A DNA stretch of 64,000 nt from Oscillospiraceae bacterium (GTDB lineage: Bacteria > Bacillota > Clostridia > Oscillospirales > Ruminococcaceae): assembly GCA_017465665.1 (NCBI GenBank), contig JAFTVU010000017.1, positions 1-64,000 of the forward strand, given 5' to 3'. The notes beneath the pieces are model-generated. The model was not told the origin of the DNA, ran no database searches, and saw nothing but the letters and a program-made list of their open reading frames with translations. A program made the translations under genes and the position numbers. Shown in pieces: positions 1-64,000 of this stretch. Each line of letters starts with the position of its first letter. Positions within the stretch are counted from its first letter, which is position 1.

Positions 1-2
1 AT

Positions 3-317
3 ATTGACAAAATAAAAACCATACTTTCTTATGTGGAACAGCATTATTCAGAAAGTATCACCGTTGAAGAAGTAGCAGAGCTTTGCTTTTACAGCAAATC
101 CTATTTTATGAAGTTCTTCAAGGAAAGTATGGGTGTGAGCTGTATTAACTATCTTAATGATTATCGGCTTGAAACAGCAGCGAATATGCTCCGTGCAACA
201 GATGGCAATATTCTTGAAATCGCCTGTGCTTGTGGATTTGACAATCTTTCATATTTCAATCGAAGCTTTAAGAAAAAATACCAAATCACACCGGGGAAGT
301 ACAGAAAAGGTAAATAG
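3..317 (+). CDS. AraC-family regulator, C-terminal DNA-binding part (5' truncated by window edge)
   Basis: The frame is open to the left edge, so only the last 104 codons are present. They make up a full AraC/XylS double helix-turn-helix domain: a first helix pair around ITVEEVAELCFYSKSYFMKFF and the family signature near the end (IACACGFDNLSYFNRSFKKKYQITPGKYR). The sensory N-terminus lies outside the window, so the ligand cannot be judged. AraC proteins of this kind often control nearby sugar-use genes, but no target is visible. The first internal GTG at 33 is not a convincing start because the HTH homology begins before it. The gene ends with TAG, so TAG is used as a normal stop in this genome. 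Confidence 0.9.
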   Translation: MDKIKTILSYVEQHYSESITVEEVAELCFYSKSYFMKFFKESMGVSCINYLNDYRLETAANMLRATDGNILEIACACGFDNLSYFNRSFKKKYQITPGKYRKGK

Positions 318-605
318 AATTATAAATTAAGCTGATTCTTTTTGAGATTTCTGTAAACAAAAGCAACGGACTAGGCATGTACAATACATGTGAGAACGGA
401 TGTATGTATTGTGTCGTAATTAATGTAATGTTCGGTGTAGTCGCTCTGCTCTATGACCGTTACAGAGTTCTCTGCTATGCAGTTTCGTATCAAGCTGTAA
501 AGCAGGTCAAACGTTGCTTTTGTAGATATTGACCTGTTTTTCTGAAAAGATCTGGAGGTTATTATTGTATCAGGCGCCGCACTTTATTTAGTGACACAAA
601 AATTT
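318..605. other. intergenic scar region, no intact gene
   Basis: Apart from the possible DUF1848 scrap at 377-415 and the start of a diverged repeat at 564, nothing in this stretch has a convincing start, ribosome binding site or family match. Open frames exist on both strands but are not recognisable. Confidence 0.5.
377..415 (+). pseudogene. possible remnant of a DUF1848-type gene
   Basis: One frame reads LGMYNTCENGCMYC, which resembles the C-terminal cysteine cluster (YNTCxNGCxYCYA) of DUF1848 proteins. Homology stops abruptly after this motif and no start or full gene is present. It is at best a scar of a lost gene, recognised from a very short motif only. Confidence 0.3.
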
Positions 606-639
606 ATACCGTGACCGATATCATTCTGTCACGGTATTT
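564..639 (+). repeat. diverged repeat copy A (partner at 26874-26941)
   Basis: Starts ATTGTATCA and ends CACGGTATTT. Its last 30 bases (610-639) match 26912-26941 at 25 of 30 positions. The left ends share ATTGTATCA, then four differing bases, then CCGCA. The middle differs in length by about 8 bases. Its 3' part is a hairpin terminator. Confidence 0.6.
606..637. terminator. bidirectional hairpin terminator
   Basis: Arms ATACCGTGAC (606-615) and GTCACGGTAT (628-637), followed by a T-run on the plus strand and by ATAAATTTTTG on the minus strand. It lies just past the 3' end of nadE, so it probably ends the long minus-strand operon. Confidence 0.75.
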
Positions 640-664
640 TTTTATTTGGGGCCAGTGCCGATCA

Positions 665-1453
665 TTATTCGGAAGTCTCACGGTGCAGTGTTCCTGCTTC
701 GTATTGAAAGCATGGCATAAGCTCCATTTTGAACATGTTCGCTTCGTGCTTACTGTCGATAAGTGCCTTGATCTCAGTATCGACACACACTCCCGTCCGA
801 ATGTATCTGTCCAGTGTCGCATAAGTGAAGCCCAGGTTATCCTCATCAGTCATGCCGCAAAGTCCGTCGGAGGGCACCTTATCCACAAGCTCTGAGGGAA
901 GTCCAAGCTCTCTGCCTATCTGCTTGACCTCGTGCACCGTAAGCCGTGAGATGGGGCTGAAATCACCCGCAGAATCGCCGTAGCGTGTAGAGTATCCCAC
1001 CCAATCCTCCGAAAGATTGCAGGTGTTTGCAACCCTGCCATTATTGCACTGACTGACAGCATATAAAGACGCCATGCGAAGTCTGGGCGGAAGATTTACA
1101 ACAGCCTGTTTTGAAAGCTGATCGATCTCATATCCATTGCCGCAGTGGGCATCCTTGATAGCTCCGATCAATCCTTGATAAGCCGCCGCAATATTGACTA
1201 TAGTGTATCTTATGCCAAGGTGTTCCACTAGCTTTATTGACATATCGATATCGCTCTGATTGCCGTTAGGCATAAGCACGCCAATAACTCTCTCTTTTCC
1301 AAGAGCCGCGGCACAAAGACCCGCCACAACAGAGCTGTCCTTTCCGCCTGAAATGCCCACCACTGCATTACATCCCTTGCCGTTTTTTTCAAAAAAATCA
1401 TTTATCCACACGATAATGTCCTGCGTGGTCTTTTTTGCATCAAAGCTGTACAT
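665..1453 (-). CDS. nadE: NAD(+) synthetase, ammonia-dependent type
   Basis: Makes NAD from deamido-NAD, ATP and ammonia. The protein has about 262 residues and shows the N-type ATP pyrophosphatase P-loop (GISGGKDSS). There is no N-terminal nitrilase (glutaminase) domain, so it should use free ammonia, or ammonia delivered by a partner, rather than glutamine directly. I start it at 1453 because AAGGAGG lies 7 bases upstream of that ATG. An upstream ATG at 1486 has no such site. It is the last gene of the minus-strand operon, 69 bases after carB, and a terminator follows at 606-637. It fits the nitrogen theme of the cluster as an ammonia consumer. Confidence 0.93.
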   Translation of the reverse strand: MYSFDAKKTTQDIIVWINDFFEKNGKGCNAVVGISGGKDSSVVAGLCAAALGKERVIGVLMPNGNQSDIDMSIKLVEHLGIRYTIVNIAAAYQGLIGAIKDAHCGNGYEIDQLSKQAVVNLPPRLRMASLYAVSQCNNGRVANTCNLSEDWVGYSTRYGDSAGDFSPISRLTVHEVKQIGRELGLPSELVDKVPSDGLCGMTDEDNLGFTYATLDRYIRTGVCVDTEIKALIDSKHEANMFKMELMPCFQYEAGTLHRETSE

Positions 1454-1522
1454 GTGCCCCTCCTTACAATTCTCTTTACTACACAAAAACTATACTCAAA
1501 GCAAGCGCTCTGCTGTTCTGCA

Positions 1523-4500
1523 TTACTTGTCAATAGTGGAGATTCCGATCGTGACCTCCTCAAGCACATCAAGCAGAACCTTTACCGTATCCAGTGAGCT
1601 AAGCATAGTGATATTGTTTTCGTTGGCGCATCGGCGTATCGCCGCTCCATCCTTGAAATGAACTCCGGAAAAAACAGCTCGGGTATTGATGATATAGCTG
1701 ACATAGCCTGCACGGATAGAGTCGAGTATCTCTTCGCTTCCTTCACTGAGTTTTCTGCGAATTCGCGTTCGGATACCGTGTTCTTTGAGAAAATTAGCTG
1801 TACCTATCGTTGCTTCTATATTAAATCCCATATCATAAAAGCGTTTTACAAGCGGCAGAGCCTCCTCCTTGTCCTCATCGGCAAGAGTGACGACTACCGT
1901 TCCATAATTCTGCAGCTTTATTCCCGAAGCGATCATTGCTTTATACATAGCACGGTGAAGCTTATCGTCATAACCGATCGCCTCACCTGTGGATTTCATT
2001 TCAGGAGACAAATAGCTGTCCATTCCTCTGAGCTTTGAGAACGAGAAAGCAGGAGCTTTTACATACCAGCGTTCTTTTTCTTTAGGGTACACCTCGGTGA
2101 TACCCTGCTGCGGCAGACTGACCCCAAGTATAGCAAGAGTGGCTATATCAGCAAGAGTATAGCCCGTAGCCTTTGATAGGAATGGAACAGTTCTTGAAGA
2201 ACGAGGATTGACCTCTATAATATACACATTTTCGTTCCTGTCTACAATAAACTGGATATTGAATAGCCCAACGATCCCTATTCCTCTGCCGAGACGCTTA
2301 GTATAATCAAGGATAGTATCCTTCACCTTCTGTGATATGCTGTAGGTAGGATATACGCTTATTGAATCACCAGAGTGGATACCTGTACGCTCGACCAATT
2401 CCATGATACCGGGCACAAAAACATTTTCGCCGTCGCAGACAGCGTCTACTTCCACTTCCTTGCCACGGATATATTTATCCACCAGCACAGGTCTGTCAGC
2501 ATCTATCTCAACTGCCGTTTTCAGATAGTGTCGCAGATCCTCTTCCTTTGCCACTATCTGCATTGCTCTGCCGCCAAGAACAAAGCTGGGACGCACCAGT
2601 ACCGGATATCCTATTTCGGCAGCGGCAGCGATTCCGTCTTCTATATTTGTAACCGCAGCACCTTTGGGCTGAGGGATATCAAGGCTGATAAGCAGCTTCT
2701 CGAACAGTTCTCTGTTTTCTGCTTTTGCTATCGCATCGCAATCTGTACCTATTATTTTCACTCCACGTTCAGATAAAGGCTCAGCAAGATTTACCGCTGT
2801 CTGACCGCCAAGAGTCACAATAACGCCGATCGGTTGCTCAAGCTCGATTATATTCATAACATCCTCGGGACAGAGAGGTTCAAAATACAGCTTATCCGAG
2901 CAGGTATAATCAGTGGATACGGTCTCGGGATTGTTGTTGATCACAATTGCTTCGTAGCCTGATTTTCTGATGGTGTCAACAGCATGAACGGTGGAATAGT
3001 CGAATTCCACTCCCTGCCCGATACGGATAGGGCCGGAGCCTAAGACCACTATCTTTTTCCTGTCGGAAATAATTGATTCGTTCTCCTCGTCATAAGTTGA
3101 GTAAAAATACGGTATATAGCTGTCAAATTCGGAAGCGCAGGTGTCTATCATCTTGTAGACCGGAAGAACACCCGTTTTCCTGCGCAAAGCAGATACGTCT
3201 TTTTCAGGAAGTCCCCATAGATCTGCAATAGCTTTGTCTGAAAAACCAAGCTTTTTGGCTTTCAGGAGAATATCCTTATCTGAAACGCTGTTGATAAGCT
3301 TTCTCTCCATGTCGATTATATTGCTTAGCTTGCTTATAAAAAACATATCGATGCCTGTTATTTCGTTTATCGTCTTATGAGAGACGCCTCTGCGCAACAG
3401 CTCCGCTATAGCATAAATGCGGTCGTCAGAGCCATTTTTAACATAGCTGAGCATCATATCTGTATCCACGCTGTCGAATTTCGGGTGATGCAGGTGACAA
3501 AGCCCGATCTCAAGGGAACGTATCGCTTTCAGCAAGCTTTCCTCAGCTGTTCTGCCGATGCTCATGACCTCTCCTGTAGCTTTCATCTGCGTACCGAGGG
3601 AGTTACTTGCATCTGTGAATTTGTCGAATGGGAAGCGAGGCATTTTTGTCACGATGTAATCGAGCGTCGGCTCAAACGCAGCCGGTGTATTGGCTATCCT
3701 TATCTCATCCAGCGTCATACCGACACCTATCTTTGCAGATACCCTTGCTATAGGATATCCGCTTGCTTTTGAGGCAAGTGCTGAAGAGCGTGATACCCTG
3801 GGGTTTACTTCGATGAGGTAGTATTGGAAAGATTTTGTGTCCAGTGCAAATTGAACATTACAGCCGCCTTCTATCTTGAGGGCTCGTATTATCTTCAATG
3901 CACTGTCACGAAGCATCTGATATTCCTTGTTCGTAAGTGTCTGCGATGGGCATACTACTATAGAATCGCCTGTGTGTATTCCCACAGGGTCAAGATTTTC
4001 CATGTTACATATTGTTATTGCAGTGTCATTTTTGTCACGAATGACCTCGTATTCTATCTCCTTATATCCTTTGATGCTTTTCTCGACCAGCACCTGATGC
4101 ACTGGTGAAAGAGCAAGCCCGTTCTTCATAAGAGATATAAATTCTTCCTCGTTGTCTGCAAAACCGCCGCCTGTGCCGCCAAGAGTGAATGCAGGGCGCA
4201 GCACCACAGGATATCCTATGTCCTGTACGATACGAAGTCCGTCCTCGACGGTGTTTGCAATATCTGATGGAAGCACCGGTTCTCCGAGCCTTTCACACAG
4301 CTTTTTGAAAAGCTCTCTGTCCTCGGCCTGCTCGATACTGCTGCTTTTAGTGCCCAGCAGCTCTGTCCTGCACTCCTTCAGGATGCCTTTTTTCTCAAGC
4401 TGCATTGCAAGATTAAGGCCTGTCTGTCCGCCTATTCCGGGAAGGATAGCATCAGGACGCTCATATCGCACTATTTTTGCAATGTATTCAAGGTTTAGCG

Positions 4501-4702
4501 GTTCCATATAAACCTTGTCGGCAATGGACGTATCCGTCATAATAGTTGCGGGATTCGAATTGCAGAGAATCACCTCATAGCCCTCCTCCTTCAAAGCAAG
4601 GCAAGCCTGAGTTCCTGCGTAGTCAAATTCTGCTGCCTGACCGATAACGATTGGCCCCGATCCGATTACAAGTATCTTTTTAATATCCGTTCTTTTAGGC
4701 AT
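1523..4702 (-). CDS. carB: Carbamoyl-phosphate synthase large subunit
   Basis: Forms carbamoyl phosphate from bicarbonate, ATP and ammonia channelled from CarA, feeding pyrimidines and arginine. At 1,059 residues it has the usual full length. It has two homologous ATP-grasp halves (N-half [18 protein letters not shown]-half [16 protein letters not shown]), each with the EVNPR metal-binding motif, and a C-terminal MGS-like allosteric domain (about residue 930 onward). Its start overlaps the carA end by 8 bases, which suggests translational coupling. It sits between carA and nadE in the operon. Confidence 0.98.
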
Positions 4703-5789
4703 TTTTATTTTCCTCCATCAGCTTGATAAAACGATTGAACAGGTAATCGCTGTCCTGAGGACCGGGTGCGCTTTCGGGATGATACTGTACGCTGAACACC
4801 TTATCCCTTTCGCATTTTACACCCTCTACTGTGTTATCGAGGATATTGATATGTGTAACGGTAAGGGGTGTGTTTTTTATGCTTTCGATATCTACAGCAT
4901 AGGAGTGGTTTTGAGATGTGATCTCTATTTTGCCTGTTTCAAGGTCGCGCACAGGGTGATTACCACCCCTGTGACCGAATTTCAGTTTGTATGTTCTTGC
5001 ACCATAAGCAAGCGATATTATCTGATGTCCGAGACAAATTCCGAAAACGGGATATTTTCCGAGGAGTGACCTTGCGGTATCAATAGTCTGACGAACATCG
5101 GCAGGATCTCCGGGACCATTGGAGATAAATATGCCGTCGGGCGACAGTCTGATTATCTCCTCGGCGCTTGTATTCCACGGAACAATGGTAACATCACAGC
5201 CCTTTCTGTTGAGTGTCCTCACAATGTTCTGCTTCATACCGCAATCAATGGCGACTACATGAAATTCTGCATTTTCCAGCTCGCTGTTATATATCGTCTT
5301 TCGACTTACGAGCGATACTGCGTCACGGGGGATATCGGTACTGTGCAAGATAGAAAGACCTCTATTCAGACTGACATCACAGGAGCATATAAGAGCCTTT
5401 CGGCTGCCCCCGTCACGAATGGAGCGGGTAAGTTTTCTGGTATCCACACCATAGATGCCGGGAATATTATATTGCTCCATTACCTCAGACAGAGTTGAAA
5501 CGCTTCTGAAATTTGAAGGGAGGTCATTGTATTCGTGAACGACAAGTGCACCGATGGAGGGTGCATCGGTTTCATAATCCTCCTCTGCCATACCATAGCT
5601 TCCTATAAGCGGATATGTCATTACTACAGCCTGATAGGTGTAGGAGGGATCGGAAATAATCTCCTGATATCCCACCATAGAGGTGTTGAATACTATCTCG
5701 CATACTTTGTCGCAGGTGCTTCCAAAAGCATAGCCATAGTATTCCTGACCGTCCTCCAATATGATCTTTCTGTTGTATTCCGTTGCCAT
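4695..5789 (-). CDS. carA: Carbamoyl-phosphate synthase small (glutaminase) subunit
   Basis: Class I glutamine amidotransferase subunit that releases ammonia from glutamine for CarB. It has 364 residues. The N-terminal CPSase_sm_chain domain is followed by a GATase domain with nucleophile FGICLGHQ (Cys near residue 249) and the His-Glu part of the triad in QYHPES. The order carA-carB with an 8-base overlap is canonical. It lies 16 bases after purB in the same operon. Confidence 0.98.
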
Positions 5790-5805
5790 TTGATCATCTC
5801 TTTTC

Positions 5806-7221
5806 TTATAGCTCTATCTCTGCCGCTTTTGCTGTTACATCAGCAAGCAGCGGTCTTATTTTATCCACAAATGCTTGTGTCTGTTCGGGGCAGCGTCCTA
5901 CATAAAGGGATGGATCAAGCAGCTCCTGAATTTCACTTTCGGTAAGTCCGAACTCTTTTTCTGCCGCAAGGCGGTCAAGCAGGTCGCATTCTTCGCCGTT
6001 TTTCATCTTTGCTGACGCCTCCATCGAGCATCTGCGTATTATCTCATGCAGCTGTTGACGATCACCTCCGCGTTTAACCGCCTCCATCATAAGGTTTTCA
6101 GTGGCGATAAACGGCAGATATTCCTTCAGCGTTTTCTCGATCATCTTTTCATTAACAAAAAGACCATTTGTAACATTTTGAGCCAGTCTCAGAATAGCGT
6201 CTGCACACAGGAAGCCTTCGGGCAGAGAGATACGGCGGTTTGCCGAATCATCGAGCGTCCGTTCCAGCCACTGCGTTGCGGCAGTCATAGGTGCATTTGC
6301 AGCATCAGCAATCAGATATCGTGCCAGTGAGCATATACGTTCGCAGCGCATAGGATTACGCTTATATGCCATCGCTGACGAGCCTATCTGATCCTTTTCA
6401 AACGGTTCTTCAAGCTGACGATCATGCTGCAGCAGACGGATATCATTTGCCATACGATAACAGCTTTGTGCAATTGAGGACAGAGCATTCAATATACGGC
6501 TGTCCACCTTGCGGGGATAAGTCTGACCACAGACATCGTAGTATTCATTGAACCCGAAATCGGCAGCAATAAGACTGTTCATTTGATCGATTTTGGATGA
6601 ATCACCGTTAAACAGTTCGATAAAGCTTGCTTCAGTGCCTGTTGTACCACGGCAGCCGAGAAATTTTATATTAGCAAGTGCAAAATCTATCTCGTCGAGA
6701 TCGGAAAGCAGTTCCTGCATCCAAAGCGACGCACGCTTACCTACCGTAGTCGGCTGAGCAGGCTGATAGTGCGTGTATCCAAGTGTGGGCATCGCTTTAT
6801 ATTTCTCGGCGAAATCAGCAAGATTTGCCAAAACGCCCAAAAGCTCTGCACGCAGATAGCGCAGAGCATCTCTATAAATAATCAGGTCGGCATTATCGGT
6901 AACGTAGCAGCTCGTTGCACCTAAATGAATAATTCCTGCAGCTGTCGGAGCCGCCTTGCCGTAAGCGTACACATGAGCCATAACATCATGGCGCACTTCC
7001 TTTTCTCGTTGCTTTACACATTCGTAATCGATATCCTCGATATGTGCCGAAAGCTCCTCGATCTGCTCTGTTGTAACAGGAAGTCCAAGCTTCATCTCCG
7101 CTTTAGCCAAAGCCGTCCATAGTTTGCGCCAAGTCTGATAGCGTGTATCTGCCGAAAATAATTTCAGCATATATTCTGAAGCGTAGCGTGATGATAATGG
7201 CGATTCATATCTGTCTGTCAT
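5806..7221 (-). CDS. purB: Adenylosuccinate lyase
   Basis: Catalyses two fumarate-releasing steps of purine synthesis: SAICAR to AICAR and adenylosuccinate to AMP. It has 471 residues. The fumarase/aspartase superfamily signature loop is clear (GSSAMAYKRNPMRCERI, about residues 282-298). The start overlaps the purA stop by 4 bases (ATGA), so the two are probably coupled. Both handle adenylosuccinate, so the adjacency makes metabolic sense. Confidence 0.97.
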   Translation of the reverse strand: MTDRYESPLSSRYASEYMLKLFSADTRYQTWRKLWTALAKAEMKLGLPVTTEQIEELSAHIEDIDYECVKQREKEVRHDVMAHVYAYGKAAPTAAGIIHLGATSCYVTDNADLIIYRDALRYLRAELLGVLANLADFAEKYKAMPTLGYTHYQPAQPTTVGKRASLWMQELLSDLDEIDFALANIKFLGCRGTTGTEASFIELFNGDSSKIDQMNSLIAADFGFNEYYDVCGQTYPRKVDSRILNALSSIAQSCYRMANDIRLLQHDRQLEEPFEKDQIGSSAMAYKRNPMRCERICSLARYLIADAANAPMTAATQWLERTLDDSANRRISLPEGFLCADAILRLAQNVTNGLFVNEKMIEKTLKEYLPFIATENLMMEAVKRGGDRQQLHEIIRRCSMEASAKMKNGEECDLLDRLAAEKEFGLTESEIQELLDPSLYVGRCPEQTQAFVDKIRPLLADVTAKAAEIEL

Positions 7222-8510
7222 GTCATATCCTCCGTGTTTCTGATTATAATACTATCTCTCTGCGCACCGACAGAAATATATTTTATCAGGCAGCCGATCT
7301 GTTTTTCGATAAAGGTGATATATTCCTGTGCCTGTACAGGAAGCTCCTCCCACTTGCGGACATGGGAAATATCACACTTCCAACCATCAAAATACTCTAT
7401 AACAGGCTGGGCGTTTTTCAGCGCTGTAGGAAAAGGGAAACTATCTGTCTGCTTTCCGTTCAGCAGATAATGTGTACATACAGGAATTTTATCCATATAG
7501 CTCAGGATATCGAGCTTGGTGATCGCGATAGCTGTCGCTCCCTGCATTTCAACACCATATCTGGTAGCAACTATATCAAGCGGACCTACCCGACGGGGGC
7601 GACCTGTTTTTGCGCCATATTCAAAACCCATCTGACGAAGCTTATCCGCCTCATCTCCGAACATCTCACAAACGAAAGGACCTTCTCCAACACAAGTGGA
7701 ATAGGCCTTAACAATGCCGATGATGTCATCCAGCTTTGCGCTCGGCACACCCGCACCGATAGGCGCATAAGCGGCGAGTGTATTTGAGGAGGTAGTGTAA
7801 GGGAAGATACCATGGTCAATATCCCTTAATGAACCAAGCTGTGCCTCGAAAAGAATGTTTTTCCCATCGGCCTGCGCTTGTGTCAGGTAAGCTCCCACAT
7901 CGGAGATAAAGGGCTTGATCTTATCACAATATTTACTCAGCCATTCCTCAAGCATATCCGTAGTATACGGCTTTGCACCATATACCCTTGTGATCGTCAG
8001 GTTCTTCCATTCAAGAAGTTCCCTTAAATGCTCTCTCAATTCATCGGGATAGAACAGTTCGCCTGCCAGGATAGTTTTTTTCTGATACTTATCCGAGTAG
8101 AACGGAGCGATGCCCTGTTTGGTCGAACCGTATTTTTTGTCCGCCAGACGCTGCTCCTCCAGTTCATCCAGCTCACGGTGCCAGGGAAGCAGCAGCGAAG
8201 CACGGTCGCTTATCATGAGGTTATCGGGGGTGATCGCTACACCTTTTGATGTTACCTCTTGTATTTCTTTTATCAGGTTTTCAGGATCCAGAGCAACACT
8301 GTTTCCGAGAACATTTACAACGCCCTTTCTGAAGACACCTGAGGGTAGCAGATGAAGTGCAAACTTTCCATTCTCATTGATAACGGTATGTCCTGCGTTT
8401 CCGCCGCCTTGAAAGCGTACAACAACATCATAGTCTTTTGTCAGCAGATCAACCATACGGCCCTTGCCTTCATCGCCCCAATTGATTCCTACCACAGCAC
8501 AGTTTGACAT
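7218..8510 (-). CDS. purA: Adenylosuccinate synthetase
   Basis: GTP-dependent ligation of aspartate to IMP, the first committed AMP step. It has 430 residues. The N-terminal GINWGDEGKGRMVD P-loop and the following QGGGNAGHTV motif are intact, and the full family length is present. It overlaps purB by 4 bases and starts 12 bases after purC. Confidence 0.98.
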   Translation of the reverse strand: MSNCAVVGINWGDEGKGRMVDLLTKDYDVVVRFQGGGNAGHTVINENGKFALHLLPSGVFRKGVVNVLGNSVALDPENLIKEIQEVTSKGVAITPDNLMISDRASLLLPWHRELDELEEQRLADKKYGSTKQGIAPFYSDKYQKKTILAGELFYPDELREHLRELLEWKNLTITRVYGAKPYTTDMLEEWLSKYCDKIKPFISDVGAYLTQAQADGKNILFEAQLGSLRDIDHGIFPYTTSSNTLAAYAPIGAGVPSAKLDDIIGIVKAYSTCVGEGPFVCEMFGDEADKLRQMGFEYGAKTGRPRRVGPLDIVATRYGVEMQGATAIAITKLDILSYMDKIPVCTHYLLNGKQTDSFPFPTALKNAQPVIEYFDGWKCDISHVRKWEELPVQAQEYITFIEKQIGCLIKYISVGAQRDSIIIRNTEDMT

Positions 8511-8522
8511 TAAGATCCCTCC

Positions 8523-11586
<3,064 letters not shown>

Positions 11587-11587
<1 letters not shown>

Positions 11588-12822
11588 TATCTCTGCCCTC
11601 CCAATTTTTCTTTTCTGTATTCTGCAGGAAATGCCATCAGTGCAGGCTTTTCCAGCAGCAACGCGAGATCTACCTCATTGAGTGGTGTCTGTTCTCTCAC
11701 AAGCGAGGTGTAGATACCTGCATTATTTATCATATCTCCCATTAAAATAAAACCCTTAAGCTTGTTGTCTGCAATGAACAGATTTTTGTAACCACTTTCG
11801 CTTATCGTGGTGTGTTCCTCGCCCGAATAAGAGCCTGCAGTAATTATATGCAGACCGAAAAAGCCTGCGGCATTCATCGGAAACGCATTAGTATAATGTG
11901 CCACACCGCCTGCCATATTCTTTCCTGCAACATTTCCTTGCATAAACGCATTGGGAAGTATTGCGATCATCTTGTCCGTATTGCTTGTGATGTCATGGCT
12001 TTTTGTGCAGTCGCCTGCGGCATATATATCGGAAAGCCCCTTTACTGCCTGGGTGTCATCAGTAACTATTCCTCTATCGACCTTTCCGCCGATAGCATCG
12101 ATAAGTTCGGTATTGGGACGAACTCCGACAGCAAGGATAAGTATATCGAGATCTATACTATCTCCATTGGTCAGGGTTGCAGTGTTTTCGGAAAATTCCT
12201 TTACGGTTGTACCGAGTACAAAACGCACCCCTGTAGTTTCAATATGGTGCTTCATGATGTGTGAAGCTTCTTCATTAAGTACAGCAGGTAGGATACGTTC
12301 CGATAGATCTATCACAGTGATGTTATTTGTGAACCTTACCATTGCTTCTGCTGCTTTTAATCCGATAAGACCCGCTCCGATAATAAGTACCTTTGAGTTT
12401 TTGCTAAGCCGCTCTCTTACTGCTCTAACATCGTCCATCTTCATAAAGGTGAATTTGTTCTTTACTTTGTCAAGCCCCTCAAGCTGCGGTACAAACGGGT
12501 CAGAGCCTGTAGCAATCAGCAGCTTGTCGTATTCTGTTACGCTGGCGTCATCCATAAGTACAGTCTTGTTTTTCTTATCGATAGAAACGACTTTTTTTCC
12601 TAGCAGAGCGTTCACTTTGTTTTCTGTGTAAAACTCATTCGGGCGGTATTTCATGCCTTCTTCGGTAACATCGCCCTTCAACCAGTAGGAGATCAGAGGA
12701 CGTGAATATGTATGATAGTTCTCGTCCGAGATCATGGTGATATCTCCGTCTTTGTCAAGTTCACGGATTCCCTGAACTGCGCCGATACCTGCGGCGGAGT
12801 TTCCTATAATTACATATTTCAT
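11587..12822 (-). CDS. NAD(P)/FAD-dependent oxidoreductase of the split glutamate synthase operon
   Basis: The pyridine nucleotide-disulphide/rubredoxin-reductase type fold is visible. The FAD-binding Rossmann motif is at the very N-terminus (YVIIGNSAAGIGAVQGI), the NAD-binding motif is near residue 150 (VLIIGAGLIGLKAAEAM), and the second FAD contact is YAAGDCT. The start is the ATG at 12822, which overlaps the ferredoxin stop by one base. An upstream in-frame ATG at 12879 would add 19 residues inside the ferredoxin gene. It likely moves electrons between NAD(P)H and the ferredoxin-like protein that feeds glutamate synthase. This role is inferred from context. Confidence 0.88.
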
Positions 12823-13271
12823 TACTGCTCGCCCCTCTCCTCGTATACTATAGCCTTGTTTGGGCAGCCCTTGACACATGCTGGCTCTCCCGCTGCGGAA
12901 TTAAGGCAAAGCTCACATTTTGTGACGGTCTTGCCTCCTGATTTCTTATCAGGGGCTATACAGCCGTAGGGACATACCAGCACGCAGGTGTAGCAACCAA
13001 CGCACTTCGCTTTGTCGATCTCGACCATGCCGTTCTTTTTGGTGAGTGCGCCCGCAATACAGCTCTTTACGCATAGGGGGTCTTCGCAGTGCCTGCACTG
13101 AACAGCGAAGTATATATCCTTGCTCTCCTCAATGCGCACACGAGGAGCGACCACTCTGCCGAGCTTGAACGCCTTTGCCATATCCGTTTCGCCGCCGCCC
13201 GCAAATGAACAGTAGAACTCGCATAAGTGACAGCCAAGACAGCGTTCCTCATTCACATATACCTTTTTCAT
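12822..13271 (-). CDS. 4Fe-4S ferredoxin-type electron-transfer protein
   Basis: The protein has 149 residues with four cysteine clusters: CLGCHLCEFYC, CRHCEDPLCVKSC, CVGCYTCVLVCPYGC and CELCLNSAAGEPACVKGC. This is the HycB/DmsB-like multi-cluster layout rather than a simple 2x[4Fe-4S] ferredoxin. It lies between the FAD oxidoreductase (1-base overlap) and the FMN subunit, so it most plausibly wires electrons into the split glutamate synthase. Confidence 0.9.
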   Translation of the reverse strand: MKKVYVNEERCLGCHLCEFYCSFAGGGETDMAKAFKLGRVVAPRVRIEESKDIYFAVQCRHCEDPLCVKSCIAGALTKKNGMVEIDKAKCVGCYTCVLVCPYGCIAPDKKSGGKTVTKCELCLNSAAGEPACVKGCPNKAIVYEERGEQ

Positions 13272-13290
13272 TTTAGTTGCCTCCGTTCAT

Positions 13291-14796
13291 TTATTCGCCG
13301 GCGTGAGCTATTCCAAGAATATCAAGCTCTTTCTGTGTAAGTCCGATGCCTCTCAGCATAAGGCGGTTACCTCTGAGTGCTTCGATAGAGTTTATTCCCA
13401 TGCCGCCCAGTATCTCTTTTATCTCATGGTTCCATGCGTTGACAAGGTTTACAAGCCTCTTGTATGCAACATCGGGATTAAGCCGCTTTACAAGCTCGGG
13501 GCGCTGCGTTGCAATACCCCAGTTACACCTACCGCTGTGGCAGCTTCTGCAAAGGTGACATCCCATAGCCAGCAGTGCAGGGGTTGCGATATACACTGCG
13601 TCTGCTCCGAGAGCGATTGCCTTAACTGCATCGGAGGAGCTTCTGATGGAACCGGCTGCTACAATAGACACTTCGTTTCTGATGCCCTCGTGGCGGAGTC
13701 TGCCGTCAACTGCTGCAAGAGCAAGCTCGATCGGGATTCCCACATTATCTCTTATTCTTGTAGGAGCGGCACCTGTTCCACCTCTGAAACCGTCTATCGC
13801 GATGATATCCGCACCTGATCTTGCAATGCCTGAGGCAATAGCCGCTACATTATGTACTGCGGCTATCTTCACGATGATAGGCTTTTTGTACTCGGTAGCT
13901 TCTTTAAGCGAAAAAATAAGCTGTCTTAAATCCTCAATAGAATATATATCATGATGGGGAGCAGGTGAGATAGCGTCCGTTCCCATAGGTATCATTCTTG
14001 TACGGGAAACGTCCTCCGCAATCTTTTCGCCGGGGAGATGTCCACCAATACCGGGCTTTGCGCCCTGACCCATTTTGATCTCGATTGCGGCGCCTGTGTC
14101 AAGATATCCCTTGAATACGCCAAAACGTCCCGATGCTACCTGAACGATGGTGTTATCTCCGTATTTGTAAAAATCCTTATGAAGACCACCCTCGCCTGTG
14201 TTATAGTAGGTTCCTAGCTCCTCTGCGGCTCGTGCAAGGGCTTCGTGGGCGTTCTTCGAGATAGAGCCGTAGGACATCGCCGAGAACATAATGGGGATGT
14301 CAAGCTCAAGGTGAGGCTCTATATGTGTGTCTATGCTGCCGTCTGCTTTCTTTTTGATAGGGATCGGCTTTTTGCCGAGAAATACCTTTGTTTCCATAGG
14401 CTCGCGCAACGGGTCGATAGGCGGGTTCGTTACCTGAGATGCGTTCAGCAGGATCTTATCCCAGTACACGGGGTAATCCTTGGGAGTTCCCATAGAGGAT
14501 AGCAGCACACCGCCGCTCTCTGCCTGACGATAGTTTTCAAGCATAAGCTGCTGAGTATAATTTGCGCTTTGTCTGAAAGCATTTGCATTCGGCTGTATCT
14601 TCAGTGCTCCTGTAGGGCAAAGACAGACGCAGCGTTGGCAATCTACACATTTGTTTTCATGCGCCAACATTTTGCTGTAGTCCGAATCGTAATAGTGTAC
14701 CTCGTTTGCACATTGACGTTCACAGGCACGACAGCTGATACATTTATCATAATTGCGGATTATCTCAAATTCCGCAGGAAAATAGTTTACAGACAT
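13291..14796 (-). CDS. Glutamate synthase FMN/Fe-S central subunit (GltB2-like)
   Basis: The protein has 501 residues. The N-terminus carries two ferredoxin-like clusters (CISCRACERQC and CVDCQRCVCLC, residues about 18-60). The rest is the FMN-binding TIM barrel of glutamate synthase, with AVHNVAAIASG, GADIIAIDGFRGGTGAAPT and the 3Fe-4S-type cysteines CHLCRSCHSGRC. The barrel converts 2-oxoglutarate plus ammonia to glutamate. The fused ferredoxin clusters suggest ferredoxin or the adjacent electron-transfer proteins as donor. It overlaps the amidotransferase subunit by 10 bases. Confidence 0.95.
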   Translation of the reverse strand: MSVNYFPAEFEIIRNYDKCISCRACERQCANEVHYYDSDYSKMLAHENKCVDCQRCVCLCPTGALKIQPNANAFRQSANYTQQLMLENYRQAESGGVLLSSMGTPKDYPVYWDKILLNASQVTNPPIDPLREPMETKVFLGKKPIPIKKKADGSIDTHIEPHLELDIPIMFSAMSYGSISKNAHEALARAAEELGTYYNTGEGGLHKDFYKYGDNTIVQVASGRFGVFKGYLDTGAAIEIKMGQGAKPGIGGHLPGEKIAEDVSRTRMIPMGTDAISPAPHHDIYSIEDLRQLIFSLKEATEYKKPIIVKIAAVHNVAAIASGIARSGADIIAIDGFRGGTGAAPTRIRDNVGIPIELALAAVDGRLRHEGIRNEVSIVAAGSIRSSSDAVKAIALGADAVYIATPALLAMGCHLCRSCHSGRCNWGIATQRPELVKRLNPDVAYKRLVNLVNAWNHEIKEILGGMGINSIEALRGNRLMLRGIGLTQKELDILGIAHAGE

Positions 14797-15899
14797 CTCT
14801 TTCTGCCCTCCTCATTAAGCGTTACCACAACGGGCTCTCCACCCTTTGGGGACCATACGTTTCCACAATCGGGACAGATGGCTCTGATGGCGCACTCCTC
14901 GCTGGCGATATATACCCTGTCGTCTTTTTCCGCAACGACCATAGAGCGCAGCTTCAGTCGATCGTTCAATGCCATAATTCCGCCCGTGTAGCCAAGAATT
15001 ATAGAAAACGGACCGGTGATAAGCAGTCCCGAAAGGGCGTTGCGCAGATATCTCAGCTTTTCTGCCTGTTCGGGGTCAGTGCGACCAATCTCATCTATCT
15101 TCGTCCAGAAAGGTGCAGCGATGACCGAGGCGATATCCTCAAGACTAAGCTGCTGTTTTCTGTGGAGCCAGTCAAAAATATATGTGATGACCTCTGTATC
15201 GGTCAGCAAGGTGCATTTGTATCCGAACATCTCAATGAAACGGCGGTTAGCGTCATAAGAGGATATCTCACCGTTATGGACGATAGAGTAATCCAGCAGC
15301 GAGAAAGGATGTGCTCCGCCCCACCAGCCGGGTGTGTTCGTGGGATATCTTCCATGAGCTGTCCACGCATATCCGTCATATTCGTCAAGGCGGTAGAATT
15401 GGCCAACATCCTCGGGATATCCAACCGCTTTGAATACTCCCATATTTTTTCCGCTGGAAAAAACATATGCACCCTTTATATCGTTGTTTATCCTGATGAC
15501 ACACTTGGCTACATATTCCTTTTCATCAAGCTGCGAGGACGCTATCTTCGTGGGGCGCGGGTCAACGAAATATCTCCATATCAGCGGCTCATTGGTTATA
15601 GAAGGGATTCTTCTTATAGGAATACGGCTGAGGTTTATCACATCAAAATGACGATCGAGAAACTTCTCGGTCTGTTCACGCACCTCGTTTGAATCATAAA
15701 AGATATGAAATGCATAATGATCCTTATATTCGGGATATATGCCATATCCCGCAAATCCACCGCCGAGACCGTTAGAACGGTCATGCATATACGAGATCGA
15801 CTTGACGATCTCACTACCATTGATCCTGTTTCCATCTCTGCTGATGAAACCTGAAATGGCACATCCTGCAGGAATTCGCACTTGACCCTCTAAAAGCAT
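14787..15899 (-). CDS. Glutamate synthase amidotransferase subunit (GltB1-like, class II)
   Basis: The protein has about 370 residues with a class II (Ntn) glutamine amidotransferase fold: AWTAHGRYPTNTPGWWGGAHPF, VHNGEIS and the later LLTDTEVITYIFD are typical of GltB N-domains. It would release ammonia from glutamine for the FMN subunit. I start it at the ATG at 15899 because AAGGAGG lies close upstream; the longer frame to 15980 runs through the promoter. With that start the usual catalytic Cys2 is not at the N-terminus (MLLEGQVRIPAGCAISG), and the nearest candidate nucleophile is Cys13. That implies processing, as in GltB proper. It is the first gene of the minus-strand operon. Confidence 0.9.
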   Translation of the reverse strand: MLLEGQVRIPAGCAISGFISRDGNRINGSEIVKSISYMHDRSNGLGGGFAGYGIYPEYKDHYAFHIFYDSNEVREQTEKFLDRHFDVINLSRIPIRRIPSITNEPLIWRYFVDPRPTKIASSQLDEKEYVAKCVIRINNDIKGAYVFSSGKNMGVFKAVGYPEDVGQFYRLDEYDGYAWTAHGRYPTNTPGWWGGAHPFSLLDYSIVHNGEISSYDANRRFIEMFGYKCTLLTDTEVITYIFDWLHRKQQLSLEDIASVIAAPFWTKIDEIGRTDPEQAEKLRYLRNALSGLLITGPFSIILGYTGGIMALNDRLKLRSMVVAEKDDRVYIASEECAIRAICPDCGNVWSPKGGEPVVVTLNEEGRKRCL

Positions 15900-15937
15900 A
15901 ACGTTACCTCCTTGCTTTTCTGCTTTTTTCTGAAAAT

Positions 15938-15967
15938 ATGATAGCACTTTGGTTACTTTTTTGTCAA
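15938..15967 (-). promoter_or_regulatory. sigma-70-type promoter of the glutamate synthase operon
   Basis: On the minus strand TTGACA (15967-15962), an 18-base spacer and TATCAT (15943-15938). It sits about 40 bases upstream of the amidotransferase start and is followed by a good AAGGAGG ribosome binding site. Confidence 0.75.
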
Positions 15968-15975
15968 TACTTTTG

Positions 15976-16001
15976 TGCAAGTTTTTTTAAAACAACTTGC
16001 A
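15976..16001. promoter_or_regulatory. dyad TGCAAG-N14-CTTGCA upstream of the gltB promoter
   Basis: Perfect inverted repeat, extended to 8-base arms TGCAAGTT/AACTTGCA, 26 bases end to end. Its centre (15988.5) is 21.5 bases upstream of the outer edge of the gltB -35 box, a typical activator position. A second copy has the same geometry at the glnN promoter. Confidence 0.65.
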
Positions 16002-16151
16002 TTTTGGTGTATTTTATCTATGTTTTAACCGATTTTCAAATATGATTATGAAAGATATGCACAATTTGCTTTCAAGAAAACGGATATGCAATCTTAAATT
16101 TTATAACATTTTACAAATTATCGTCAAATCAATTGCTCAAAATATGGCAAA

Positions 16152-16177
16152 TGCAAGAAATTGAACGAAAACTTGCA
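16152..16177. promoter_or_regulatory. dyad TGCAAG-N14-CTTGCA upstream of the glnN promoter
   Basis: Same half-sites and the same 14-base spacing as the copy at 15976. Its centre (16164.5) is again 21.5 bases from the outer edge of the -35 box, here TTGACA at 16186. A further half-site TGCAAGT lies at 16214-16220, over the end of the -10 box. Confidence 0.65.
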
Positions 16178-16185
16178 AAAACACC

Positions 16186-16214
16186 TTGACAAGAAATTAA
16201 CACGGTGATATAAT
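16186..16214 (+). promoter_or_regulatory. sigma-70 consensus promoter of glnN
   Basis: TTGACA (16186-16191), 17-base spacer, TATAAT (16209-16214): a perfect consensus match, about 75 bases before the glnN start. A TGCAAGT half-site overlaps the downstream edge. Confidence 0.85.
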
Positions 16215-16290
16215 GCAAGTGTAAACGACAGAGGCATCGACTATAACCTACGATCGTTTGCAATATAAATATACGAAAGAAGGAACATCA

Positions 16291-18384
16291 ATGAGAAACG
16301 TTTCGGACTATTTCGGTGAAAATGTATTCAACGAAAGCGCAATGAAAGCACGGCTTCCAAAGGATACCTTCAAGCAGCTTCAGGCAGCGATCAATAACGG
16401 TAAGCGTCTTGAACCGTCTGCGGCTGGTGTGGTAGCCAATGCCATCAAGGACTGGGCAATCGAAAAAGGTGCTACCCACTACACCCACTGGTTTCAGCCG
16501 ATGACAGGTATCACCGCAGAGAAGCACGATAGCTTTATCAGCCCGAATAATGACGGCAGAGTTATTATGGAGTTTTCGGGCAAGGAACTCATTCAGGGCG
16601 AGCCTGACGCTTCCAGCTTTCCCTCCGGCGGACTGAGAGCAACATTCGAAGCAAGAGGCTACACTGCGTGGGATCCCACTTCATTTGCATTCATCAAAGA
16701 TGGCGTTCTCTGCATTCCGACAGCATTCTGCTCCTACGGCGGTGAAGCGCTTGACAAAAAGACACCGCTGCTGCGCTCAATGGAAGCCATAAATAAGCAG
16801 GCGCTCAGGGTGCTGAAGCTTTTTGGAAATGATGATGTTACTTCTGTAAAGACCACAGTAGGTCCCGAGCAGGAATATTTTCTTATCGACAAAGAAATGT
16901 ACGATAAGCGCAAGGACCTTATCTATACAGGCAGGACGCTTTTCGGTGCAAAGCCACCTAAAGGACAGGAGTTAGACGACCACTATTTCGGTGTCATCAA
17001 GCCGAGAGTTCAGGCATATATGAACGAGCTTAACGAGGAGCTGTGGAAACTGGGAATCCTTGCAAAGACCGAACATAACGAGGTCGCTCCTGCACAACAT
17101 GAGCTTGCTCCCATTTTCGCTACCACTAACATCTCCGCCGATCACAACCAGCTTACAATGGAGATCATGCAGAAAGTTGCAAAGAAGCACGGACTTGTAT
17201 GTCTGCTACACGAGAAGCCCTTTGATGGCGTGAACGGCTCCGGCAAGCACAACAACTGGTCGATCAGCACAAATACAGGCGTAAACCTTCTCGAACCGGG
17301 CGAAACCCCCTATGAGAATGCGCAGTTCCTGCTGTTCCTGTGTGCAGTTATTAAGGCAGTTGACGATTATCAGGATCTGCTTAGGATTTCCGTAGCTTCT
17401 GCGGGAAACGACCACAGACTCGGAGCAAACGAGGCTCCTCCTGCCATCGTGTCGATGTTTATCGGCTCGGAGCTTTCTGAGGTGCTTCAGGCTATAGAGA
17501 CCGACACTCCTTACGGTGCAAAGGAAAAGGAACTTTTGAGGGTAGGTGTTCATGTGCTGCCTAAATTCCCTAAGGACAGTACAGACAGAAACCGTACTTC
17601 TCCCTTTGCGTTCACAGGTAATAAGTTCGAGTTCAGAATGCTGGGCTCCGCAAACTCGATCTCGGGCTGCAACACCGTACTTAACACCGCAGTAGCTGAA
17701 GAGCTTAAGCAGTTTGCCGATGAGCTTGAAAATGCAGCGGATTTCGATACCGCTCTGCACGATCTTGTAAAGAGAGTTATCGTTGAGCACCAGCATGTTA
17801 TCTTCAACGGAAACGGATATGATGATTCGTGGGTAGCCGAGGCCGAGAAGAGAGGTCTGCTCAATCTCAAGACCACTCCCGATGCGCTTCCTTATTTCAT
17901 CCATGATAAGAATATCAAGCTGTTCACCTCTCATAAGGTATTCACCGAGGTGGAGATCCGATCTCGCTATGAGATCAATCTTGAGAACTACTGCAAGGTA
18001 GTAAATATCGAGGCTCTGACTATGGTGGATATGGCTCGCAAGGATATTCTTCCTGCAATCAGCGAGTACATAGCTTCTCTTTCCGCTTCTGCGGGTGCAA
18101 AGCAGGCGATCGGCTCGGATGTGGACTTAAGCTATGAGGCAGAGACGGCAAAGGAGCTGTCGGCTCTTTCAGGCAAGGCGTTCAGCGCACTTAAAACGCT
18201 GGAGGCAAAGCTGGAGGAGACTAAGCGCATCTTTGATATTACGGTGCTGGCAGCATTTTATAAGGACGAGGTGCTTGCCGCTATGGACGAACTGAGAGCT
18301 GCCGTAGACAGCGCCGAGATGCTTACAGCCGCAGAGTACTGGCCGTATCCCTCCTACGGAGAGCTGCTGTTCGGTGTAAGATGA
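16291..18384 (+). CDS. glnN: Glutamine synthetase type III
   Basis: ATP-dependent synthesis of glutamine from glutamate and ammonia. It has 697 residues, the length of the GSIII family rather than GSI (about 450). Family motifs include [10 protein letters not shown] (ATP and metal-binding glutamates), [12 protein letters not shown], the nucleotide loop [15 protein letters not shown], and [21 protein letters not shown]. The start is the ATG at 16291 with AAGGA 6 bases upstream; the longer reading uses a TTG without a site. It is first in the plus-strand unit and is transcribed divergently from glutamate synthase, so GS and GOGAT share one control region. Confidence 0.97.
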
Positions 18385-18408
18385 TGCATAGCATACAGAT
18401 GAACAGCG

Positions 18409-19833
18409 ATGACAAATAACATACACGAAGAGTGTGGCGTGTTCGGCATTTATTCCGACAGAACAGCAAATGTAGCGGGAACAGTATATCTGGGGCTCTA
18501 TGCGCTTCAGCACAGAGGTCAGGAGGCGTGCGGTATCGCAGTCTGCGACGACGGTGTTTTTTCCTCAAAAAAGGGTGAGGGTCTGGTATCTGAAGTCTTT
18601 GACGAGAATACGATAAAGTCGCTGGGCGAGGGTAATATTGCCGTGGGACACGTCAGATATTCTACAACGGGCGGTGGAGGTCTGAACAATATACAGCCGC
18701 TTACAATACGTCACATCAAAGGAAATCTGGCACTTGCACATAACGGAAACCTCGTGAATGCCGAGGAGCTCCGCAGAGGTTTTGAACTTTCGGGAGCCAT
18801 CTTCCATAGCACTTCCGATACCGAAGCGATAGCCTATGAGATAGTATCCGAGCGCTTGAAATCGTCCTCCACTGAGGAAGCTGTAAGCAAGATAATGAGC
18901 AAGCTGAAAGGCGCATATTCTTGTGTGCTTATGACCGCCACAAAGCTGATAGCTTTCCGAGACCCTAATGGATTCCGCCCGCTTGTTATGGGTAAACGCA
19001 ATGACGGTGCGTATATCATTGCCTCGGAATCCGGTGCTATTAAAGCGGCAGGAGGAGAACTTGTCCGTGATATCATGCCTGGTGAGATCGCAGTCATAGA
19101 CAAAAGCGGCGTAAGGAGCATCCGCACGAACACCTGTGGCAAGGGTAGTCTGTGTGTGTTCGAATATATCTACTTCGCCCGTCCCGACTCAGTAATTGAC
19201 GGAGCATCGGTACATCACGCAAGGCTACGGGCAGGACAATATCTCGCAAAGGACAGCGCAGCTGCGGCAGATGTGGTTATCGGGGTTCCCGATTCAGGTC
19301 TAGACGCGGCAATGGGCTATGCCAAAGAAAGCGGCATACCCTATGGCATCGGTTTTGTTAAGAATAAATACATCGGCAGAAGCTTTATCCTACCCGAACA
19401 GCACAGTCGTGAAGACGCAGTAAATATAAAGCTGAGCGTCATATAGGAAACTGTAAATGGCAAGCGAGTCGTACTCGTGGATGACTCTATAGTCAGAGGT
19501 ACTACCTGCGCTCGCATCGTACAGCTGTTGCGGGAAGCCGGTGCGAAAGAGGTGCACATGAGAGTATCCTCTCCCCCGTTCAGACACTCCTGTTATTTCG
19601 GCACAGATATCGACAGCGAAGACGATCTTATCGCTTGCCGTTATGATAACACAGAGGATATAGCACGAGTTATCGGCGCAGACTCGCTGGCATACCTCTC
19701 CATAGAGGCCACCTCTGAAATTGCCGAAGACTGCAGACTTGGAATATGCAACGGCTGCTTCAGCGGAAAATATCCTATAGAAATAACAAAAGCGCCGCAG
19801 AAAAATAAATTTGAACAAAAGATACATAGATAA
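18409..19833 (+). pseudogene. purF: Amidophosphoribosyltransferase interrupted by an in-frame TAG
   Basis: First committed step of purine synthesis, using glutamine. The N-terminal Ntn glutaminase domain is clear: catalytic Cys at residue 9 (HEECGVFGIY), GHVRYSTTG and SDTEAI. The phosphoribosyltransferase domain follows, with the PRPP loop VVLVDDSIVRGTT. A TAG at 19444-19446 splits the gene in one frame: 18409-19446 codes for 345 residues and the open remainder runs to 19833. Homology continues across the stop (LSVI, stop, ETVNGKRVVLVDD), so this is a point nonsense change or sequence error, not a boundary between two genes. The PRPP loop is downstream of the stop, so a truncated product should be inactive. 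AGG to TAG at a usual Arg position would explain it by one base. Confidence 0.9.
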
Positions 19834-19850
19834 AACAAACAGAGGCATTG

Positions 19851-19876
19851 CCGCAGCATTGCTGCCGGTGCTGCGG
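19851..19876 (+). other. strong hairpin between purF and amt
   Basis: Arms CCGCAGCA and TGCTGCGG with a 10-base loop, starting 18 bases after the purF stop and ending 26 bases before the amt start. No T-run follows, so it is more likely an RNA-processing or stability element than a terminator. Confidence 0.5.
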
Positions 19877-19902
19877 ACTACCCCTGAACAAAGAAAGGGT
19901 GT

Positions 19903-21657
19903 ATGATTATGACAGACCTTATGATGCAGGTAACGGAACAGGTCAACGCCGAAGTATTCGGTATATGGTTCCTTATCGGTGCAGCGCTCGTTTTCTTCAT
20001 GCAGGCGGGCTTTGCAATGGTGGAAACAGGCTTCACCAGAGCCAAGAATGCAGGCAATATCATCATGAAAAACCTGATGGATTTCTGCATCGGTACAGTG
20101 GTTTTTGCTGTGCTTGGCTTCGGGCTGATGTTCGGCGAGGATATCGGTGGCTTTATAGGCATTCCGACATTCGATCTGTTTACAGATTACGGAGCGTTTG
20201 ATTGGCCGAACTTCGTATTCAATCTGGTATTCTGTGCAACAGCAGCTACTATCGTTTCCGGTGCAATGGCAGAAAGGACAAAGTTCCTTTCCTACTGCAT
20301 TTATTCAGCTATAATCAGTCTTGTTGTCTATCCCGTTGAGGCACATTGGATTTGGGGCAGCGGATGGCTGGCTCAGATGGGCTTCCATGATTTCGCAGGT
20401 TCCTGCGCAATCCATCTTGTAGGCGGTGTTACAGCTCTTATTGGTGCTGCTATAGTAGGACCGAGAATAGGCAAATTCACAAAGGACAAAAAGCCGGTGG
20501 CTATTCCGGGACATTCACTCACCTTAGGTGCTCTCGGCTGTTTTATCCTCTGGTTTGGCTGGTACGGCTTCAACGGTGCCGCTGCCACAACAGGACCTCA
20601 GCTCGGTTCTATTTTCCTGACTACAACCATTGCTCCCGCTGTCGCAACAGTAGTGTGCATGATCTTCACATGGCTGAAATATGGCAAGCCCGATGTTTCC
20701 ATGTGCCTGAATGCATCACTTGCAGGTCTTGTAGGTATAACAGCAGGCTGTGATATCATGGATGCTGCCGGTGCAGCTATCGTAGGCTTAGTATCTGGAC
20801 TGCTGGTCATTTTTGGCGTATGGTTCCTTGACAATGTGCTCAAAGTTGATGATCCTGTCGGTGCGGTCGCAGTCCATTTCCTAAACGGTATATGGGGCAC
20901 ACTCGCTGTAGGACTTTTCGCTACGTCCACAGCTCCCGAGAGCGGACTGACCGGTCTGTTTTACGGCGGCGGCTTTGAGCTTTTCGGCAAGCAGCTGTTG
21001 GGAGTTCTCACTGTTACAGCCTGGACAGCTGTTACGATGACACTGGTGTTCCTTGTTATCAAGAAAACGATCGGTCTGAGAGTATCCCGTCATGAGGAGG
21101 TTGTCGGCCTTGACCTTACAGAGCACGGTCTTGCTTCCTCCTACGCTGACTTTATCCCCTCTACTCATATCGAAACAACAAGCTCGGGCAAGGAGCGCGA
21201 GGTTGCGAACGTCATTCCAGCCGTCCCTATTGAGAAGGCTGTTCCTGTTGAGTACAACAACACTGACGGTGCTCTCTCGGGTAATGTTCATACTGCCGGC
21301 GTAAAAATGACAAAGGTGGATATCATCACCGGCATGGAACGGTTTGAGCCGTTAAAGAATGCACTGTATGATATCGGAATAACAGGAATGACAGTTACTA
21401 ATACTATGGGCTGCGGTATGCAGAAAGGCTCTGCCGAATATTACCGTGGAGTAAAGGTAACTCCTCGGTTGTTGCCCAAGGTCAAGATCGAGGTGGTTGT
21501 GTGCAAGATACCTGTAAGTGAAGTTGTTGACGCTGCAAAGAATGCACTCTATACAGGCAATATCGGAGACGGAAAGATATTTGTTTATAATGTGGAGAAT
21601 GTGGTAAAGATCAGAACTTCCGAGGAGGGCTATGATGCCCTGCAGGACAACGCATAA
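19903..21657 (+). CDS. amt: Ammonium transporter fused to a PII signalling domain
   Basis: The protein has 584 residues. Residues 1 to about 420 are an Amt/MEP/Rh channel with many membrane spans and the twin-His pore (IHLVGGVTALIG and AVHFLNGIWGT). After a linker, the C-terminal 110 or so residues are a complete GlnB/GlnK domain: KMTKVDIITGMERFEPLKNAL, T-loop with GSAEYYRG and the B-loop/C-terminal IGDGKIFVYNVE. In ordinary genomes GlnK is a separate protein that plugs the channel under high nitrogen, so here the plug is covalently attached. It lies between purF and guaA, 69 bases after purF. The start may alternatively be the ATG at 19909. Confidence 0.96.
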   Translation: MIMTDLMMQVTEQVNAEVFGIWFLIGAALVFFMQAGFAMVETGFTRAKNAGNIIMKNLMDFCIGTVVFAVLGFGLMFGEDIGGFIGIPTFDLFTDYGAFDWPNFVFNLVFCATAATIVSGAMAERTKFLSYCIYSAIISLVVYPVEAHWIWGSGWLAQMGFHDFAGSCAIHLVGGVTALIGAAIVGPRIGKFTKDKKPVAIPGHSLTLGALGCFILWFGWYGFNGAAATTGPQLGSIFLTTTIAPAVATVVCMIFTWLKYGKPDVSMCLNASLAGLVGITAGCDIMDAAGAAIVGLVSGLLVIFGVWFLDNVLKVDDPVGAVAVHFLNGIWGTLAVGLFATSTAPESGLTGLFYGGGFELFGKQLLGVLTVTAWTAVTMTLVFLVIKKTIGLRVSRHEEVVGLDLTEHGLASSYADFIPSTHIETTSSGKEREVANVIPAVPIEKAVPVEYNNTDGALSGNVHTAGVKMTKVDIITGMERFEPLKNALYDIGITGMTVTNTMGCGMQKGSAEYYRGVKVTPRLLPKVKIEVVVCKIPVSEVVDAAKNALYTGNIGDGKIFVYNVENVVKIRTSEEGYDALQDNA

Positions 21658-21671
21658 GATATTGTTTTCTC

Positions 21672-21734
21672 CCGTGCGGCGATGCGCCTCCAAAGCTTTA
21701 CTGATTCGCTTTATGCCATTGCGTCGCCGCACGG
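21672..21734 (+). other. long hairpin after amt
   Basis: Perfect 11-base arms CCGTGCGGCGA (21672-21682) and TCGCCGCACGG (21724-21734), with partial pairing continuing inward. It could end amt transcription, but there is no clean T-run, so its role is unclear. Confidence 0.55.
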
Positions 21735-21753
21735 TGTGATATATCAGCATATA

Positions 21754-21790
21754 AATACGCAGACCTAACACAGTGTAAGGCCTGCGTATT
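21754..21790 (+). other. second hairpin in the amt-guaA gap
   Basis: Arms AATACGCAG and CTGCGTATT (9 bases), with CCT/AGG pairing one base further in. It ends about 30 bases before the guaA start, within the leader. No guanine riboswitch consensus is visible. Confidence 0.5.
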
Positions 21791-21821
21791 GGCGTATAAA
21801 AAACAGAAAGGGAGCTTTATT

Positions 21822-23381
21822 ATGTCACAAATGTTTTCAAACAAGCATGAGCTTATACTTGTTGTTGATTTCGGCGGACAATATAATCAGCTTATTGCAC
21901 GCCGTATCAGAGAGCAGCATATTTATTGCGAGGTCATTTCCTACCGCACTTCCGTAGCGGAAATCGTCGCCAGAAAGCCTAAGGGGATCATCTTTACAGG
22001 CGGACCTGACAGCGTATATCTGAAGAACTCTCCCAAAATAGATAAAGAGATCTTTTCACTTGGTATCCCTATACTCGGAATCTGCTATGGAGCGCAGCTG
22101 ATGGCTCATGTGCTTGGCGGTGAAATAGCAGCTGCCAAAGACAGCTCTCTTGCAGAATTCGGCAAGACTGTAACGCATATCGATACTCATTCCGTCCTTT
22201 TCAGAGGAATGAGTGATACTACTATTGCATGGATGAGCCACAATGACTATATAAAAAGACTTCCGGAGGGCTCCATTGCTATTGCTCATACTGCGAAATG
22301 CCGCTATGCAGCGATAGAAGACAGGGAGCGGCATTTGTACGGTGTTCAGTTTCATCCCGAGGTAAATCACACAGTTCAGGGCAGCGAGCTGCTGAAAAAC
22401 TTTCTTCGCAGTATCTGCGGTTGCCATGCCGACTGGACAATGGAAAGCTACGCCGAATCCGCCGTAAAGGAGATCAGAGAAAAGGTTGGAGACGGCAGAG
22501 TCTTACTGGCATTATCGGGCGGAGTAGACAGTTCTGTTGCCTGCATGCTGCTTGCAAAGGCAGTGGGAGAGCAGCTTACTTGTATTTTCGTGGATCATGG
22601 CCTTATGCGCAAGAACGAGGGAGATGAAGTCGAGAATGCTTTTGCGGATTCAGGGGTGAACTTTATACGCATCAATGCTGCCGAACGGTTTATGAAAGCA
22701 CTCGCAGGAATATCGGATCCCGAAAAAAAGCGCAAGATAATCGGAATGGAATTTATACGGGTCTTTGAGACGGAAGCCCAAAAGCTCGGCAGGATAGATT
22801 ATCTCGTTCAGGGCACTATCTATCCCGATGTTATCGAATCTGGCGCTGGAGATGCCGCTGTGATAAAAAGCCACCACAATGTCGGCGGATTGCCCGATTT
22901 TGTTGATTTCAAGGAGATAATTGAGCCTTTGCGTCTGCTGTTTAAGGACGAGGTACGCAAGCTGGGACTTACTCTGGGGCTTGCAGAGGAGCTGGTGTGG
23001 CGGCAGCCTTTCCCGGGTCCCGGACTGGCTGTAAGGATAATAGGAAACATCACTGCCGAAAAGGTCAGAATACTTCAAGAGGCTGACGCTATATTCCGCG
23101 AAGAAATAGTGAACGCAGGGCTTAGCCGCAGCATAAATCAGTATTTTGCCGTACTTACGGATATGCGTTCCGTCGGAGTAATGGGCGACGGCAGATCTTA
23201 TGATCACACTCTTGCATTGAGAGGAGTTACCACCTCGGATTTTATGACGGCCGATTTTGCCCGTATCCCCTATGATGTACTGGAAAAGGTATCTGTGCGT
23301 ATAGTTAACGAGGTTGGAGGCATAAATAGGATCGTTTATGATATCACGAGCAAACCGCCGTCAACGATAGAGTGGGAGTGA
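21822..23381 (+). CDS. guaA: GMP synthase (glutamine-hydrolysing)
   Basis: Aminates XMP to GMP. It has about 519 residues: an N-terminal class I GATase (nucleophile [12 protein letters not shown], triad FHPEV), the ATP-PPase P-loop ([14 protein letters not shown]) and the C-terminal dimerisation domain ([20 protein letters not shown]). The start is the ATG at 21822, preceded by AAAGGGAG; the longer frame from 21789 uses a non-ATG start inside the hairpin. It is another glutamine consumer in the cluster. Confidence 0.97.
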
Positions 23382-23418
23382 TAGTCGTTCGAAACAGTAT
23401 ATAATGCGAGGAGTTATT

Positions 23419-23697
23419 ATGGAACTAAAAACAATACAACATTTGTGCGAGTTGAGCAAGCTCAATTATGATGATGAGGCTCTTGAAAAAGTCGCATCAG
23501 AGATGACAGACATTATCTCGCTCATGGACGGGATAAAGGAGTTTGATCTCAGCTACGATGACACCAAGGACAACAACAGCATTTCTTTCGGAGAGGTGCG
23601 CGAGGACATCGTAAAGCCTTCGTTTTCTCCCGAAAAGCTCATGCAGAACGCAAAAAGCGTGGATGACTGTTATGTTGTTCCTAAGGTAGTGGATTAA
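23419..23697 (+). CDS. gatC: Asp-tRNA(Asn)/Glu-tRNA(Gln) amidotransferase subunit C
   Basis: A 92-residue helical subunit that bridges GatA and GatB. The pattern IQHLCELSKLNYDDEAL near the start and the C-terminal AKSVDDCYVVPKVVD are family-typical. I place the start at 23419, where GCGAGGAG precedes the ATG; the track-length start at 23404 lies within that site. It is followed 11 bases later by gatA. Confidence 0.93.
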   Translation: MELKTIQHLCELSKLNYDDEALEKVASEMTDIISLMDGIKEFDLSYDDTKDNNSISFGEVREDIVKPSFSPEKLMQNAKSVDDCYVVPKVVD

Positions 23698-23708
23698 GGA
23701 GGCGCGGT

Positions 23709-25157
23709 ATGGATATCAGAAGAACAAGAATACGCGACCTCAGAAAAGCGCTTGACACAAAGCATATAAGCGCTACAGAGCTTTGCAGCGAGTATTTCAG
23801 CCGCATCGAGGCTGTTGACGGAAGGCTTCAGTCCTACATCACAGTTACAAAGGAAAAGGCATTTGAAATGGCTGCCGAGGCGCAGAAGCTTATAGACAGC
23901 GGCAAAGGGACAGAGCTTACAGGAATACCGATAGCCGTCAAGGATAACATCTGCACAGACGGCGTTAAGACCACCTGTTCAAGCAGAATGCTGGAGAATT
24001 TCGTTCCGCCGTATGACGCAACGGTTATAGAAAATCTGAAGCGTGAGGGCTATGTACTGCTTGGAAAGACCAGTATGGACGAGTTCGCCATGGGCGGCTC
24101 AAACCAGACTTCGGCATTTGCAAAGACTGCGAATCCCTATGACCTTGAGCGTGTGCCGGGCGGCTCCTCGGGCGGCAGTGCAGCCGCAGTTTCAGCTTCG
24201 CTCGCGCCGTGCGCATTAGGCTCGGATACAGGCGGTTCAATAAGACAGCCTGCGGCTTTCTGCGGAGTAACGGGAATAAAGCCAACATACGGCAGAGTAT
24301 CGCGTTACGGACTTGTTGCATTTGCAAGCTCGCTTGATCAGATAGGACCTATAGCAAACAGCGCGGAGGACTGTGCAATACTGCTGAACACGCTCTGCTC
24401 TCATGACGAGCATGATGCAACCAGTGCAAGAGTAACAGTACCCGATTTCACCGAAAAGCTGGGTCAGCCTATAAACAGCATGAAAATAGCTATGCCAAAG
24501 GAGTTCTTTGCAGACGAGATAGACAACGAGGTGCGTGAGGCTGTACTGGAAGCGGCAAAGTCGCTTGAAGCAAAGGGTGCAAAGCTTGTTGAATGTTCAA
24601 TGCCGTCGCTGAAATACGCGATTCCTGCGTATTATCTCATTGCCTGTGCCGAGGCTGCTTCAAATCTCTCCCGCTTTGACGGCATCAAATACGGATACAG
24701 GGGAGAGGGTGCGACCCTTGAAGAGCTTATCCGAGACAGCCGCACCAAGGGTTTCGGCGAGGAGGTAAAGCGCCGTATACTTCTCGGAAACTATGCCCTT
24801 TCCAGCGGCTATTACGATGCATATTACAAGAAAGCGCTTGCTTTAAAGCAGGAGATAATCAAAGAATACAACGAGCTTTACGATACTGCCGATGTAATTC
24901 TCACACCGACAGCACCGACTGTAGCTTATAAGATAGGCGCTCAGGATAACGACCCTGTGAAGATGTACCTTGCCGATATCTGCACGGTCACAGTAAATAT
25001 CGCAGGACTTCCGGCGATAAACACCACCTGCGGCTATGACAAGGCAGGTATGCCTATCGGTATGTCGCTTGTCGGAAAGCGCTTTGACGAGACTACGATA
25101 CTTCAGCTTGCGGACGCATTCGAGCGTGAATTTACGCCCGTCCTTCCAAAGCTTTAA
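23709..25157 (+). CDS. gatA: Asp-tRNA(Asn)/Glu-tRNA(Gln) amidotransferase subunit A
   Basis: Amidase-signature glutaminase that supplies ammonia for correcting misacylated tRNAs. It has 482 residues. The Ser-cisSer-Lys triad region is visible as IPIAVKDNI (Lys), the glycine/serine stretch GGSSGGSAAAV and DTGGSIRQPAAFCG. It sits 11 bases after gatC and 12 before gatB. Confidence 0.98.
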   Translation: MDIRRTRIRDLRKALDTKHISATELCSEYFSRIEAVDGRLQSYITVTKEKAFEMAAEAQKLIDSGKGTELTGIPIAVKDNICTDGVKTTCSSRMLENFVPPYDATVIENLKREGYVLLGKTSMDEFAMGGSNQTSAFAKTANPYDLERVPGGSSGGSAAAVSASLAPCALGSDTGGSIRQPAAFCGVTGIKPTYGRVSRYGLVAFASSLDQIGPIANSAEDCAILLNTLCSHDEHDATSARVTVPDFTEKLGQPINSMKIAMPKEFFADEIDNEVREAVLEAAKSLEAKGAKLVECSMPSLKYAIPAYYLIACAEAASNLSRFDGIKYGYRGEGATLEELIRDSRTKGFGEEVKRRILLGNYALSSGYYDAYYKKALALKQEIIKEYNELYDTADVILTPTAPTVAYKIGAQDNDPVKMYLADICTVTVNIAGLPAINTTCGYDKAGMPIGMSLVGKRFDETTILQLADAFEREFTPVLPKL

Positions 25158-25169
25158 GGAGGTGCAGCT

Positions 25170-26594
25170 ATGAGATATTATCCTACAATGGGACTTGAGA
25201 TACACGCGGAGCTGCTTACAAAATCAAAGGTGTTCTGCTCTTGTTCGGCCGAATTTGGCGGTGAGCCTAATACACGCTGCTGCCCTGTATGCAGTGGACT
25301 TCCGGGAACGCTACCTGTGCTTAACCGCCGCGCTGTCGAGTACATTATAAAAGCAGGCTATGTTATGAACTGCGATATCAGCCGTTTTACAAAATGGGAC
25401 AGGAAAAACTATTTCTATCCCGACCTGCCCAAGGCGTATCAGATATCGCAGATGCCACGCCCTGTCTGCCTTGACGGTCATGTTGATATCAAGGTAAACG
25501 ACGAAGATAAGACTATCCGAATCAACCGTATCCACCTTGAGGAGGACGCAGGCAAGCTGACCCACGAGGGCAGAATATCCCTTGCAGACTACAACCGTTG
25601 CGGAATACCGCTTATTGAGATAGTAACAGAGCCTGATTTTCACAGTGCTGAAGAAGTTGTTGCATTCTTCGAGAAGATAAAGCTGCTGCTTTTGTACGCA
25701 GGTATATGCGATTGCAAGATGGAACAGGGCAGCATCCGCTGTGATGTGAACATCTCCATTGCACCCGAGGGCAGCGAACAACTCGGCACACGCACCGAGC
25801 TTAAAAATCTGAACTCTCTCAAAGCCATTGCTAAGGCGATCGAAGCAGAGATAGCACGTCAGGCTGAGATGCTGGACAACGGCGGCGAGATCGTTCAGGA
25901 AACGCGGCGTTTCAACGAGGCTGCAATGGAAACGCTCGCCATGCGTTCCAAGGAGGATGCGCACGATTATCGTTATTTCCCCGATCCTGACATTCCGCCG
26001 ATAATCTTCACCGAGGAGGAGCTTGCAGATATCCGCGCAACGCTTCCCGAAATGCCTGAGCAGCGCATGGCGCGTTACCGCACAGCATACGGGATAAGCG
26101 AGAACGACGCTGTGATAATCGTTTCTGATAAACGCGTCAGCGACTTTTTTGACGAGGCTGTGGACGGCTGTAAAAGTCCTAAAAACGTTGCAAGCTACCT
26201 TGTAGGCGAGTTTATGCGAAGGGTAAATCTCGGCGAAATAGACCTTGACGTGCTGAAATTCAGCGGTAAGGACTTCGCAAGGCTTGTGGAATATCTCTAT
26301 TCCGACAAGCTCTCGCAGAACAATGCAAAGCTGGTATTAGGAGAAATGGCACAGCGTGGCAGCTCTCCTGAAACTATCGCAGATGAGCAGGACCTCTGGA
26401 TAAAGGAGGACACCGAGCTGCTTTCTGCGGTTATTGATGAGATAATAGCAAGCAACCCCAAAGCTGCCGAGCAGTACCGAAACGGCGACCAAAAGGTGTT
26501 TGGATTCTTCATGGGTCAGGCAAACAAGGCACTCAAAGGCGCAGCTTCGCCTAAAGCGATAAAGGATTATCTGCTGATAAAGCTTCACATATAA
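25170..26594 (+). CDS. gatB: Asp-tRNA(Asn)/Glu-tRNA(Gln) amidotransferase subunit B
   Basis: Kinase and tRNA-binding subunit of GatCAB, 474 residues. Typical motifs are the N-terminal GLEIHAELLTKSKVFCSC with zinc-binding cysteines (CSCSAEF and RCCPVCSG), YFYPDLPKAYQISQ and LEEDAGKLTH, and the YqeY-like C-terminal domain. Presence of GatCAB implies indirect synthesis of Gln-tRNA and/or Asn-tRNA, tying translation to glutamine supply. A terminator follows at 26653. Confidence 0.98.
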   Translation: MRYYPTMGLEIHAELLTKSKVFCSCSAEFGGEPNTRCCPVCSGLPGTLPVLNRRAVEYIIKAGYVMNCDISRFTKWDRKNYFYPDLPKAYQISQMPRPVCLDGHVDIKVNDEDKTIRINRIHLEEDAGKLTHEGRISLADYNRCGIPLIEIVTEPDFHSAEEVVAFFEKIKLLLLYAGICDCKMEQGSIRCDVNISIAPEGSEQLGTRTELKNLNSLKAIAKAIEAEIARQAEMLDNGGEIVQETRRFNEAAMETLAMRSKEDAHDYRYFPDPDIPPIIFTEEELADIRATLPEMPEQRMARYRTAYGISENDAVIIVSDKRVSDFFDEAVDGCKSPKNVASYLVGEFMRRVNLGEIDLDVLKFSGKDFARLVEYLYSDKLSQNNAKLVLGEMAQRGSSPETIADEQDLWIKEDTELLSAVIDEIIASNPKAAEQYRNGDQKVFGFFMGQANKALKGAASPKAIKDYLLIKLHI

Positions 26595-26652
26595 ATTAAG
26601 CGCATATAAAATGTAGTGCACTGAACCAGTAAAAATAAACAATGACAAAATA

Positions 26653-26693
26653 CCCTCCTATGGCATAATGGAAATACCATAGGAGGGATTTTT
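26653..26693 (+). terminator. terminator after gatB
   Basis: Perfect 11-base arms CCCTCCTATGG (26653-26663) and CCATAGGAGGG (26677-26687), then ATTTTTA. It closes the plus-strand glnN-gatB unit. Confidence 0.8.
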
Positions 26694-26872
26694 ATGCCAA
26701 GACATTAATAGTGTCATGCCGGTAATACTCGGGAGATGTCATACGGAATACTACTCACCGGAAAAGAAACACTGTTGCGGCTTCGTTGATGCTCGTAATC
26801 GCAAACAAAAGGGCAAGAACACGCAGTTAATATAATGGATAATGATTTTACATTGACTTTAATTAAGTATTA
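26694..26872. other. gene-free stretch, no recognisable content
   Basis: Includes one 39-codon open frame at 26716-26835 without a ribosome binding site or known relatives. I see no convincing gene here. Confidence 0.5.
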
Positions 26873-26873
26873 A

Positions 26874-26941
26874 ATTGTATCAATCACCGCAATCTTTGCC
26901 AATACTGATATCGTGATTGATACAATTCAGTCACGGTATTT
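26874..26941 (+). repeat. diverged repeat copy B with two competing hairpins
   Basis: Partner of 564-639. One hairpin has perfect 15-base arms (26873-26887 and 26913-26927, AATTGTATCAATCAC and its complement). A second, terminator-like hairpin uses ATATCGTGA (26908-26916) and TCACGGTAT (26931-26939). Both need bases 26913-26916, so they cannot form together. Confidence 0.6.
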
Positions 26942-26961
26942 ATGTTTTGTTAAGAAGTTTT

Positions 26962-26986
26962 GCCCGCAGGTGTTGTTCCTGCGGGC
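26962..26986. terminator. hairpin terminator
   Basis: Arms GCCCGCAGG and CCTGCGGGC with a 7-base loop. It lies about 70 bases past the 3' end of the minus-strand HxlR gene and could also stop plus-strand transcription, since T-rich sequence follows. Confidence 0.65.
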
Positions 26987-27058
26987 ATTTCACTTTATTT
27001 TATATTTTTATAAAAACGCAAAACGGTCCAAAACCGAACTATGATATACTTCACTTTT

Positions 27059-27409
27059 CTAAAAATACTTTTTTTCCCATTTGATTGCTTCGTAAAAAAC
27101 AGGTAATATAGCCAGCCCGCTTTCAGTCAAGGTGTATTCTACATGTGGAGGGATCTCGTTAAACTGTTCACGGGTAATCAGTTTCCTTTCTTCCAATCCG
27201 CGTAAGGCAGAAGTTAAAACAACATTTGATATTTCAGGAATCGCTTTTTTTAATTCTCCAAATCTGCTTGGATTCTTCTGACAAAGTTCAAACAATACTC
27301 TGGCATACCACTTTGATTGAAAAATCTCAAAAGCCGTATACTGTCCGTTCGTTTCCTGTATGTGTTTTGCACGTGCTACGATCTCTGCAATCATATCTTC
27401 ATTTTTCAT
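27059..27409 (-). CDS. HxlR-family transcriptional regulator
   Basis: A 116-residue winged-helix protein. The family core is clear: SKWYARVLFELCQKNPSRFGELKKAIPEISNVVLTSALRGLEERKLITREQFNEIPPHVEYTLTESG. HxlR proteins usually sense small electrophiles or drugs and control a neighbouring reductase or efflux gene. The divergent target here has been destroyed (remnants at 27526-27728). A palindrome directly upstream (27426-27441) is the likely operator. Confidence 0.93.
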   Translation of the reverse strand: MKNEDMIAEIVARAKHIQETNGQYTAFEIFQSKWYARVLFELCQKNPSRFGELKKAIPEISNVVLTSALRGLEERKLITREQFNEIPPHVEYTLTESGLAILPVFYEAIKWEKKYF

Positions 27410-27425
27410 ATTGATTCTCCTTATA

Positions 27426-27441
27426 GTAAGTTACAACTTAC
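27426..27441. promoter_or_regulatory. palindromic operator candidate for the HxlR protein
   Basis: Perfect palindrome GTAAGTT-AC-AACTTAC just upstream of the HxlR start, followed at 27444-27451 by a second palindrome AGTTAACT. The position suggests autoregulation and control of the former divergent gene. Confidence 0.6.
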
Positions 27442-27525
27442 ATAGTTAACTACAGCTGCGTACTTGATAATATTTTCTTACCATAGTATAATATATAACA
27501 GCTAAAAAGTCAAGGAGGTTTCTCT

Positions 27526-27624
27526 TTGAATGTAATTAGTACAATTGGTAGACAACACGGAAGCGGACACACAGACATTATCAATAAGCTCTCTAAAAAA
27601 CTGGACATCGAATGTTACCCGTGA
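27526..27624 (+). pseudogene. remnant of a cytidylate kinase-like gene
   Basis: A TTG start 9 bases after AAGGAGG opens a 32-codon frame reading NVISTIGRQHGSGHTDIINKL. This resembles the N-terminal P-loop region of the cytidylate kinase-like family (ISREYGSGGREIGKKL). It then runs into a stop, so only the first part of the gene survives. Confidence 0.5.
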
Positions 27625-27728
27625 AATCAAATAATGAAGAATTATATTAATCTATTCCTATGAGTAAAGCCGTTGTTACACTGGTGATCCCCACGATCAT
27701 CAGTCAATTAAAAGAAGTTAAAATATGA
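27621..27728 (+). pseudogene. remnant of the N-terminus of a MATE efflux transporter gene
   Basis: The frame reads NNEELY, stop, SIPMSKAVVTLVIPTIISQL. This matches the start of many MATE transporters (the SIPMSKAVLTLVIPTIISQL-type lead-in to the first membrane span). Homology ends after ISQL, exactly where the GH43 gene begins, and a stop (TAA) lies upstream in the frame. The rest of the transporter has been deleted. HxlR regulators are often next to MATE genes. Confidence 0.55.
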
Positions 27729-28900
27729 CAATAAAAAGGATCTCCGCGATGCTTGCTGCACTGCTGATGTCGGTGTCAGTTCTTTCGGGCTGCCGCAGTA
27801 AAAAAGAGCAGCTCCAAGCCGACGGATACATCAGCTCACTTGAGATAAGTAGCACCATAGACTATGTCGATACGGCTTACGTCAAAAATCCGCAGTACGC
27901 TAACCCGATAAGCTCCGAGATATTCTGTGCCGACCCCACAGCCATCGAATACAACGGCAGGCTGTATGTCTTTGGTACCAACGACCATCAACAGTTCGAT
28001 CTGGTGGAGGAGGGTGGAAATAACTACTACGGGCTTATTAAATCGCTCGTGGTGTTTTCGACCGAGGATATGGCAAACTGGACCTACCACGGTATCATTG
28101 ACGTGGGAGCAATCGCGCCGTGGATATACAACTCATGGGCACCGTCTATAGTGTCGCGCGTTGAGGATGACGGGCTGACGCATTTTTATCTGTATTTTTC
28201 GGACGGCGGCATGGGCGTGGGAGTGCTCACAGCAACCGACCCTCTCGGTCCGTGGAGCGACCCTCTCGGAAAGCCGCTGATAAACGCAGCCACCCCGGGG
28301 CTGTACGACTGCGCTATCCCGTTCGACCCGGGCGTGTGTATTGACGACAACGGCGACGCGTGGATAGCATTCGGCGGCGGCAGAGCCTATTACGGCACTA
28401 ATTATCTGCCCGGAACAGCGAGGATAGCAAGGCTCGGAGAGGACATGGTGTCCCTCGGCAGCGAGATAAAGGATATCGACGCGCTGTATTTCTTTGAGGC
28501 AAGCGAGCTTAACTACATAAACGGCACTTATGTCTACACCTACAACACCACATGGGACGAGCGTGACGAATGGCACAGCGACAAGCCTATGCCTACACAC
28601 TGCAGCATGGCTTATATGACCACAAAAACGCCGCTTGAGACTGACAGCTGGGAGTATCAGGGCTATTATTTCCCGAATCCGGGCGCAAGCGGCATGGAAT
28701 ACGGAAACAGCCATACGCATCTTCACAAATACAAGGACAGATATTATCTATTCCATCAGACGCAGCAGCGGCAGTCGGCGCTGGGACTCAGCGGCGGCTT
28801 CAGAAGCATTGGCGTCGTCGAGGCAACGGTAGACGAGAGCACGCTGAATATTCCTGTCACCCATGCAACCCGCGAGGGTGTGGCGCAGATAAGCTACTGA
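27725..28900 (+). CDS. GH43-family glycoside hydrolase, lipoprotein (probable arabinosidase/xylosidase)
   Basis: The protein has 391 residues. A lipoprotein signal with lipobox LSGC at residues 19-22 places it on the outer face of the membrane. The five-bladed propeller motifs of GH43 follow: ADPTAIEYNGRLYVFGT (catalytic base Asp), SWAPSIV, CAIPFDPGVCIDDNG (pKa-modulating Asp region) and FFEASELNYINGTYVYTY (general acid Glu). It should cleave arabinose or xylose side chains of plant hemicellulose. The ATG overlaps the stop of the MATE remnant and the ribosome binding site is weak. An in-frame TGA ends it, while the same frame stays open downstream with a CBM6-like tail (28901-29263), so the original product was longer. 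Confidence 0.9.
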   Translation: MTIKRISAMLAALLMSVSVLSGCRSKKEQLQADGYISSLEISSTIDYVDTAYVKNPQYANPISSEIFCADPTAIEYNGRLYVFGTNDHQQFDLVEEGGNNYYGLIKSLVVFSTEDMANWTYHGIIDVGAIAPWIYNSWAPSIVSRVEDDGLTHFYLYFSDGGMGVGVLTATDPLGPWSDPLGKPLINAATPGLYDCAIPFDPGVCIDDNGDAWIAFGGGRAYYGTNYLPGTARIARLGEDMVSLGSEIKDIDALYFFEASELNYINGTYVYTYNTTWDERDEWHSDKPMPTHCSMAYMTTKTPLETDSWEYQGYYFPNPGASGMEYGNSHTHLHKYKDRYYLFHQTQQRQSALGLSGGFRSIGVVEATVDESTLNIPVTHATREGVAQISY

Positions 28901-29263
28901 GCTCCGACTGCACTGAATGAAGCGGAATGCTTTTTTACCTGTGCAGGGATAGAATACATTTACGATGACAACAAGCAGGTGCTTGGTTTACGAAGCAAGG
29001 AAGACGGTGCAAATGTACTGTGCAGGCAGTATATGTTCAGTGAGGAAAGCTCTCAATACTTCGCGGCAACGGTGTGCGAAAGCGGCTGTATCGAAGTAAG
29101 GCTTGACGCTCCTGACGGCAAATGCGCGGCGGCTATAGAGTTTGACTGTGACGCTCCTACGGGAGTTTACACCGCTCTCCCCGAGGGCATCAGCGGTGCG
29201 CACGATGTGTATTTCGTATTTTCGGAAAGCGACATCGGATTCTACGACTGGCAGTTCCTTTAA
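28901..29263 (+). pseudogene. CBM6-like C-terminal tail cut off from the GH43 gene by an in-frame TGA
   Basis: This is the same frame as the GH43 gene, open for 120 codons after the TGA at 28898-28900. Motifs match carbohydrate-binding module family 6: SGCIEVRLDAPDGKCAAAIEF and ISGAHDVYFVFSESDIGFYDWQFL. No ribosome binding site precedes any internal start. Either a nonsense mutation separated the catalytic and binding modules or the base is a sequence error. Confidence 0.7.
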
Positions 29264-29339
29264 TAAAAGTACACAGACGTCCAAATCTCTGATTTCAAAA
29301 ACGGTGTGTGTTTTTATAATATATTTATTCGGAGGAACA

Positions 29340-30458
29340 GTGAAAAAAATAATTATTGCAATATCTTTGACAGTACTGTTTGTAGTTACTTCGGTTATAC
29401 TGCTTTTACTGCATTCAGCTAAATTTGAAACCGCTTCACAAGCAGTTGATAATATCAAGGTCGGCTGGAATTTAGGCAATACGCTTGAAAGTAACGGCGA
29501 GTGGATAGGTCTTTATTCAGACGGTAAGCCTGAAAATTACGAAACAGCATGGGGAAACCCTGTAACAAAACCTGAACTTATTGCCGCTGTAAAAGAGGCT
29601 GGCTTTAATGCGGTACGTATTCCCGTTACATGGTATGAGCATATTGATGAAAGCGGGAATATTGACCCTGAATGGCTTGCAAGAGTACAGCAGGTGGTTG
29701 ATTATGTTATTCAGCAGGATATGTACTGTGTGATAAACGTTCATCACGATGCAGGAGGCGGCTGGTTGCGTGCAACGCCTGAATGTTATGAAAAGTATCA
29801 CGATAAAGTATCGGCACTGTGGCATAATATTGCTGTCCATTTTAAGGATTACGGCGAAAAACTGATGTTTGAAGGGTTCAACGAAATGCTGGACGGTGAA
29901 GGTCACTGGGGTGGTGCTGGCAGTCCTGAAGAATATAAAGCACACAATGATTTTAACCAGCTTTTTGTTGATGCAGTCCGAGCAACAGGCGGTAATAATG
30001 CACAAAGAAATCTTATGGTGCAGATATATTCTGGGGCATGCGGCGATGGGGCATTTGAGAACTTCGTACTTCCGACAGACAGTACAAAGGGGCATCTTAT
30101 TATCCAGGTACACAACTATGACCCACAGCCGTTCACATGGACTTCAGTTGATTATACTGAACCGACAGATCAATGGGGCAGCGACAGTGAAAAAGAAGAT
30201 ATAAAAAATCTATTCAGTAAACTAGCAGCTTTTTCACAATTACATAATGTGCCTGTTATCGTCGGAGAATGTGGCGCTGATTTTAAAGGTAATGAAGATA
30301 CAAGAAAAGCGTATGTGGAGCATTATTTCAGCAATGCTTCTGAATGTGGGATAAAATGTTTCTGGTGGGACACCGGTGACATGGCTTTGTTTGACAGAAA
30401 TACCTGCAATGAAAAGTATCCTGAGATTATCGATATTATTATGAACAACTGTGGTTAG
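29340..30458 (+). CDS. GH5-family endoglucanase-like glycoside hydrolase, membrane anchored
   Basis: The protein has about 372 residues, starting at GTG 29340 with GGAGGA upstream; the longer frame to 29142 overlaps the GH43 tail. The N-terminus is an uncleaved or SPI-type signal (KKIIIAISLTVLFVVTSVILLLL). The GH5 barrel shows KVGWNLGNTLES, VRIPVTWYEH, NVHHD, the acid/base Glu in FEGFNEMLD and the nucleophile Glu in VIVGECGADF. It probably cuts cellulose or mixed beta-glucans outside the cell. It has no dockerin or binding module. Confidence 0.93.
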   Translation: MKKIIIAISLTVLFVVTSVILLLLHSAKFETASQAVDNIKVGWNLGNTLESNGEWIGLYSDGKPENYETAWGNPVTKPELIAAVKEAGFNAVRIPVTWYEHIDESGNIDPEWLARVQQVVDYVIQQDMYCVINVHHDAGGGWLRATPECYEKYHDKVSALWHNIAVHFKDYGEKLMFEGFNEMLDGEGHWGGAGSPEEYKAHNDFNQLFVDAVRATGGNNAQRNLMVQIYSGACGDGAFENFVLPTDSTKGHLIIQVHNYDPQPFTWTSVDYTEPTDQWGSDSEKEDIKNLFSKLAAFSQLHNVPVIVGECGADFKGNEDTRKAYVEHYFSNASECGIKCFWWDTGDMALFDRNTCNEKYPEIIDIIMNNCG

Positions 30459-30662
30459 AGCTAAAAAGCGTGTATATGGATTGCCTGTTTCACACTTTGA
30501 TGAGGTATGCGCCAGATGAACTGCGAACTACCGACGAAAGCGGGTCTCCATATAGATGTAAATAGACGATTTTATAATATAGTAATTTTGGTATTTACTT
30601 AATACCTTCTGCGCTATACTTAAATATATTCAGAAATAAATATAAACGAAAGGAAATTCGCA

Positions 30663-32102
30663 ATGAAAAAGAAACTTACAGCTTTTCTCTTATGCATATC
30701 AATGCTTTTCACCGCTTGTTCTGCACCTGAAACAACCCCTGAAAGCTCATCGGAAAATAGCTCTGTCACTTCCTCTGTGACCGAGGATGATATTGAAACA
30801 AGCTCCGCAGACGGCTCACAGTCGGAAATCGCTATACCTGATACTACAACAACCAAGGCGTCCGAAACTACAACGACCGCTGCACCTGAAACTACAACGA
30901 CCGCGGTGTCTGATGCTACTACAACTGCGGTTCCTGAGACTACTACCGCAGTGCCAGAAACTACGACAATGGTTACCACTACAGAATCTCAGACAGAAGT
31001 TCCCCAGCCTGAACTGGTTGTATTTCCTACGGCAAATGAAGTGGCAAAGGATATGGGACTGGGCATAAGTCTAGGCAATACAATGGAGGCTTATGAGGCT
31101 ACCGACTGCGAAAAGATCACCTTTGAATGGATTCCTGTGGTAGGCAATAATACTCCCAAGGATTATGAGGTTTGCTGGGAATGTGTAGAAACGACACAGG
31201 AAGTAATAGACGGTATGAAGGCAGCTGGCTTCAATACCGTAAGGATCCCTGTTTTCTGGGGTAATATGATGGCGAATGACGGCACATGGACTATCAATGC
31301 CGATTATATTGCAAGAGTAAAGGAAATCGTGGACTATTGTCAGAATGCAGGAGTTTACACAGTTATCAACATCCATCACTTTGATGAATTTATCATCCGC
31401 AGAAATGACATAGATGAATGTGAAAAGATATTCACACATCTATGGACACAGATCGCGGAATATTTCAAGGATTACGGTCCTACTCTTGTATTCGAAGGCT
31501 ACAATGAATACTTGGGAGGAAAACAGTTCAACGATAAAGGTGAGCTTGTAGAGTTATCGACGAGCGACGGCTACAAGATGACCAACACAATGAATCAGTG
31601 CTTTGTAGATGCGGTTAGAAAGACCGGTGGCAACAATGCAGAGCGTGTGCTTATTGTATCAGGTTACTGGACAAATATAGACCTTACGACAGACAGCCAG
31701 TTCAGGATGCCCACTGATACCGTGTCTGACAGACTTATGGTATCTGTACACTATGTTGATAACAATATGTACTGGTGGAACAGAATAGGCAGTCAGGACT
31801 GGATGAATTACATAGACGATCAGTGCGGTAAGCTGAAAAGAGCTTTTACAGACAAAGGAATTCCCGTGTTCATGGGAGAAACCACATCAAACTATCCTAA
31901 AGACAATATGGATGCCTCTGCAAAAAATAAAATGACCTCGACAGAATGCCTAAAGATCGTACTTGAGAGACTTCTTGACGAAGGCTTTGTACCTGTATTA
32001 TGGGACACCAACAGCCATTTCTATTCAAGAACAGATTATAAGATAAATAATGCAGATGATGCAGCGCTTATAAAGAGTTTATCCGAAAAGTCGGCGCAGT
32101 AA
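30663..32102 (+). CDS. GH5-family glycoside hydrolase lipoprotein with Thr-rich linker
   Basis: The protein has 479 residues. Its lipobox is FTAC (Cys about residue 20). Residues about 21-115 form a Ser/Thr/Pro/Glu-rich linker with imperfect PETTTT repeats that would hold the enzyme away from the membrane. The GH5 domain follows: LGISLGNTMEA, VRIPVFWG, NIHHFDEF, acid/base in FEGYNEYLGG and nucleophile in VFMGETTSNY. It is a paralogue of the preceding gene but with a different anchor and longer loops. Likely substrate is a beta-1,4-glucan or mannan; specificity cannot be read from the sequence. Confidence 0.93.
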   Translation: MKKKLTAFLLCISMLFTACSAPETTPESSSENSSVTSSVTEDDIETSSADGSQSEIAIPDTTTTKASETTTTAAPETTTTAVSDATTTAVPETTTAVPETTTMVTTTESQTEVPQPELVVFPTANEVAKDMGLGISLGNTMEAYEATDCEKITFEWIPVVGNNTPKDYEVCWECVETTQEVIDGMKAAGFNTVRIPVFWGNMMANDGTWTINADYIARVKEIVDYCQNAGVYTVINIHHFDEFIIRRNDIDECEKIFTHLWTQIAEYFKDYGPTLVFEGYNEYLGGKQFNDKGELVELSTSDGYKMTNTMNQCFVDAVRKTGGNNAERVLIVSGYWTNIDLTTDSQFRMPTDTVSDRLMVSVHYVDNNMYWWNRIGSQDWMNYIDDQCGKLKRAFTDKGIPVFMGETTSNYPKDNMDASAKNKMTSTECLKIVLERLLDEGFVPVLWDTNSHFYSRTDYKINNADDAALIKSLSEKSAQ

Positions 32103-32106
32103 GTTT

Positions 32107-32138
32107 AAAATGCCACAGCTTTGATGCTGTGGCATTTT
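32107..32138 (+). terminator. terminator after the GH5 lipoprotein gene
   Basis: Perfect 13-base arms AAAATGCCACAGC and GCTGTGGCATTTT with a 6-base loop. A- and T-rich ends make it work in either direction. Confidence 0.85.
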
Positions 32139-32400
32139 GTCGATAAGGTTAAAAATGGCTTTGAGCATACTGCACTATTGCTCCCACTCATTGCATAGAC
32201 TTGCTCCTTAAAATAATTTTGTTTAGTAATTATTGCACTTGCTGTTCTGATTATTTTGATTATATAGCCACTAAGTAAAAAAACTTATACTGTAGTTGAT
32301 ACAAGCAGATATGGTGTTCCGCTGCTTTGGGAATAATAGACAAAAATATGTTTGCGTCTGTTGACCCAACAGTTTGAATTTCAGCAATATTCTTGTTATT
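32139..32400. other. gene-free junction between GH5 cluster and mobile element
   Basis: No ORF with a ribosome binding site on either strand. The left end of the mobile element should lie in or near this stretch, but I could not find a terminal repeat or the missing N-terminal half of the XRE gene found at 39902. Confidence 0.4.
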
Positions 32401-32423
32401 AGGTGCGACACCGTGTCGCACCT
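32401..32423. repeat. dispersed palindrome, copy 1
   Basis: Arms AGGTGCGACAC and GTGTCGCACCT around a single C. Located just past the 3' end of the relaxase gene, where it could act as a terminator stem. Confidence 0.75.
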
Positions 32424-32440
32424 ATATTTCTTTTCATCAA

Positions 32441-33628
32441 TCACATTCCTGATGTATTTTCTCTGTCTTGCTGCTCGTAGATCAAATCTCGGAGAGCCTC
32501 CTTACTCAGATCGCCTTTGCCGAATATTCTTCTGCCAATAGCGGACAGTTTACTCTCGCTGTCGTTCAGGGTGTTCCGCAGAATTGACAAAGCCTCTAGC
32601 AATAGCTGATCCATAGGCTTGTGAGGTTGCTGTCCGTACTCGGATTTCAGTTCACCTGTGATCACCTTGAGTATCGCATTTCCCATATTACGCTTTATAT
32701 CATCGTCCAGCCTATTCTGAAAACTAGCTGCTTTCAATCGACCGTAGCTTGTATCGGAGCTGTGCAGAGCCTCGTTGTAGAGCTGCCTGTTATCCATTAT
32801 CTCGCAATATATAGAGTAAAGCTCGCTGCTGTTCTGAATGATGTAATCCGTAAGCTCGTCAAGCTGCTGCTTTACCGCTACTGGCATATATCCATAAGCG
32901 AGTCTGCCGTTTTTGGGGAGATTAGCTGAAATATCAGTCATTAGGTGCGACACGGTGTCGCAGTCAGAGCTGGGTTGCGCTGCGTCCGTGCAGCACTTTG
33001 GCTCTGACCGCAACAACATCGTGTTGTCGCATCTAAGTTCGTCTACAAGTCCTTGTCGCAGTTTTGCAATCAACCTATCTTCCTCATTGTGCAGCTCGGT
33101 GAAATATTCCTTGTATGTGCTTTTTATTGCGGCAATACGTATATCGTCACATTTCAGAGGATCGACCTTGTTAATAGCTATCTTCTGCTCAGTGTTCCAA
33201 TACATAAAGTGAATATGCGGCTGCCCCTCCTTGAGATGTACTGCCGCATAATACTCAAAGCACCTAATAGGGATATTCATAGCCTCGGCTATCTCGTAAG
33301 CCCGTAGCTTCGCCCAATCCTGCCAGTCCTTGCGTGTGCGAAGATAAGCCTCCTCCGCACTTTCGGATGTAAATGAATATACGCAACGGAATATATCCCT
33401 GTTGGGAGCTGTCATTTTGGCTATATACGAAGAAGCCTGTGTCAGCTCCACATTTTCCAGAAACTCGCCGCCTAGCTGTCCGAAAAGTCCGTTGTCGGAG
33501 TTTTCTGTAAGAACTCCCTCACGGGTGCCTATGTACTGCAAGTGCTGGGCGTTTGCTCCGCTGGAGAATTGTCGCCCCGTTCCGCTGACACGGTGTCGCT
33601 GTTTGAAGATTATCTTTTCTGCACTCAT
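32441..33628 (-). CDS. Relaxase (MobP-type, likely MobP3) of a mobilisable element
   Basis: The protein has 395 residues. It should nick oriT and pilot single-stranded DNA during conjugal transfer. The signature is the metal-binding GQPHIHFMYWN (His-x-His near residue 138) with conserved TAPNRDIFRCVYSFT upstream, as in Firmicutes MobP relaxases. The C-terminal half is helical and probably non-catalytic. Its start overlaps the stop of the upstream ribbon-helix-helix gene by 4 bases (ATGA). Two palindromes of the element's repeat family lie inside the gene (32943-32962 and, degenerate, 33588-33598). Confidence 0.85.
   Translation of the reverse strand: MSAEKIIFKQRHRVSGTGRQFSSGANAQHLQYIGTREGVLTENSDNGLFGQLGGEFLENVELTQASSYIAKMTAPNRDIFRCVYSFTSESAEEAYLRTRKDWQDWAKLRAYEIAEAMNIPIRCFEYYAAVHLKEGQPHIHFMYWNTEQKIAINKVDPLKCDDIRIAAIKSTYKEYFTELHNEEDRLIAKLRQGLVDELRCDNTMLLRSEPKCCTDAAQPSSDCDTVSHLMTDISANLPKNGRLAYGYMPVAVKQQLDELTDYIIQNSSELYSIYCEIMDNRQLYNEALHSSDTSYGRLKAASFQNRLDDDIKRNMGNAILKVITGELKSEYGQQPHKPMDQLLLEALSILRNTLNDSESKLSAIGRRIFGKGDLSKEALRDLIYEQQDRENTSGM
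32943..32962. repeat. dispersed palindrome, copy 2 (inside the relaxase gene)
   Basis: AGGTGCGACAC, G, GTGTCGCA: a nearly complete copy lying within coding sequence, which shows that the motif is not only a terminator. The outer bases of one arm have drifted. Confidence 0.7.
33588..33598. repeat. degenerate palindrome core
   Basis: GACAC-G-GTGTC near the relaxase start. It retains only the centre of the repeated palindrome, so it may be coincidental. Confidence 0.35.
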
Positions 33629-34074
33629 ATATCAGCCGCCTTTTTCCTGAGCTTAATATCTGCTTCGTCAAAATAATCGTGGCTTTCAGGACGGCGAATA
33701 CCGATAAAGGTGTCGGCCTCCTCAAGCAGCGTTGCGAGTATCTGTGTCGTATCGTACTGATGATCGAAATACTCGTACATCTCTTTCAGTAATCCTGTAA
33801 CAGCTATTGCGGAATATCTGTTGGTCTTGGCACATATCGCTGCTATTCGCTCGATATACGGCTTCATTGCTGCAGTAATCGAAACATCAACTGCACTGCG
33901 AATGTGACGGCTGATCTCCTCCTGTTGCTTGTCCGAATACTCTGTACTCAATCCCTGACCGATATATTCACGCAGCAGCTCGGATACGGTTATGTGTTTC
34001 TTCGCCGCTATCGTGTTCAATGCGTCCATAGTATCGCAGTCCAGCGTTACGGAACGCTTTACATTCTTGCTCAT
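33625..34074 (-). CDS. Ribbon-helix-helix relaxase accessory protein (MobC-like)
   Basis: The protein has 149 residues. The N-terminus (SKNVKRSVTLDCDTMDALNTIAAKKHITVSELLREYI) is a ribbon-helix-helix DNA-binding domain, and the rest is helical. I start it at 34074 because AGGAGG lies 9 bases upstream; the longer frame to 34335 runs through the candidate oriT. Such proteins bind oriT, help assemble the relaxosome and repress the mob operon. It overlaps the relaxase by 4 bases. Confidence 0.78.
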   Translation of the reverse strand: MSKNVKRSVTLDCDTMDALNTIAAKKHITVSELLREYIGQGLSTEYSDKQQEEISRHIRSAVDVSITAAMKPYIERIAAICAKTNRYSAIAVTGLLKEMYEYFDHQYDTTQILATLLEEADTFIGIRRPESHDYFDEADIKLRKKAADI

Positions 34075-34103
34075 AATTGCTATCCTCCTGTCATTTTTAG
34101 CGT

Positions 34104-34190
34104 CACCCAATCTGGGTGCTCTTTTTCTTTCGGTAACCCTGTGCAACGCCTTTGGCGGTGCGGTGTCAGGTAGCGGTGGGAACACCGCTA
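34104..34190 (-). other. candidate origin of transfer (oriT)
   Basis: Three inverted repeats directly upstream of the mob genes: CACCCA/TGGGTG (34104-34118), CGCC/GGCG (34147-34157) and TAGCGGTG/CACCGCTA (34171-34190, 4-base loop). Clustered stems next to the relaxosome gene are the usual architecture of oriT. The nick site cannot be assigned from sequence alone. Confidence 0.45.
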
Positions 34191-34396
34191 TTCCTGCCAT
34201 ATAACAAACCCTTTGCACGAATGTCTCTGCATATAGAATACAACCTGCTTTCGGATTGATGAAAACAATATAGCACAGGACTACCTCCGTGTTATTTGTG
34301 TACCTCATTATAAACCCAGTGGATAGCTTTGTCAATACAAAAATTGCATTTATGCAAGATTTTTGTTAAAAACATACGAAAATGTATAAGAATTTT

Positions 34397-34417
34397 GGTG
34401 CGACACCGTGTCGCACC
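34397..34417. repeat. dispersed palindrome, copy 3
   Basis: Full copy with 10-base arms GGTGCGACAC/GTGTCGCACC. AATTTTG and CAAAATT on either side extend the stem. It lies between the divergent mob and MerR genes, upstream of both, so it cannot be a simple terminator for either. Confidence 0.75.
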
Positions 34418-34454
34418 TCTCAAAATTATTTTTGAGCTTTATCATAAAAAACTC

Positions 34455-34484
34455 TTGACAGCCGATATCGGCCACTTTTATAAT
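34455..34484 (+). promoter_or_regulatory. promoter with palindrome in the spacer, upstream of the MerR gene
   Basis: TTGACA (34455-34460), 18-base spacer, TATAAT (34479-34484). The spacer opens with the perfect palindrome GCCGATATCGGC (34461-34472). MerR regulators typically bind a dyad within the spacer, so this is probably an autoregulated promoter. Confidence 0.65.
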
Positions 34485-34504
34485 ATAGAAAAGGAGGAAA
34501 ATGC

Positions 34505-35263
34505 ATGAGTGAATATAAAACTATCGGGCAAGTATCAGAATTAACCGGAATTCCTAAACGAACATTGAAATATTATATTGAGCAAAAAATAGTCACGCTT
34601 TCGCAAAAGGACGAAAGCGGAAGATGGTTATATTGTAAAGCGGATATAGAGAAGATCCAACAAATTGCATTATTTCGTGAATTAGGTTATTCTGCTGATA
34701 AGATTAAAAAACTTCTTTCTGATCCGCAATTTGATTGGCGGAATGAACTTGATCAGCAAATACCTGTTATAAGAGAAAAGAAAAATCATCTTGAAAGCAT
34801 TTTGTTCGCAGCAGAAGTTATGCGTCACATAAGTGATACAGATCAACAGCGTGCAAATTTTGATATTTCGTTTTTTGGTAACAACATTGATGCTATGACA
34901 AATACAATACGCTCAAACTTCTTTCTTCCTGAATCACTTTCGGAATTTGAAGAATCGATGACCGAAAAAGACGATATTGCAAAGCGAGAAAAAGCCAAAA
35001 CTATTCTTGACGCATTTTCAAATATAAAAAAGCATTGGGATGATGGCCCGAATTCTCCTATTGTGCAAGAGGATATAAAAAATATATGTACTAATATATT
35101 TGTACAAATGCAGCCAAGTGAAATGCTGTTTTTGTGTCGCTTATTGCGTAATTTATCAGGTATTCACTTAGTCATAGATGTCATATTAGGCAAAAACGGC
35201 GGTATAGAATTCATTGAGGAAGCTCTTCAGATATACTGCGACTCACTAAGCATAGAAGAATAA
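34505..35263 (+). CDS. MerR-family transcriptional regulator with long helical effector domain
   Basis: The protein has 252 residues. The N-terminal winged helix (YKTIGQVSELTGIPKRTLKYYIEQKIV, then RWLYCKADIEKIQQIALFRELGYSADKIKKLL) is standard MerR. The remaining 170 or so residues are alpha-helical and match no ligand-binding domain I recognise. AGGAGG precedes the start. The following gene, 22 bases later, codes for a small membrane protein and is probably its operon partner. Confidence 0.88.
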   Translation: MSEYKTIGQVSELTGIPKRTLKYYIEQKIVTLSQKDESGRWLYCKADIEKIQQIALFRELGYSADKIKKLLSDPQFDWRNELDQQIPVIREKKNHLESILFAAEVMRHISDTDQQRANFDISFFGNNIDAMTNTIRSNFFLPESLSEFEESMTEKDDIAKREKAKTILDAFSNIKKHWDDGPNSPIVQEDIKNICTNIFVQMQPSEMLFLCRLLRNLSGIHLVIDVILGKNGGIEFIEEALQIYCDSLSIEE

Positions 35264-35285
35264 ATAGCTAACTAGGAGGTAATTT

Positions 35286-35651
35286 ATGAATTACTTGTAT
35301 GAGATTTTAACAGACCCACTCGGCTTACCTATTCACCCATTACTCGAATATTTAATATTATTTTTAATTGATGCAATAGCATATAGATTTGCATTTAAAA
35401 AAGTTGGAGAAATGTATTCTGATGATTTAATCGTAACCCGTGACGAAGGTTCTTTTTTTCACTGGCTTATCAGATTGATTATATTCTTATTTTGGTGGGC
35501 AGTTGCACGATTAGTAATTTTCATATACAATTGCGTTATAGGATATTGGCAGCTCGCTATAGGTATTGTTATTGCTACCGTTGCTGTCATTGTAATAACC
35601 ACAATTGCTTGGTTGCTTATTAAGAAAAATAACAATATTGAAAGCGTTTAA
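35286..35651 (+). CDS. small membrane protein of unknown function
   Basis: The protein has 121 residues with about three hydrophobic spans (residues 20-38, 60-82 and 88-112) and a Lys-rich C-terminus. AGGAGG precedes the start. I do not recognise the family. It is co-directional with the MerR gene and ends at a bidirectional palindrome. A cargo role in the mobile element is possible. Confidence 0.65.
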   Translation: MNYLYEILTDPLGLPIHPLLEYLILFLIDAIAYRFAFKKVGEMYSDDLIVTRDEGSFFHWLIRLIIFLFWWAVARLVIFIYNCVIGYWQLAIGIVIATVAVIVITTIAWLLIKKNNNIESV

Positions 35652-35666
35652 TTCTAACTCAAAAAA

Positions 35667-35691
35667 GAGGTGCGACACCGTGTCGCACCTC
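35667..35691. terminator. dispersed palindrome, copy 4, acting as bidirectional terminator
   Basis: The longest copy, with 12-base arms GAGGTGCGACAC/GTGTCGCACCTC around a C. It is preceded by an A-run and followed by T-rich sequence, between convergent genes. Confidence 0.75.
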
Positions 35692-35696
35692 TATCT

Positions 35697-36395
35697 TTAT
35701 TCCTTGATCTCAAGCAGCTTATCAATCGCCGCCTGCAATTCAGTGTGCTCTCGGTAAGCAAGAGCAACCCGTATCTCCTTTTCGCTCAGCGAAGCTAACA
35801 GTTCAGCTTGTGCATTGAGGCGGTTTACCTGCTTCTGATCCCAGTTCATCAGCATATCCACATCGACACCGAGTCCGTCGCAGATCTTCTGTATCTCTTT
35901 CATAGAAAAGTCGATACTGCCGCCCTCTATGGCCTTTATTCTTTTAACAGACACCTTACTTGCCTTTGCAAGCTCGTCTATCTCCATATTACGCTGTATA
36001 CGCAGAGCTTTCAACCTTTTTGCCATACTCGATTCGCCGTATGTAGGCTCGGCATTGCGGTTTATATCTACCGCATTTTCATCGAATACCGCCTTTTTGT
36101 CCTTCCAATACTCACGCCCCATAGGCAGCAGCTTTTCCTTGATGCTCTGTACTGAATGAGGATCGTACAGCAGATTGTAATCAACGGGATCATCAATAAG
36201 GCAGAGGATATACTGCGGTGTTGTCTGCAATATTTTTGCAAGAGCCTCCAGCCTTTCGCAGCGCATACTGCCGATATGTCCGCTCTCCCAGCGTGAAATA
36301 GTAGCCTCGGTTACCCCGACAGCCTCTGCAACCTCTTTCATCGTGAGATTAAGTCCCTGACGGAGCTGTTTAATTCTGGTCTTAGTATCACTCAT
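35697..36395 (-). CDS. transcriptional regulator with two XRE-type HTH domains
   Basis: The protein has about 232 residues. The first HTH is at residues 5-60 (IKQLRQGLNLTMKEVAEAVGVTEATISRWESGHIG) and the second at about 125-180 (LKALRIQRNMEIDELAKASKVSVKRIKAIEGGSIDFSMKEIQKICDGLGVDVDMLM). The start at 36395 has GGGAG upstream. It is divergent from the AAA ATPase gene, with repeated ACTTACGG boxes between them, so it likely represses replication or excision genes of the element. Confidence 0.85.
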   Translation of the reverse strand: MSDTKTRIKQLRQGLNLTMKEVAEAVGVTEATISRWESGHIGSMRCERLEALAKILQTTPQYILCLIDDPVDYNLLYDPHSVQSIKEKLLPMGREYWKDKKAVFDENAVDINRNAEPTYGESSMAKRLKALRIQRNMEIDELAKASKVSVKRIKAIEGGSIDFSMKEIQKICDGLGVDVDMLMNWDQKQVNRLNAQAELLASLSEKEIRVALAYREHTELQAAIDKLLEIKE

Positions 36396-36484
36396 CAATA
36401 TCACTCCCATAAATGCTCATACTTTTATGAATCACTTATAGTATATCATACAACTTTCAAAAACGCAACAACTTTTACGAAAAA

Positions 36485-36653
36485 ACTTACGGAAAAGTAT
36501 TGACTTTTCAAAATTGCTGTGATATAATCGACTTACGGGAACGCAACTTGCGCTTAGCTTTGCTTTGCCTGAATAAACAGAATTGCTGAATATAATAACA
36601 CAACTGCAACAACTTGCAGCAGGGTATGCTAAATGCAACTTACGGAAACGCAA
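36485..36653. repeat. three ACTTACGG direct repeats around the ATPase promoter
   Basis: Boxes at 36485 (ACTTACGGAAAAG), 36531 (ACTTACGGGAACGCAA) and 36638 (ACTTACGGAAACGCAA). The first lies before the -35 box and the second right after the -10 box. They may be operators for the tandem-HTH protein or replication iterons. Confidence 0.6.
36500..36528 (+). promoter_or_regulatory. promoter of the leader peptide/ATPase unit
   Basis: TTGACT (36500-36505), 17-base spacer, TATAAT (36523-36528), bracketed by ACTTACGG boxes. Confidence 0.7.
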
Positions 36654-36687
36654 TATAACAACAAGCTACGAAAGGGGAATAAACAAA

Positions 36688-36750
36688 ATGAAACAATACA
36701 AGAAAACAGTATCTATCGGTGCAGGGCAATGCACAAGGAATACAGTATGA
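36688..36750 (+). CDS. 20-residue leader peptide translationally coupled to the ATPase
   Basis: AAAGGGG 9-10 bases upstream of ATG 36688 gives a good start for a 20-codon frame (MKQYKKTVSIGAGQCTRNTV). Its TGA overlaps the ATG at 36747 of the ATPase frame as ATGA. The ATPase ATG itself has no ribosome binding site, so coupling through this mini-ORF is likely. Confidence 0.5.
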   Translation: MKQYKKTVSIGAGQCTRNTV

Positions 36751-37784
36751 TATGCCCGAACAGTATAAACGAGAAAGCTCTGCGCCTTCTCCAGAACGGT
36801 GTTACCCCTATAAATGTAATAACTATGGAGGAGCTTTACGACAACATCTACGCAGGCAGATCACCCGTAATAGAAAATCTGCTCTACACAGGCTTTTATG
36901 TATTTGCAGGAGCACCGAAAACAGGAAAATCCTTTCTTGCAGCCCAGCTTGCGTATCATATCAGCACGGGGGCAGAGCTGTGGGGACGAAAGGTCTATCA
37001 GGGGGCTGTGTTATATTTGGCTCTTGAGGATAATGAAAAGAGAATACAAGACAGAATGTTTCGTATGTTCGGCACAGAAGCCACCGATAAACTATTCTTT
37101 TCATTAACCGCAGAACCGCTTAACAACGGCTTTCACGAGCAGATACGGGAGTTCTTGAGGGAACACCCTGAAACCAAGCTGATAATCATTGATACCCTGC
37201 AAAAGGTACGCCCTGAAAAGAACGACAGCTACAGCTACTCAAACGATTATAAGGATATAGGGGAGCTGAAAAAGCTGGCTGACGAAAGCAATATCTGCAT
37301 TATTGCGGTACACCACACACGAAAGCAGCTTGCCGAAGACGCATTTTCCATGATATCGGGAACTAACGGTATTCTCGGTGCTGCCGACGGAGCATTTGTA
37401 CTACACAAAGAGAAAAGGACATCGCTTAATGCAGTGTTTGAAATATCAGGCAGAGATCAGCCTGACCAGCGTATTCACCTCTCCAAACATCCCGAAACGC
37501 TGATATGGGAGTTTGAGCGTATAGAGGAGGAATTATGGAATGAGCCTCCCGATGAGCTGCTGGAAGCAGTTGCGAATATCGTGACCGCTGAAAGACCTCA
37601 ATGGACAGGAACAGCCACCGAATTAGCATTAGCTTTATCTCTTGATATGCAGCCGAATACGCTGTCAATGCGGCTTAATGTAAAGGCTTCTGTCCTGCTT
37701 ACCGAATACGGAATACAATACACAAAAGCCCGCAATCACAACGGCAGAGTTATCTCATTGAAATTTATAGGAAAACAAGCGTGA
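36747..37784 (+). CDS. RepA-like AAA ATPase
   Basis: About 345 residues. The RecA-like core is visible: Walker A FAGAPKTGKSFLAAQLAYHI, ALEDNEKRIQDRMFRM, Walker B LIIIDTLQKVR and AVHHTRK. This is the AAA_25/RepA hexameric helicase type found in small replicons and integrative elements. The C-terminal 80 residues resemble a winged-helix region. An in-frame ATG at 36633 would add 38 residues but lies in the ACTTACGG box. I prefer 36747, coupled to the leader ORF. Probably used for element replication or maintenance. Confidence 0.82.
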   Translation: MICPNSINEKALRLLQNGVTPINVITMEELYDNIYAGRSPVIENLLYTGFYVFAGAPKTGKSFLAAQLAYHISTGAELWGRKVYQGAVLYLALEDNEKRIQDRMFRMFGTEATDKLFFSLTAEPLNNGFHEQIREFLREHPETKLIIIDTLQKVRPEKNDSYSYSNDYKDIGELKKLADESNICIIAVHHTRKQLAEDAFSMISGTNGILGAADGAFVLHKEKRTSLNAVFEISGRDQPDQRIHLSKHPETLIWEFERIEEELWNEPPDELLEAVANIVTAERPQWTGTATELALALSLDMQPNTLSMRLNVKASVLLTEYGIQYTKARNHNGRVISLKFIGKQA

Positions 37785-37920
37785 CGATGGTGACGATCTT
37801 TTAGCACCCGTAAATCATCGTCACACCGTCACAGAGGAGTTAGAAATGGCTTAAAATAAGGCTTTACGGCGTGACGATCTTTTGGGGAGATTGTCACGCA
37901 ATATAAGGAGGAGAATATAA
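37785..37920. other. gap with repeated GTGACGAT motifs
   Basis: GTGACGAT occurs three times as a direct repeat, with the inverse ATCGTCAC once. GTGACGATCTTTT occurs in two of the copies. It could be a binding region or a replication-related site. Confidence 0.4.
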
Positions 37921-38172
37921 ATGATCATACCCATCAGACTATATGTTTTTTTCAAGATATGCTTAATTGTTTTCAGCAGAAAAGGAGAATTAGACCTAAA
38001 TGCTCATCTCATTACCAGCGAGGGGTTTTGTGTCAAAAACGATACACTATACTATGTGAATGGTAAGACTACTATAAAGATAAAGGAGCATTTTTCTGAA
38101 AACAACATAACTGCTCTGGACTTACTGGAGAATGCAATTAAGTATGATATGAAAGCAAAGGCAGCAGTATGA
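37921..38172 (+). CDS. small mobile-element protein (TnpW-like)
   Basis: The protein has 83 residues with GGAGG upstream. The C-terminal part (YYVNGKTTIKIKEHFSENNITALDLLENAIKYD) resembles small transposon-encoded proteins that precede or follow serine recombinases in clostridial elements. The match is weak and function is unknown. The N-terminus is hydrophobic. Confidence 0.55.
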   Translation: MIIPIRLYVFFKICLIVFSRKGELDLNAHLITSEGFCVKNDTLYYVNGKTTIKIKEHFSENNITALDLLENAIKYDMKAKAAV

Positions 38173-38276
38173 AATAATTTCCGAAAACAGTAGAATTTAC
38201 ACGCACATTATGTTATACTTTTAATGTAAGCAATGTGTTGTAATGCGGGTTGTTTCACAAAACGGGAGGTAAAAAT

Positions 38277-39896
38277 ATGAAACAACAATATAATACAGCA
38301 CTTTATTTAAGACTCAGCCGTGACGATGAGCTTCAAGGCGAAAGCGGCAGTATATCCACGCAAAGAGATATGCTTACGCAGTACTGCAGGGAGCAGAATA
38401 TGCGGATAGTCGGTGAATATGTGGACGATGGCTGGTCGGGAACTAACTTCGACAGACCGAGCTTTCAGCGTATGATAGACGATATTGAGGACGGTAAGAT
38501 AAACTGCGTTATCACAAAAGACCTGTCCCGTCTTGGCAGAAATTATATCCTTACAGGACAGTACACCGAGATATATTTTCCGTCAAAGGGAGTTCGTTAC
38601 ATAGCCCTCAACGACGGAGTTGACACCGAAAAGGGCGACAGCGAGATAGCACCGTTTCTGAATATCCTCAATGAGATGCACGCCCGTCAGACAAGCAAAA
38701 AGGTCAAATCCGCTATGAAAACTCGTTTTCTTGGTGGAGCGCATTACGGAGCTTATGCACCTATCGGCTACAAAAAGCACCCTGAGATCAAGGGCAAAAT
38801 AATTCCCGACGAGGACACAAGGTGGATAGTCGAAAGGATATTTGACCTCGCTGCACACGGCGTTGGCGCAGGCAGGATACGCAGTATGCTTGACAAGGAG
38901 AAAGTTCCTACTCCTGCTTGGCTGAATTATCAGAAATACGGCACCTTCGCTCATATCTTTGAGGGACAGCCTGAAAGCAAACGCTATCAATGGACTATAT
39001 GCAACATCAAGGATATCCTTGCAAACGAGGTGTACATCGGCAACAGCGTCCACAACAAGCAAAGCACTATCTCCTTTAAGAATAAGAGGAAGGTACGCAA
39101 GCCAAAGGACGAGTGGCTGAGAGTTGAAAATACTCACGAGCCGATAATCTCGCTAGAGCTTTGGGAACAGGCACAGGCTCATATACAGAGCCGTAAACGC
39201 ACTACAAAAAGCGGAGAAACGCAGATATTTGCAGGACTTCTGAAATGCGCTGACTGCGGCTGGGGACTGCGATATCTCCACAATTATCCTACCGCCACAC
39301 GCAAGGAAAAGCGTCACTATTTCTGTACCACCTACAGCGAATACGGTAAGGAGAAATGCTCTATCCATCATATTCGGTATGATATTTTATACGCTGTGGT
39401 GCTGGGAAGATTGCAGTATTGGATAGCAGAGGCTCATCAGAAGAACGACAGCGAGCTGCTCCAACGGCTGCTCAAAAGCGGAGATAAGCAGCGGAATGCT
39501 GAGATATCTCACACCAAAAAGGAACTTGCAAAAGCCGAAAAGCGTCTTGCAGAGCTTGATAATCTCTTCGTCAAGATGTACGAGGACAGAGCAAAAGAAG
39601 CAATCACCGAGCGAAATTTCGCTATGCTCTCGGCAAAATATCAGGAGGAGCAGGTTCAGCTTGAAGCCAAAAAACAGGAGCTTCAGGAAAGGCTCGACAA
39701 ATCCGCACAGGACACCGACGGGGCTGAAAAGTGGCTCTACCTTGTGCGAAAGTACACCGAGCTGACAGAGCTTAATGCTCCGCTGCTGAACGAGCTTATA
39801 GACAAGATAGTAGTCCACGAAAAGGAACGGGACGAAAGCGGTGCGAAAACGCAGGAGGTTGAGATTTTCTACCGCTTTGTTGGCAAGATCGACTAA
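38277..39896 (+). CDS. large serine recombinase (TnpX/integrase type)
   Basis: About 539 residues. The catalytic domain holds the nucleophile Ser in LRLSRDDE (about residue 14), then the arginine motif DLSRLGRNY. The recombinase domain and zinc-ribbon region follow (LLKCADCGWGLRYLHN, CSIHHIR), then a coiled coil of about residues 400-490 and the C-terminal IDKIVVHEKE. The start is the ATG at 38277 with GGGAGG upstream. It should catalyse excision and integration of the element. Its 3' end touches the disrupted XRE gene, marking the right end of the element. Confidence 0.95.
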   Translation: MKQQYNTALYLRLSRDDELQGESGSISTQRDMLTQYCREQNMRIVGEYVDDGWSGTNFDRPSFQRMIDDIEDGKINCVITKDLSRLGRNYILTGQYTEIYFPSKGVRYIALNDGVDTEKGDSEIAPFLNILNEMHARQTSKKVKSAMKTRFLGGAHYGAYAPIGYKKHPEIKGKIIPDEDTRWIVERIFDLAAHGVGAGRIRSMLDKEKVPTPAWLNYQKYGTFAHIFEGQPESKRYQWTICNIKDILANEVYIGNSVHNKQSTISFKNKRKVRKPKDEWLRVENTHEPIISLELWEQAQAHIQSRKRTTKSGETQIFAGLLKCADCGWGLRYLHNYPTATRKEKRHYFCTTYSEYGKEKCSIHHIRYDILYAVVLGRLQYWIAEAHQKNDSELLQRLLKSGDKQRNAEISHTKKELAKAEKRLAELDNLFVKMYEDRAKEAITERNFAMLSAKYQEEQVQLEAKKQELQERLDKSAQDTDGAEKWLYLVRKYTELTELNAPLLNELIDKIVVHEKERDESGAKTQEVEIFYRFVGKID

Positions 39897-39901
39897 ATTT
39901 T

Positions 39902-40263
39902 ATTCGTGGTATCCTTATGTTTGGGAAAACGGAAAATGTATGCCTGATTACTCTGTCGTTGAGCGATTGTGCAAGGTGTTAGGCATATCTGTCGGAGAGC
40001 TGCTTGCTGCCAAAGAAACTGATGGCGGCAGATCTTTCAGTGAAGAGGATATAGAATTACTGTTATATAAGATGGAAGAGCTGGAGAAGAAAAAAGGTCT
40101 TCGTTTCAACAGCTCAATGGATAAGACCGTAAAAACAGGAATAACAATGGGCTCTGCGTTGGCTATGATAATCAGCTACACCACATGGAGATCTATTGGC
40201 TGGGCTATCTTCCATGGATTGATGAGCTGGGGATATGTTGTTTATTTTTTGATCAGATACTGA
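39902..40263 (+). pseudogene. C-terminal part of an XRE regulator cut by the element insertion
   Basis: The frame reads VWENGKCMPDYSVVERLCKVLGISVGELLAAKE, the second half of an HTH_3 domain (normally preceded by an SKWENGK helix), then a linker and two membrane spans. The first helices are missing. Recognisable homology begins about 20 bases after the recombinase stop, so the insertion junction is between 39896 and about 39918. I did not find the missing N-terminal half at the element's left side. Confidence 0.75.
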
Positions 40264-40281
40264 GAAAATATACTTATTGGC

Positions 40282-40331
40282 ATATAAAAAACAACTCGCG
40301 AAGAAAATTCTTCACGAGTTGTTTTTTATAT
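40282..40331. terminator. bidirectional terminator
   Basis: A 17-base arm starting ATATAAAAAACAACTCG pairs with its complement, with further GAAG/CTTC pairing inside. It separates the XRE fragment from the convergent EAL gene. Confidence 0.9.
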
Positions 40332-40350
40332 GTTGATATTTTGGTACCTG

Positions 40351-43300
40351 TTATTCGCCTTTTTGAGACATAAGCGCCTCAAAATCCAATACGGGCATTG
40401 GTTTATGGAAGTAGTAGCCCTGAATGGTATCGCAGCCTATCTCTCGCAGGAACTCTACCTGCTCATCGGTCTCAACGCCCTCAGATACGGTGTAGAGCTT
40501 CAGATTCTTTGCCATCTCCATTACGGAGGTGATAACCGCTTTGTTCTTTTCGGTCAGCTCATTCTTGAGGAAGAAGCCGCCGTCGATCTTCAGCGTATCG
40601 AACGGGAGCAGTGTGATGAGGTTCAGCGAGGAGTAGCCCGAACCGAAGTCGTCTACCGCAATGCGGAAGCCCGCCTCCTTGAGCTGAGTCATGATATCAA
40701 GCAGTTTGTTCATGTTCTGTGTAAGCATGCTTTCGGTTATTTCAAGCTCAAGCATATTATGGGGAACGCCAAGGGCATCTACGAGTGCACATATCTTGGC
40801 AGGGAAAGAATCATCCATCATGTGATGACGGGATATGTTAAGCGAGATAACGGGCGGAACGATCCCTGCACGCAGCCAGCGTCTCACATCCGCTATGGCG
40901 CGGCGGTATATTGCGAAATCCATATCCGCTATGAAGCCGTTCTGCTCGAATATCGGAATGAATTTTCCCGGGGAGATCATTTCGCCGTTTGGTCTTATCC
41001 AGCGTACAAGAGCTTCTGCACCGACTATCTCTCCTGTCTGTGCATTTACCTGTGGCTGATAGAACACCTTGAATTCGTTGTTTTCCAGTGCGTCCATCAT
41101 ATGTGTTTCTATGTACTGACGAGTCTGGAGATCCTCCTGGAAATTCTTGTCGTAGAAGACGATCATATTGGAGCTGTAATAAGCCTTGTCCTTTACAGTC
41201 TTCTGTGCAATGATAGCGCGGTCAAGGGATGCCATTATACCTATGTTTTCGCCGCTCATTTCAAATGCGCCTGCAACAAGGAAGATCTGCGTGCCGCATT
41301 TTTCCTCTACGCGCTTCTGGGCGCTCTGCAGTATCTGCTTCAGGCGCGGCAGCAGCTCGTCTGCGCTCTTGTTTCGGTACAGTGCTACGAATCTTGCGCC
41401 CTCTGAGCGGCAGAGCAGCTCATCCTTTGAGAGCGAGCCTGAAAGAACATCCGAAACTGCGATAAGCACGGAGTTTCCGAATTCGTAGCTCATGTTTTCA
41501 TTCAAGCGGCGGAAGTTTGCTATATTGATGACCGTGATAAAGCCGCAATCGGGATTTTGCGCGGTGATTCGCATTGCATCAGCGGCAAAACGGTCAAAGC
41601 CCAGAACGCCTGTGAGAGTATCGTGGGTCTGTATTTTATCCAGTGTAGATGTGATATCTACCTTGCTTACGGCACAGCGTGCGCTGCCATCGGTGGTTTC
41701 CATGATGGATGCGGCAATGTTTTCCCAGCGGTTTTCAAAAGCGTTGTAGTGGGCGCAGGAGGCGGTGAGCTGACCTGCGTTTATCTGGTGCAGAGGACAA
41801 TCCTCACAGGGAGAATCGAGCTCATACAGCCTTTTATAGCAGATATCGCCCTTGCGAAGTCCATGCTGAGATGCCATGTTATCCCCGGGATGATCTACTG
41901 TGAAAGTGGTCGGGTCAATGGTAAATGCTTCGATTCCCAGTCCGTTGACCACCGCACCTGTGAAGCCTGCGCGGCGCTTTGCACGTTCAGCGAGTATCTG
42001 TCTGCCTGCTATATAGCTCAGAGTCAGACTGATATTATCGATAAGCTCCACATCCGAAGCCTGCCATGTACGGGCGCTGTCGTTGACAAAGGACAACAGA
42101 CCTATCATAGCTCCCTCTGCAAAGATCGGGGCTATCATCGAGCAGTAACCGCCATTTATGTGTTTCATGCCGTTACTGTGTGCGTCATCAGAGCGATCCT
42201 CGGAAATTGCGATATGTGCAGTTCCCTTTAATATGTCCGAAAGCGTCCCCTGACTTACTGCGGGGATTATAGCAGGCAGCTCGGGGGAGTATTCCTTTGC
42301 GCCGTCAGCGCTCCACAGCAGATGATGCTCGGAAACTCCGTTTTTGAATAATGTAACGTATGTACATGTGGAGGAGGTGTATTTGCCTGCCTGCTCTATT
42401 GCAAGCTTTATTAAGGCTTCGCAGCTGTTCTTATCTGTAACTGCGCGGTTGATAAGATGATATATCTTTTCTGCGCCTGCAGAGCCTGTTATTTCATTAA
42501 GGATATCCTCGTTTGTATCGGTCTTTCTGGGGGCAGACATCGAAGCGTTATATTGCAGATAGCCGTTGCCGCCCTTTTTCATCGCCGCGCCAAGTGCTGT
42601 AAGAGCTTCGTTGTATACCTGCTCGTAATTCTTCTTGTAGCCGAACAAGGATACGCCTGCGCTTATGGTTATTCTCTTTCCGCTTTCGGTGTCGATAAGT
42701 CTGAAATCATGGAAGCGGAATACAAGCCTTGCTGCAATAGCGTTCAGATTAGGAATATCGCTGAATTTCACATAAAATGCAAACAGACCGTCTTTAATGC
42801 GGGCATACAGGCTGCCCTGCTCTACTGCGCTCTGTGCATCGAGCACTTTGGCAAGAGAACGCTGGATATCATCGGTGTCACAGTCGTTTGAAGCGTCCAG
42901 CTCCTCGTAACGGTCAATGCCGATGACTATAAGCGCGGAGCTTTTGAAGCTCTTTTCGGCGGCACGGCGCTCTGCCTTTTCAATAAAGCTGTCATACAGA
43001 TAAGCGCCTGTCAGAAGATCGTGGATATTATCTGTTTCTACGCCTGTTCCGCCTTTTTCCTCGGTAACGTCAAGCGTTCTGCCGATTACGCGCAGAGGGG
43101 TGCCGTTATCATCATATATCGTTTTGCCTTCGTATCTGAACCATACGATATCGCTGTAATCATTGACTACGCGCACATCGCAGCTGATATCCTTGTCGCC
43201 GCGCTCCATGGCGTCACAGAAGCTGTGGAACACAGGGATATCGTCAACGTACACAGAGCCCCAGCCAATGATCGTATCGCGGAAATGTACTATGGGATCA

Positions 43301-43515
43301 AGGTCGTTTTCGTAAATTCCGTTGAGCTTTTTGTACTGATAGCAGATATCGTCTGCAATGTCGTATTCCCACAAGCCGAAGTTGCTGTATTCGGAGGCTA
43401 TCCGCACTTTAAGATCCTCTGCACGGACAGCAAGCTTCAGTGCGTTTATTTCTCTGCGTGCTTCTTCAAGCTGCTTTTCAAGTATTTCAGCTTTGATGTC
43501 ATACTGCCCGTCCAT
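40351..43515 (-). CDS. cyclic-di-GMP phosphodiesterase: PAS-GGDEF*-GAF-GGDEF*-EAL
   Basis: The protein has 1,054 residues. An N-terminal coiled coil and PAS-like domain (FGLWEYDIADDICYQY) are followed by a diverged diguanylate cyclase fold (about 165-310), a GAF-like region (about 340-500), a second diverged GGDEF (about 610-760, SEGAR in place of the active motif) and an EAL domain (about 800-1045). The EAL residues are intact: EALVRW, NISRHH, ELEITES, DDFGSGYSSL, KIDGGFF and EGVET. It should hydrolyse c-di-GMP, and both cyclase halves look inactive. No signal or membrane span is seen, so it is cytosolic. Confidence 0.93.
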   Translation of the reverse strand: MDGQYDIKAEILEKQLEEARREINALKLAVRAEDLKVRIASEYSNFGLWEYDIADDICYQYKKLNGIYENDLDPIVHFRDTIIGWGSVYVDDIPVFHSFCDAMERGDKDISCDVRVVNDYSDIVWFRYEGKTIYDDNGTPLRVIGRTLDVTEEKGGTGVETDNIHDLLTGAYLYDSFIEKAERRAAEKSFKSSALIVIGIDRYEELDASNDCDTDDIQRSLAKVLDAQSAVEQGSLYARIKDGLFAFYVKFSDIPNLNAIAARLVFRFHDFRLIDTESGKRITISAGVSLFGYKKNYEQVYNEALTALGAAMKKGGNGYLQYNASMSAPRKTDTNEDILNEITGSAGAEKIYHLINRAVTDKNSCEALIKLAIEQAGKYTSSTCTYVTLFKNGVSEHHLLWSADGAKEYSPELPAIIPAVSQGTLSDILKGTAHIAISEDRSDDAHSNGMKHINGGYCSMIAPIFAEGAMIGLLSFVNDSARTWQASDVELIDNISLTLSYIAGRQILAERAKRRAGFTGAVVNGLGIEAFTIDPTTFTVDHPGDNMASQHGLRKGDICYKRLYELDSPCEDCPLHQINAGQLTASCAHYNAFENRWENIAASIMETTDGSARCAVSKVDITSTLDKIQTHDTLTGVLGFDRFAADAMRITAQNPDCGFITVINIANFRRLNENMSYEFGNSVLIAVSDVLSGSLSKDELLCRSEGARFVALYRNKSADELLPRLKQILQSAQKRVEEKCGTQIFLVAGAFEMSGENIGIMASLDRAIIAQKTVKDKAYYSSNMIVFYDKNFQEDLQTRQYIETHMMDALENNEFKVFYQPQVNAQTGEIVGAEALVRWIRPNGEMISPGKFIPIFEQNGFIADMDFAIYRRAIADVRRWLRAGIVPPVISLNISRHHMMDDSFPAKICALVDALGVPHNMLELEITESMLTQNMNKLLDIMTQLKEAGFRIAVDDFGSGYSSLNLITLLPFDTLKIDGGFFLKNELTEKNKAVITSVMEMAKNLKLYTVSEGVETDEQVEFLREIGCDTIQGYYFHKPMPVLDFEALMSQKGE

Positions 43516-43569
43516 TCAGTTCACCTCCGATATGGTATAAATATCCCATATTATATTAGTATTGTTTTT

Positions 43570-43598
43570 ATTATAACTAATCACCAATAATTTGTCAA
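43570..43598 (-). promoter_or_regulatory. promoter of the PAS-EAL gene
   Basis: On the minus strand TTGACA (43598-43593), 17-base spacer, TATAAT (43575-43570): a perfect consensus match, with GGAGG before the start codon. Confidence 0.8.
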
Positions 43599-43639
43599 TA
43601 GAAATGCACCATTTGTGTAAAAAGTATAGAAAAAGATTG

Positions 43640-44389
43640 TTACAATGTAACAAAAAACTCTGCAGCTGCATCAAGCGCCTGAGCCATGTGCTCTGCCACA
43701 GGCATACGGTGGGTGCAGCCTTTTATACAAAGAGAGCGTATCAGAGGATTGAGCCGCAGGAACTCTTCCGTATCGCGTGGTGATACCAGCTCATCGTTTT
43801 CGGCGTAGACAGTCAGTATCCTGCTGCTGTTCCATACATCTGAGGTGCGCAGGCAGCTCATAGGCATAAGCTCCTCATAAAAGCGGTAGGGGATATTATA
43901 TTCTCTGCCGATCGTAACGCGGAAGCCCTTTTCTTTTGCTTTTTCAAGGGTGAGTGAGCTGTCCTGCCCCATGCTTATTGCCAGCAGAGCATCTGCCATG
44001 CTTACGGCGGGCACACGCAGGACTATTTTTCTGAAGCTGTCGGGCAGCTTTTCCATACGGTGCAGCAGGCACATCGCGCCGAAGCTTGTGGCAAATGCGT
44101 ACATTTCTCCGATGAAATGTTCTTTGATGTATTCTTCGACAACAAGTATTTCTCTGATGCAGCCGCGAGGGTCAAGCTGCTCTGCACCACCGCCTCTTTC
44201 GCCATGAGCAGGCAGATCGAACGAAAGAACGTTAAGACCGTCGGCGGTCACTCTTTCCGCAAGACCTGCTATCGCGCCGCTTTCCTTGCTGCCGCCGAAG
44301 CCGTGGATCGCCAGAACAGTGCCGCGCGCGTTTTCGGCGGAGTACAGCTTTGCAGGTAATGTTCCGATGTTAAGATATGAAATGTTCAT
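43640..44389 (-). CDS. alpha/beta hydrolase
   Basis: The protein has 249 residues. The fold is clear: VLAIHGFGGSKES (oxyanion loop), SFDLPAHGERGG, the nucleophile elbow FATSFGAMC, the acid in YAENDELVSPRD and the base His in GCTHRMP. The elbow is A-T-S-F-G rather than G-x-S-x-G. The substrate is unknown. It is flanked by the two EAL genes on the same strand but is not obviously linked to c-di-GMP. Confidence 0.88.
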   Translation of the reverse strand: MNISYLNIGTLPAKLYSAENARGTVLAIHGFGGSKESGAIAGLAERVTADGLNVLSFDLPAHGERGGGAEQLDPRGCIREILVVEEYIKEHFIGEMYAFATSFGAMCLLHRMEKLPDSFRKIVLRVPAVSMADALLAISMGQDSSLTLEKAKEKGFRVTIGREYNIPYRFYEELMPMSCLRTSDVWNSSRILTVYAENDELVSPRDTEEFLRLNPLIRSLCIKGCTHRMPVAEHMAQALDAAAEFFVTL

Positions 44390-44448
44390 AGATGCTTTCC
44401 TTTCGCGAAAAACGCGGCAGAATTCATATCCGCCGCGTTTTATTTGTA

Positions 44449-47400
44449 TTATTTCTGAGAATCTTCCTTGGCTGCGATATCTTTATACCAGAGCTCCTCA
44501 AAGGCGGATATAGGCATAGGCTTTGCAAAATAGTAGCCCTGTACCATAGCGCAGTTTATTTCGGTGAGGAATTCCACCTGCTCCAGAGTTTCTACGCCCT
44601 CGGATATTACCTCCATATCCAGATTTTTGGCGAGATCCACAACAGTGGAGATCACCGCTCTGCCCTTTTCTGAGTTCACTGTGCCATTGAAGAATTCACG
44701 GTCGATCTTGACTACATCCACAGGGATATCCTTGAGCATATTGAGCGAGGAATAACCGCTGCCGAAATCGTCCAGTGAAAGCTTGAAGCCGATATCGTGC
44801 AGCTTATGCATGATGGTGAGCAGCTTCTCCATGTTCTCTGTGAACACGCTTTCGGTAAGCTCAAGCTCGATGTACTCATAAGGGATCTCGTATTTATCAA
44901 CGATCTCTCTCAGGCGCCAGATATAGTCGTCATAATTCAGATGCAGACGCGACTGGTTTACGGATATCACTACAGGCTCTCTGCCATCGTCAAGCCAGCG
45001 GCGCATGGAGCGGCAGACCTCCTCCAGAATGAAGAAGTCAAGCTCTACTACAAAGCCGTTCTTTTCGCTCAGCGGGATAAACTCGTTGGGATATACAAAG
45101 CCGAATTCCTTGCTGTTCCAGCGGATAAGCGCCTCTGCACCCTCGATATGGCGTGATTTAAGCCCGTATTTCGGCTGGAGATAGCATTCAAATTCGTGCT
45201 GCTCAAGCGCTGTAGGCATGATATTTTCATAGTCCTTTTCGCGCAGTGCTTTGTCGCGTATCTTGCCATCATAGAATGCAATGGATGAATAGTGAAGTCC
45301 CTTGAGCGTTCTCTTGGCGATGGTACAGCGATCCAGCGCGGTGTTTATGTCGATATCTTTGCCCATATCCTTGCACTGACCCAATCTGCATACACCTGCG
45401 CTGAATGCAACGGGGTATTTGACGAACAGGTTATTACGCCGCTCAAATTCGCTGAATATCGTGTTCATGCGGGTGGTAAGCTCGGCATCGTTTGCATTGC
45501 GTATGATGCAGGCAAAGTTGTCGTCTGACAGCCTTGCGAAGACCTCGTCATCCTCCATGTTATCGGAAACGGTCTTGTACAGGCGTTCCAGCATCCTGTC
45601 GCCCTCTGCATATCCCAGTCGGTCGTTGACGAATTTGAATTTGTTGATATCAAAGAGGACGATCGCCCATTTATCGGCAGAGGATCTTTTGATGAGTTTT
45701 TTGGTATCCTCGATGAACTTTGTGCGGTTTCTGCCGCCTGTCAGCGGATCTATCTCGCTTGCACGTCTGGATCTGATAAGGCTCAGCACAACGAAGATCA
45801 GTGCCGAGATTATTACAAGCGCCAGCAGTGCGAGGCATATATACACTACGGTCTTTGAAACGGTATCGGATATCTGGTTTGCCGTAGAAAGACTCTTGTA
45901 GCGGCTTATCTCGTTTGAGTTTCCTGCAAAGCGTGAAAGGCATTTACCTATTACCATTGAAAGCTCCGCGGGTGCGTCGGGGGATATTGCGAAGCATTCT
46001 GTGTGAAGATCATTGCTGATATTTATTACCGCCATATCCTCGTATCCGTTGTTGATGAGGTATACGGTTTCGTAAGCGCCCGCACATACTGCGTCTGCCT
46101 CGCCATTGTGAACTGCGTTCATACATTCGCGGATATCTGCGTATATGAGCGGTGTTGCAGTGGGGTGATCTGCTGAAGTGTGCTTAGCCGCATCGTCATA
46201 AGTAAAAGGTATGGCGATCTTCATGTTAGAGCTAAGCGTGGAATCTGTCTTTGCGGCGAGTATTATCGGCGTGGAATCATAGGCTGATGTAACGTTGAAG
46301 TTGCCGTAGGTCGCCATGCTGCTGGGGTTGACTCCGCCGCATATCGCGTCCACGCTGCCTTCGAGCAGCAGCTTTACACATTCCTCCAGATTATTGCAGG
46401 GGGTGATCCTGATGCTTAATCCCGAAAATTCTTCAAGGCTTTCCACCACAGAGCCTGTATAGCCGATGATAGTACCGCTTTTGCTGTCGTATTTCTCAAG
46501 GATGCTGCCCTGAAGATTGTATGCGATATTGAGCGTTGGGTGATCCTTGATATATGCTTTTTCTGAATTGCTGAAAGCATATTTCTGAACGCCGTATTTT
46601 TCCATATACTTGTGGTACAGCGTTATCGCCATATCGCTGTTCGCCATATTTACAGCGTTCACTGCCAGGTTGAGCTGGTGTGAAAGCTGTTCATCCTTTC
46701 CCGAGACCATGAAGTAGCAATCCGCAGTTCCGTACTGATAAACGATCGTCTCGTCCTGCCATGTACGGAAGCATTCTTTAACAACTGCGTCTATCTTGCC
46801 GGAGTTGAAATCGGATCTCATCTGCTCTTCAGTGCTGTATTCCACAAAGCTTGCGTCATCGATATCTCCGCGCATGAAGAGTCCGTCACGGAAGTATTTT
46901 GTCCTGTTATCTTCAAGATAACCGATCGTCGAGCGGTTGAGCGCGTCATAATCAAAATAGCCTGCGCCGTTTTCGTTGTGGTCGCTTATATATACCGCGG
47001 TGAATTTCTTCATGAGCGATATAGTGGTAAGCTCAGGTATGACGGCATCGGCAGAGCGGCTCATCGATCCTGTGTAATAAGAAGTAAAACGCTGATATTC
47101 TTCGGAAGAAACACAGGGTATAACATCGATCAACCCTTCTGTCAGCATTTCTACGAGCTCTGCAGGCGCAGCCTCCACATAGGTATATTTATGACCTGTA
47201 TATTTCTGCATAGCGGTCAGATAATCGTAAGCGTAGCCGCTGTATTCGCTGCCGTTCTTGTATATTCCGAAATCAGGGCAGGCGCCTACGCGCACAGTTT
47301 CACCTTTTTCTGCGGCAAATGCGTTGAGCGGCAGTATGCATATCGTCATTACTGCACACAGCAGCAATGATATCATCCGTATCAGTTTTTTGCGTTTCAT
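44449..47400 (-). CDS. membrane c-di-GMP phosphodiesterase with two periplasmic-binding-type sensors: SBP-SBP-TM-GGDEF*-EAL
   Basis: About 983 residues. An N-terminal signal (KLIRMISLLLCAVMTICILPLNAFA) leads to two family-3 solute-binding domains (VRVGACPDFGIYKNGSEYSGYAYDY and TLNIAYNLQGSILEKYDSKSG). A membrane span follows near residue 540 (VVYICLALLALVIISALIFVVL), then a degenerate GGDEF domain (RLSDDNF instead of GGDEF) and an intact EAL domain (EALIRW, DDFGSGYSSL, KIDREFF, EGVET). It should change c-di-GMP breakdown in response to an external small molecule such as an amino acid. The start at 47400 is chosen because the hydrophobic signal directly follows; the AGAGG site is modest. Confidence 0.93.
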   Translation of the reverse strand: MKRKKLIRMISLLLCAVMTICILPLNAFAAEKGETVRVGACPDFGIYKNGSEYSGYAYDYLTAMQKYTGHKYTYVEAAPAELVEMLTEGLIDVIPCVSSEEYQRFTSYYTGSMSRSADAVIPELTTISLMKKFTAVYISDHNENGAGYFDYDALNRSTIGYLEDNRTKYFRDGLFMRGDIDDASFVEYSTEEQMRSDFNSGKIDAVVKECFRTWQDETIVYQYGTADCYFMVSGKDEQLSHQLNLAVNAVNMANSDMAITLYHKYMEKYGVQKYAFSNSEKAYIKDHPTLNIAYNLQGSILEKYDSKSGTIIGYTGSVVESLEEFSGLSIRITPCNNLEECVKLLLEGSVDAICGGVNPSSMATYGNFNVTSAYDSTPIILAAKTDSTLSSNMKIAIPFTYDDAAKHTSADHPTATPLIYADIRECMNAVHNGEADAVCAGAYETVYLINNGYEDMAVINISNDLHTECFAISPDAPAELSMVIGKCLSRFAGNSNEISRYKSLSTANQISDTVSKTVVYICLALLALVIISALIFVVLSLIRSRRASEIDPLTGGRNRTKFIEDTKKLIKRSSADKWAIVLFDINKFKFVNDRLGYAEGDRMLERLYKTVSDNMEDDEVFARLSDDNFACIIRNANDAELTTRMNTIFSEFERRNNLFVKYPVAFSAGVCRLGQCKDMGKDIDINTALDRCTIAKRTLKGLHYSSIAFYDGKIRDKALREKDYENIMPTALEQHEFECYLQPKYGLKSRHIEGAEALIRWNSKEFGFVYPNEFIPLSEKNGFVVELDFFILEEVCRSMRRWLDDGREPVVISVNQSRLHLNYDDYIWRLREIVDKYEIPYEYIELELTESVFTENMEKLLTIMHKLHDIGFKLSLDDFGSGYSSLNMLKDIPVDVVKIDREFFNGTVNSEKGRAVISTVVDLAKNLDMEVISEGVETLEQVEFLTEINCAMVQGYYFAKPMPISAFEELWYKDIAAKEDSQK

Positions 47401-47468
47401 ATCATAATACCTCTTCGGGTCAGAGTGGTTAAAAAATAGCACAATTATCCTGTGCTTTTACTTATTTA

Positions 47469-47497
47469 ATTATATCACTTAATAAAATATATTTCAA
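47469..47497 (-). promoter_or_regulatory. promoter of the SBP-EAL gene
   Basis: On the minus strand TTGAAA (47497-47492), 17-base spacer, TATAAT (47474-47469). Confidence 0.7.
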
Positions 47498-47567
47498 TAT
47501 AATTAGTTTAAAATCTCATATATGTGCAATAAATATCGGAGGCGTTTGGCGAAATTACACAAAAAAC

Positions 47568-47596
47568 TTGACTTTATATGAGAAATGCTGTATAAT
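47568..47596 (+). promoter_or_regulatory. promoter of the GH13 gene
   Basis: TTGACT (47568-47573), 17-base spacer, TATAAT (47591-47596), with AAGGAG before the start at 47660. Confidence 0.75.
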
Positions 47597-47659
47597 ATAC
47601 AAAGATTGCTGCTTGTGTCGGCAGCATGGCGAATAACTTTTTAAGGAGTAATTTATTTT

Positions 47660-48982
47660 ATGAGTTGGTTTGAAAGTGCAGTATTTTATCACATATATCC
47701 CATTGGATATTTCGGCTGTGAGCGAGTGAACGATCAGCAGTCCGAGCCGTCCCATGCGATCCTGCGTCTTATTGACGATATCCCTCACATAAAGGAGCTT
47801 GGCTGCAACGCTATATATTTCGGCCCTGTGTTTGAGTCTGTGGCGCATGGCTACGACACTATCGACTACACTAAGATAGACCGCCGCCTTGGCACAAATG
47901 AGGATTTCAAGAAAGTCTGTGACGCTCTGCATGAGAACGGCATAAGAGTGGTTCTGGATGGTGTGTTCAATCATGTCGGCAGGGATTTCGGCGCATTCCG
48001 TGATGTACGTGAGCATAAGCTGGGCAGCTATAAGAAAGACTGGTTCCATGTGCGCGAGGGCAATTCTCCCTATAATGACGGCTTCTATTATGAGGGTTGG
48101 GAGGGTCATTATGAGCTTGTTAAGCTCAACCTTTACAATCCCGATGTTAAGAACTACATCAAGGAGTGTATCACAGGATGGAAGAACGAGTTCGGTATAG
48201 ATGGTCTGCGACTTGACGTGGCGTATTGTCTTGACCTCAACTTCCTCAAGGAGCTGCGCGGTCATTGCAAGTGGCTGAGCGAGGATTTCTTCCTGCTGGG
48301 CGAAACACTCCACGGTGATTACAACACATGGATGAACGATCAGATGCTGGACAGCGTTACCAACTACGAGTGCTATAAGGGCCTCTTCTCCAGCTTCAAT
48401 GATCTTAATATGTTCGAGATATCCCATTCAATCAACCGTCAGTTCGGCAGCGAGAACTGGTGCATCTACAGAGGCAAGCATCTGTTCACCTTTGTGGATA
48501 ACCATGATGTTACCCGTATAGCGTCCATGCTTAAGGTCAAAGAGCATCTGCCGCTCATCTACACCATGATGTTCATGATGCCCGGTATTCCTGCAGTGTA
48601 CTATGGAAGTGAATTCGGTGTTCTCGGTGACAAGCGTGGCAACAGTGACGATATCCTCCGCCCTGAGTTCAATGCAGAGCGTATGAAGAATGAGGGTATC
48701 TGTGATCTGTGCGGACATATCCGCAGTCTTGCTGATATAGTAAAGGAGCACCGTGCGGTATCTTACGGTGATTATAACATGGTGCAGCTTACCAACAGGC
48801 AGTATGCGTTCAGCAGAAGCTGTGACGGGGAGACTCTTATCACCGTCATCAACGCAGATGGTGCACCGTTCACATTCAATCTCAACCGTGGCGGCAGAGC
48901 AACTGATCTGCTGACAGGCAACGAGGTGGAGCTTGGCGGACTTACTCTGCCTGCATACTCCAATATGGTGCTGAGGGTTTGA
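47660..48982 (+). CDS. GH13 alpha-amylase-family hydrolase, cytoplasmic
   Basis: The protein has 440 residues with no signal peptide, so it acts inside the cell, probably on maltodextrins or stored glycogen. The four GH13 regions are present: VVLDGVFNHVG, GLRLDVAYC (nucleophile Asp), FLLGETLHG (acid/base Glu) and FVDNHDVTRI (third Asp). The C-terminal beta domain is short. The exact activity (neopullulanase, cyclomaltodextrinase or trehalose-type) cannot be assigned. Confidence 0.93.
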   Translation: MSWFESAVFYHIYPIGYFGCERVNDQQSEPSHAILRLIDDIPHIKELGCNAIYFGPVFESVAHGYDTIDYTKIDRRLGTNEDFKKVCDALHENGIRVVLDGVFNHVGRDFGAFRDVREHKLGSYKKDWFHVREGNSPYNDGFYYEGWEGHYELVKLNLYNPDVKNYIKECITGWKNEFGIDGLRLDVAYCLDLNFLKELRGHCKWLSEDFFLLGETLHGDYNTWMNDQMLDSVTNYECYKGLFSSFNDLNMFEISHSINRQFGSENWCIYRGKHLFTFVDNHDVTRIASMLKVKEHLPLIYTMMFMMPGIPAVYYGSEFGVLGDKRGNSDDILRPEFNAERMKNEGICDLCGHIRSLADIVKEHRAVSYGDYNMVQLTNRQYAFSRSCDGETLITVINADGAPFTFNLNRGGRATDLLTGNEVELGGLTLPAYSNMVLRV

Positions 48983-49026
48983 TCATGTGCTCCGTAGATA
49001 GGAGCGAGACGAAATATAGCTATTGT

Positions 49027-49061
49027 AAAGCCGCTTTTGATGTTTAGTCAAAGGCGGCTTT
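49027..49061 (+). terminator. terminator after the GH13 gene
   Basis: 14-base stem AAAGCCGCTTTTGA / TCAAAGGCGGCTTT with one G-U pair, followed by GTTT. It stands immediately before the promoter of the next gene. Confidence 0.85.
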
Positions 49062-49120
49062 GTTTCCCTTGTCGTTGACATTTTGTCATGGCGATGTTAT
49101 AATTAACGCAACAAAAAATG
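49055..49120 (+). promoter_or_regulatory. promoter of the ABC-like gene
   Basis: TTGACA, a 17-base spacer (beginning TTTTGTCATG) and TATAAT lie between the preceding terminator and the start at 49140: a perfect consensus promoter. The bounds given are approximate. Confidence 0.75.
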
Positions 49121-49139
49121 AATTTTCAGGAGGAACAAA

Positions 49140-49856
49140 ATGCGGAATTTGTTTCAAGGACAGTTTTCTATAAAAGTCGATACGTCAGCCTGTAAGTCCA
49201 TTATAGCGGATTACGATATTAAATTAAATGACACTTGGTATTACAGCGATCAATCGTTTGAAAGCGGAAAAATCTATGGATTAGTGAGTGAATATGGACA
49301 GGGCGGAATGTATCTATCGCATTTGCTTGGCGGAAAAGTTGACTTTCAAAATGTGAAAATATATTGTAACGATCATTTGCTTAGTCAGGATGAGCTGAAT
49401 AATGCCGCATGGGATTTAGAGCCATATGGCACATCCTACGGCAATAAGACTGTAAGGAGATCCATAGAAAAAGCGTTACTGCATAATTCATGTGAAGAAA
49501 CGTTTCAGACTATCGCTGATAGATTTCTGTTGACTCCCGAAAGATATGACCGCAAATTCAAGTGGCTAAGCGGGGAAAGATGGAGAGCCTCAGCGGCATT
49601 TGGTTATGCGCAAAACAAAAAAGTGTTTTATGCGCCATATAATCCGAGTAATTTTTACTATCAGATGTGTCAGTCGGGACTGTTGAAAGCATTGAGAGAG
49701 TTGACTGATCACGGCGCAGTAGTAATTTTACCCACGGGAAGTGATGAGTTCATAAAGCATATAGCTGATGAGGTGATATTTCTTAATCGTAAATATGATA
49801 TGGAAAGTTTGCGGTTATTTTATTCACAGCAATATAATAGAGATTGGATTCGCTGA
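49140..49856 (+). CDS. standalone ABC-ATPase-like protein lacking catalytic residues
   Basis: The protein has 238 residues with GGAGG upstream. The layout follows an ABC nucleotide-binding domain. GKIYGLVSEYGQGGMYLSHLLGGKV (about 43-67) stands where Walker A would be, but has GQGGM for GxGKS/T. KWLSGERWRASAAFGYAQNKKVFYAPYNPSN (about 140-170) has the signature LSG and then NKKVFYAPYNPS in place of Walker B LLLDEPTS. VVILPTGSDEFIKHIADEVIFL (about 198-220) matches the H-loop region without the His. There are no membrane spans and no permease nearby. It has its own strong promoter. The family resemblance is my reading of the pattern; the function is unknown and ATP hydrolysis is unlikely. Confidence 0.6.
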   Translation: MRNLFQGQFSIKVDTSACKSIIADYDIKLNDTWYYSDQSFESGKIYGLVSEYGQGGMYLSHLLGGKVDFQNVKIYCNDHLLSQDELNNAAWDLEPYGTSYGNKTVRRSIEKALLHNSCEETFQTIADRFLLTPERYDRKFKWLSGERWRASAAFGYAQNKKVFYAPYNPSNFYYQMCQSGLLKALRELTDHGAVVILPTGSDEFIKHIADEVIFLNRKYDMESLRLFYSQQYNRDWIR

Positions 49857-49923
49857 AAAGCATATAAATCCCCCAGCTTATATTTCGCACGGGGAAAGTC
49901 TTTCGCTGTCAGGAGGAATGAAT

Positions 49924-51123
49924 ATGACGAATGTTGAAGTGTGGCTATGGATACTTCTGGTTATGCTGCCGCATAACAGCAGGACTACAGAGCTTCTCAG
50001 CCGCTACCGCACAGGACTTGAAGCAGCTATAGCAATGCGTGACGGCAAGTGCGAGCTGTTGAATGCCGCGGAAAGACAGCGTGTTGAGCGTACCCGTACC
50101 CGTGAGGTAAAGGCACTTATCGCTCAGTGTGAGCATCTGGGAATACGCATGATCACACTGGATGATCCCGAATATCCGTCTCAGCTCAAGCGTATTGACG
50201 ATCCCCCTATCGTGCTTTTTGTAAAGGGCGATATTTCTCAATTGAACAGGATGCCTGCTGTTGCGGTCGTAGGACCTCGTGTACCCTCCGATTACGGTAT
50301 GCGTATCACAGATGTACTGTGCAATGAGCTTGCTGCAGGGGGAGTTGGTATAGTAAGCGGAATGGCTGTCGGCATCGACGCACAGGCTCACAGAAGCGCA
50401 GTGGAGAACGGCGGCTATACAGTGGGAGTAATGGGCTGCGGACTTGAAGTGAATTATCCTGCTGAAAACGAGCAGCTGAAAAAAGATGTGATAGCAAAGG
50501 GCGGTGCTCTTGTTTCGGAGCTGCTGCCTTACTCATCTGCCAGTGTGCCGTATTTCAGGAGGCGCAACAGGATAATTGCAGGGCTTTCATCCGCTTCTGT
50601 GGTGATAGAGGCTTCCGCAAAGAGCGGTGCGCTCGTTACTGCAGGTATGACTCGCACACAAGGAAAGCCTGTGTTCTGCGTTCCGCCGCATGATATAACG
50701 GACGGCAGCTTCAACGGCTCGGTTTCCTTGCTGAGAGAGTATGCACTGCCCTTGTTTGGGATATCTGATATATTCACAGAGCTTTCGCGAAGAAGTGCAG
50801 ACGGAGAGCATATCGTCCACATGGATAAGGTGAAGGAGCTTTCAAAGAAAAGTGTTGCTCCAAAACCTAAAAAGAGCGCCAAAGCCGTCCCAATGCTTGA
50901 GAGCACACATGAAGAACCGCGTGCCGTAGAATTTGTGGATGTATCTGAGCTCAGCCCTGAGGAAGCGGCAGTAATACTTCTGCTAAAAGAAAGACCGCTT
51001 ACCATGGATGAGATCATCGAAAAAAGCGGTAAGCGGCATGATGAGATATGTTCGATCATACTGGGACTTGAGCTGATGGATGCAGTGGAACGTCGTCAGG
51101 ACGGCACGTTTATTCTGCCTTGA
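49924..51123 (+). CDS. dprA: DNA-processing protein A (single-stranded DNA-binding, RecA loader)
   Basis: About 399 residues. The Rossmann-like DprA core is clear: PAVAVVGPRVPSDYGMRI, GIVSGMAVGIDAQAHRSAVENGG, YPAEN, SELLPYSSASVPYFRRRNRIIAGLSSASVVIEASAKSGALVTAGMTRTQGKPVFCVPP. A C-terminal winged-helix domain (about residues 330-399) is present. I start it at 49924, where AGGAGG lies 7 bases upstream; the frame extends back into the ABC-like gene. It protects incoming single-stranded DNA in transformation and is common even in species not known to be competent. Confidence 0.93.
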   Translation: MTNVEVWLWILLVMLPHNSRTTELLSRYRTGLEAAIAMRDGKCELLNAAERQRVERTRTREVKALIAQCEHLGIRMITLDDPEYPSQLKRIDDPPIVLFVKGDISQLNRMPAVAVVGPRVPSDYGMRITDVLCNELAAGGVGIVSGMAVGIDAQAHRSAVENGGYTVGVMGCGLEVNYPAENEQLKKDVIAKGGALVSELLPYSSASVPYFRRRNRIIAGLSSASVVIEASAKSGALVTAGMTRTQGKPVFCVPPHDITDGSFNGSVSLLREYALPLFGISDIFTELSRRSADGEHIVHMDKVKELSKKSVAPKPKKSAKAVPMLESTHEEPRAVEFVDVSELSPEEAAVILLLKERPLTMDEIIEKSGKRHDEICSIILGLELMDAVERRQDGTFILP

Positions 51124-51156
51124 TGAATAACCGAGGCAGCGAGTGAATATGCTGTA

Positions 51157-51360
51157 TCATATGGAAGCGAAATGATCCTCTATGATATCTGCTGCGTGTA
51201 CGGTCGAGACTTCAAGCTCGTTGAGTATCCTGAGGAAGTCTTCTGCTTCACTTTGAACCGAGGAGAAATCATGTACAATATACTCTCCGCATTTAAAACC
51301 GTATGCGGTATAATGTATGCCGTCCTCGTTCGTCAGTTCTTCGGTGATCATCTGCCACAT
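51157..51360 (-). CDS. DUF6514-family small protein
   Basis: The protein has 67 residues: HYTAYGFKCGEYIVHDFSSVQSEAEDFLRILNELEVSTVHAADIIEDHF. The pattern (Y-x-x-YGI, a D-hydrophobic-S core, then a C-terminal IIEDF-like end) matches DUF6514, a small Clostridia family of unknown function. GAGAGG precedes the start. It is convergent with dprA. Confidence 0.65.
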   Translation of the reverse strand: MWQMITEELTNEDGIHYTAYGFKCGEYIVHDFSSVQSEAEDFLRILNELEVSTVHAADIIEDHFASI

Positions 51361-51968
51361 AATAGTTGTATCCTCTCTTTTTTGTCTTGATTTGATACAT
51401 TTATTCTATCAGAAACTCTGTAAAATGTCTGTTAATATTCCGTTAAGAATTTGAAACAATGCCATCTTCTACATATCTGACAAAATTCACAATTACAAAA
51501 TGGATATTTTATGTGATGTATTACTGATTGTGTTAATTTTTCTTAACATCCGCTGTAGAATGGCTCTGTTAAAGGGTTTGTCCGTGGCGAAACGGCGGAA
51601 GAGGATGTTCAACAGTTTTTCACGGATTCAACATTGTTTTCAACCGCGAAAAATGAAAATAGTGGGATAACAATGCCGTTTTAGAGGGCGTCATGTTGAA
51701 AACCTCCCCAAAACAGTTAACATTTCAACGTTTTCAACAGCGTTATCAACATTTTTCCACGTTGAAAATGTTGAAAAAATTTTGCATGAAGCACACGAAA
51801 AAACTTGCATTTTGCTGACTGCAGAATGCCGCTTTGCAGCGATTTTCTTTTGTGAAAATGCAACAAATACAAACGTGAAAAACATACATTTTGCCATCTT
51901 GACAGCCGTTTTTTGCTCTGCTATGCGCTTTTTATACACTCTTAAACTAATTTTGTGACGATAAATGA
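51361..51968. other. 608-base non-coding stretch with clustered TTCAAC/GTTGAA motifs
   Basis: TTCAAC or GTTGAA occurs eight times between 51607 and 51775. An imperfect 16-base inverted repeat, TTTCAACGTTTTCAAC (51723-51738) against 51761-51776 (one mismatch), encloses TTATCAACATTTTTCCAC, which resembles DnaA-box sequence. The one long frame here (minus, to 52026) lacks family features and crosses a terminator, so I treat it as non-coding. Confidence 0.5.
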
Positions 51969-52005
51969 AAAACCTCCGAAAAGAATGTCCTTTTTCGGAG
52001 GTTTT
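51969..52005. terminator. bidirectional terminator after the NERD gene
   Basis: Perfect 14-base arms AAAACCTCCGAAAA and TTTTCGGAGGTTTT, at the 3' end of the minus-strand NERD gene. Confidence 0.88.
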
Positions 52006-52022
52006 AGTATTATCGGGGCATA

Positions 52023-52763
52023 TCATGCATCCTCGGAGGCAGTTTTGAGTATTTCGGCGATCTTCTGCATACGGGACATTGAAAGAGTTTCTCCGCCCTT
52101 GTATTCATCAAGGAAATTCATCAGCTCAGCGTCGCTTGAACAGAGGTAGTCATTTTCTCTCAGCGAAAGCCTGAGCTTTACGTTGGGCGAGGAAAAATAC
52201 AGAACTGTATCGATCCAGACGTCTTCGCCCGCAGCACTGAGGATACTCTTAACGATATCACGCTGTCTTCGCATCTGCTTGATGGGGTTGTCCATTTCCT
52301 GTGTGGTGGTCTTGCCGTCGCGGTAGAATTTGCGCTGAGTCCATTTATCGGACTTCCAGTTGCCTGAGATTGTTCCCGAGTGGTTCTTGACTTCTACTAT
52401 AATAATACCGCTGTGGCTGATTATAAGCAGGTCAAGCTCTGAGCGGCCTCTCTTATACCGAACAGGAAGATTGCGGAATATGATGTTGTTTCCTTTTAGC
52501 TTTTTGGCTGCGCGGTACAGCTGCTTTTCGCCTTTTACGCCCGAATACAGTACATTGTATTTGTGTGCGAGGATAGAGTAGGTTACGTTGCAGGCAAATA
52601 TCAGCAGTATGAACACCGCTGCAAGAATAGTGGTGTTATACAGCTTGAACATTACGAATGCGATGAGAAGCAGCACGGGCATAACGCCTGTGATGACCTG
52701 AGCGACAAACAGCGCAATTACCTTATGATTATTGGTATTGCGTCCACGGATGACTTTATTCAT
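52023..52763 (-). CDS. NERD-domain (nuclease-related) membrane protein
   Basis: The protein has 246 residues. There are two membrane spans at about residues 15-40 and 44-66 (VIALFVAQVITGVMPVLLLIAFV and TILAAVFILLIFACNVTYSIL), then a NERD domain whose catalytic-type residues are visible in RSELDLLIISHSGIIIVEVKNHSG (Asp and Glu-x-Lys). NERD domains are restriction-endonuclease-like folds of largely unknown role. It is followed on the same strand by a terminator and preceded by ychF 46 bases away. Confidence 0.85.
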   Translation of the reverse strand: MNKVIRGRNTNNHKVIALFVAQVITGVMPVLLLIAFVMFKLYNTTILAAVFILLIFACNVTYSILAHKYNVLYSGVKGEKQLYRAAKKLKGNNIIFRNLPVRYKRGRSELDLLIISHSGIIIVEVKNHSGTISGNWKSDKWTQRKFYRDGKTTTQEMDNPIKQMRRQRDIVKSILSAAGEDVWIDTVLYFSSPNVKLRLSLRENDYLCSSDAELMNFLDEYKGGETLSMSRMQKIAEILKTASEDA

Positions 52764-52809
52764 TGGTTACCTCAGATATACTGCCGCTGAAGGGCAGTCG
52801 GGGCTGATG

Positions 52810-53904
52810 TTATACATTGAAACGGAACAGGGTAACATCTCCGTCTTTCATTACATATTCCTTGCCTTCAAGACGTACCAGACCCTTTTCCTTTGCACCT
52901 GCCATGCCTCCACAGGCAACAAGGTCGTCAAATGCTACGATCTCAGCACGGATAAAGCCTTTTTCAAAATCGGTGTGGATCTTACCCGCAGCCTGCGGCG
53001 CCTTTGTGCCGTTGGTGATCGTCCATGCGCGTACCTCCTGGGGGCCTGCGGTGAGGTAGGAAATAAGACCAAGCAGACGGTAGCCTGTCTTGATTATTCT
53101 TGCAAGGCCGGATTGCTCCAGATTGAGGTCGGAAAGGAACATAGCCTTATCCTCATCGTCCATATCGGATATCTCAGCTTCTATCTGCGCGCAGATAGGG
53201 AGGACTTCAGCGTGCTCCTCCTCTGCGATGGCACAGACTGCTTTGTATTCCTTATTGTTATTGATATCGCCTGTGAAATCCGCCTCGGAAAGATTTGCCG
53301 CGTAGATGACAGGCTTGTTGGAAAGCAGCGGAGATGTCTTGATGATATCGCGCTCGTCATCGCTGTAATCATAGCTGCGTGCGGATTTGCCGTTGCTGAG
53401 GTGCTCGATGAGGGATTCTAAGAAGTCTACCTCTTTCTGCAGACTCTTATCGCCCTTCATGAGCTTTTTGGTGCGGTCAAGACGACGTTCAAGTATCTCG
53501 ATATCGGAGAAGATGAGTTCAAGATTAATGGTCTCGATATCGCGTGCAGCGCCGATGCTGCCGTCAACATGGATGATGTTGTCGTCATTGAAGCAGCGTA
53601 CAACGTGAACGATAGCGTCTACCTCGCGGATGTTGGAAAGAAACTTGTTTCCGAGACCCTCGCCCTTGGATGCGCCCTTTACAAGGCCTGCGATATCCAC
53701 GAACTCCAGCGTTGCGGGAGTGAACTTTTCGGGATTATACATCTTTGCGAGAACGTCAAGACGCTCATCGGGAACGGATACGATGCCCACATTTGGTTCT
53801 ATCGTGCAGAACGGATAGTTCGCGGATTCTGCACCTGCGTTTGTCAGTGCATTAAAAAGTGTGCTCTTGCCGACATTCGGCAGACCTACCATGCCTAATT
53901 TCAT
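52810..53904 (-). CDS. ychF: OBG-type ATPase/GTPase YchF
   Basis: The protein has 364 residues. Conserved G-motifs: GLPNVGKSTLFNALTNAGAESANYPFCTIEPNVGIV, DIAGLVKGASKGEGLGNKFL, VIYAANLSEAD (diverged G4) and the C-terminal TGS domain (LIRLEGKEYVMKDGD-like). It binds ATP more than GTP and is associated with ribosome or stress functions. GGAAGAGG precedes the start. Confidence 0.97.
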   Translation of the reverse strand: MKLGMVGLPNVGKSTLFNALTNAGAESANYPFCTIEPNVGIVSVPDERLDVLAKMYNPEKFTPATLEFVDIAGLVKGASKGEGLGNKFLSNIREVDAIVHVVRCFNDDNIIHVDGSIGAARDIETINLELIFSDIEILERRLDRTKKLMKGDKSLQKEVDFLESLIEHLSNGKSARSYDYSDDERDIIKTSPLLSNKPVIYAANLSEADFTGDINNNKEYKAVCAIAEEEHAEVLPICAQIEAEISDMDDEDKAMFLSDLNLEQSGLARIIKTGYRLLGLISYLTAGPQEVRAWTITNGTKAPQAAGKIHTDFEKGFIRAEIVAFDDLVACGGMAGAKEKGLVRLEGKEYVMKDGDVTLFRFNV

Positions 53905-54139
53905 TTCAAAACCTCTTCCTTTTATTATAAGTATAATTTAACATTATATATTCTAGCATCTTTTGATGTTTTTTTCAAGCCCTATTTACTATGCTTATAC
54001 AAGCGTCTGTGAAGTAATCGTTTTCTTGCCGTTTAATTAACAGACGCACCTAAAAAATCGCCTAAATTAGGTAAATTTAATCTTTTAGTCTGTGCGATAT
54101 TGCACAAAAAACATCTGTGAATACTGTATGAAATAAATA
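53905..54139. other. gap without a gene
   Basis: Contains an 8-base inverted pair GCGTCTGT/ACAGACGC about 31 bases apart and two CCTAAA copies, but no ORF or clear regulatory structure. Confidence 0.4.
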
Positions 54140-54168
54140 TTGCAATTGTCGCAGAATTACGGTATAAT
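54140..54168 (+). promoter_or_regulatory. promoter of the solute-binding protein gene
   Basis: TTGCAA (54140-54145), 17-base spacer, TATAAT (54163-54168), about 70 bases before the start. Confidence 0.7.
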
Positions 54169-54236
54169 AGATATTGACCTAATCGGATCTATATTCGAGT
54201 AACACAAAAACTAAAATTACTTTATGGAGGTACACC

Positions 54237-55745
54237 ATGAGAAAACTCAAGGCAATCTTCTCCGGTATGCTGGCAGCAGCTACTATCCTCTCCCTCACAG
54301 GCTGTGATGAGAGCGGTACAGTTTCCGGCAACGCTTCCGGAGCAGGCCCCGGAGTAACAAGCAACGTTGCTCCCCAGACAAGTGCAACAACAACCACATT
54401 CGCTGAGAACAGCGGCGTTAACAGCGCTGTTGACGCTATCGATGTTACTACACTTGACAACCCCGATCTCGAAGTTACAGACAGAATCGAGTGGATGGCT
54501 TGGTGGGATATCGATGAGACAACTCCCGCTGCTATTCTGTTCAAGAATACATACGGCGTTCCTACAACAGGTAAGGATCCCGAGCGTGACGGCAGAATCT
54601 TCGACTACACTGTAGTATCCTACGGCGAGCGTTATGACAAGCTGGCTACAGCTATTTCTTCCGGTGATTCTCCCGACTTCTTCCCCTTTGAGATCCTCGA
54701 CTTCCCCTACGGCGTTCTGAAGGGCAGATACCAGCCTATCGACGAGGTAGTTAACCTTGATAACGGTAAGTGGGACGGCGCTAAGGATATGATGGAGCAG
54801 TTCAAGCTCGGCGGCAGATACTATGCTGCATTCTATGAGATCTCCCTCAACAACGTTATGTACTATCGTACAAGCGTTATCGACGGCGCAGGTCTGGATG
54901 ATCCCAGAACTCTGTTTGAGAACGGCGAGTGGACATGGGATACATTCCTTGATATGTCCCGTGCATTCCAGAACAGCGGTGAGGGCAAGTACTGCCTCGA
55001 CGGTTACAATCCCGAGAACGATCTGATGATCTCCACAGGTACTCCTATGATCGGTAACGTTGACGGTATTATCGTTAATAACCTGCACGATCCTAACGTT
55101 GAGCGCGCAGAGGAAAATATGCTGACAGTTCTCCAGAGAGAGAATCTGCGTTACCCCAGACATGAGCTGAACAGCTGGAACGTTAACCCCATGGCTTGGG
55201 CTAAGGGTGACATCCTGTTCTACGCTGACGGCGGTACATGGGTATATGAGTCCACACTCGGCAAGTACAAGGATAGATTTGCTTGGGCTGACGATGAAGT
55301 TAAGTGCGTTCCTTTCCCCAGAGATCCTCAGGCTGACGCTCACTATGTAGTAGCTAAGCAGGATGCTATGATGTGGGTAAAGGGCTCTGACAATGCTGCA
55401 GGTGTTGCTGCATGGCTGGATTGCTCCGTAACAGCAGCTCAGGATCCCTCCGTAAGAGAGGCTGCTAAGGCTCAGCAGAAGGAGAACTACGGCTGGTCTG
55501 ATTACAACCTCGACGCTTACTACAGCTGGACAGACCTCAACACAACTCCTCTGACTCCTATCTTCGACTTCAAGGGCGGTCTTGGTGAGGTTTCCGATGG
55601 TTCCGCTACAGAGAACCCCATCCAGTCTCTGACTAACCTGGTTTACCTGACAGGTGACCAGTCCTACACTCAGCTGCGTGAGCAGCACGAGCCCGCTATC
55701 CAGCAGGCTATCGATGAGATCAACGAGTACATCGCTAAGCTGTAA
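54237..55745 (+). CDS. extracellular solute-binding lipoprotein, family 1 type
   Basis: The protein has 502 residues. A lipobox TGC at about residue 23 (LSLTGC) follows a signal peptide, then a Ser/Thr/Ala-rich spacer and a type 1 solute-binding protein fold. It resembles sugar-binding lipoproteins of ABC importers (MAWWDIDETTPAAILFKNTYG, YDKLATAISSGDSPDFFPFEIL, WTWDTFLDMSRAF, VAAWLDCSV). No permease or ATPase gene is next to it. The codon choice is strikingly biased (many GCT, AAC, CTC, GGC), pointing to very high expression. Confidence 0.87.
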   Translation: MRKLKAIFSGMLAAATILSLTGCDESGTVSGNASGAGPGVTSNVAPQTSATTTTFAENSGVNSAVDAIDVTTLDNPDLEVTDRIEWMAWWDIDETTPAAILFKNTYGVPTTGKDPERDGRIFDYTVVSYGERYDKLATAISSGDSPDFFPFEILDFPYGVLKGRYQPIDEVVNLDNGKWDGAKDMMEQFKLGGRYYAAFYEISLNNVMYYRTSVIDGAGLDDPRTLFENGEWTWDTFLDMSRAFQNSGEGKYCLDGYNPENDLMISTGTPMIGNVDGIIVNNLHDPNVERAEENMLTVLQRENLRYPRHELNSWNVNPMAWAKGDILFYADGGTWVYESTLGKYKDRFAWADDEVKCVPFPRDPQADAHYVVAKQDAMMWVKGSDNAAGVAAWLDCSVTAAQDPSVREAAKAQQKENYGWSDYNLDAYYSWTDLNTTPLTPIFDFKGGLGEVSDGSATENPIQSLTNLVYLTGDQSYTQLREQHEPAIQQAIDEINEYIAKL

Positions 55746-55764
55746 TTCATATCTCATATAACTC

Positions 55765-55790
55765 ATCCCCCATCCGCAAGGATGGGGGAT
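55765..55790 (+). terminator. terminator after the solute-binding protein gene
   Basis: 11-base arms ATCCCCCATCC and GGATGGGGGAT with a tight GCAA loop, followed by ATTTG. Confidence 0.9.
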
Positions 55791-55860
55791 ATTTGTATAG
55801 CAATAAAACACCTGAGAAGACAGATCATCCTCTCAGGTGTTGTGCTTTGGTGTTAAAAGG

Positions 55861-57747
55861 TTATTTCGCCATGATCTCACACAGCTTGTTTGTAAATTCA
55901 ACGGGGTTTTCTATAGGCATGCCCTCAATCAGCAGCGCCTGAGAATACAGTATCTCAGCGTAATCCGCAAGAGCGTCCTTGTTTGTTTCGTACAGAGACT
56001 TCAGCTTTGTAAAGATGGGGTGCTCTGCATTTATTTCCAGTATCTTCTGAGCCTTTGCAGCCTGTGACTGCTCATCGGGCATAGCGGAAAGGACCTTTTC
56101 CATCTCTACAGAGAGCATACCCTCGCTGGTGATGCAGACAGGATGCGTCTTCAGGCGCTGCGAGAGCTTTACAGCCTTTACCTTGCCGCCGAGCTTTTCT
56201 GTCATGAGCTCAAACAGCTCCTTGTTCTCCTCAGCGGCCTTTTTGATCTCTTCCTTTTCGGCTTCGGTCTCCAGACCAAGATCATCAGCAGATACAGACT
56301 TGAACTCCTTGCCGTTGAAATCGTGCATCATCTGTACGGTAAACTCGTCAACATGATCGGTGAAGTAAAGTATCTCATAGCCCTTGTCCTTGAGCAGCTC
56401 GGTCTGAGGCAGGCTCTCGATGCGCGCAACGGAGGAGCCGCTTGCAAAGTAGATGTACTTCTGATCCTCTTTCATACGGGAAACGTATTCCTCAAGAGTT
56501 ACATATCCGCCTGTGAAGCTGCTCTTGTACAGCAGCAGATCCTGCAGATTTTCCTTGTTTGCGCCGAAGCTCTCGTAGATGCCGTACTTGATCTGAGTGC
56601 CGAAAGCTTCCCAGAACTTCTCATACTTTTCTCGCTCGTTATTGCGTAGCTTCTTCAGCTCGTTGCGGATGGATTTTTCCAGGCTCTTTGCGATGAGCTT
56701 GAGCTGTCTGTCGTGCTGGAGCATTTCACGGGAGATGTTCAGCGAGAGATCCTCACTGTCCACCAGACCTCTTACAAAGCCGAAGTAATCGGGCAGCAGG
56801 TCGCCGCACTTATCCATTATCATAACGCCGCTGGAATACAGCTGCAGACCCTTTTCAAAGTTCTTGGAGTAGTAGTCGTAGGGAGCCTTTGCGGGGATGT
56901 ACATAAGGGCGGTGTAGGTAGCTGTACCCTCAGTCTTTGTGTGGATATGAGTGAGAGGCTCATCGTAATCGTAGTACTTGTCCTTATAGAAGCTGTTGTA
57001 ATCCTCGTCCTTGAGTTCGGTCTTGGATTTCTTCCAGATGGGAGTCATGCTGTTGAGGGTCTCGGTTACGATCTCCTTTTCGTACTCGTTTTCGCTTCCC
57101 TCCTTGAGCTTCTCGTGCTCGCTGTCCATAAGGATAGGATAACGGATATAATCGGAATACTTTCTGATAAGGGACTTTATCTTGTAGGGCTGGAGGAATT
57201 CGTCATAATTTTCCTCTTCTGCGTTGTCCTTGATCTCAAGGATTATCTGTGTGCCGTGAGCGTCCTTGTTGGCTTCCTGGATAGTGTAGCCGTCAACGCC
57301 CTCGCTCTGCCACATGAATGCCTCATCGCTGCCGTATGCCTTTGAGATGACAGTGACTTTCTTTGCTACCATGAAAGCGGAGTAGAAGCCTACGCCGAAC
57401 TGACCGATGATATCCACATCCTCGGTCTTTTCGTTCTCGGTCTTGAATGCGAGAGAGCCGCTCTTTGCGATAGTGCCGAGGTTGTTTTCCAGCTCCTCCT
57501 TGGTCATGCCGATACCGTTATCGGTGATGATGAGCTTTCTGTCCTCCTTGTCCGCTTCTATGCGGATAGCCATATCGGAACGCGTAAGACCGATGTTCTC
57601 GCTCATGGATTTGAAATACAGCTTGTCCATAGCGTCGCTGGCGTTGGAGATGAGCTCACGCAGGAAGATTTCCTTGTGGGTATAGATAGAATTGATCATC
57701 ATCTCAAGCAGGCGCTTGGATTCAGCCTTGAATTGTTTTGTTCTCAT
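55861..57747 (-). CDS. htpG: Hsp90-family chaperone HtpG
   Basis: The protein has 628 residues. The N-terminal GHKL ATPase shows [24 protein letters not shown] and [11 protein letters not shown], then the middle and C-terminal dimerisation domains. It lacks the C-terminal MEEVD of eukaryotic Hsp90, as expected. Control by HrcA is indicated by a perfect CIRCE element just upstream. Confidence 0.98.
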
Positions 57748-57806
57748 TGAAATCAGCTCCTTGATGTTCTTTATTTCGCGGTTTTAAGCCGTGTTGTTTG
57801 ATCTTT

Positions 57807-57833
57807 TTAGCACTCTCTGAATAAGAGTGCTAA
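57807..57833. promoter_or_regulatory. CIRCE element (HrcA operator)
   Basis: Perfect TTAGCACTC-N9-GAGTGCTAA, exactly the CIRCE consensus, between the htpG promoter and its start codon. Confidence 0.97.
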
Positions 57834-57837
57834 AACT

Positions 57838-57865
57838 ATTATATCACGTTTTCGTGAAAAATCAA
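57838..57865 (-). promoter_or_regulatory. promoter of htpG
   Basis: On the minus strand TTGATT (57865-57860), 16-base spacer and TATAAT (57843-57838), directly upstream of CIRCE. Confidence 0.7.
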
Positions 57866-57957
57866 GGGGTTATATTGAAATTTAAGTGAAAAAGTAGTAT
57901 AATTATGCTGCATAATATAGATATTAAAATATACCATAACGCGAAAGGACAAAAGAA

Positions 57958-58923
57958 ATGGATTCCGCACTTATCATCGCATTCCAGGCAGCGGTAATGT
58001 TTATACTGCTGTTCGTGGGTTATTTCCTGTACAAAGCTAAAATGATGTCTGATGATACTACAAGGCAGATATCTTCCATAGTGCTTACAGTGGTAAATCC
58101 CGTTATAATCTTCAATTCCTATATGATAGATTTCAATACTGAGCTGCTGGCAGGACTTGGTATTGCTCTGCTGCTGAGCCTTGCGGCACATATCGTGCTG
58201 ATACTTGCCGCAAACATTGCCGTACGCAAGGGCAGAGCCAATTATGAGATAGACCGCTTTGCAATGATATACTGCAACTGCGGCTTTATGGGAATACCGC
58301 TCATCGATGCTACCTTTGGCAGCGAGGGTGTGTTCTATCTCACCAGCTTCATTACCATGTTCAATCTGTTCATGTGGACTCACGGCACTCTGCTCATGAG
58401 CGGTCAGAAGACACAGAGCTTCAGAGATACCGCAAAAGCATTCGGAAAGGTGCTGCTCTCCCCTGCGATACTGGCTATATTTATAGGTCTGGTGTTCTTT
58501 TTTACGGGGCTTCGTCTGCCATCCATCATTACTACACCGCTCGAATATATCGGAAGTATGAATACTCCGCTTGCAATGCTGGTATCGGGCGCGACTATCG
58601 CCAAGGCGGGACTTCTGCGTGGTTTTAAATGCGGCAGAAATTATTATATCCAGCTTATGAAGCTGCTTGTTGTTCCTGCGGTGCTTACGCTTGCATTCGT
58701 GCCTCTGGCAAAGCTCGGCGTTCCTATGATGCTGATAAATACCGTGCTCATTGCTGCTGCTGCGCCTACTGCGTCTGCGACTATAATGTTCTCCTACCGC
58801 CATGGCAGGGATGAGGACTATGCTTCGGGCCATTTTGCTTTATCCACCATCGCAAGTATGCTGACCATGCCGCTTATACTGATGCTCTCCGCTGTGTATG
58901 CGGGAATGCTGGGTGTGGCATAA
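57958..58923 (+). CDS. AEC (auxin efflux carrier)-family transporter
   Basis: The protein has 321 residues with about ten hydrophobic spans in two five-helix halves separated near residue 150, as in AEC/BASS-type transporters. Family motifs include YCNCGFMGIPL near residue 106 and the C-terminal PTASATIMF. AAAGGA precedes the start. The substrate (organic acid, amino acid or other metabolite) is not predictable. It is divergent from htpG. Confidence 0.9.
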   Translation: MDSALIIAFQAAVMFILLFVGYFLYKAKMMSDDTTRQISSIVLTVVNPVIIFNSYMIDFNTELLAGLGIALLLSLAAHIVLILAANIAVRKGRANYEIDRFAMIYCNCGFMGIPLIDATFGSEGVFYLTSFITMFNLFMWTHGTLLMSGQKTQSFRDTAKAFGKVLLSPAILAIFIGLVFFFTGLRLPSIITTPLEYIGSMNTPLAMLVSGATIAKAGLLRGFKCGRNYYIQLMKLLVVPAVLTLAFVPLAKLGVPMMLINTVLIAAAAPTASATIMFSYRHGRDEDYASGHFALSTIASMLTMPLILMLSAVYAGMLGVA

Positions 58924-58980
58924 CAGTGCGCTTGCACAAAATAGCTAATTTCAACAATAGAAATTTGGTTGTTTTGTGCG

Positions 58981-59009
58981 TTGAAAAAAGGCTTGTGAAA
59001 TGCTATAAT
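58981..59009 (+). promoter_or_regulatory. promoter of the candidate small RNA
   Basis: TTGAAA (58981-58986), 17-base spacer, TATAAT (59004-59009), in a gap with no following ORF until 59301. Confidence 0.7.
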
Positions 59010-59015
59010 TAAAGT

Positions 59016-59171
59016 GTAATAAATTTGCAAGACAGTATAGTAGCTGAATGGCTAACATACTTCTTAATATATTTTCCCCAATTATTTTGCCGTACATAAA
59101 CCGCTTTTCCCCAAGCGGACGGCGCATTGTTTGAGTTACCGCAGACACCCCCTTGTCTGCGGAATTTTTTT
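59016..59171 (+). ncRNA. candidate small RNA with C-rich loops
   Basis: A consensus-like promoter at 58981-59009 predicts a start near 59016, and a strong terminator ends at 59171, giving about 156 nt with no ORF that has a ribosome binding site. The terminator stem CCGCAGAC/GTCTGCGG has the loop ACCCCCTT. A second stem CCGCTT/AAGCGG (59101-59118) has the loop TTCCCC. A third stretch TTTTCCCC (59072-59079) is in A/T-rich, likely open sequence. Such C-rich loops pair with AGGGG/GGAGG ribosome binding sites in some Gram-positive sRNAs. The function is inferred from structure only. Confidence 0.55.
59139..59171 (+). terminator. intrinsic terminator of the candidate small RNA
   Basis: Arms CCGCAGAC (59139-59146) and GTCTGCGG (59155-59162) with an ACCCCCTT loop, followed by a T-run at 59165-59171. 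Confidence 0.9.
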
Positions 59172-59258
59172 ACCCTGTACGCCTCAGCAAAGCCATTTTT
59201 TCGCAGATGTAACATACTTTTGCGTTGATGTAAAGAACTTGTGCTGGACATTTTTCGC

Positions 59259-59268
59259 ACGATATCGT
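59259..59268. promoter_or_regulatory. palindrome ACGATATCGT upstream of the XRE gene
   Basis: Perfect 10-base palindrome about 33 bases before the XRE start, a plausible auto-operator. No clear -35/-10 pair could be fixed around it. Confidence 0.45.
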
Positions 59269-59300
59269 ACCATAGATATATCACGAAAAGGAGGTATATC

Positions 59301-59735
59301 ATGCGTTTTGAAGAAAAGCTGATACAATTACGAAAAGCAAATGCGCTCACACAGGAGCAGCTTGCGGAAAAGCTGAATGTTTCCCGTCAGGCGGTGAGCC
59401 GCTGGGAATCGGGCGACTCCGCGCCTGATATGTACAATCTCTCCGCGATATGCAGGTGCTTCGGAGTTTCCTCGGATTATCTTATAAATGATGATTTCAC
59501 AAGCGACGAGGATACTCCAATAGCGCAGAAAAAGAATGACGAGATCAGTTCTGTAAAAGAAAAACGCAGAAAGCTGCATCTTGTTTCGGGAATATGCTTT
59601 GTTATAGCTTGGATGTGCGCTGTGTACGGTATCGTCAATGCGGAAATAGGTGTACAACTGTGGTTGTCTGCCATCACATGTATGCTCACAGCTATTTCTG
59701 CAATATTCCAATTCGTATGCTTTTTCAGAAAATAA
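59301..59735 (+). CDS. XRE-family regulator with C-terminal membrane anchor
   Basis: The protein has 144 residues. HTH_3 domain at 1-60 (FEEKLIQLRKANALTQEQLAEKLNVSRQAVSRWESGDSAPDMYNLSAICRCFGVSSDYL), then a basic linker and two membrane spans (about 98-140, LVSGICFVIAWMCAVYGIV and LWLSAITCMLTAISAIFQFVCFF). AAAGGAGG precedes ATG 59301; the longer frame from 59241 covers the operator. Membrane-tethered XRE proteins of this kind are common in Clostridia, and the stimulus is unknown. Confidence 0.92.
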   Translation: MRFEEKLIQLRKANALTQEQLAEKLNVSRQAVSRWESGDSAPDMYNLSAICRCFGVSSDYLINDDFTSDEDTPIAQKKNDEISSVKEKRRKLHLVSGICFVIAWMCAVYGIVNAEIGVQLWLSAITCMLTAISAIFQFVCFFRK

Positions 59736-59749
59736 CAAAAATTTTCCTT

Positions 59750-59774
59750 TGCCGTGCAACCTTTTTGCGCGGCA
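59750..59774 (+). terminator. terminator after the XRE gene
   Basis: Arms TGCCGTGC (59750-59757) and GCGCGGCA (59767-59774) with one G-U pair, followed by CTTTGTTTTATT. Confidence 0.75.
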
Positions 59775-59858
59775 CTTTGTTTTATTAGCAGAATGAAGAC
59801 TTCACGAACACTTAAAAGCGCTTTTTGAAATTCCATAAATTCAGAAAGGGGTATTATC

Positions 59859-61265
59859 ATGAAAAAGTATATGTCTGTATTAATGGCAGCGATAGTTCTT
59901 ACTTCAATGGCAGGCTGTTCGGGCAGAGGGTCCGATCTTCCTCTGACAGAGGTGGTCGATGTTGATGACGGCTCGTCCGCAACAACTGCACCTGATGCAG
60001 GAAAAACCAACGTTGGTAAGGATATCGTGGATGACGGAGAGGGCGGTACTACGCGTATAGATATCAGTGCGGAGAAAGAATACAGCGCTGCGGATGAAGA
60101 TGGCGGCATATTTGATTTCTTCGGCTTTGCTGACGCGGCAGACGAGGCTGTTGAATTTTCGGCAGACTACGCAGTTGCTGAATCTCCTACAGCTGCGGCG
60201 GCAGGCGGCGCGATGGACAGTATCGGCGGCTGTGTCGTGGATACCGATGAGTGGATAGAGCCCGAAGTGATCCAGCCGCAGGCAGGTCTGCTGACAGGCG
60301 GAGAATGGAACGACAACGATAACTGGCATGATTGGGTATCTCTCTACCAGACCCACGAGGACTGGAATGAGTACCGCGAGCTGTGGCGTGTAGAGTTTGA
60401 CGGACGTATCGCGGTAAAGGTCACCACGGATGACGGCACACCGGTTGAGGGCGCGGCAGTGCTCAGCGAGGAGTTTGCGGCTGTTACAGATAACAAGGGT
60501 ATGGCGTATATCTTCTTTGATGACGAGAACGCGCCTGAGAGCGTGACAGTCACTTATAAGGACATTGAAAAGGTGCTGGACGCTTCGGTTGATACAGAGC
60601 TTGAATGCACTCTCGGCAACCTTGCACTCAGCAATGAAAAGTTTCTTGATCTTCTGCTTATGGTGGATACAACAGGCTCTATGTCGGACGAGCTGATGTA
60701 TCTGCAGACGGAGCTGCGTGATGTGGTGGAGCGAGTTTCTGCGGAGAATGCAAATCTCCCTATAAGATTGAGCGTGAATTTTTACCGCGATGTAGGTGAC
60801 GAGTACATCGTGCGCGAGTATCCTTTTACATTCAATCTGGATGATTCGGTGGATTTCATAATGGCGCAGGATGCAAACGGCGGCGGTGATACTCCCGAGG
60901 CTGTGCATACCGCTCTTGACAGTGCGATAAAGGGCCATGACTGGGATGACAGCGCAGTTAAGTTGATGTTCCTTGTTCTGGATGCACCTCCCCACGCTGA
61001 CGAGCAGATAATCGACGAGGTAAACTCCCTTACAGCGCTTGCGGCAGAGCAGGGAATACGCATTATCCCTGTGGCTTCCAGCGGAGTAGATAAGGCTACT
61101 GAATATCTTCTCAGAACCATGGCGTTCACTACAGGCGGAACATATACGTTCCTTACAGACCACAGCGGTATCGGCAATTCTCATATCGAGCCTACTATCG
61201 GTGATTATGAGGTGGAAAAGCTCAACGATATGATGGTGCGTATCATAGGCGGATATCTGGAGTAA
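59859..61265 (+). CDS. lipoprotein with a von Willebrand factor A domain
   Basis: The protein has 468 residues. Lipobox MAGC (Cys 20) anchors it outside the membrane. An acidic, low-complexity segment (about 30-130) precedes a small beta-sandwich-like region (about 170-240: VEFDGRIAVKVTTDDGTPVEGAAVLS, carboxypeptidase-regulatory-like). The VWA domain (about 262-465) has an intact MIDAS DTTGSMS and GGGDTPEAVHTAL. VWA domains bind metal and mediate protein contact. The next gene, 3 bases on, encodes another lipoprotein, so the two may form a surface complex. Confidence 0.88.
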   Translation: MKKYMSVLMAAIVLTSMAGCSGRGSDLPLTEVVDVDDGSSATTAPDAGKTNVGKDIVDDGEGGTTRIDISAEKEYSAADEDGGIFDFFGFADAADEAVEFSADYAVAESPTAAAAGGAMDSIGGCVVDTDEWIEPEVIQPQAGLLTGGEWNDNDNWHDWVSLYQTHEDWNEYRELWRVEFDGRIAVKVTTDDGTPVEGAAVLSEEFAAVTDNKGMAYIFFDDENAPESVTVTYKDIEKVLDASVDTELECTLGNLALSNEKFLDLLLMVDTTGSMSDELMYLQTELRDVVERVSAENANLPIRLSVNFYRDVGDEYIVREYPFTFNLDDSVDFIMAQDANGGGDTPEAVHTALDSAIKGHDWDDSAVKLMFLVLDAPPHADEQIIDEVNSLTALAAEQGIRIIPVASSGVDKATEYLLRTMAFTTGGTYTFLTDHSGIGNSHIEPTIGDYEVEKLNDMMVRIIGGYLE

Positions 61266-61268
61266 GCC

Positions 61269-61772
61269 GTGAAAAAAGTAACAGCATTTTTGCTAGGCAT
61301 ATTTCTGCTGACCGGTTGCGGAGGAGAAACGCTGTATCAGGTAGAGCCGCCTCCGATAGCGGTTGAGGGTGAACTTCTCGGGGCGCACGGCATTGTGCTG
61401 GAGGGTAAAGCTATAGTGCAAAAGCCCTTTGAAAGCGGTGTTTATACCTCTGAAAAGGAGTGGCTCAGTGCGGTGGAGGAATGCGGTATCAGCGAGCTTG
61501 AAAGTGTCGCCGGCAGATACGACGAGAGCTTTTTCCAGTTTAATTCTCTCTGTTGTCTTGCGACCTGCTCCTCGGGCGGAAAGGATTACAGGATCACCGA
61601 TGTAGAGCTTGCAATAACAGAGCATGGTGCGGAGCTGGTGATAAATGCTTCGTACAGCCCTGCGGCTATGGTCAACAGCCTTTCGGGATATTATTTTTTG
61701 GTTCAGCTGAACAAGGCTGAATGCTCCTCCGCAGATACTATATCCCTCAGCGAACATCCAAGGTTGATATAA
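61269..61772 (+). CDS. small lipoprotein of unknown function
   Basis: The protein has 167 residues, starting at GTG 61269, three bases after the VWA gene stop. The lipobox is TGC (about residue 17). The remainder is a beta-rich domain with three cysteines near the middle (LCCLATC) and no recognised family. Co-translation with the VWA lipoprotein suggests a shared surface role. Confidence 0.72.
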   Translation: MKKVTAFLLGIFLLTGCGGETLYQVEPPPIAVEGELLGAHGIVLEGKAIVQKPFESGVYTSEKEWLSAVEECGISELESVAGRYDESFFQFNSLCCLATCSSGGKDYRITDVELAITEHGAELVINASYSPAAMVNSLSGYYFLVQLNKAECSSADTISLSEHPRLI

Positions 61773-61774
61773 GC

Positions 61775-61808
61775 ATATCCGTCTGCTGTTATGCAGGCGG
61801 ATATTTTT
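61775..61808 (+). terminator. terminator after the lipoprotein pair
   Basis: Stem ATATCCGtCTGC/GCAGgCGGATAT with one internal mismatch and a T-run after it. Confidence 0.85.
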
Positions 61809-61852
61809 CTGCAACATTTCCATAAAATTTCACAATACGGGTGGATTTTCAG

Positions 61853-61881
61853 TTGAAATCCAGTACAGAATATGGTATACT
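61853..61881 (+). promoter_or_regulatory. promoter of the zinc-ribbon membrane protein gene
   Basis: TTGAAA (61853-61858), 17-base spacer, TATACT (61876-61881). Confidence 0.6.
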
Positions 61882-61956
61882 TAATAATGTATATGTATGT
61901 CCACAAGTATACTCATTCAGATAAAACATAAAGTGCCAAAACAGAAAGGAAAGGAA

Positions 61957-62907
61957 ATGTCAAGATTTACGGATAAGCTCTGCCCTGTATGCAGGGTGCG
62001 GTTCACCGATAATTCGGATATCGTAGTCTGCCCCGAGTGCGGTACTCCCCATCACAGAGCCTGCTATGTAAAGACAGGCAGCTGTGCTGTAGGCGGATAT
62101 CATGCAGAGGGCTTCGTATGGAACGGAATGCTCCCCGATGAGATGGAAAGCTCCATTCCGCGCAGCGAGCCGAAGGATACCTACGATCCGCACAGGGCCG
62201 AGTATCCTCACGGATATAATTCAAATACAGGCAGTGACAGATTGAATATCCCCGAAATGGAAGGCATGGAGCAGATGCCTAACCAGTACTTCGAGTTTTA
62301 CCGACAGATACGCAGCGTGACCGATGATGAGGAACGCGGCGCAGACGGCGTTTCGGGCAAGGAGCTGTGCCATTTCGCAGGAAAGTCGATAGTTCATTAT
62401 TCGCAGGCGTTTGCGGCATTCCGCAAGGGAGTCCTCAAAGGCGGCACAAGGCAGCCTGTCAAGGTGTTCCTGAATTTCTGCGCGGGCTTTTTCATGCCGA
62501 TACATCAGTTCTACCGTAGGATGGACGCGCTCGGAATTGCGCTGCTGGTGCTCTCTGCTGTGACTGCGCTGCCCGAGATATTACTGTACTATGACGCAGA
62601 GTATGCCTCTGTTGAATTTGCCGCATCAACAACAGCTATGCTGAACGCATTCGCTATACTGGCAAATCTCATCAATTTCGCGGCTACTATGCTGCTGTGC
62701 GTGTTCGGAGATTATATTTACTACAAATTCTGCGTCGGCAGGATAAAAAAGATACGCGCACGCTTTGACGATGGTAGAGCTGAGGGCTATTACATGGCTC
62801 TTACCGAAAGCGGAGCGCCATCGAAGCTGAGAGCGGTCATCGGCATACTTGCTGTTCTGCTGGTAGCTCAGCTTGTTGCCCGCATCCCAGGACAGCTGCT
62901 CATGTAA
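61957..62907 (+). CDS. membrane protein with N-terminal prokaryotic RING/zinc-ribbon domain
   Basis: About 316 residues, starting at 61957 with GGAAAGGAA upstream. Residues about 7-40 hold CPVCRVRFTDNSDIVVCPECGTPHHRACY, a RING-like zinc finger of the prok-RING type. A polar middle follows, then hydrophobic spans near residues 175-300 (FFMPIHQFYRRMDALGIALLVLSAV, NAFAILANLINFAATMLLCVFGDYIYYKF, LRAVIGILAVLLVAQLV). The function is unknown. Upstream of the GT2 gene by 35 bases. Confidence 0.75.
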   Translation: MSRFTDKLCPVCRVRFTDNSDIVVCPECGTPHHRACYVKTGSCAVGGYHAEGFVWNGMLPDEMESSIPRSEPKDTYDPHRAEYPHGYNSNTGSDRLNIPEMEGMEQMPNQYFEFYRQIRSVTDDEERGADGVSGKELCHFAGKSIVHYSQAFAAFRKGVLKGGTRQPVKVFLNFCAGFFMPIHQFYRRMDALGIALLVLSAVTALPEILLYYDAEYASVEFAASTTAMLNAFAILANLINFAATMLLCVFGDYIYYKFCVGRIKKIRARFDDGRAEGYYMALTESGAPSKLRAVIGILAVLLVAQLVARIPGQLLM

Positions 62908-62941
62908 CGAAACTAAATAACACAAAGGACGGATAATATAA

Positions 62942-63937
62942 ATGAAGCTCATTATTCAGATACCCTGCTATAACGAGGCGGAGACCCTCGATGTTACGAT
63001 CAACGATCTTCCCCGTCACATTGACGGAATAGACGAGATAGAATATCTAATTATAAATGACGGCAGTACAGATGCTACCGTGGAGCGTGCAAAGGAGCTC
63101 GGCGTACACCACATCGTAAGCTTTGTGCATAACCGTGGACTTGCAAAGGGCTTTATGGCAGGTATCGATGCTTGTTTAAGACTGGGTGCTGATATCATCG
63201 TCAACACCGATGCGGATAACCAGTACAGCGGTCACGATATCGAAAAGCTGGTGCGTCCTCTGCTGGAGGGCAAGGCGACCATGGTAATCGGCAACCGCCG
63301 TACAGACTCTATCGAGCATTTCTCGCCCCTGAAGAAGAAGCTCCAGAAGCTAGGCAGCAGCGTTGTGCGTAAGGCGAGTGGCACGGATGTTGTGGATACC
63401 ACCAGCGGCTTCCGCTCTTATACAAGAGAGGCGGCAATGCACCTTAATGTCCTTTCCGATTACACATATACCCTTGAAACGATAATAACCGCAGGCGCTG
63501 ACAGAACAAAGATCATGTCTGTGGATATCAATACAAATCCCGAGCTCAGAAAGAGCCGCCTGTTCAAGTCCATGTGGGGCTACATCAAGCGCTCCAGCGG
63601 CACTATCATACGCAACTATGTAATGAGAAAGCCGCTCAAGACCTTTCTCGGTATCGCTTCGGTATTCGTTATACTGGCTCTGGTGCTCGGTATACGCTTT
63701 ATCGTATATATGTGTCTCGGTGACGGCGGCGGACATATCCAGTCCCTGGTGCTGATGGCAGTGCTGGCTATCGTTGGAATACAGATAGGAATATTCGGTC
63801 TGGTGGCGGACGCGATCTCAGGCTGCCGCAAGGTAATGGATGAAACTCTCTTCCATGTAAAGCGTATCGAATACAACAACACAGACTGCAGAAATTATAA
63901 TGTTTGCAGCTACTCAAAAGAGGAAATCAACAAATAA
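62942..63937 (+). CDS. GT2 family glycosyltransferase with C-terminal membrane spans
   Basis: The protein has 331 residues. GT-A motifs are clear: IQIPCYNEAETLDVTI, YLIINDGSTDATVERAKELG, GFMAGIDACLRLGADIIVNTDADNQYSGHDI and NRRTDSIEHFSPLKK. Two membrane spans at about residues 240-260 and 270-295 suggest a polyprenol-phosphate sugar transferase (dolichyl-phosphate-mannose synthase-like). It is followed by the next gene in TAATG overlap. Confidence 0.93.
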   Translation: MKLIIQIPCYNEAETLDVTINDLPRHIDGIDEIEYLIINDGSTDATVERAKELGVHHIVSFVHNRGLAKGFMAGIDACLRLGADIIVNTDADNQYSGHDIEKLVRPLLEGKATMVIGNRRTDSIEHFSPLKKKLQKLGSSVVRKASGTDVVDTTSGFRSYTREAAMHLNVLSDYTYTLETIITAGADRTKIMSVDINTNPELRKSRLFKSMWGYIKRSSGTIIRNYVMRKPLKTFLGIASVFVILALVLGIRFIVYMCLGDGGGHIQSLVLMAVLAIVGIQIGIFGLVADAISGCRKVMDETLFHVKRIEYNNTDCRNYNVCSYSKEEINK

Positions 63938-64000
63938 TGAAAGAAAAGCTGGAACGATTTTATTCCACCTTTGGCGACAGAGGTGTGATGTTCATTTTGT
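63937..64000 (+). CDS. start of a gene cut by the window edge, probable partner of the glycosyltransferase
   Basis: ATG at 63937 overlaps the GT2 stop (TAATG). The 21 codons present read MKEKLERFYSTFGDRGVMFIL and then run off the window. Too short to assign, but a membrane protein or lipid-sugar enzyme is plausible from the operon context. Confidence 0.55.
   Translation, partial: MKEKLERFYSTFGDRGVMFIL

Follow-up and report, generated by a model that had tools for sequence, protein, structure and literature searches.

A predicted dyad operator of ammonia-assimilation genes in gut and rumen Clostridia, with an RpiR-family protein as its candidate regulator

A dyad of the form TGCAAG-N14-CTTGCA precedes both glnN and the divergent glutamate synthase (GOGAT) operon in a 64,000-nucleotide stretch of DNA (the window) from an Oscillospiraceae bacterium (contig JAFTVU010000017.1, assembly GCA_017465665.1; Table 1). 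Clostridia are major users of ammonia in the gut and the rumen, and, judging from motif conservation, the dyads mark a real ammonia-assimilation regulon in these bacteria. They are probably the operators of a nitrogen-assimilation regulon, read most likely by the RpiR-family regulator of Table 1, which would act as an activator from upstream sites.

Table 1. Features of the divergent region, its flanking genes and the candidate regulator gene. Coordinates are positions in the window unless a locus is named.
Feature	Coordinates	Strand	Remarks
-10 TATCAT, glutamate synthase operon promoter	15938..15943	-	sequence
-35 TTGACA, glutamate synthase operon promoter	15962..15967	-	sequence; spacer to -10 of 18
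gltB-side dyad operator (predicted), TGCAAG-N14-CTTGCA	15976..16001	.	centre 15988.5; sequence, shuffles
Weaker dyad TGAAAG-N14-CTTTCA, possible third operator	16049..16074	.	putative function
glnN dyad operator (predicted), TGCAAG-N14-CTTGCA	16152..16177	.	centre 16164.5; sequence, shuffles
-35 TTGACA, glnN promoter	16186..16191	+	sequence; spacer to -10 of 17
-10 TATAAT, glnN promoter	16209..16214	+	sequence
Single TGCAAG half-site	16214..16219	+	first base is the last base of the glnN -10
Glutamate synthase glutaminase subunit (GATase_2)	14787..15899	-	first minus-strand gene
Glutamate synthase FMN subunit with ferredoxin domain	13291..14796	-
4Fe-4S ferredoxin subunit	12822..13271	-
Pyridine nucleotide-disulphide oxidoreductase subunit	11587..12879	-
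Glutamate synthase GXGXG subunit	10862..11587	-
pyrG, purC, purA, purB, carA, carB, nadE	665..10845	-	downstream of the glutamate synthase genes; co-transcription predicted from spacing
glnN, glutamine synthetase type III (GSIII)	16291..18384	+
Class-II GATase, amt fused to P-II domain, guaA, gatC, gatA, gatB	18409..26594	+	downstream of glnN; co-transcription predicted
rpiR, candidate regulator gene of the source genome	L373:1589-2464, contig C76		N-terminal HTH_6, C-terminal SIS

The gltB-side and glnN dyads are identical in their half-sites and N14 spacing and differ in their spacer sequences, as originally predicted. The centre of each is indeed 21.5 bases from the edge of its -35 box, with a gap of 8 bp between dyad and -35 on both sides. 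These are the only two exact copies in the window, where the shuffled expectation is 0.02 and none of 100 shuffles reaches two; together with conservation across the genus, this bears out the view that the dyads are not due to chance. The extra half-site reported at the glnN -10 is present and shares one base with it. A weaker dyad, also symmetric, sits between the two exact ones. Two relatives with the same divergent region were examined, G007 and G009, and all three dyads are recognisable in both. The glnN dyad is exact in each; the gltB-side dyad has one end base altered in G007 and an N13 spacing in G009. The third dyad, the aspartate aminotransferase target and the candidate regulator were absent from the original prediction.

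The glutamate synthase of the window is of the split, ferredoxin-linked type. Between 665 and 26594, two divergent gene trains gather many enzymes that draw nitrogen from glutamine or aspartate. This cluster was also considered as a set of glutamine enzymes that is duplicated or confers resistance, a reading set aside since its pyrG is the single CTP synthase copy in the genome, although glnN has a second copy (contig C97). That copy has no dyad in the approximately 440 bp before its start, the best candidate there having four mismatches. In G007 and G009, too, pyrG is found some 5 kb away from the dyads. Elsewhere in the window, 32441-39896 encodes a MobL relaxase, RHH, MerR and Cro/C1-type proteins, an AAA protein and a large serine recombinase, and looks like an integrated mobile element.

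The whole source genome has four exact dyads and no match to a reversed-pattern control. Two are the glnN/gltB pair, one is 5' of a PF12897 aspartate aminotransferase gene (aspAT) and one is 5' of a chemoreceptor gene. With one mismatch allowed there are 13 dyads against 4 control matches, several of the dyads being inside genes. Within the genus, the exact dyad is found in 37 of 43 genomes, at 82 sites against 23 for the control, so the motif is neither absent from orthologous promoters nor placed at random. The six genomes of the genus that lack an exact dyad (G004, G014, G020, G021, G029 and G031) all have TGCAGG-N14-CTTGCA at aspAT. Among 297 genomes sampled across the family, the exact dyad is present in 92 and, by our own count, the control pattern in 19.

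The matches listed give 124 site-gene pairs from 103 distinct sites, pairing being allowed up to 420 bp in both directions, so that one site in a divergent region may count for two genes. For eleven genomes of the family, a second listing covered the remaining sites as well. aspAT is the commonest target (58 pairs), followed by amt (21), the glutaminase-type GOGAT gene gltGAT (14) and glnN (12), with 19 pairs for other genes. Dyad contexts among these matches include both glutamate synthase types, ilvE, glnQ, asnA, argC, iorA and purA, and further diaminopimelate dehydrogenase (dapdh), glutamate dehydrogenase (gdhA), cytosine deaminase (codA) and an ANTAR regulator. The target list is descriptive and not blind, as the gene queries were picked after the site contexts had been viewed. 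Pfam confirms the glutamate dehydrogenase in L362 and the ANTAR regulator in L232; the names ilvE, glnQ, asnA, codA, dapdh, purA (outside the window), urtB and lysA were read from sequence, with no Pfam call. Doubtful pairings are those of asnA, argC and iorA, three gltGAT pairs at a gap of 24 and a distant second site. A further 36 exact sites could be matched to none of the listed genes, and many lie within reading frames; they were treated as background, and a few were later assigned (for example L018, L133 and L134). Outside the family, the targets are glnN/gltGAT (G463), amt (G370, 345 bp away), a permease gene read as urtB (G378) and aspAT. That one and the same dyad precedes nitrogen genes such as glnN, gltB, amt and aspAT across many genera supports the earlier proposal of one nitrogen regulator for glutamine synthetase and glutamate synthase. 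In L369 and L370 (G034 and G030), a half-degenerate dyad occupies corresponding positions at a gene of the citrate-transporter family (Pfam CitMHS in L369).

The position of the dyad relative to the -35 falls into a few classes. A gap of exactly 8 bp is found in 16 of 21 amt, 6 of 14 gltGAT and 3 of 12 glnN pairs; the expectation of one common distance before glnN, gltB and amt is borne out to a good extent. The other glnN sites have gaps of 7, 17, 20 or 21 bp. The 7-8 bp class (18 of 21 amt sites) comprises amt, glnN, GOGAT, the ANTAR gene and one dehydrogenase gene, the 17-21 bp class some glnN genes and codA, and the 28-30 bp class ilvE and asnA. At -13, the TTGACA is inside the dyad, as at glnQ in three genomes and the large gltB in two. 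Stray gaps of 5, 6, 24 and -20 are few, and several of these are doubtful pairings. At 10.5 bp per helical turn, the sites fall on a common face more often than expected (R = 0.59, p approximately 0.001; 19 gene-gap classes, partly dependent on one another); aspAT was left out of this set, codA failed the -35 filter, and the doubtful rows (iorA, amt at -20, gltGAT at 24) were kept. From site position and helical phase, the predicted activation of glutamine synthetase and glutamate synthase appears plausible, the shared site being the observed part of that claim and activation the inferred one.

The aspAT promoters have a geometry of their own. CTTGCA is 18 bp from the -10 in 52 of 58, there is no good -35, and the half-site occupies the -35 slot; 27 of the 58 have an extended -10. 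In seven loci (L020, L029, L058, L134, L230, L441 and L442) the dyad spacer holds a TTGACA or TTGACT box, and the genes concerned are unrelated (glnQ, large gltB, lysA-like). At the chemoreceptor genes of G000 and G006 (L004:76-101 and L018:1397-1422) the dyad begins 12-13 bp beyond the -10, where a repressor might be expected to bind; a dyad at these genes hints at a tie between taxis and nitrogen state. The mixed site positions suggest an activator that may also repress, depending on where it binds.

The candidate regulator belongs to the RpiR family. A sequence-only profile from 69 sites was searched in 31 genomes, and the matches listed place dyads 5' of one RpiR-family gene in G000, G016, G020, G025 and G037; an exact dyad 5' of the same gene in G156 had been seen before that search. 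The site at rpiR of the source genome is imperfect, with two mismatches, and has the aspAT geometry, 18 bp from a TATTAT. All six RpiR proteins scanned have an N-terminal HTH_6 and a C-terminal SIS domain above the Pfam gathering scores (for example 53.9 against 28.3 bits and 85.4 against 25 bits), and no NCBIfam equivalog reaches its cut-off for the three scanned. An ortholog scoring at least 285 bits is found in 30 of 40 genomes, in one copy each except for two in G046, and is well separated from the paralogs of these genomes, which score at most 107 bits. In the class Clostridia, 117 of 195 sampled genomes have it at E <= 1e-40, and only G465 has two copies. Sequence relatives among solved structures include 4ivn, 3sho, 8tx9 and 7en6. 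In the SIS domain, the loop that aligns with the phosphosugar-binding serine/threonine loop reads S-F-P-R-Y; its F-P-R-Y is invariant and the S nearly so among 30 orthologs. The aligned loop of 4ivn is S-S-S-G-S, and this departure makes a plain sugar-phosphate signal doubtful. The surroundings of rpiR are stable: in most of 20 RpiR loci examined (within L383-L440), a gene for a flavoprotein read as HI0933 type is next or next but one, and in some a cytidylate kinase-like gene comes after it.

Other regulators were considered in a neighbourhood survey of 20 stretches of up to 20 kb round sites, 14 aspAT loci and 40 kb of the window. OmpR-type response regulators were seen at seven loci, LytTR-like and AraC-like proteins at three each (families assigned by eye) and an ANTAR protein at nine. 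None of these makes a convincing reader of the dyad: the OmpR-type, LytTR-like and AraC-like regulators are linked to the sites by no more than recurrence in the neighbourhood, and the ANTAR protein is RNA-binding. A MocR-type gene beside L075 was a single case and was left aside. Further conceivable types include MarR, LysR, BirA, NikR and Rrf2.

The link between RpiR and the dyad was assessed at aspAT by one rule for all genomes, at most one mismatch to TGCARG-N13/14-CYTGCA within 250 bp, which 0.1% of base-shuffled regions satisfy. Thirty genomes were chosen for having no exact dyad, two of which have no aspAT ortholog and were left out of the co-occurrence table; of 32 genomes of the class, 13 had aspAT. 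Among 41 genomes, 21 have both the aspAT dyad and the RpiR ortholog, none has the dyad only, five have RpiR only and 15 have neither (Fisher 2.4e-7, or 3.2e-6 with the genus counted once). Outside the family, the aspAT dyad is present in six of seven RpiR-positive genomes against none of six RpiR-negative ones. The co-occurrence follows phylogeny in part. The five of 26 RpiR-positive genomes with no aspAT dyad are G053, G102, G104, G145 and G357; an in-frame stop interrupts the RpiR match in G102, though also in the dyad-positive G044. Over all dyads outside the family there is a modest enrichment, summed by hand, with 49 in 27 RpiR-positive genomes (control 7) against 25 in 29 RpiR-negative genomes (control 9).

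The 5' regions of the RpiR genes themselves have a perfect TGCARG-N13/14-CYTGCA in 10 of 61 cases and one with a single mismatch in 11, against 0.2% of base-shuffled regions; in the other 40 no site is found within one mismatch. Without the three loci that were found via dyads (L352, L371 and L374), 18 of 58 are within one mismatch, the 58 still including the rpiR loci of G000, G020 and G156, which were also first seen via dyads.

An RpiR dimer may contact, from a single face of the helix, the two TGCARG half-sites, whose centres are 20 bp (about two turns) apart. Bound 8 bp upstream of the -35, with its centre near -56, it would make contact with RNA polymerase and, under nitrogen shortage, stimulate transcription from both divergent promoters, that of glnN and that of the glutamate synthase operon. 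At aspAT and at rpiR of the source genome, the site 18 bp from the -10, with a half-site in the -35 slot, would make for a class II-like arrangement. At a few promoters (glnQ, large gltB and the chemoreceptor gene), where the site is over the -35 or just after the -10, binding should repress. The sites, their geometry and conservation, the co-occurrence with RpiR and the dyads at rpiR itself are observed; binding by RpiR, activation and the nitrogen signal are what we infer from sequence.

Repression at every promoter is the more serious alternative, possible though rather unlikely in our estimate: RpiR would use the same operators, bound in nitrogen excess and released in limitation. The amt and glnN promoters are near-perfect in consensus, with no obvious need for an activator, and this is a point against activation. 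A half-site filling the -35 slot at aspAT and rpiR, a -35 within the dyad at glnQ and the large gltB, and a dyad after the -10 at the chemoreceptor gene of G000 and G006 would all suit a repressor, and several known RpiR proteins are repressors. However, the commonest position before an intact -35 is 8 bp upstream, and the phasing extends to gaps of 28-30 bp, which fits contact with polymerase better than steric block. The poor -35 of aspAT, with its frequent extended -10, suits class II activation, and repression is compatible with it as well.

An unlikely reading is that another conserved transcription factor binds the dyads and that rpiR is merely one target, since this single RpiR gene is preceded by dyads in several families and, in the set of 41 genomes, the aspAT dyad never occurs where the RpiR ortholog is missing. 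The recurrent neighbourhood regulators (OmpR-type, LytTR-like and AraC-like) are tied to the sites by nothing more than their recurrence. Yet the evidence for the regulon stands independently of the RpiR assignment, other regulators have dyads too (the ANTAR protein of L232, for example), and 40 of the 61 rpiR 5' regions are without a close site. It is highly improbable that the dyads are chance occurrences or an RNA element, such as a terminator or an ANTAR target, and not DNA operators. Palindromes can fold in RNA, and three amt leaders that were folded show strong terminator-like hairpins, but nearly all assigned sites are upstream of or across the -35 and so are not transcribed from that promoter. 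The spacers diverge while the ends are fixed, the geometry is conserved, and the count in the window is far above expectation, all of which argues against both chance and RNA.

Known members of the RpiR/MurR family (RpiR/AlsR, HexR, MurR and NanR) govern sugar metabolism and sense sugar phosphates rather than nitrogen, a point against the proposal. The candidate shares their HTH_6 and SIS domains; in its SIS loop it differs from 4ivn. On balance we favour the wider view that this SIS-domain protein may be the general ammonia-assimilation regulator of much of the class Clostridia, a counterpart of GlnR/TnrA, NtrC or NtcA, with a SIS pocket perhaps re-tooled for a nitrogen metabolite, an amino-sugar product of glutamine or a partner protein. 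If so, a family of sugar-sensor proteins moves into nitrogen control, and the motif could be used to annotate many genomes. With a defined operator, a candidate gene and aspAT as the commonest target, the proposal is directly testable. Among the papers listed in searches of the open-licence literature, none linked RpiR to nitrogen, and none of the titles listed in a text search there with the two dyad hexamers fitted a known motif.

GlnR and TnrA of Bacilli likewise act through short inverted repeats close to promoters in controlling ammonia assimilation, glutamine synthetase included. They are MerR-type proteins with the site TGTNA-N7-TNACA, in contrast to the TGCARG-N14-CYTGCA and RpiR-type candidate described here. 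TGTNA-N7-TNACA has one match in the window, at 54443, against 1.02 expected, and none in the glnN/gltB region, and a GlnR/TnrA regulon was rejected. NtrC and NtcA are global nitrogen activators; NtrC needs σ54 promoters and the NtcA site is GTA-N8-TAC, whereas the promoters here are of σ70 type with another motif. NtrC with σ54 was also rejected: TGGCAC-N5-TTGC has no match with 0-1 mismatch between glnN and gltB, where σ70-type boxes are present. With two mismatches there is one match, at 15942, the window total being 53 against 60.5 expected. GlnR control is known in other Gram-positives (PMC9249791). No clostridial or Ruminococcus transcription factor joining glutamine synthetase, glutamate synthase, ammonium transporter and aspartate aminotransferase was found among the open-licence papers listed.

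Across diverse bacteria, genes for ammonium transporters and for glutamate/glutamine synthesis are among those under ANTAR antitermination, whose RNA target consists of two hexaloop hairpins in the 5' leader with A1 and G4 in the loop (PMC3369931). This system acts on RNA after initiation, whereas the dyads are promoter DNA; one ANTAR gene is preceded by a dyad, and amt leaders look like ANTAR targets. In the amt leaders of L016, L034 and L056, after the -10, there is a strong terminator-like hairpin whose 5' arm, by eye, can also form a short ANTAR-like hexaloop hairpin with A1 and G4. Six amt loci and the second glnN had no match in Rfam. The amt genes may be under double control, at the level of initiation and through antitermination.
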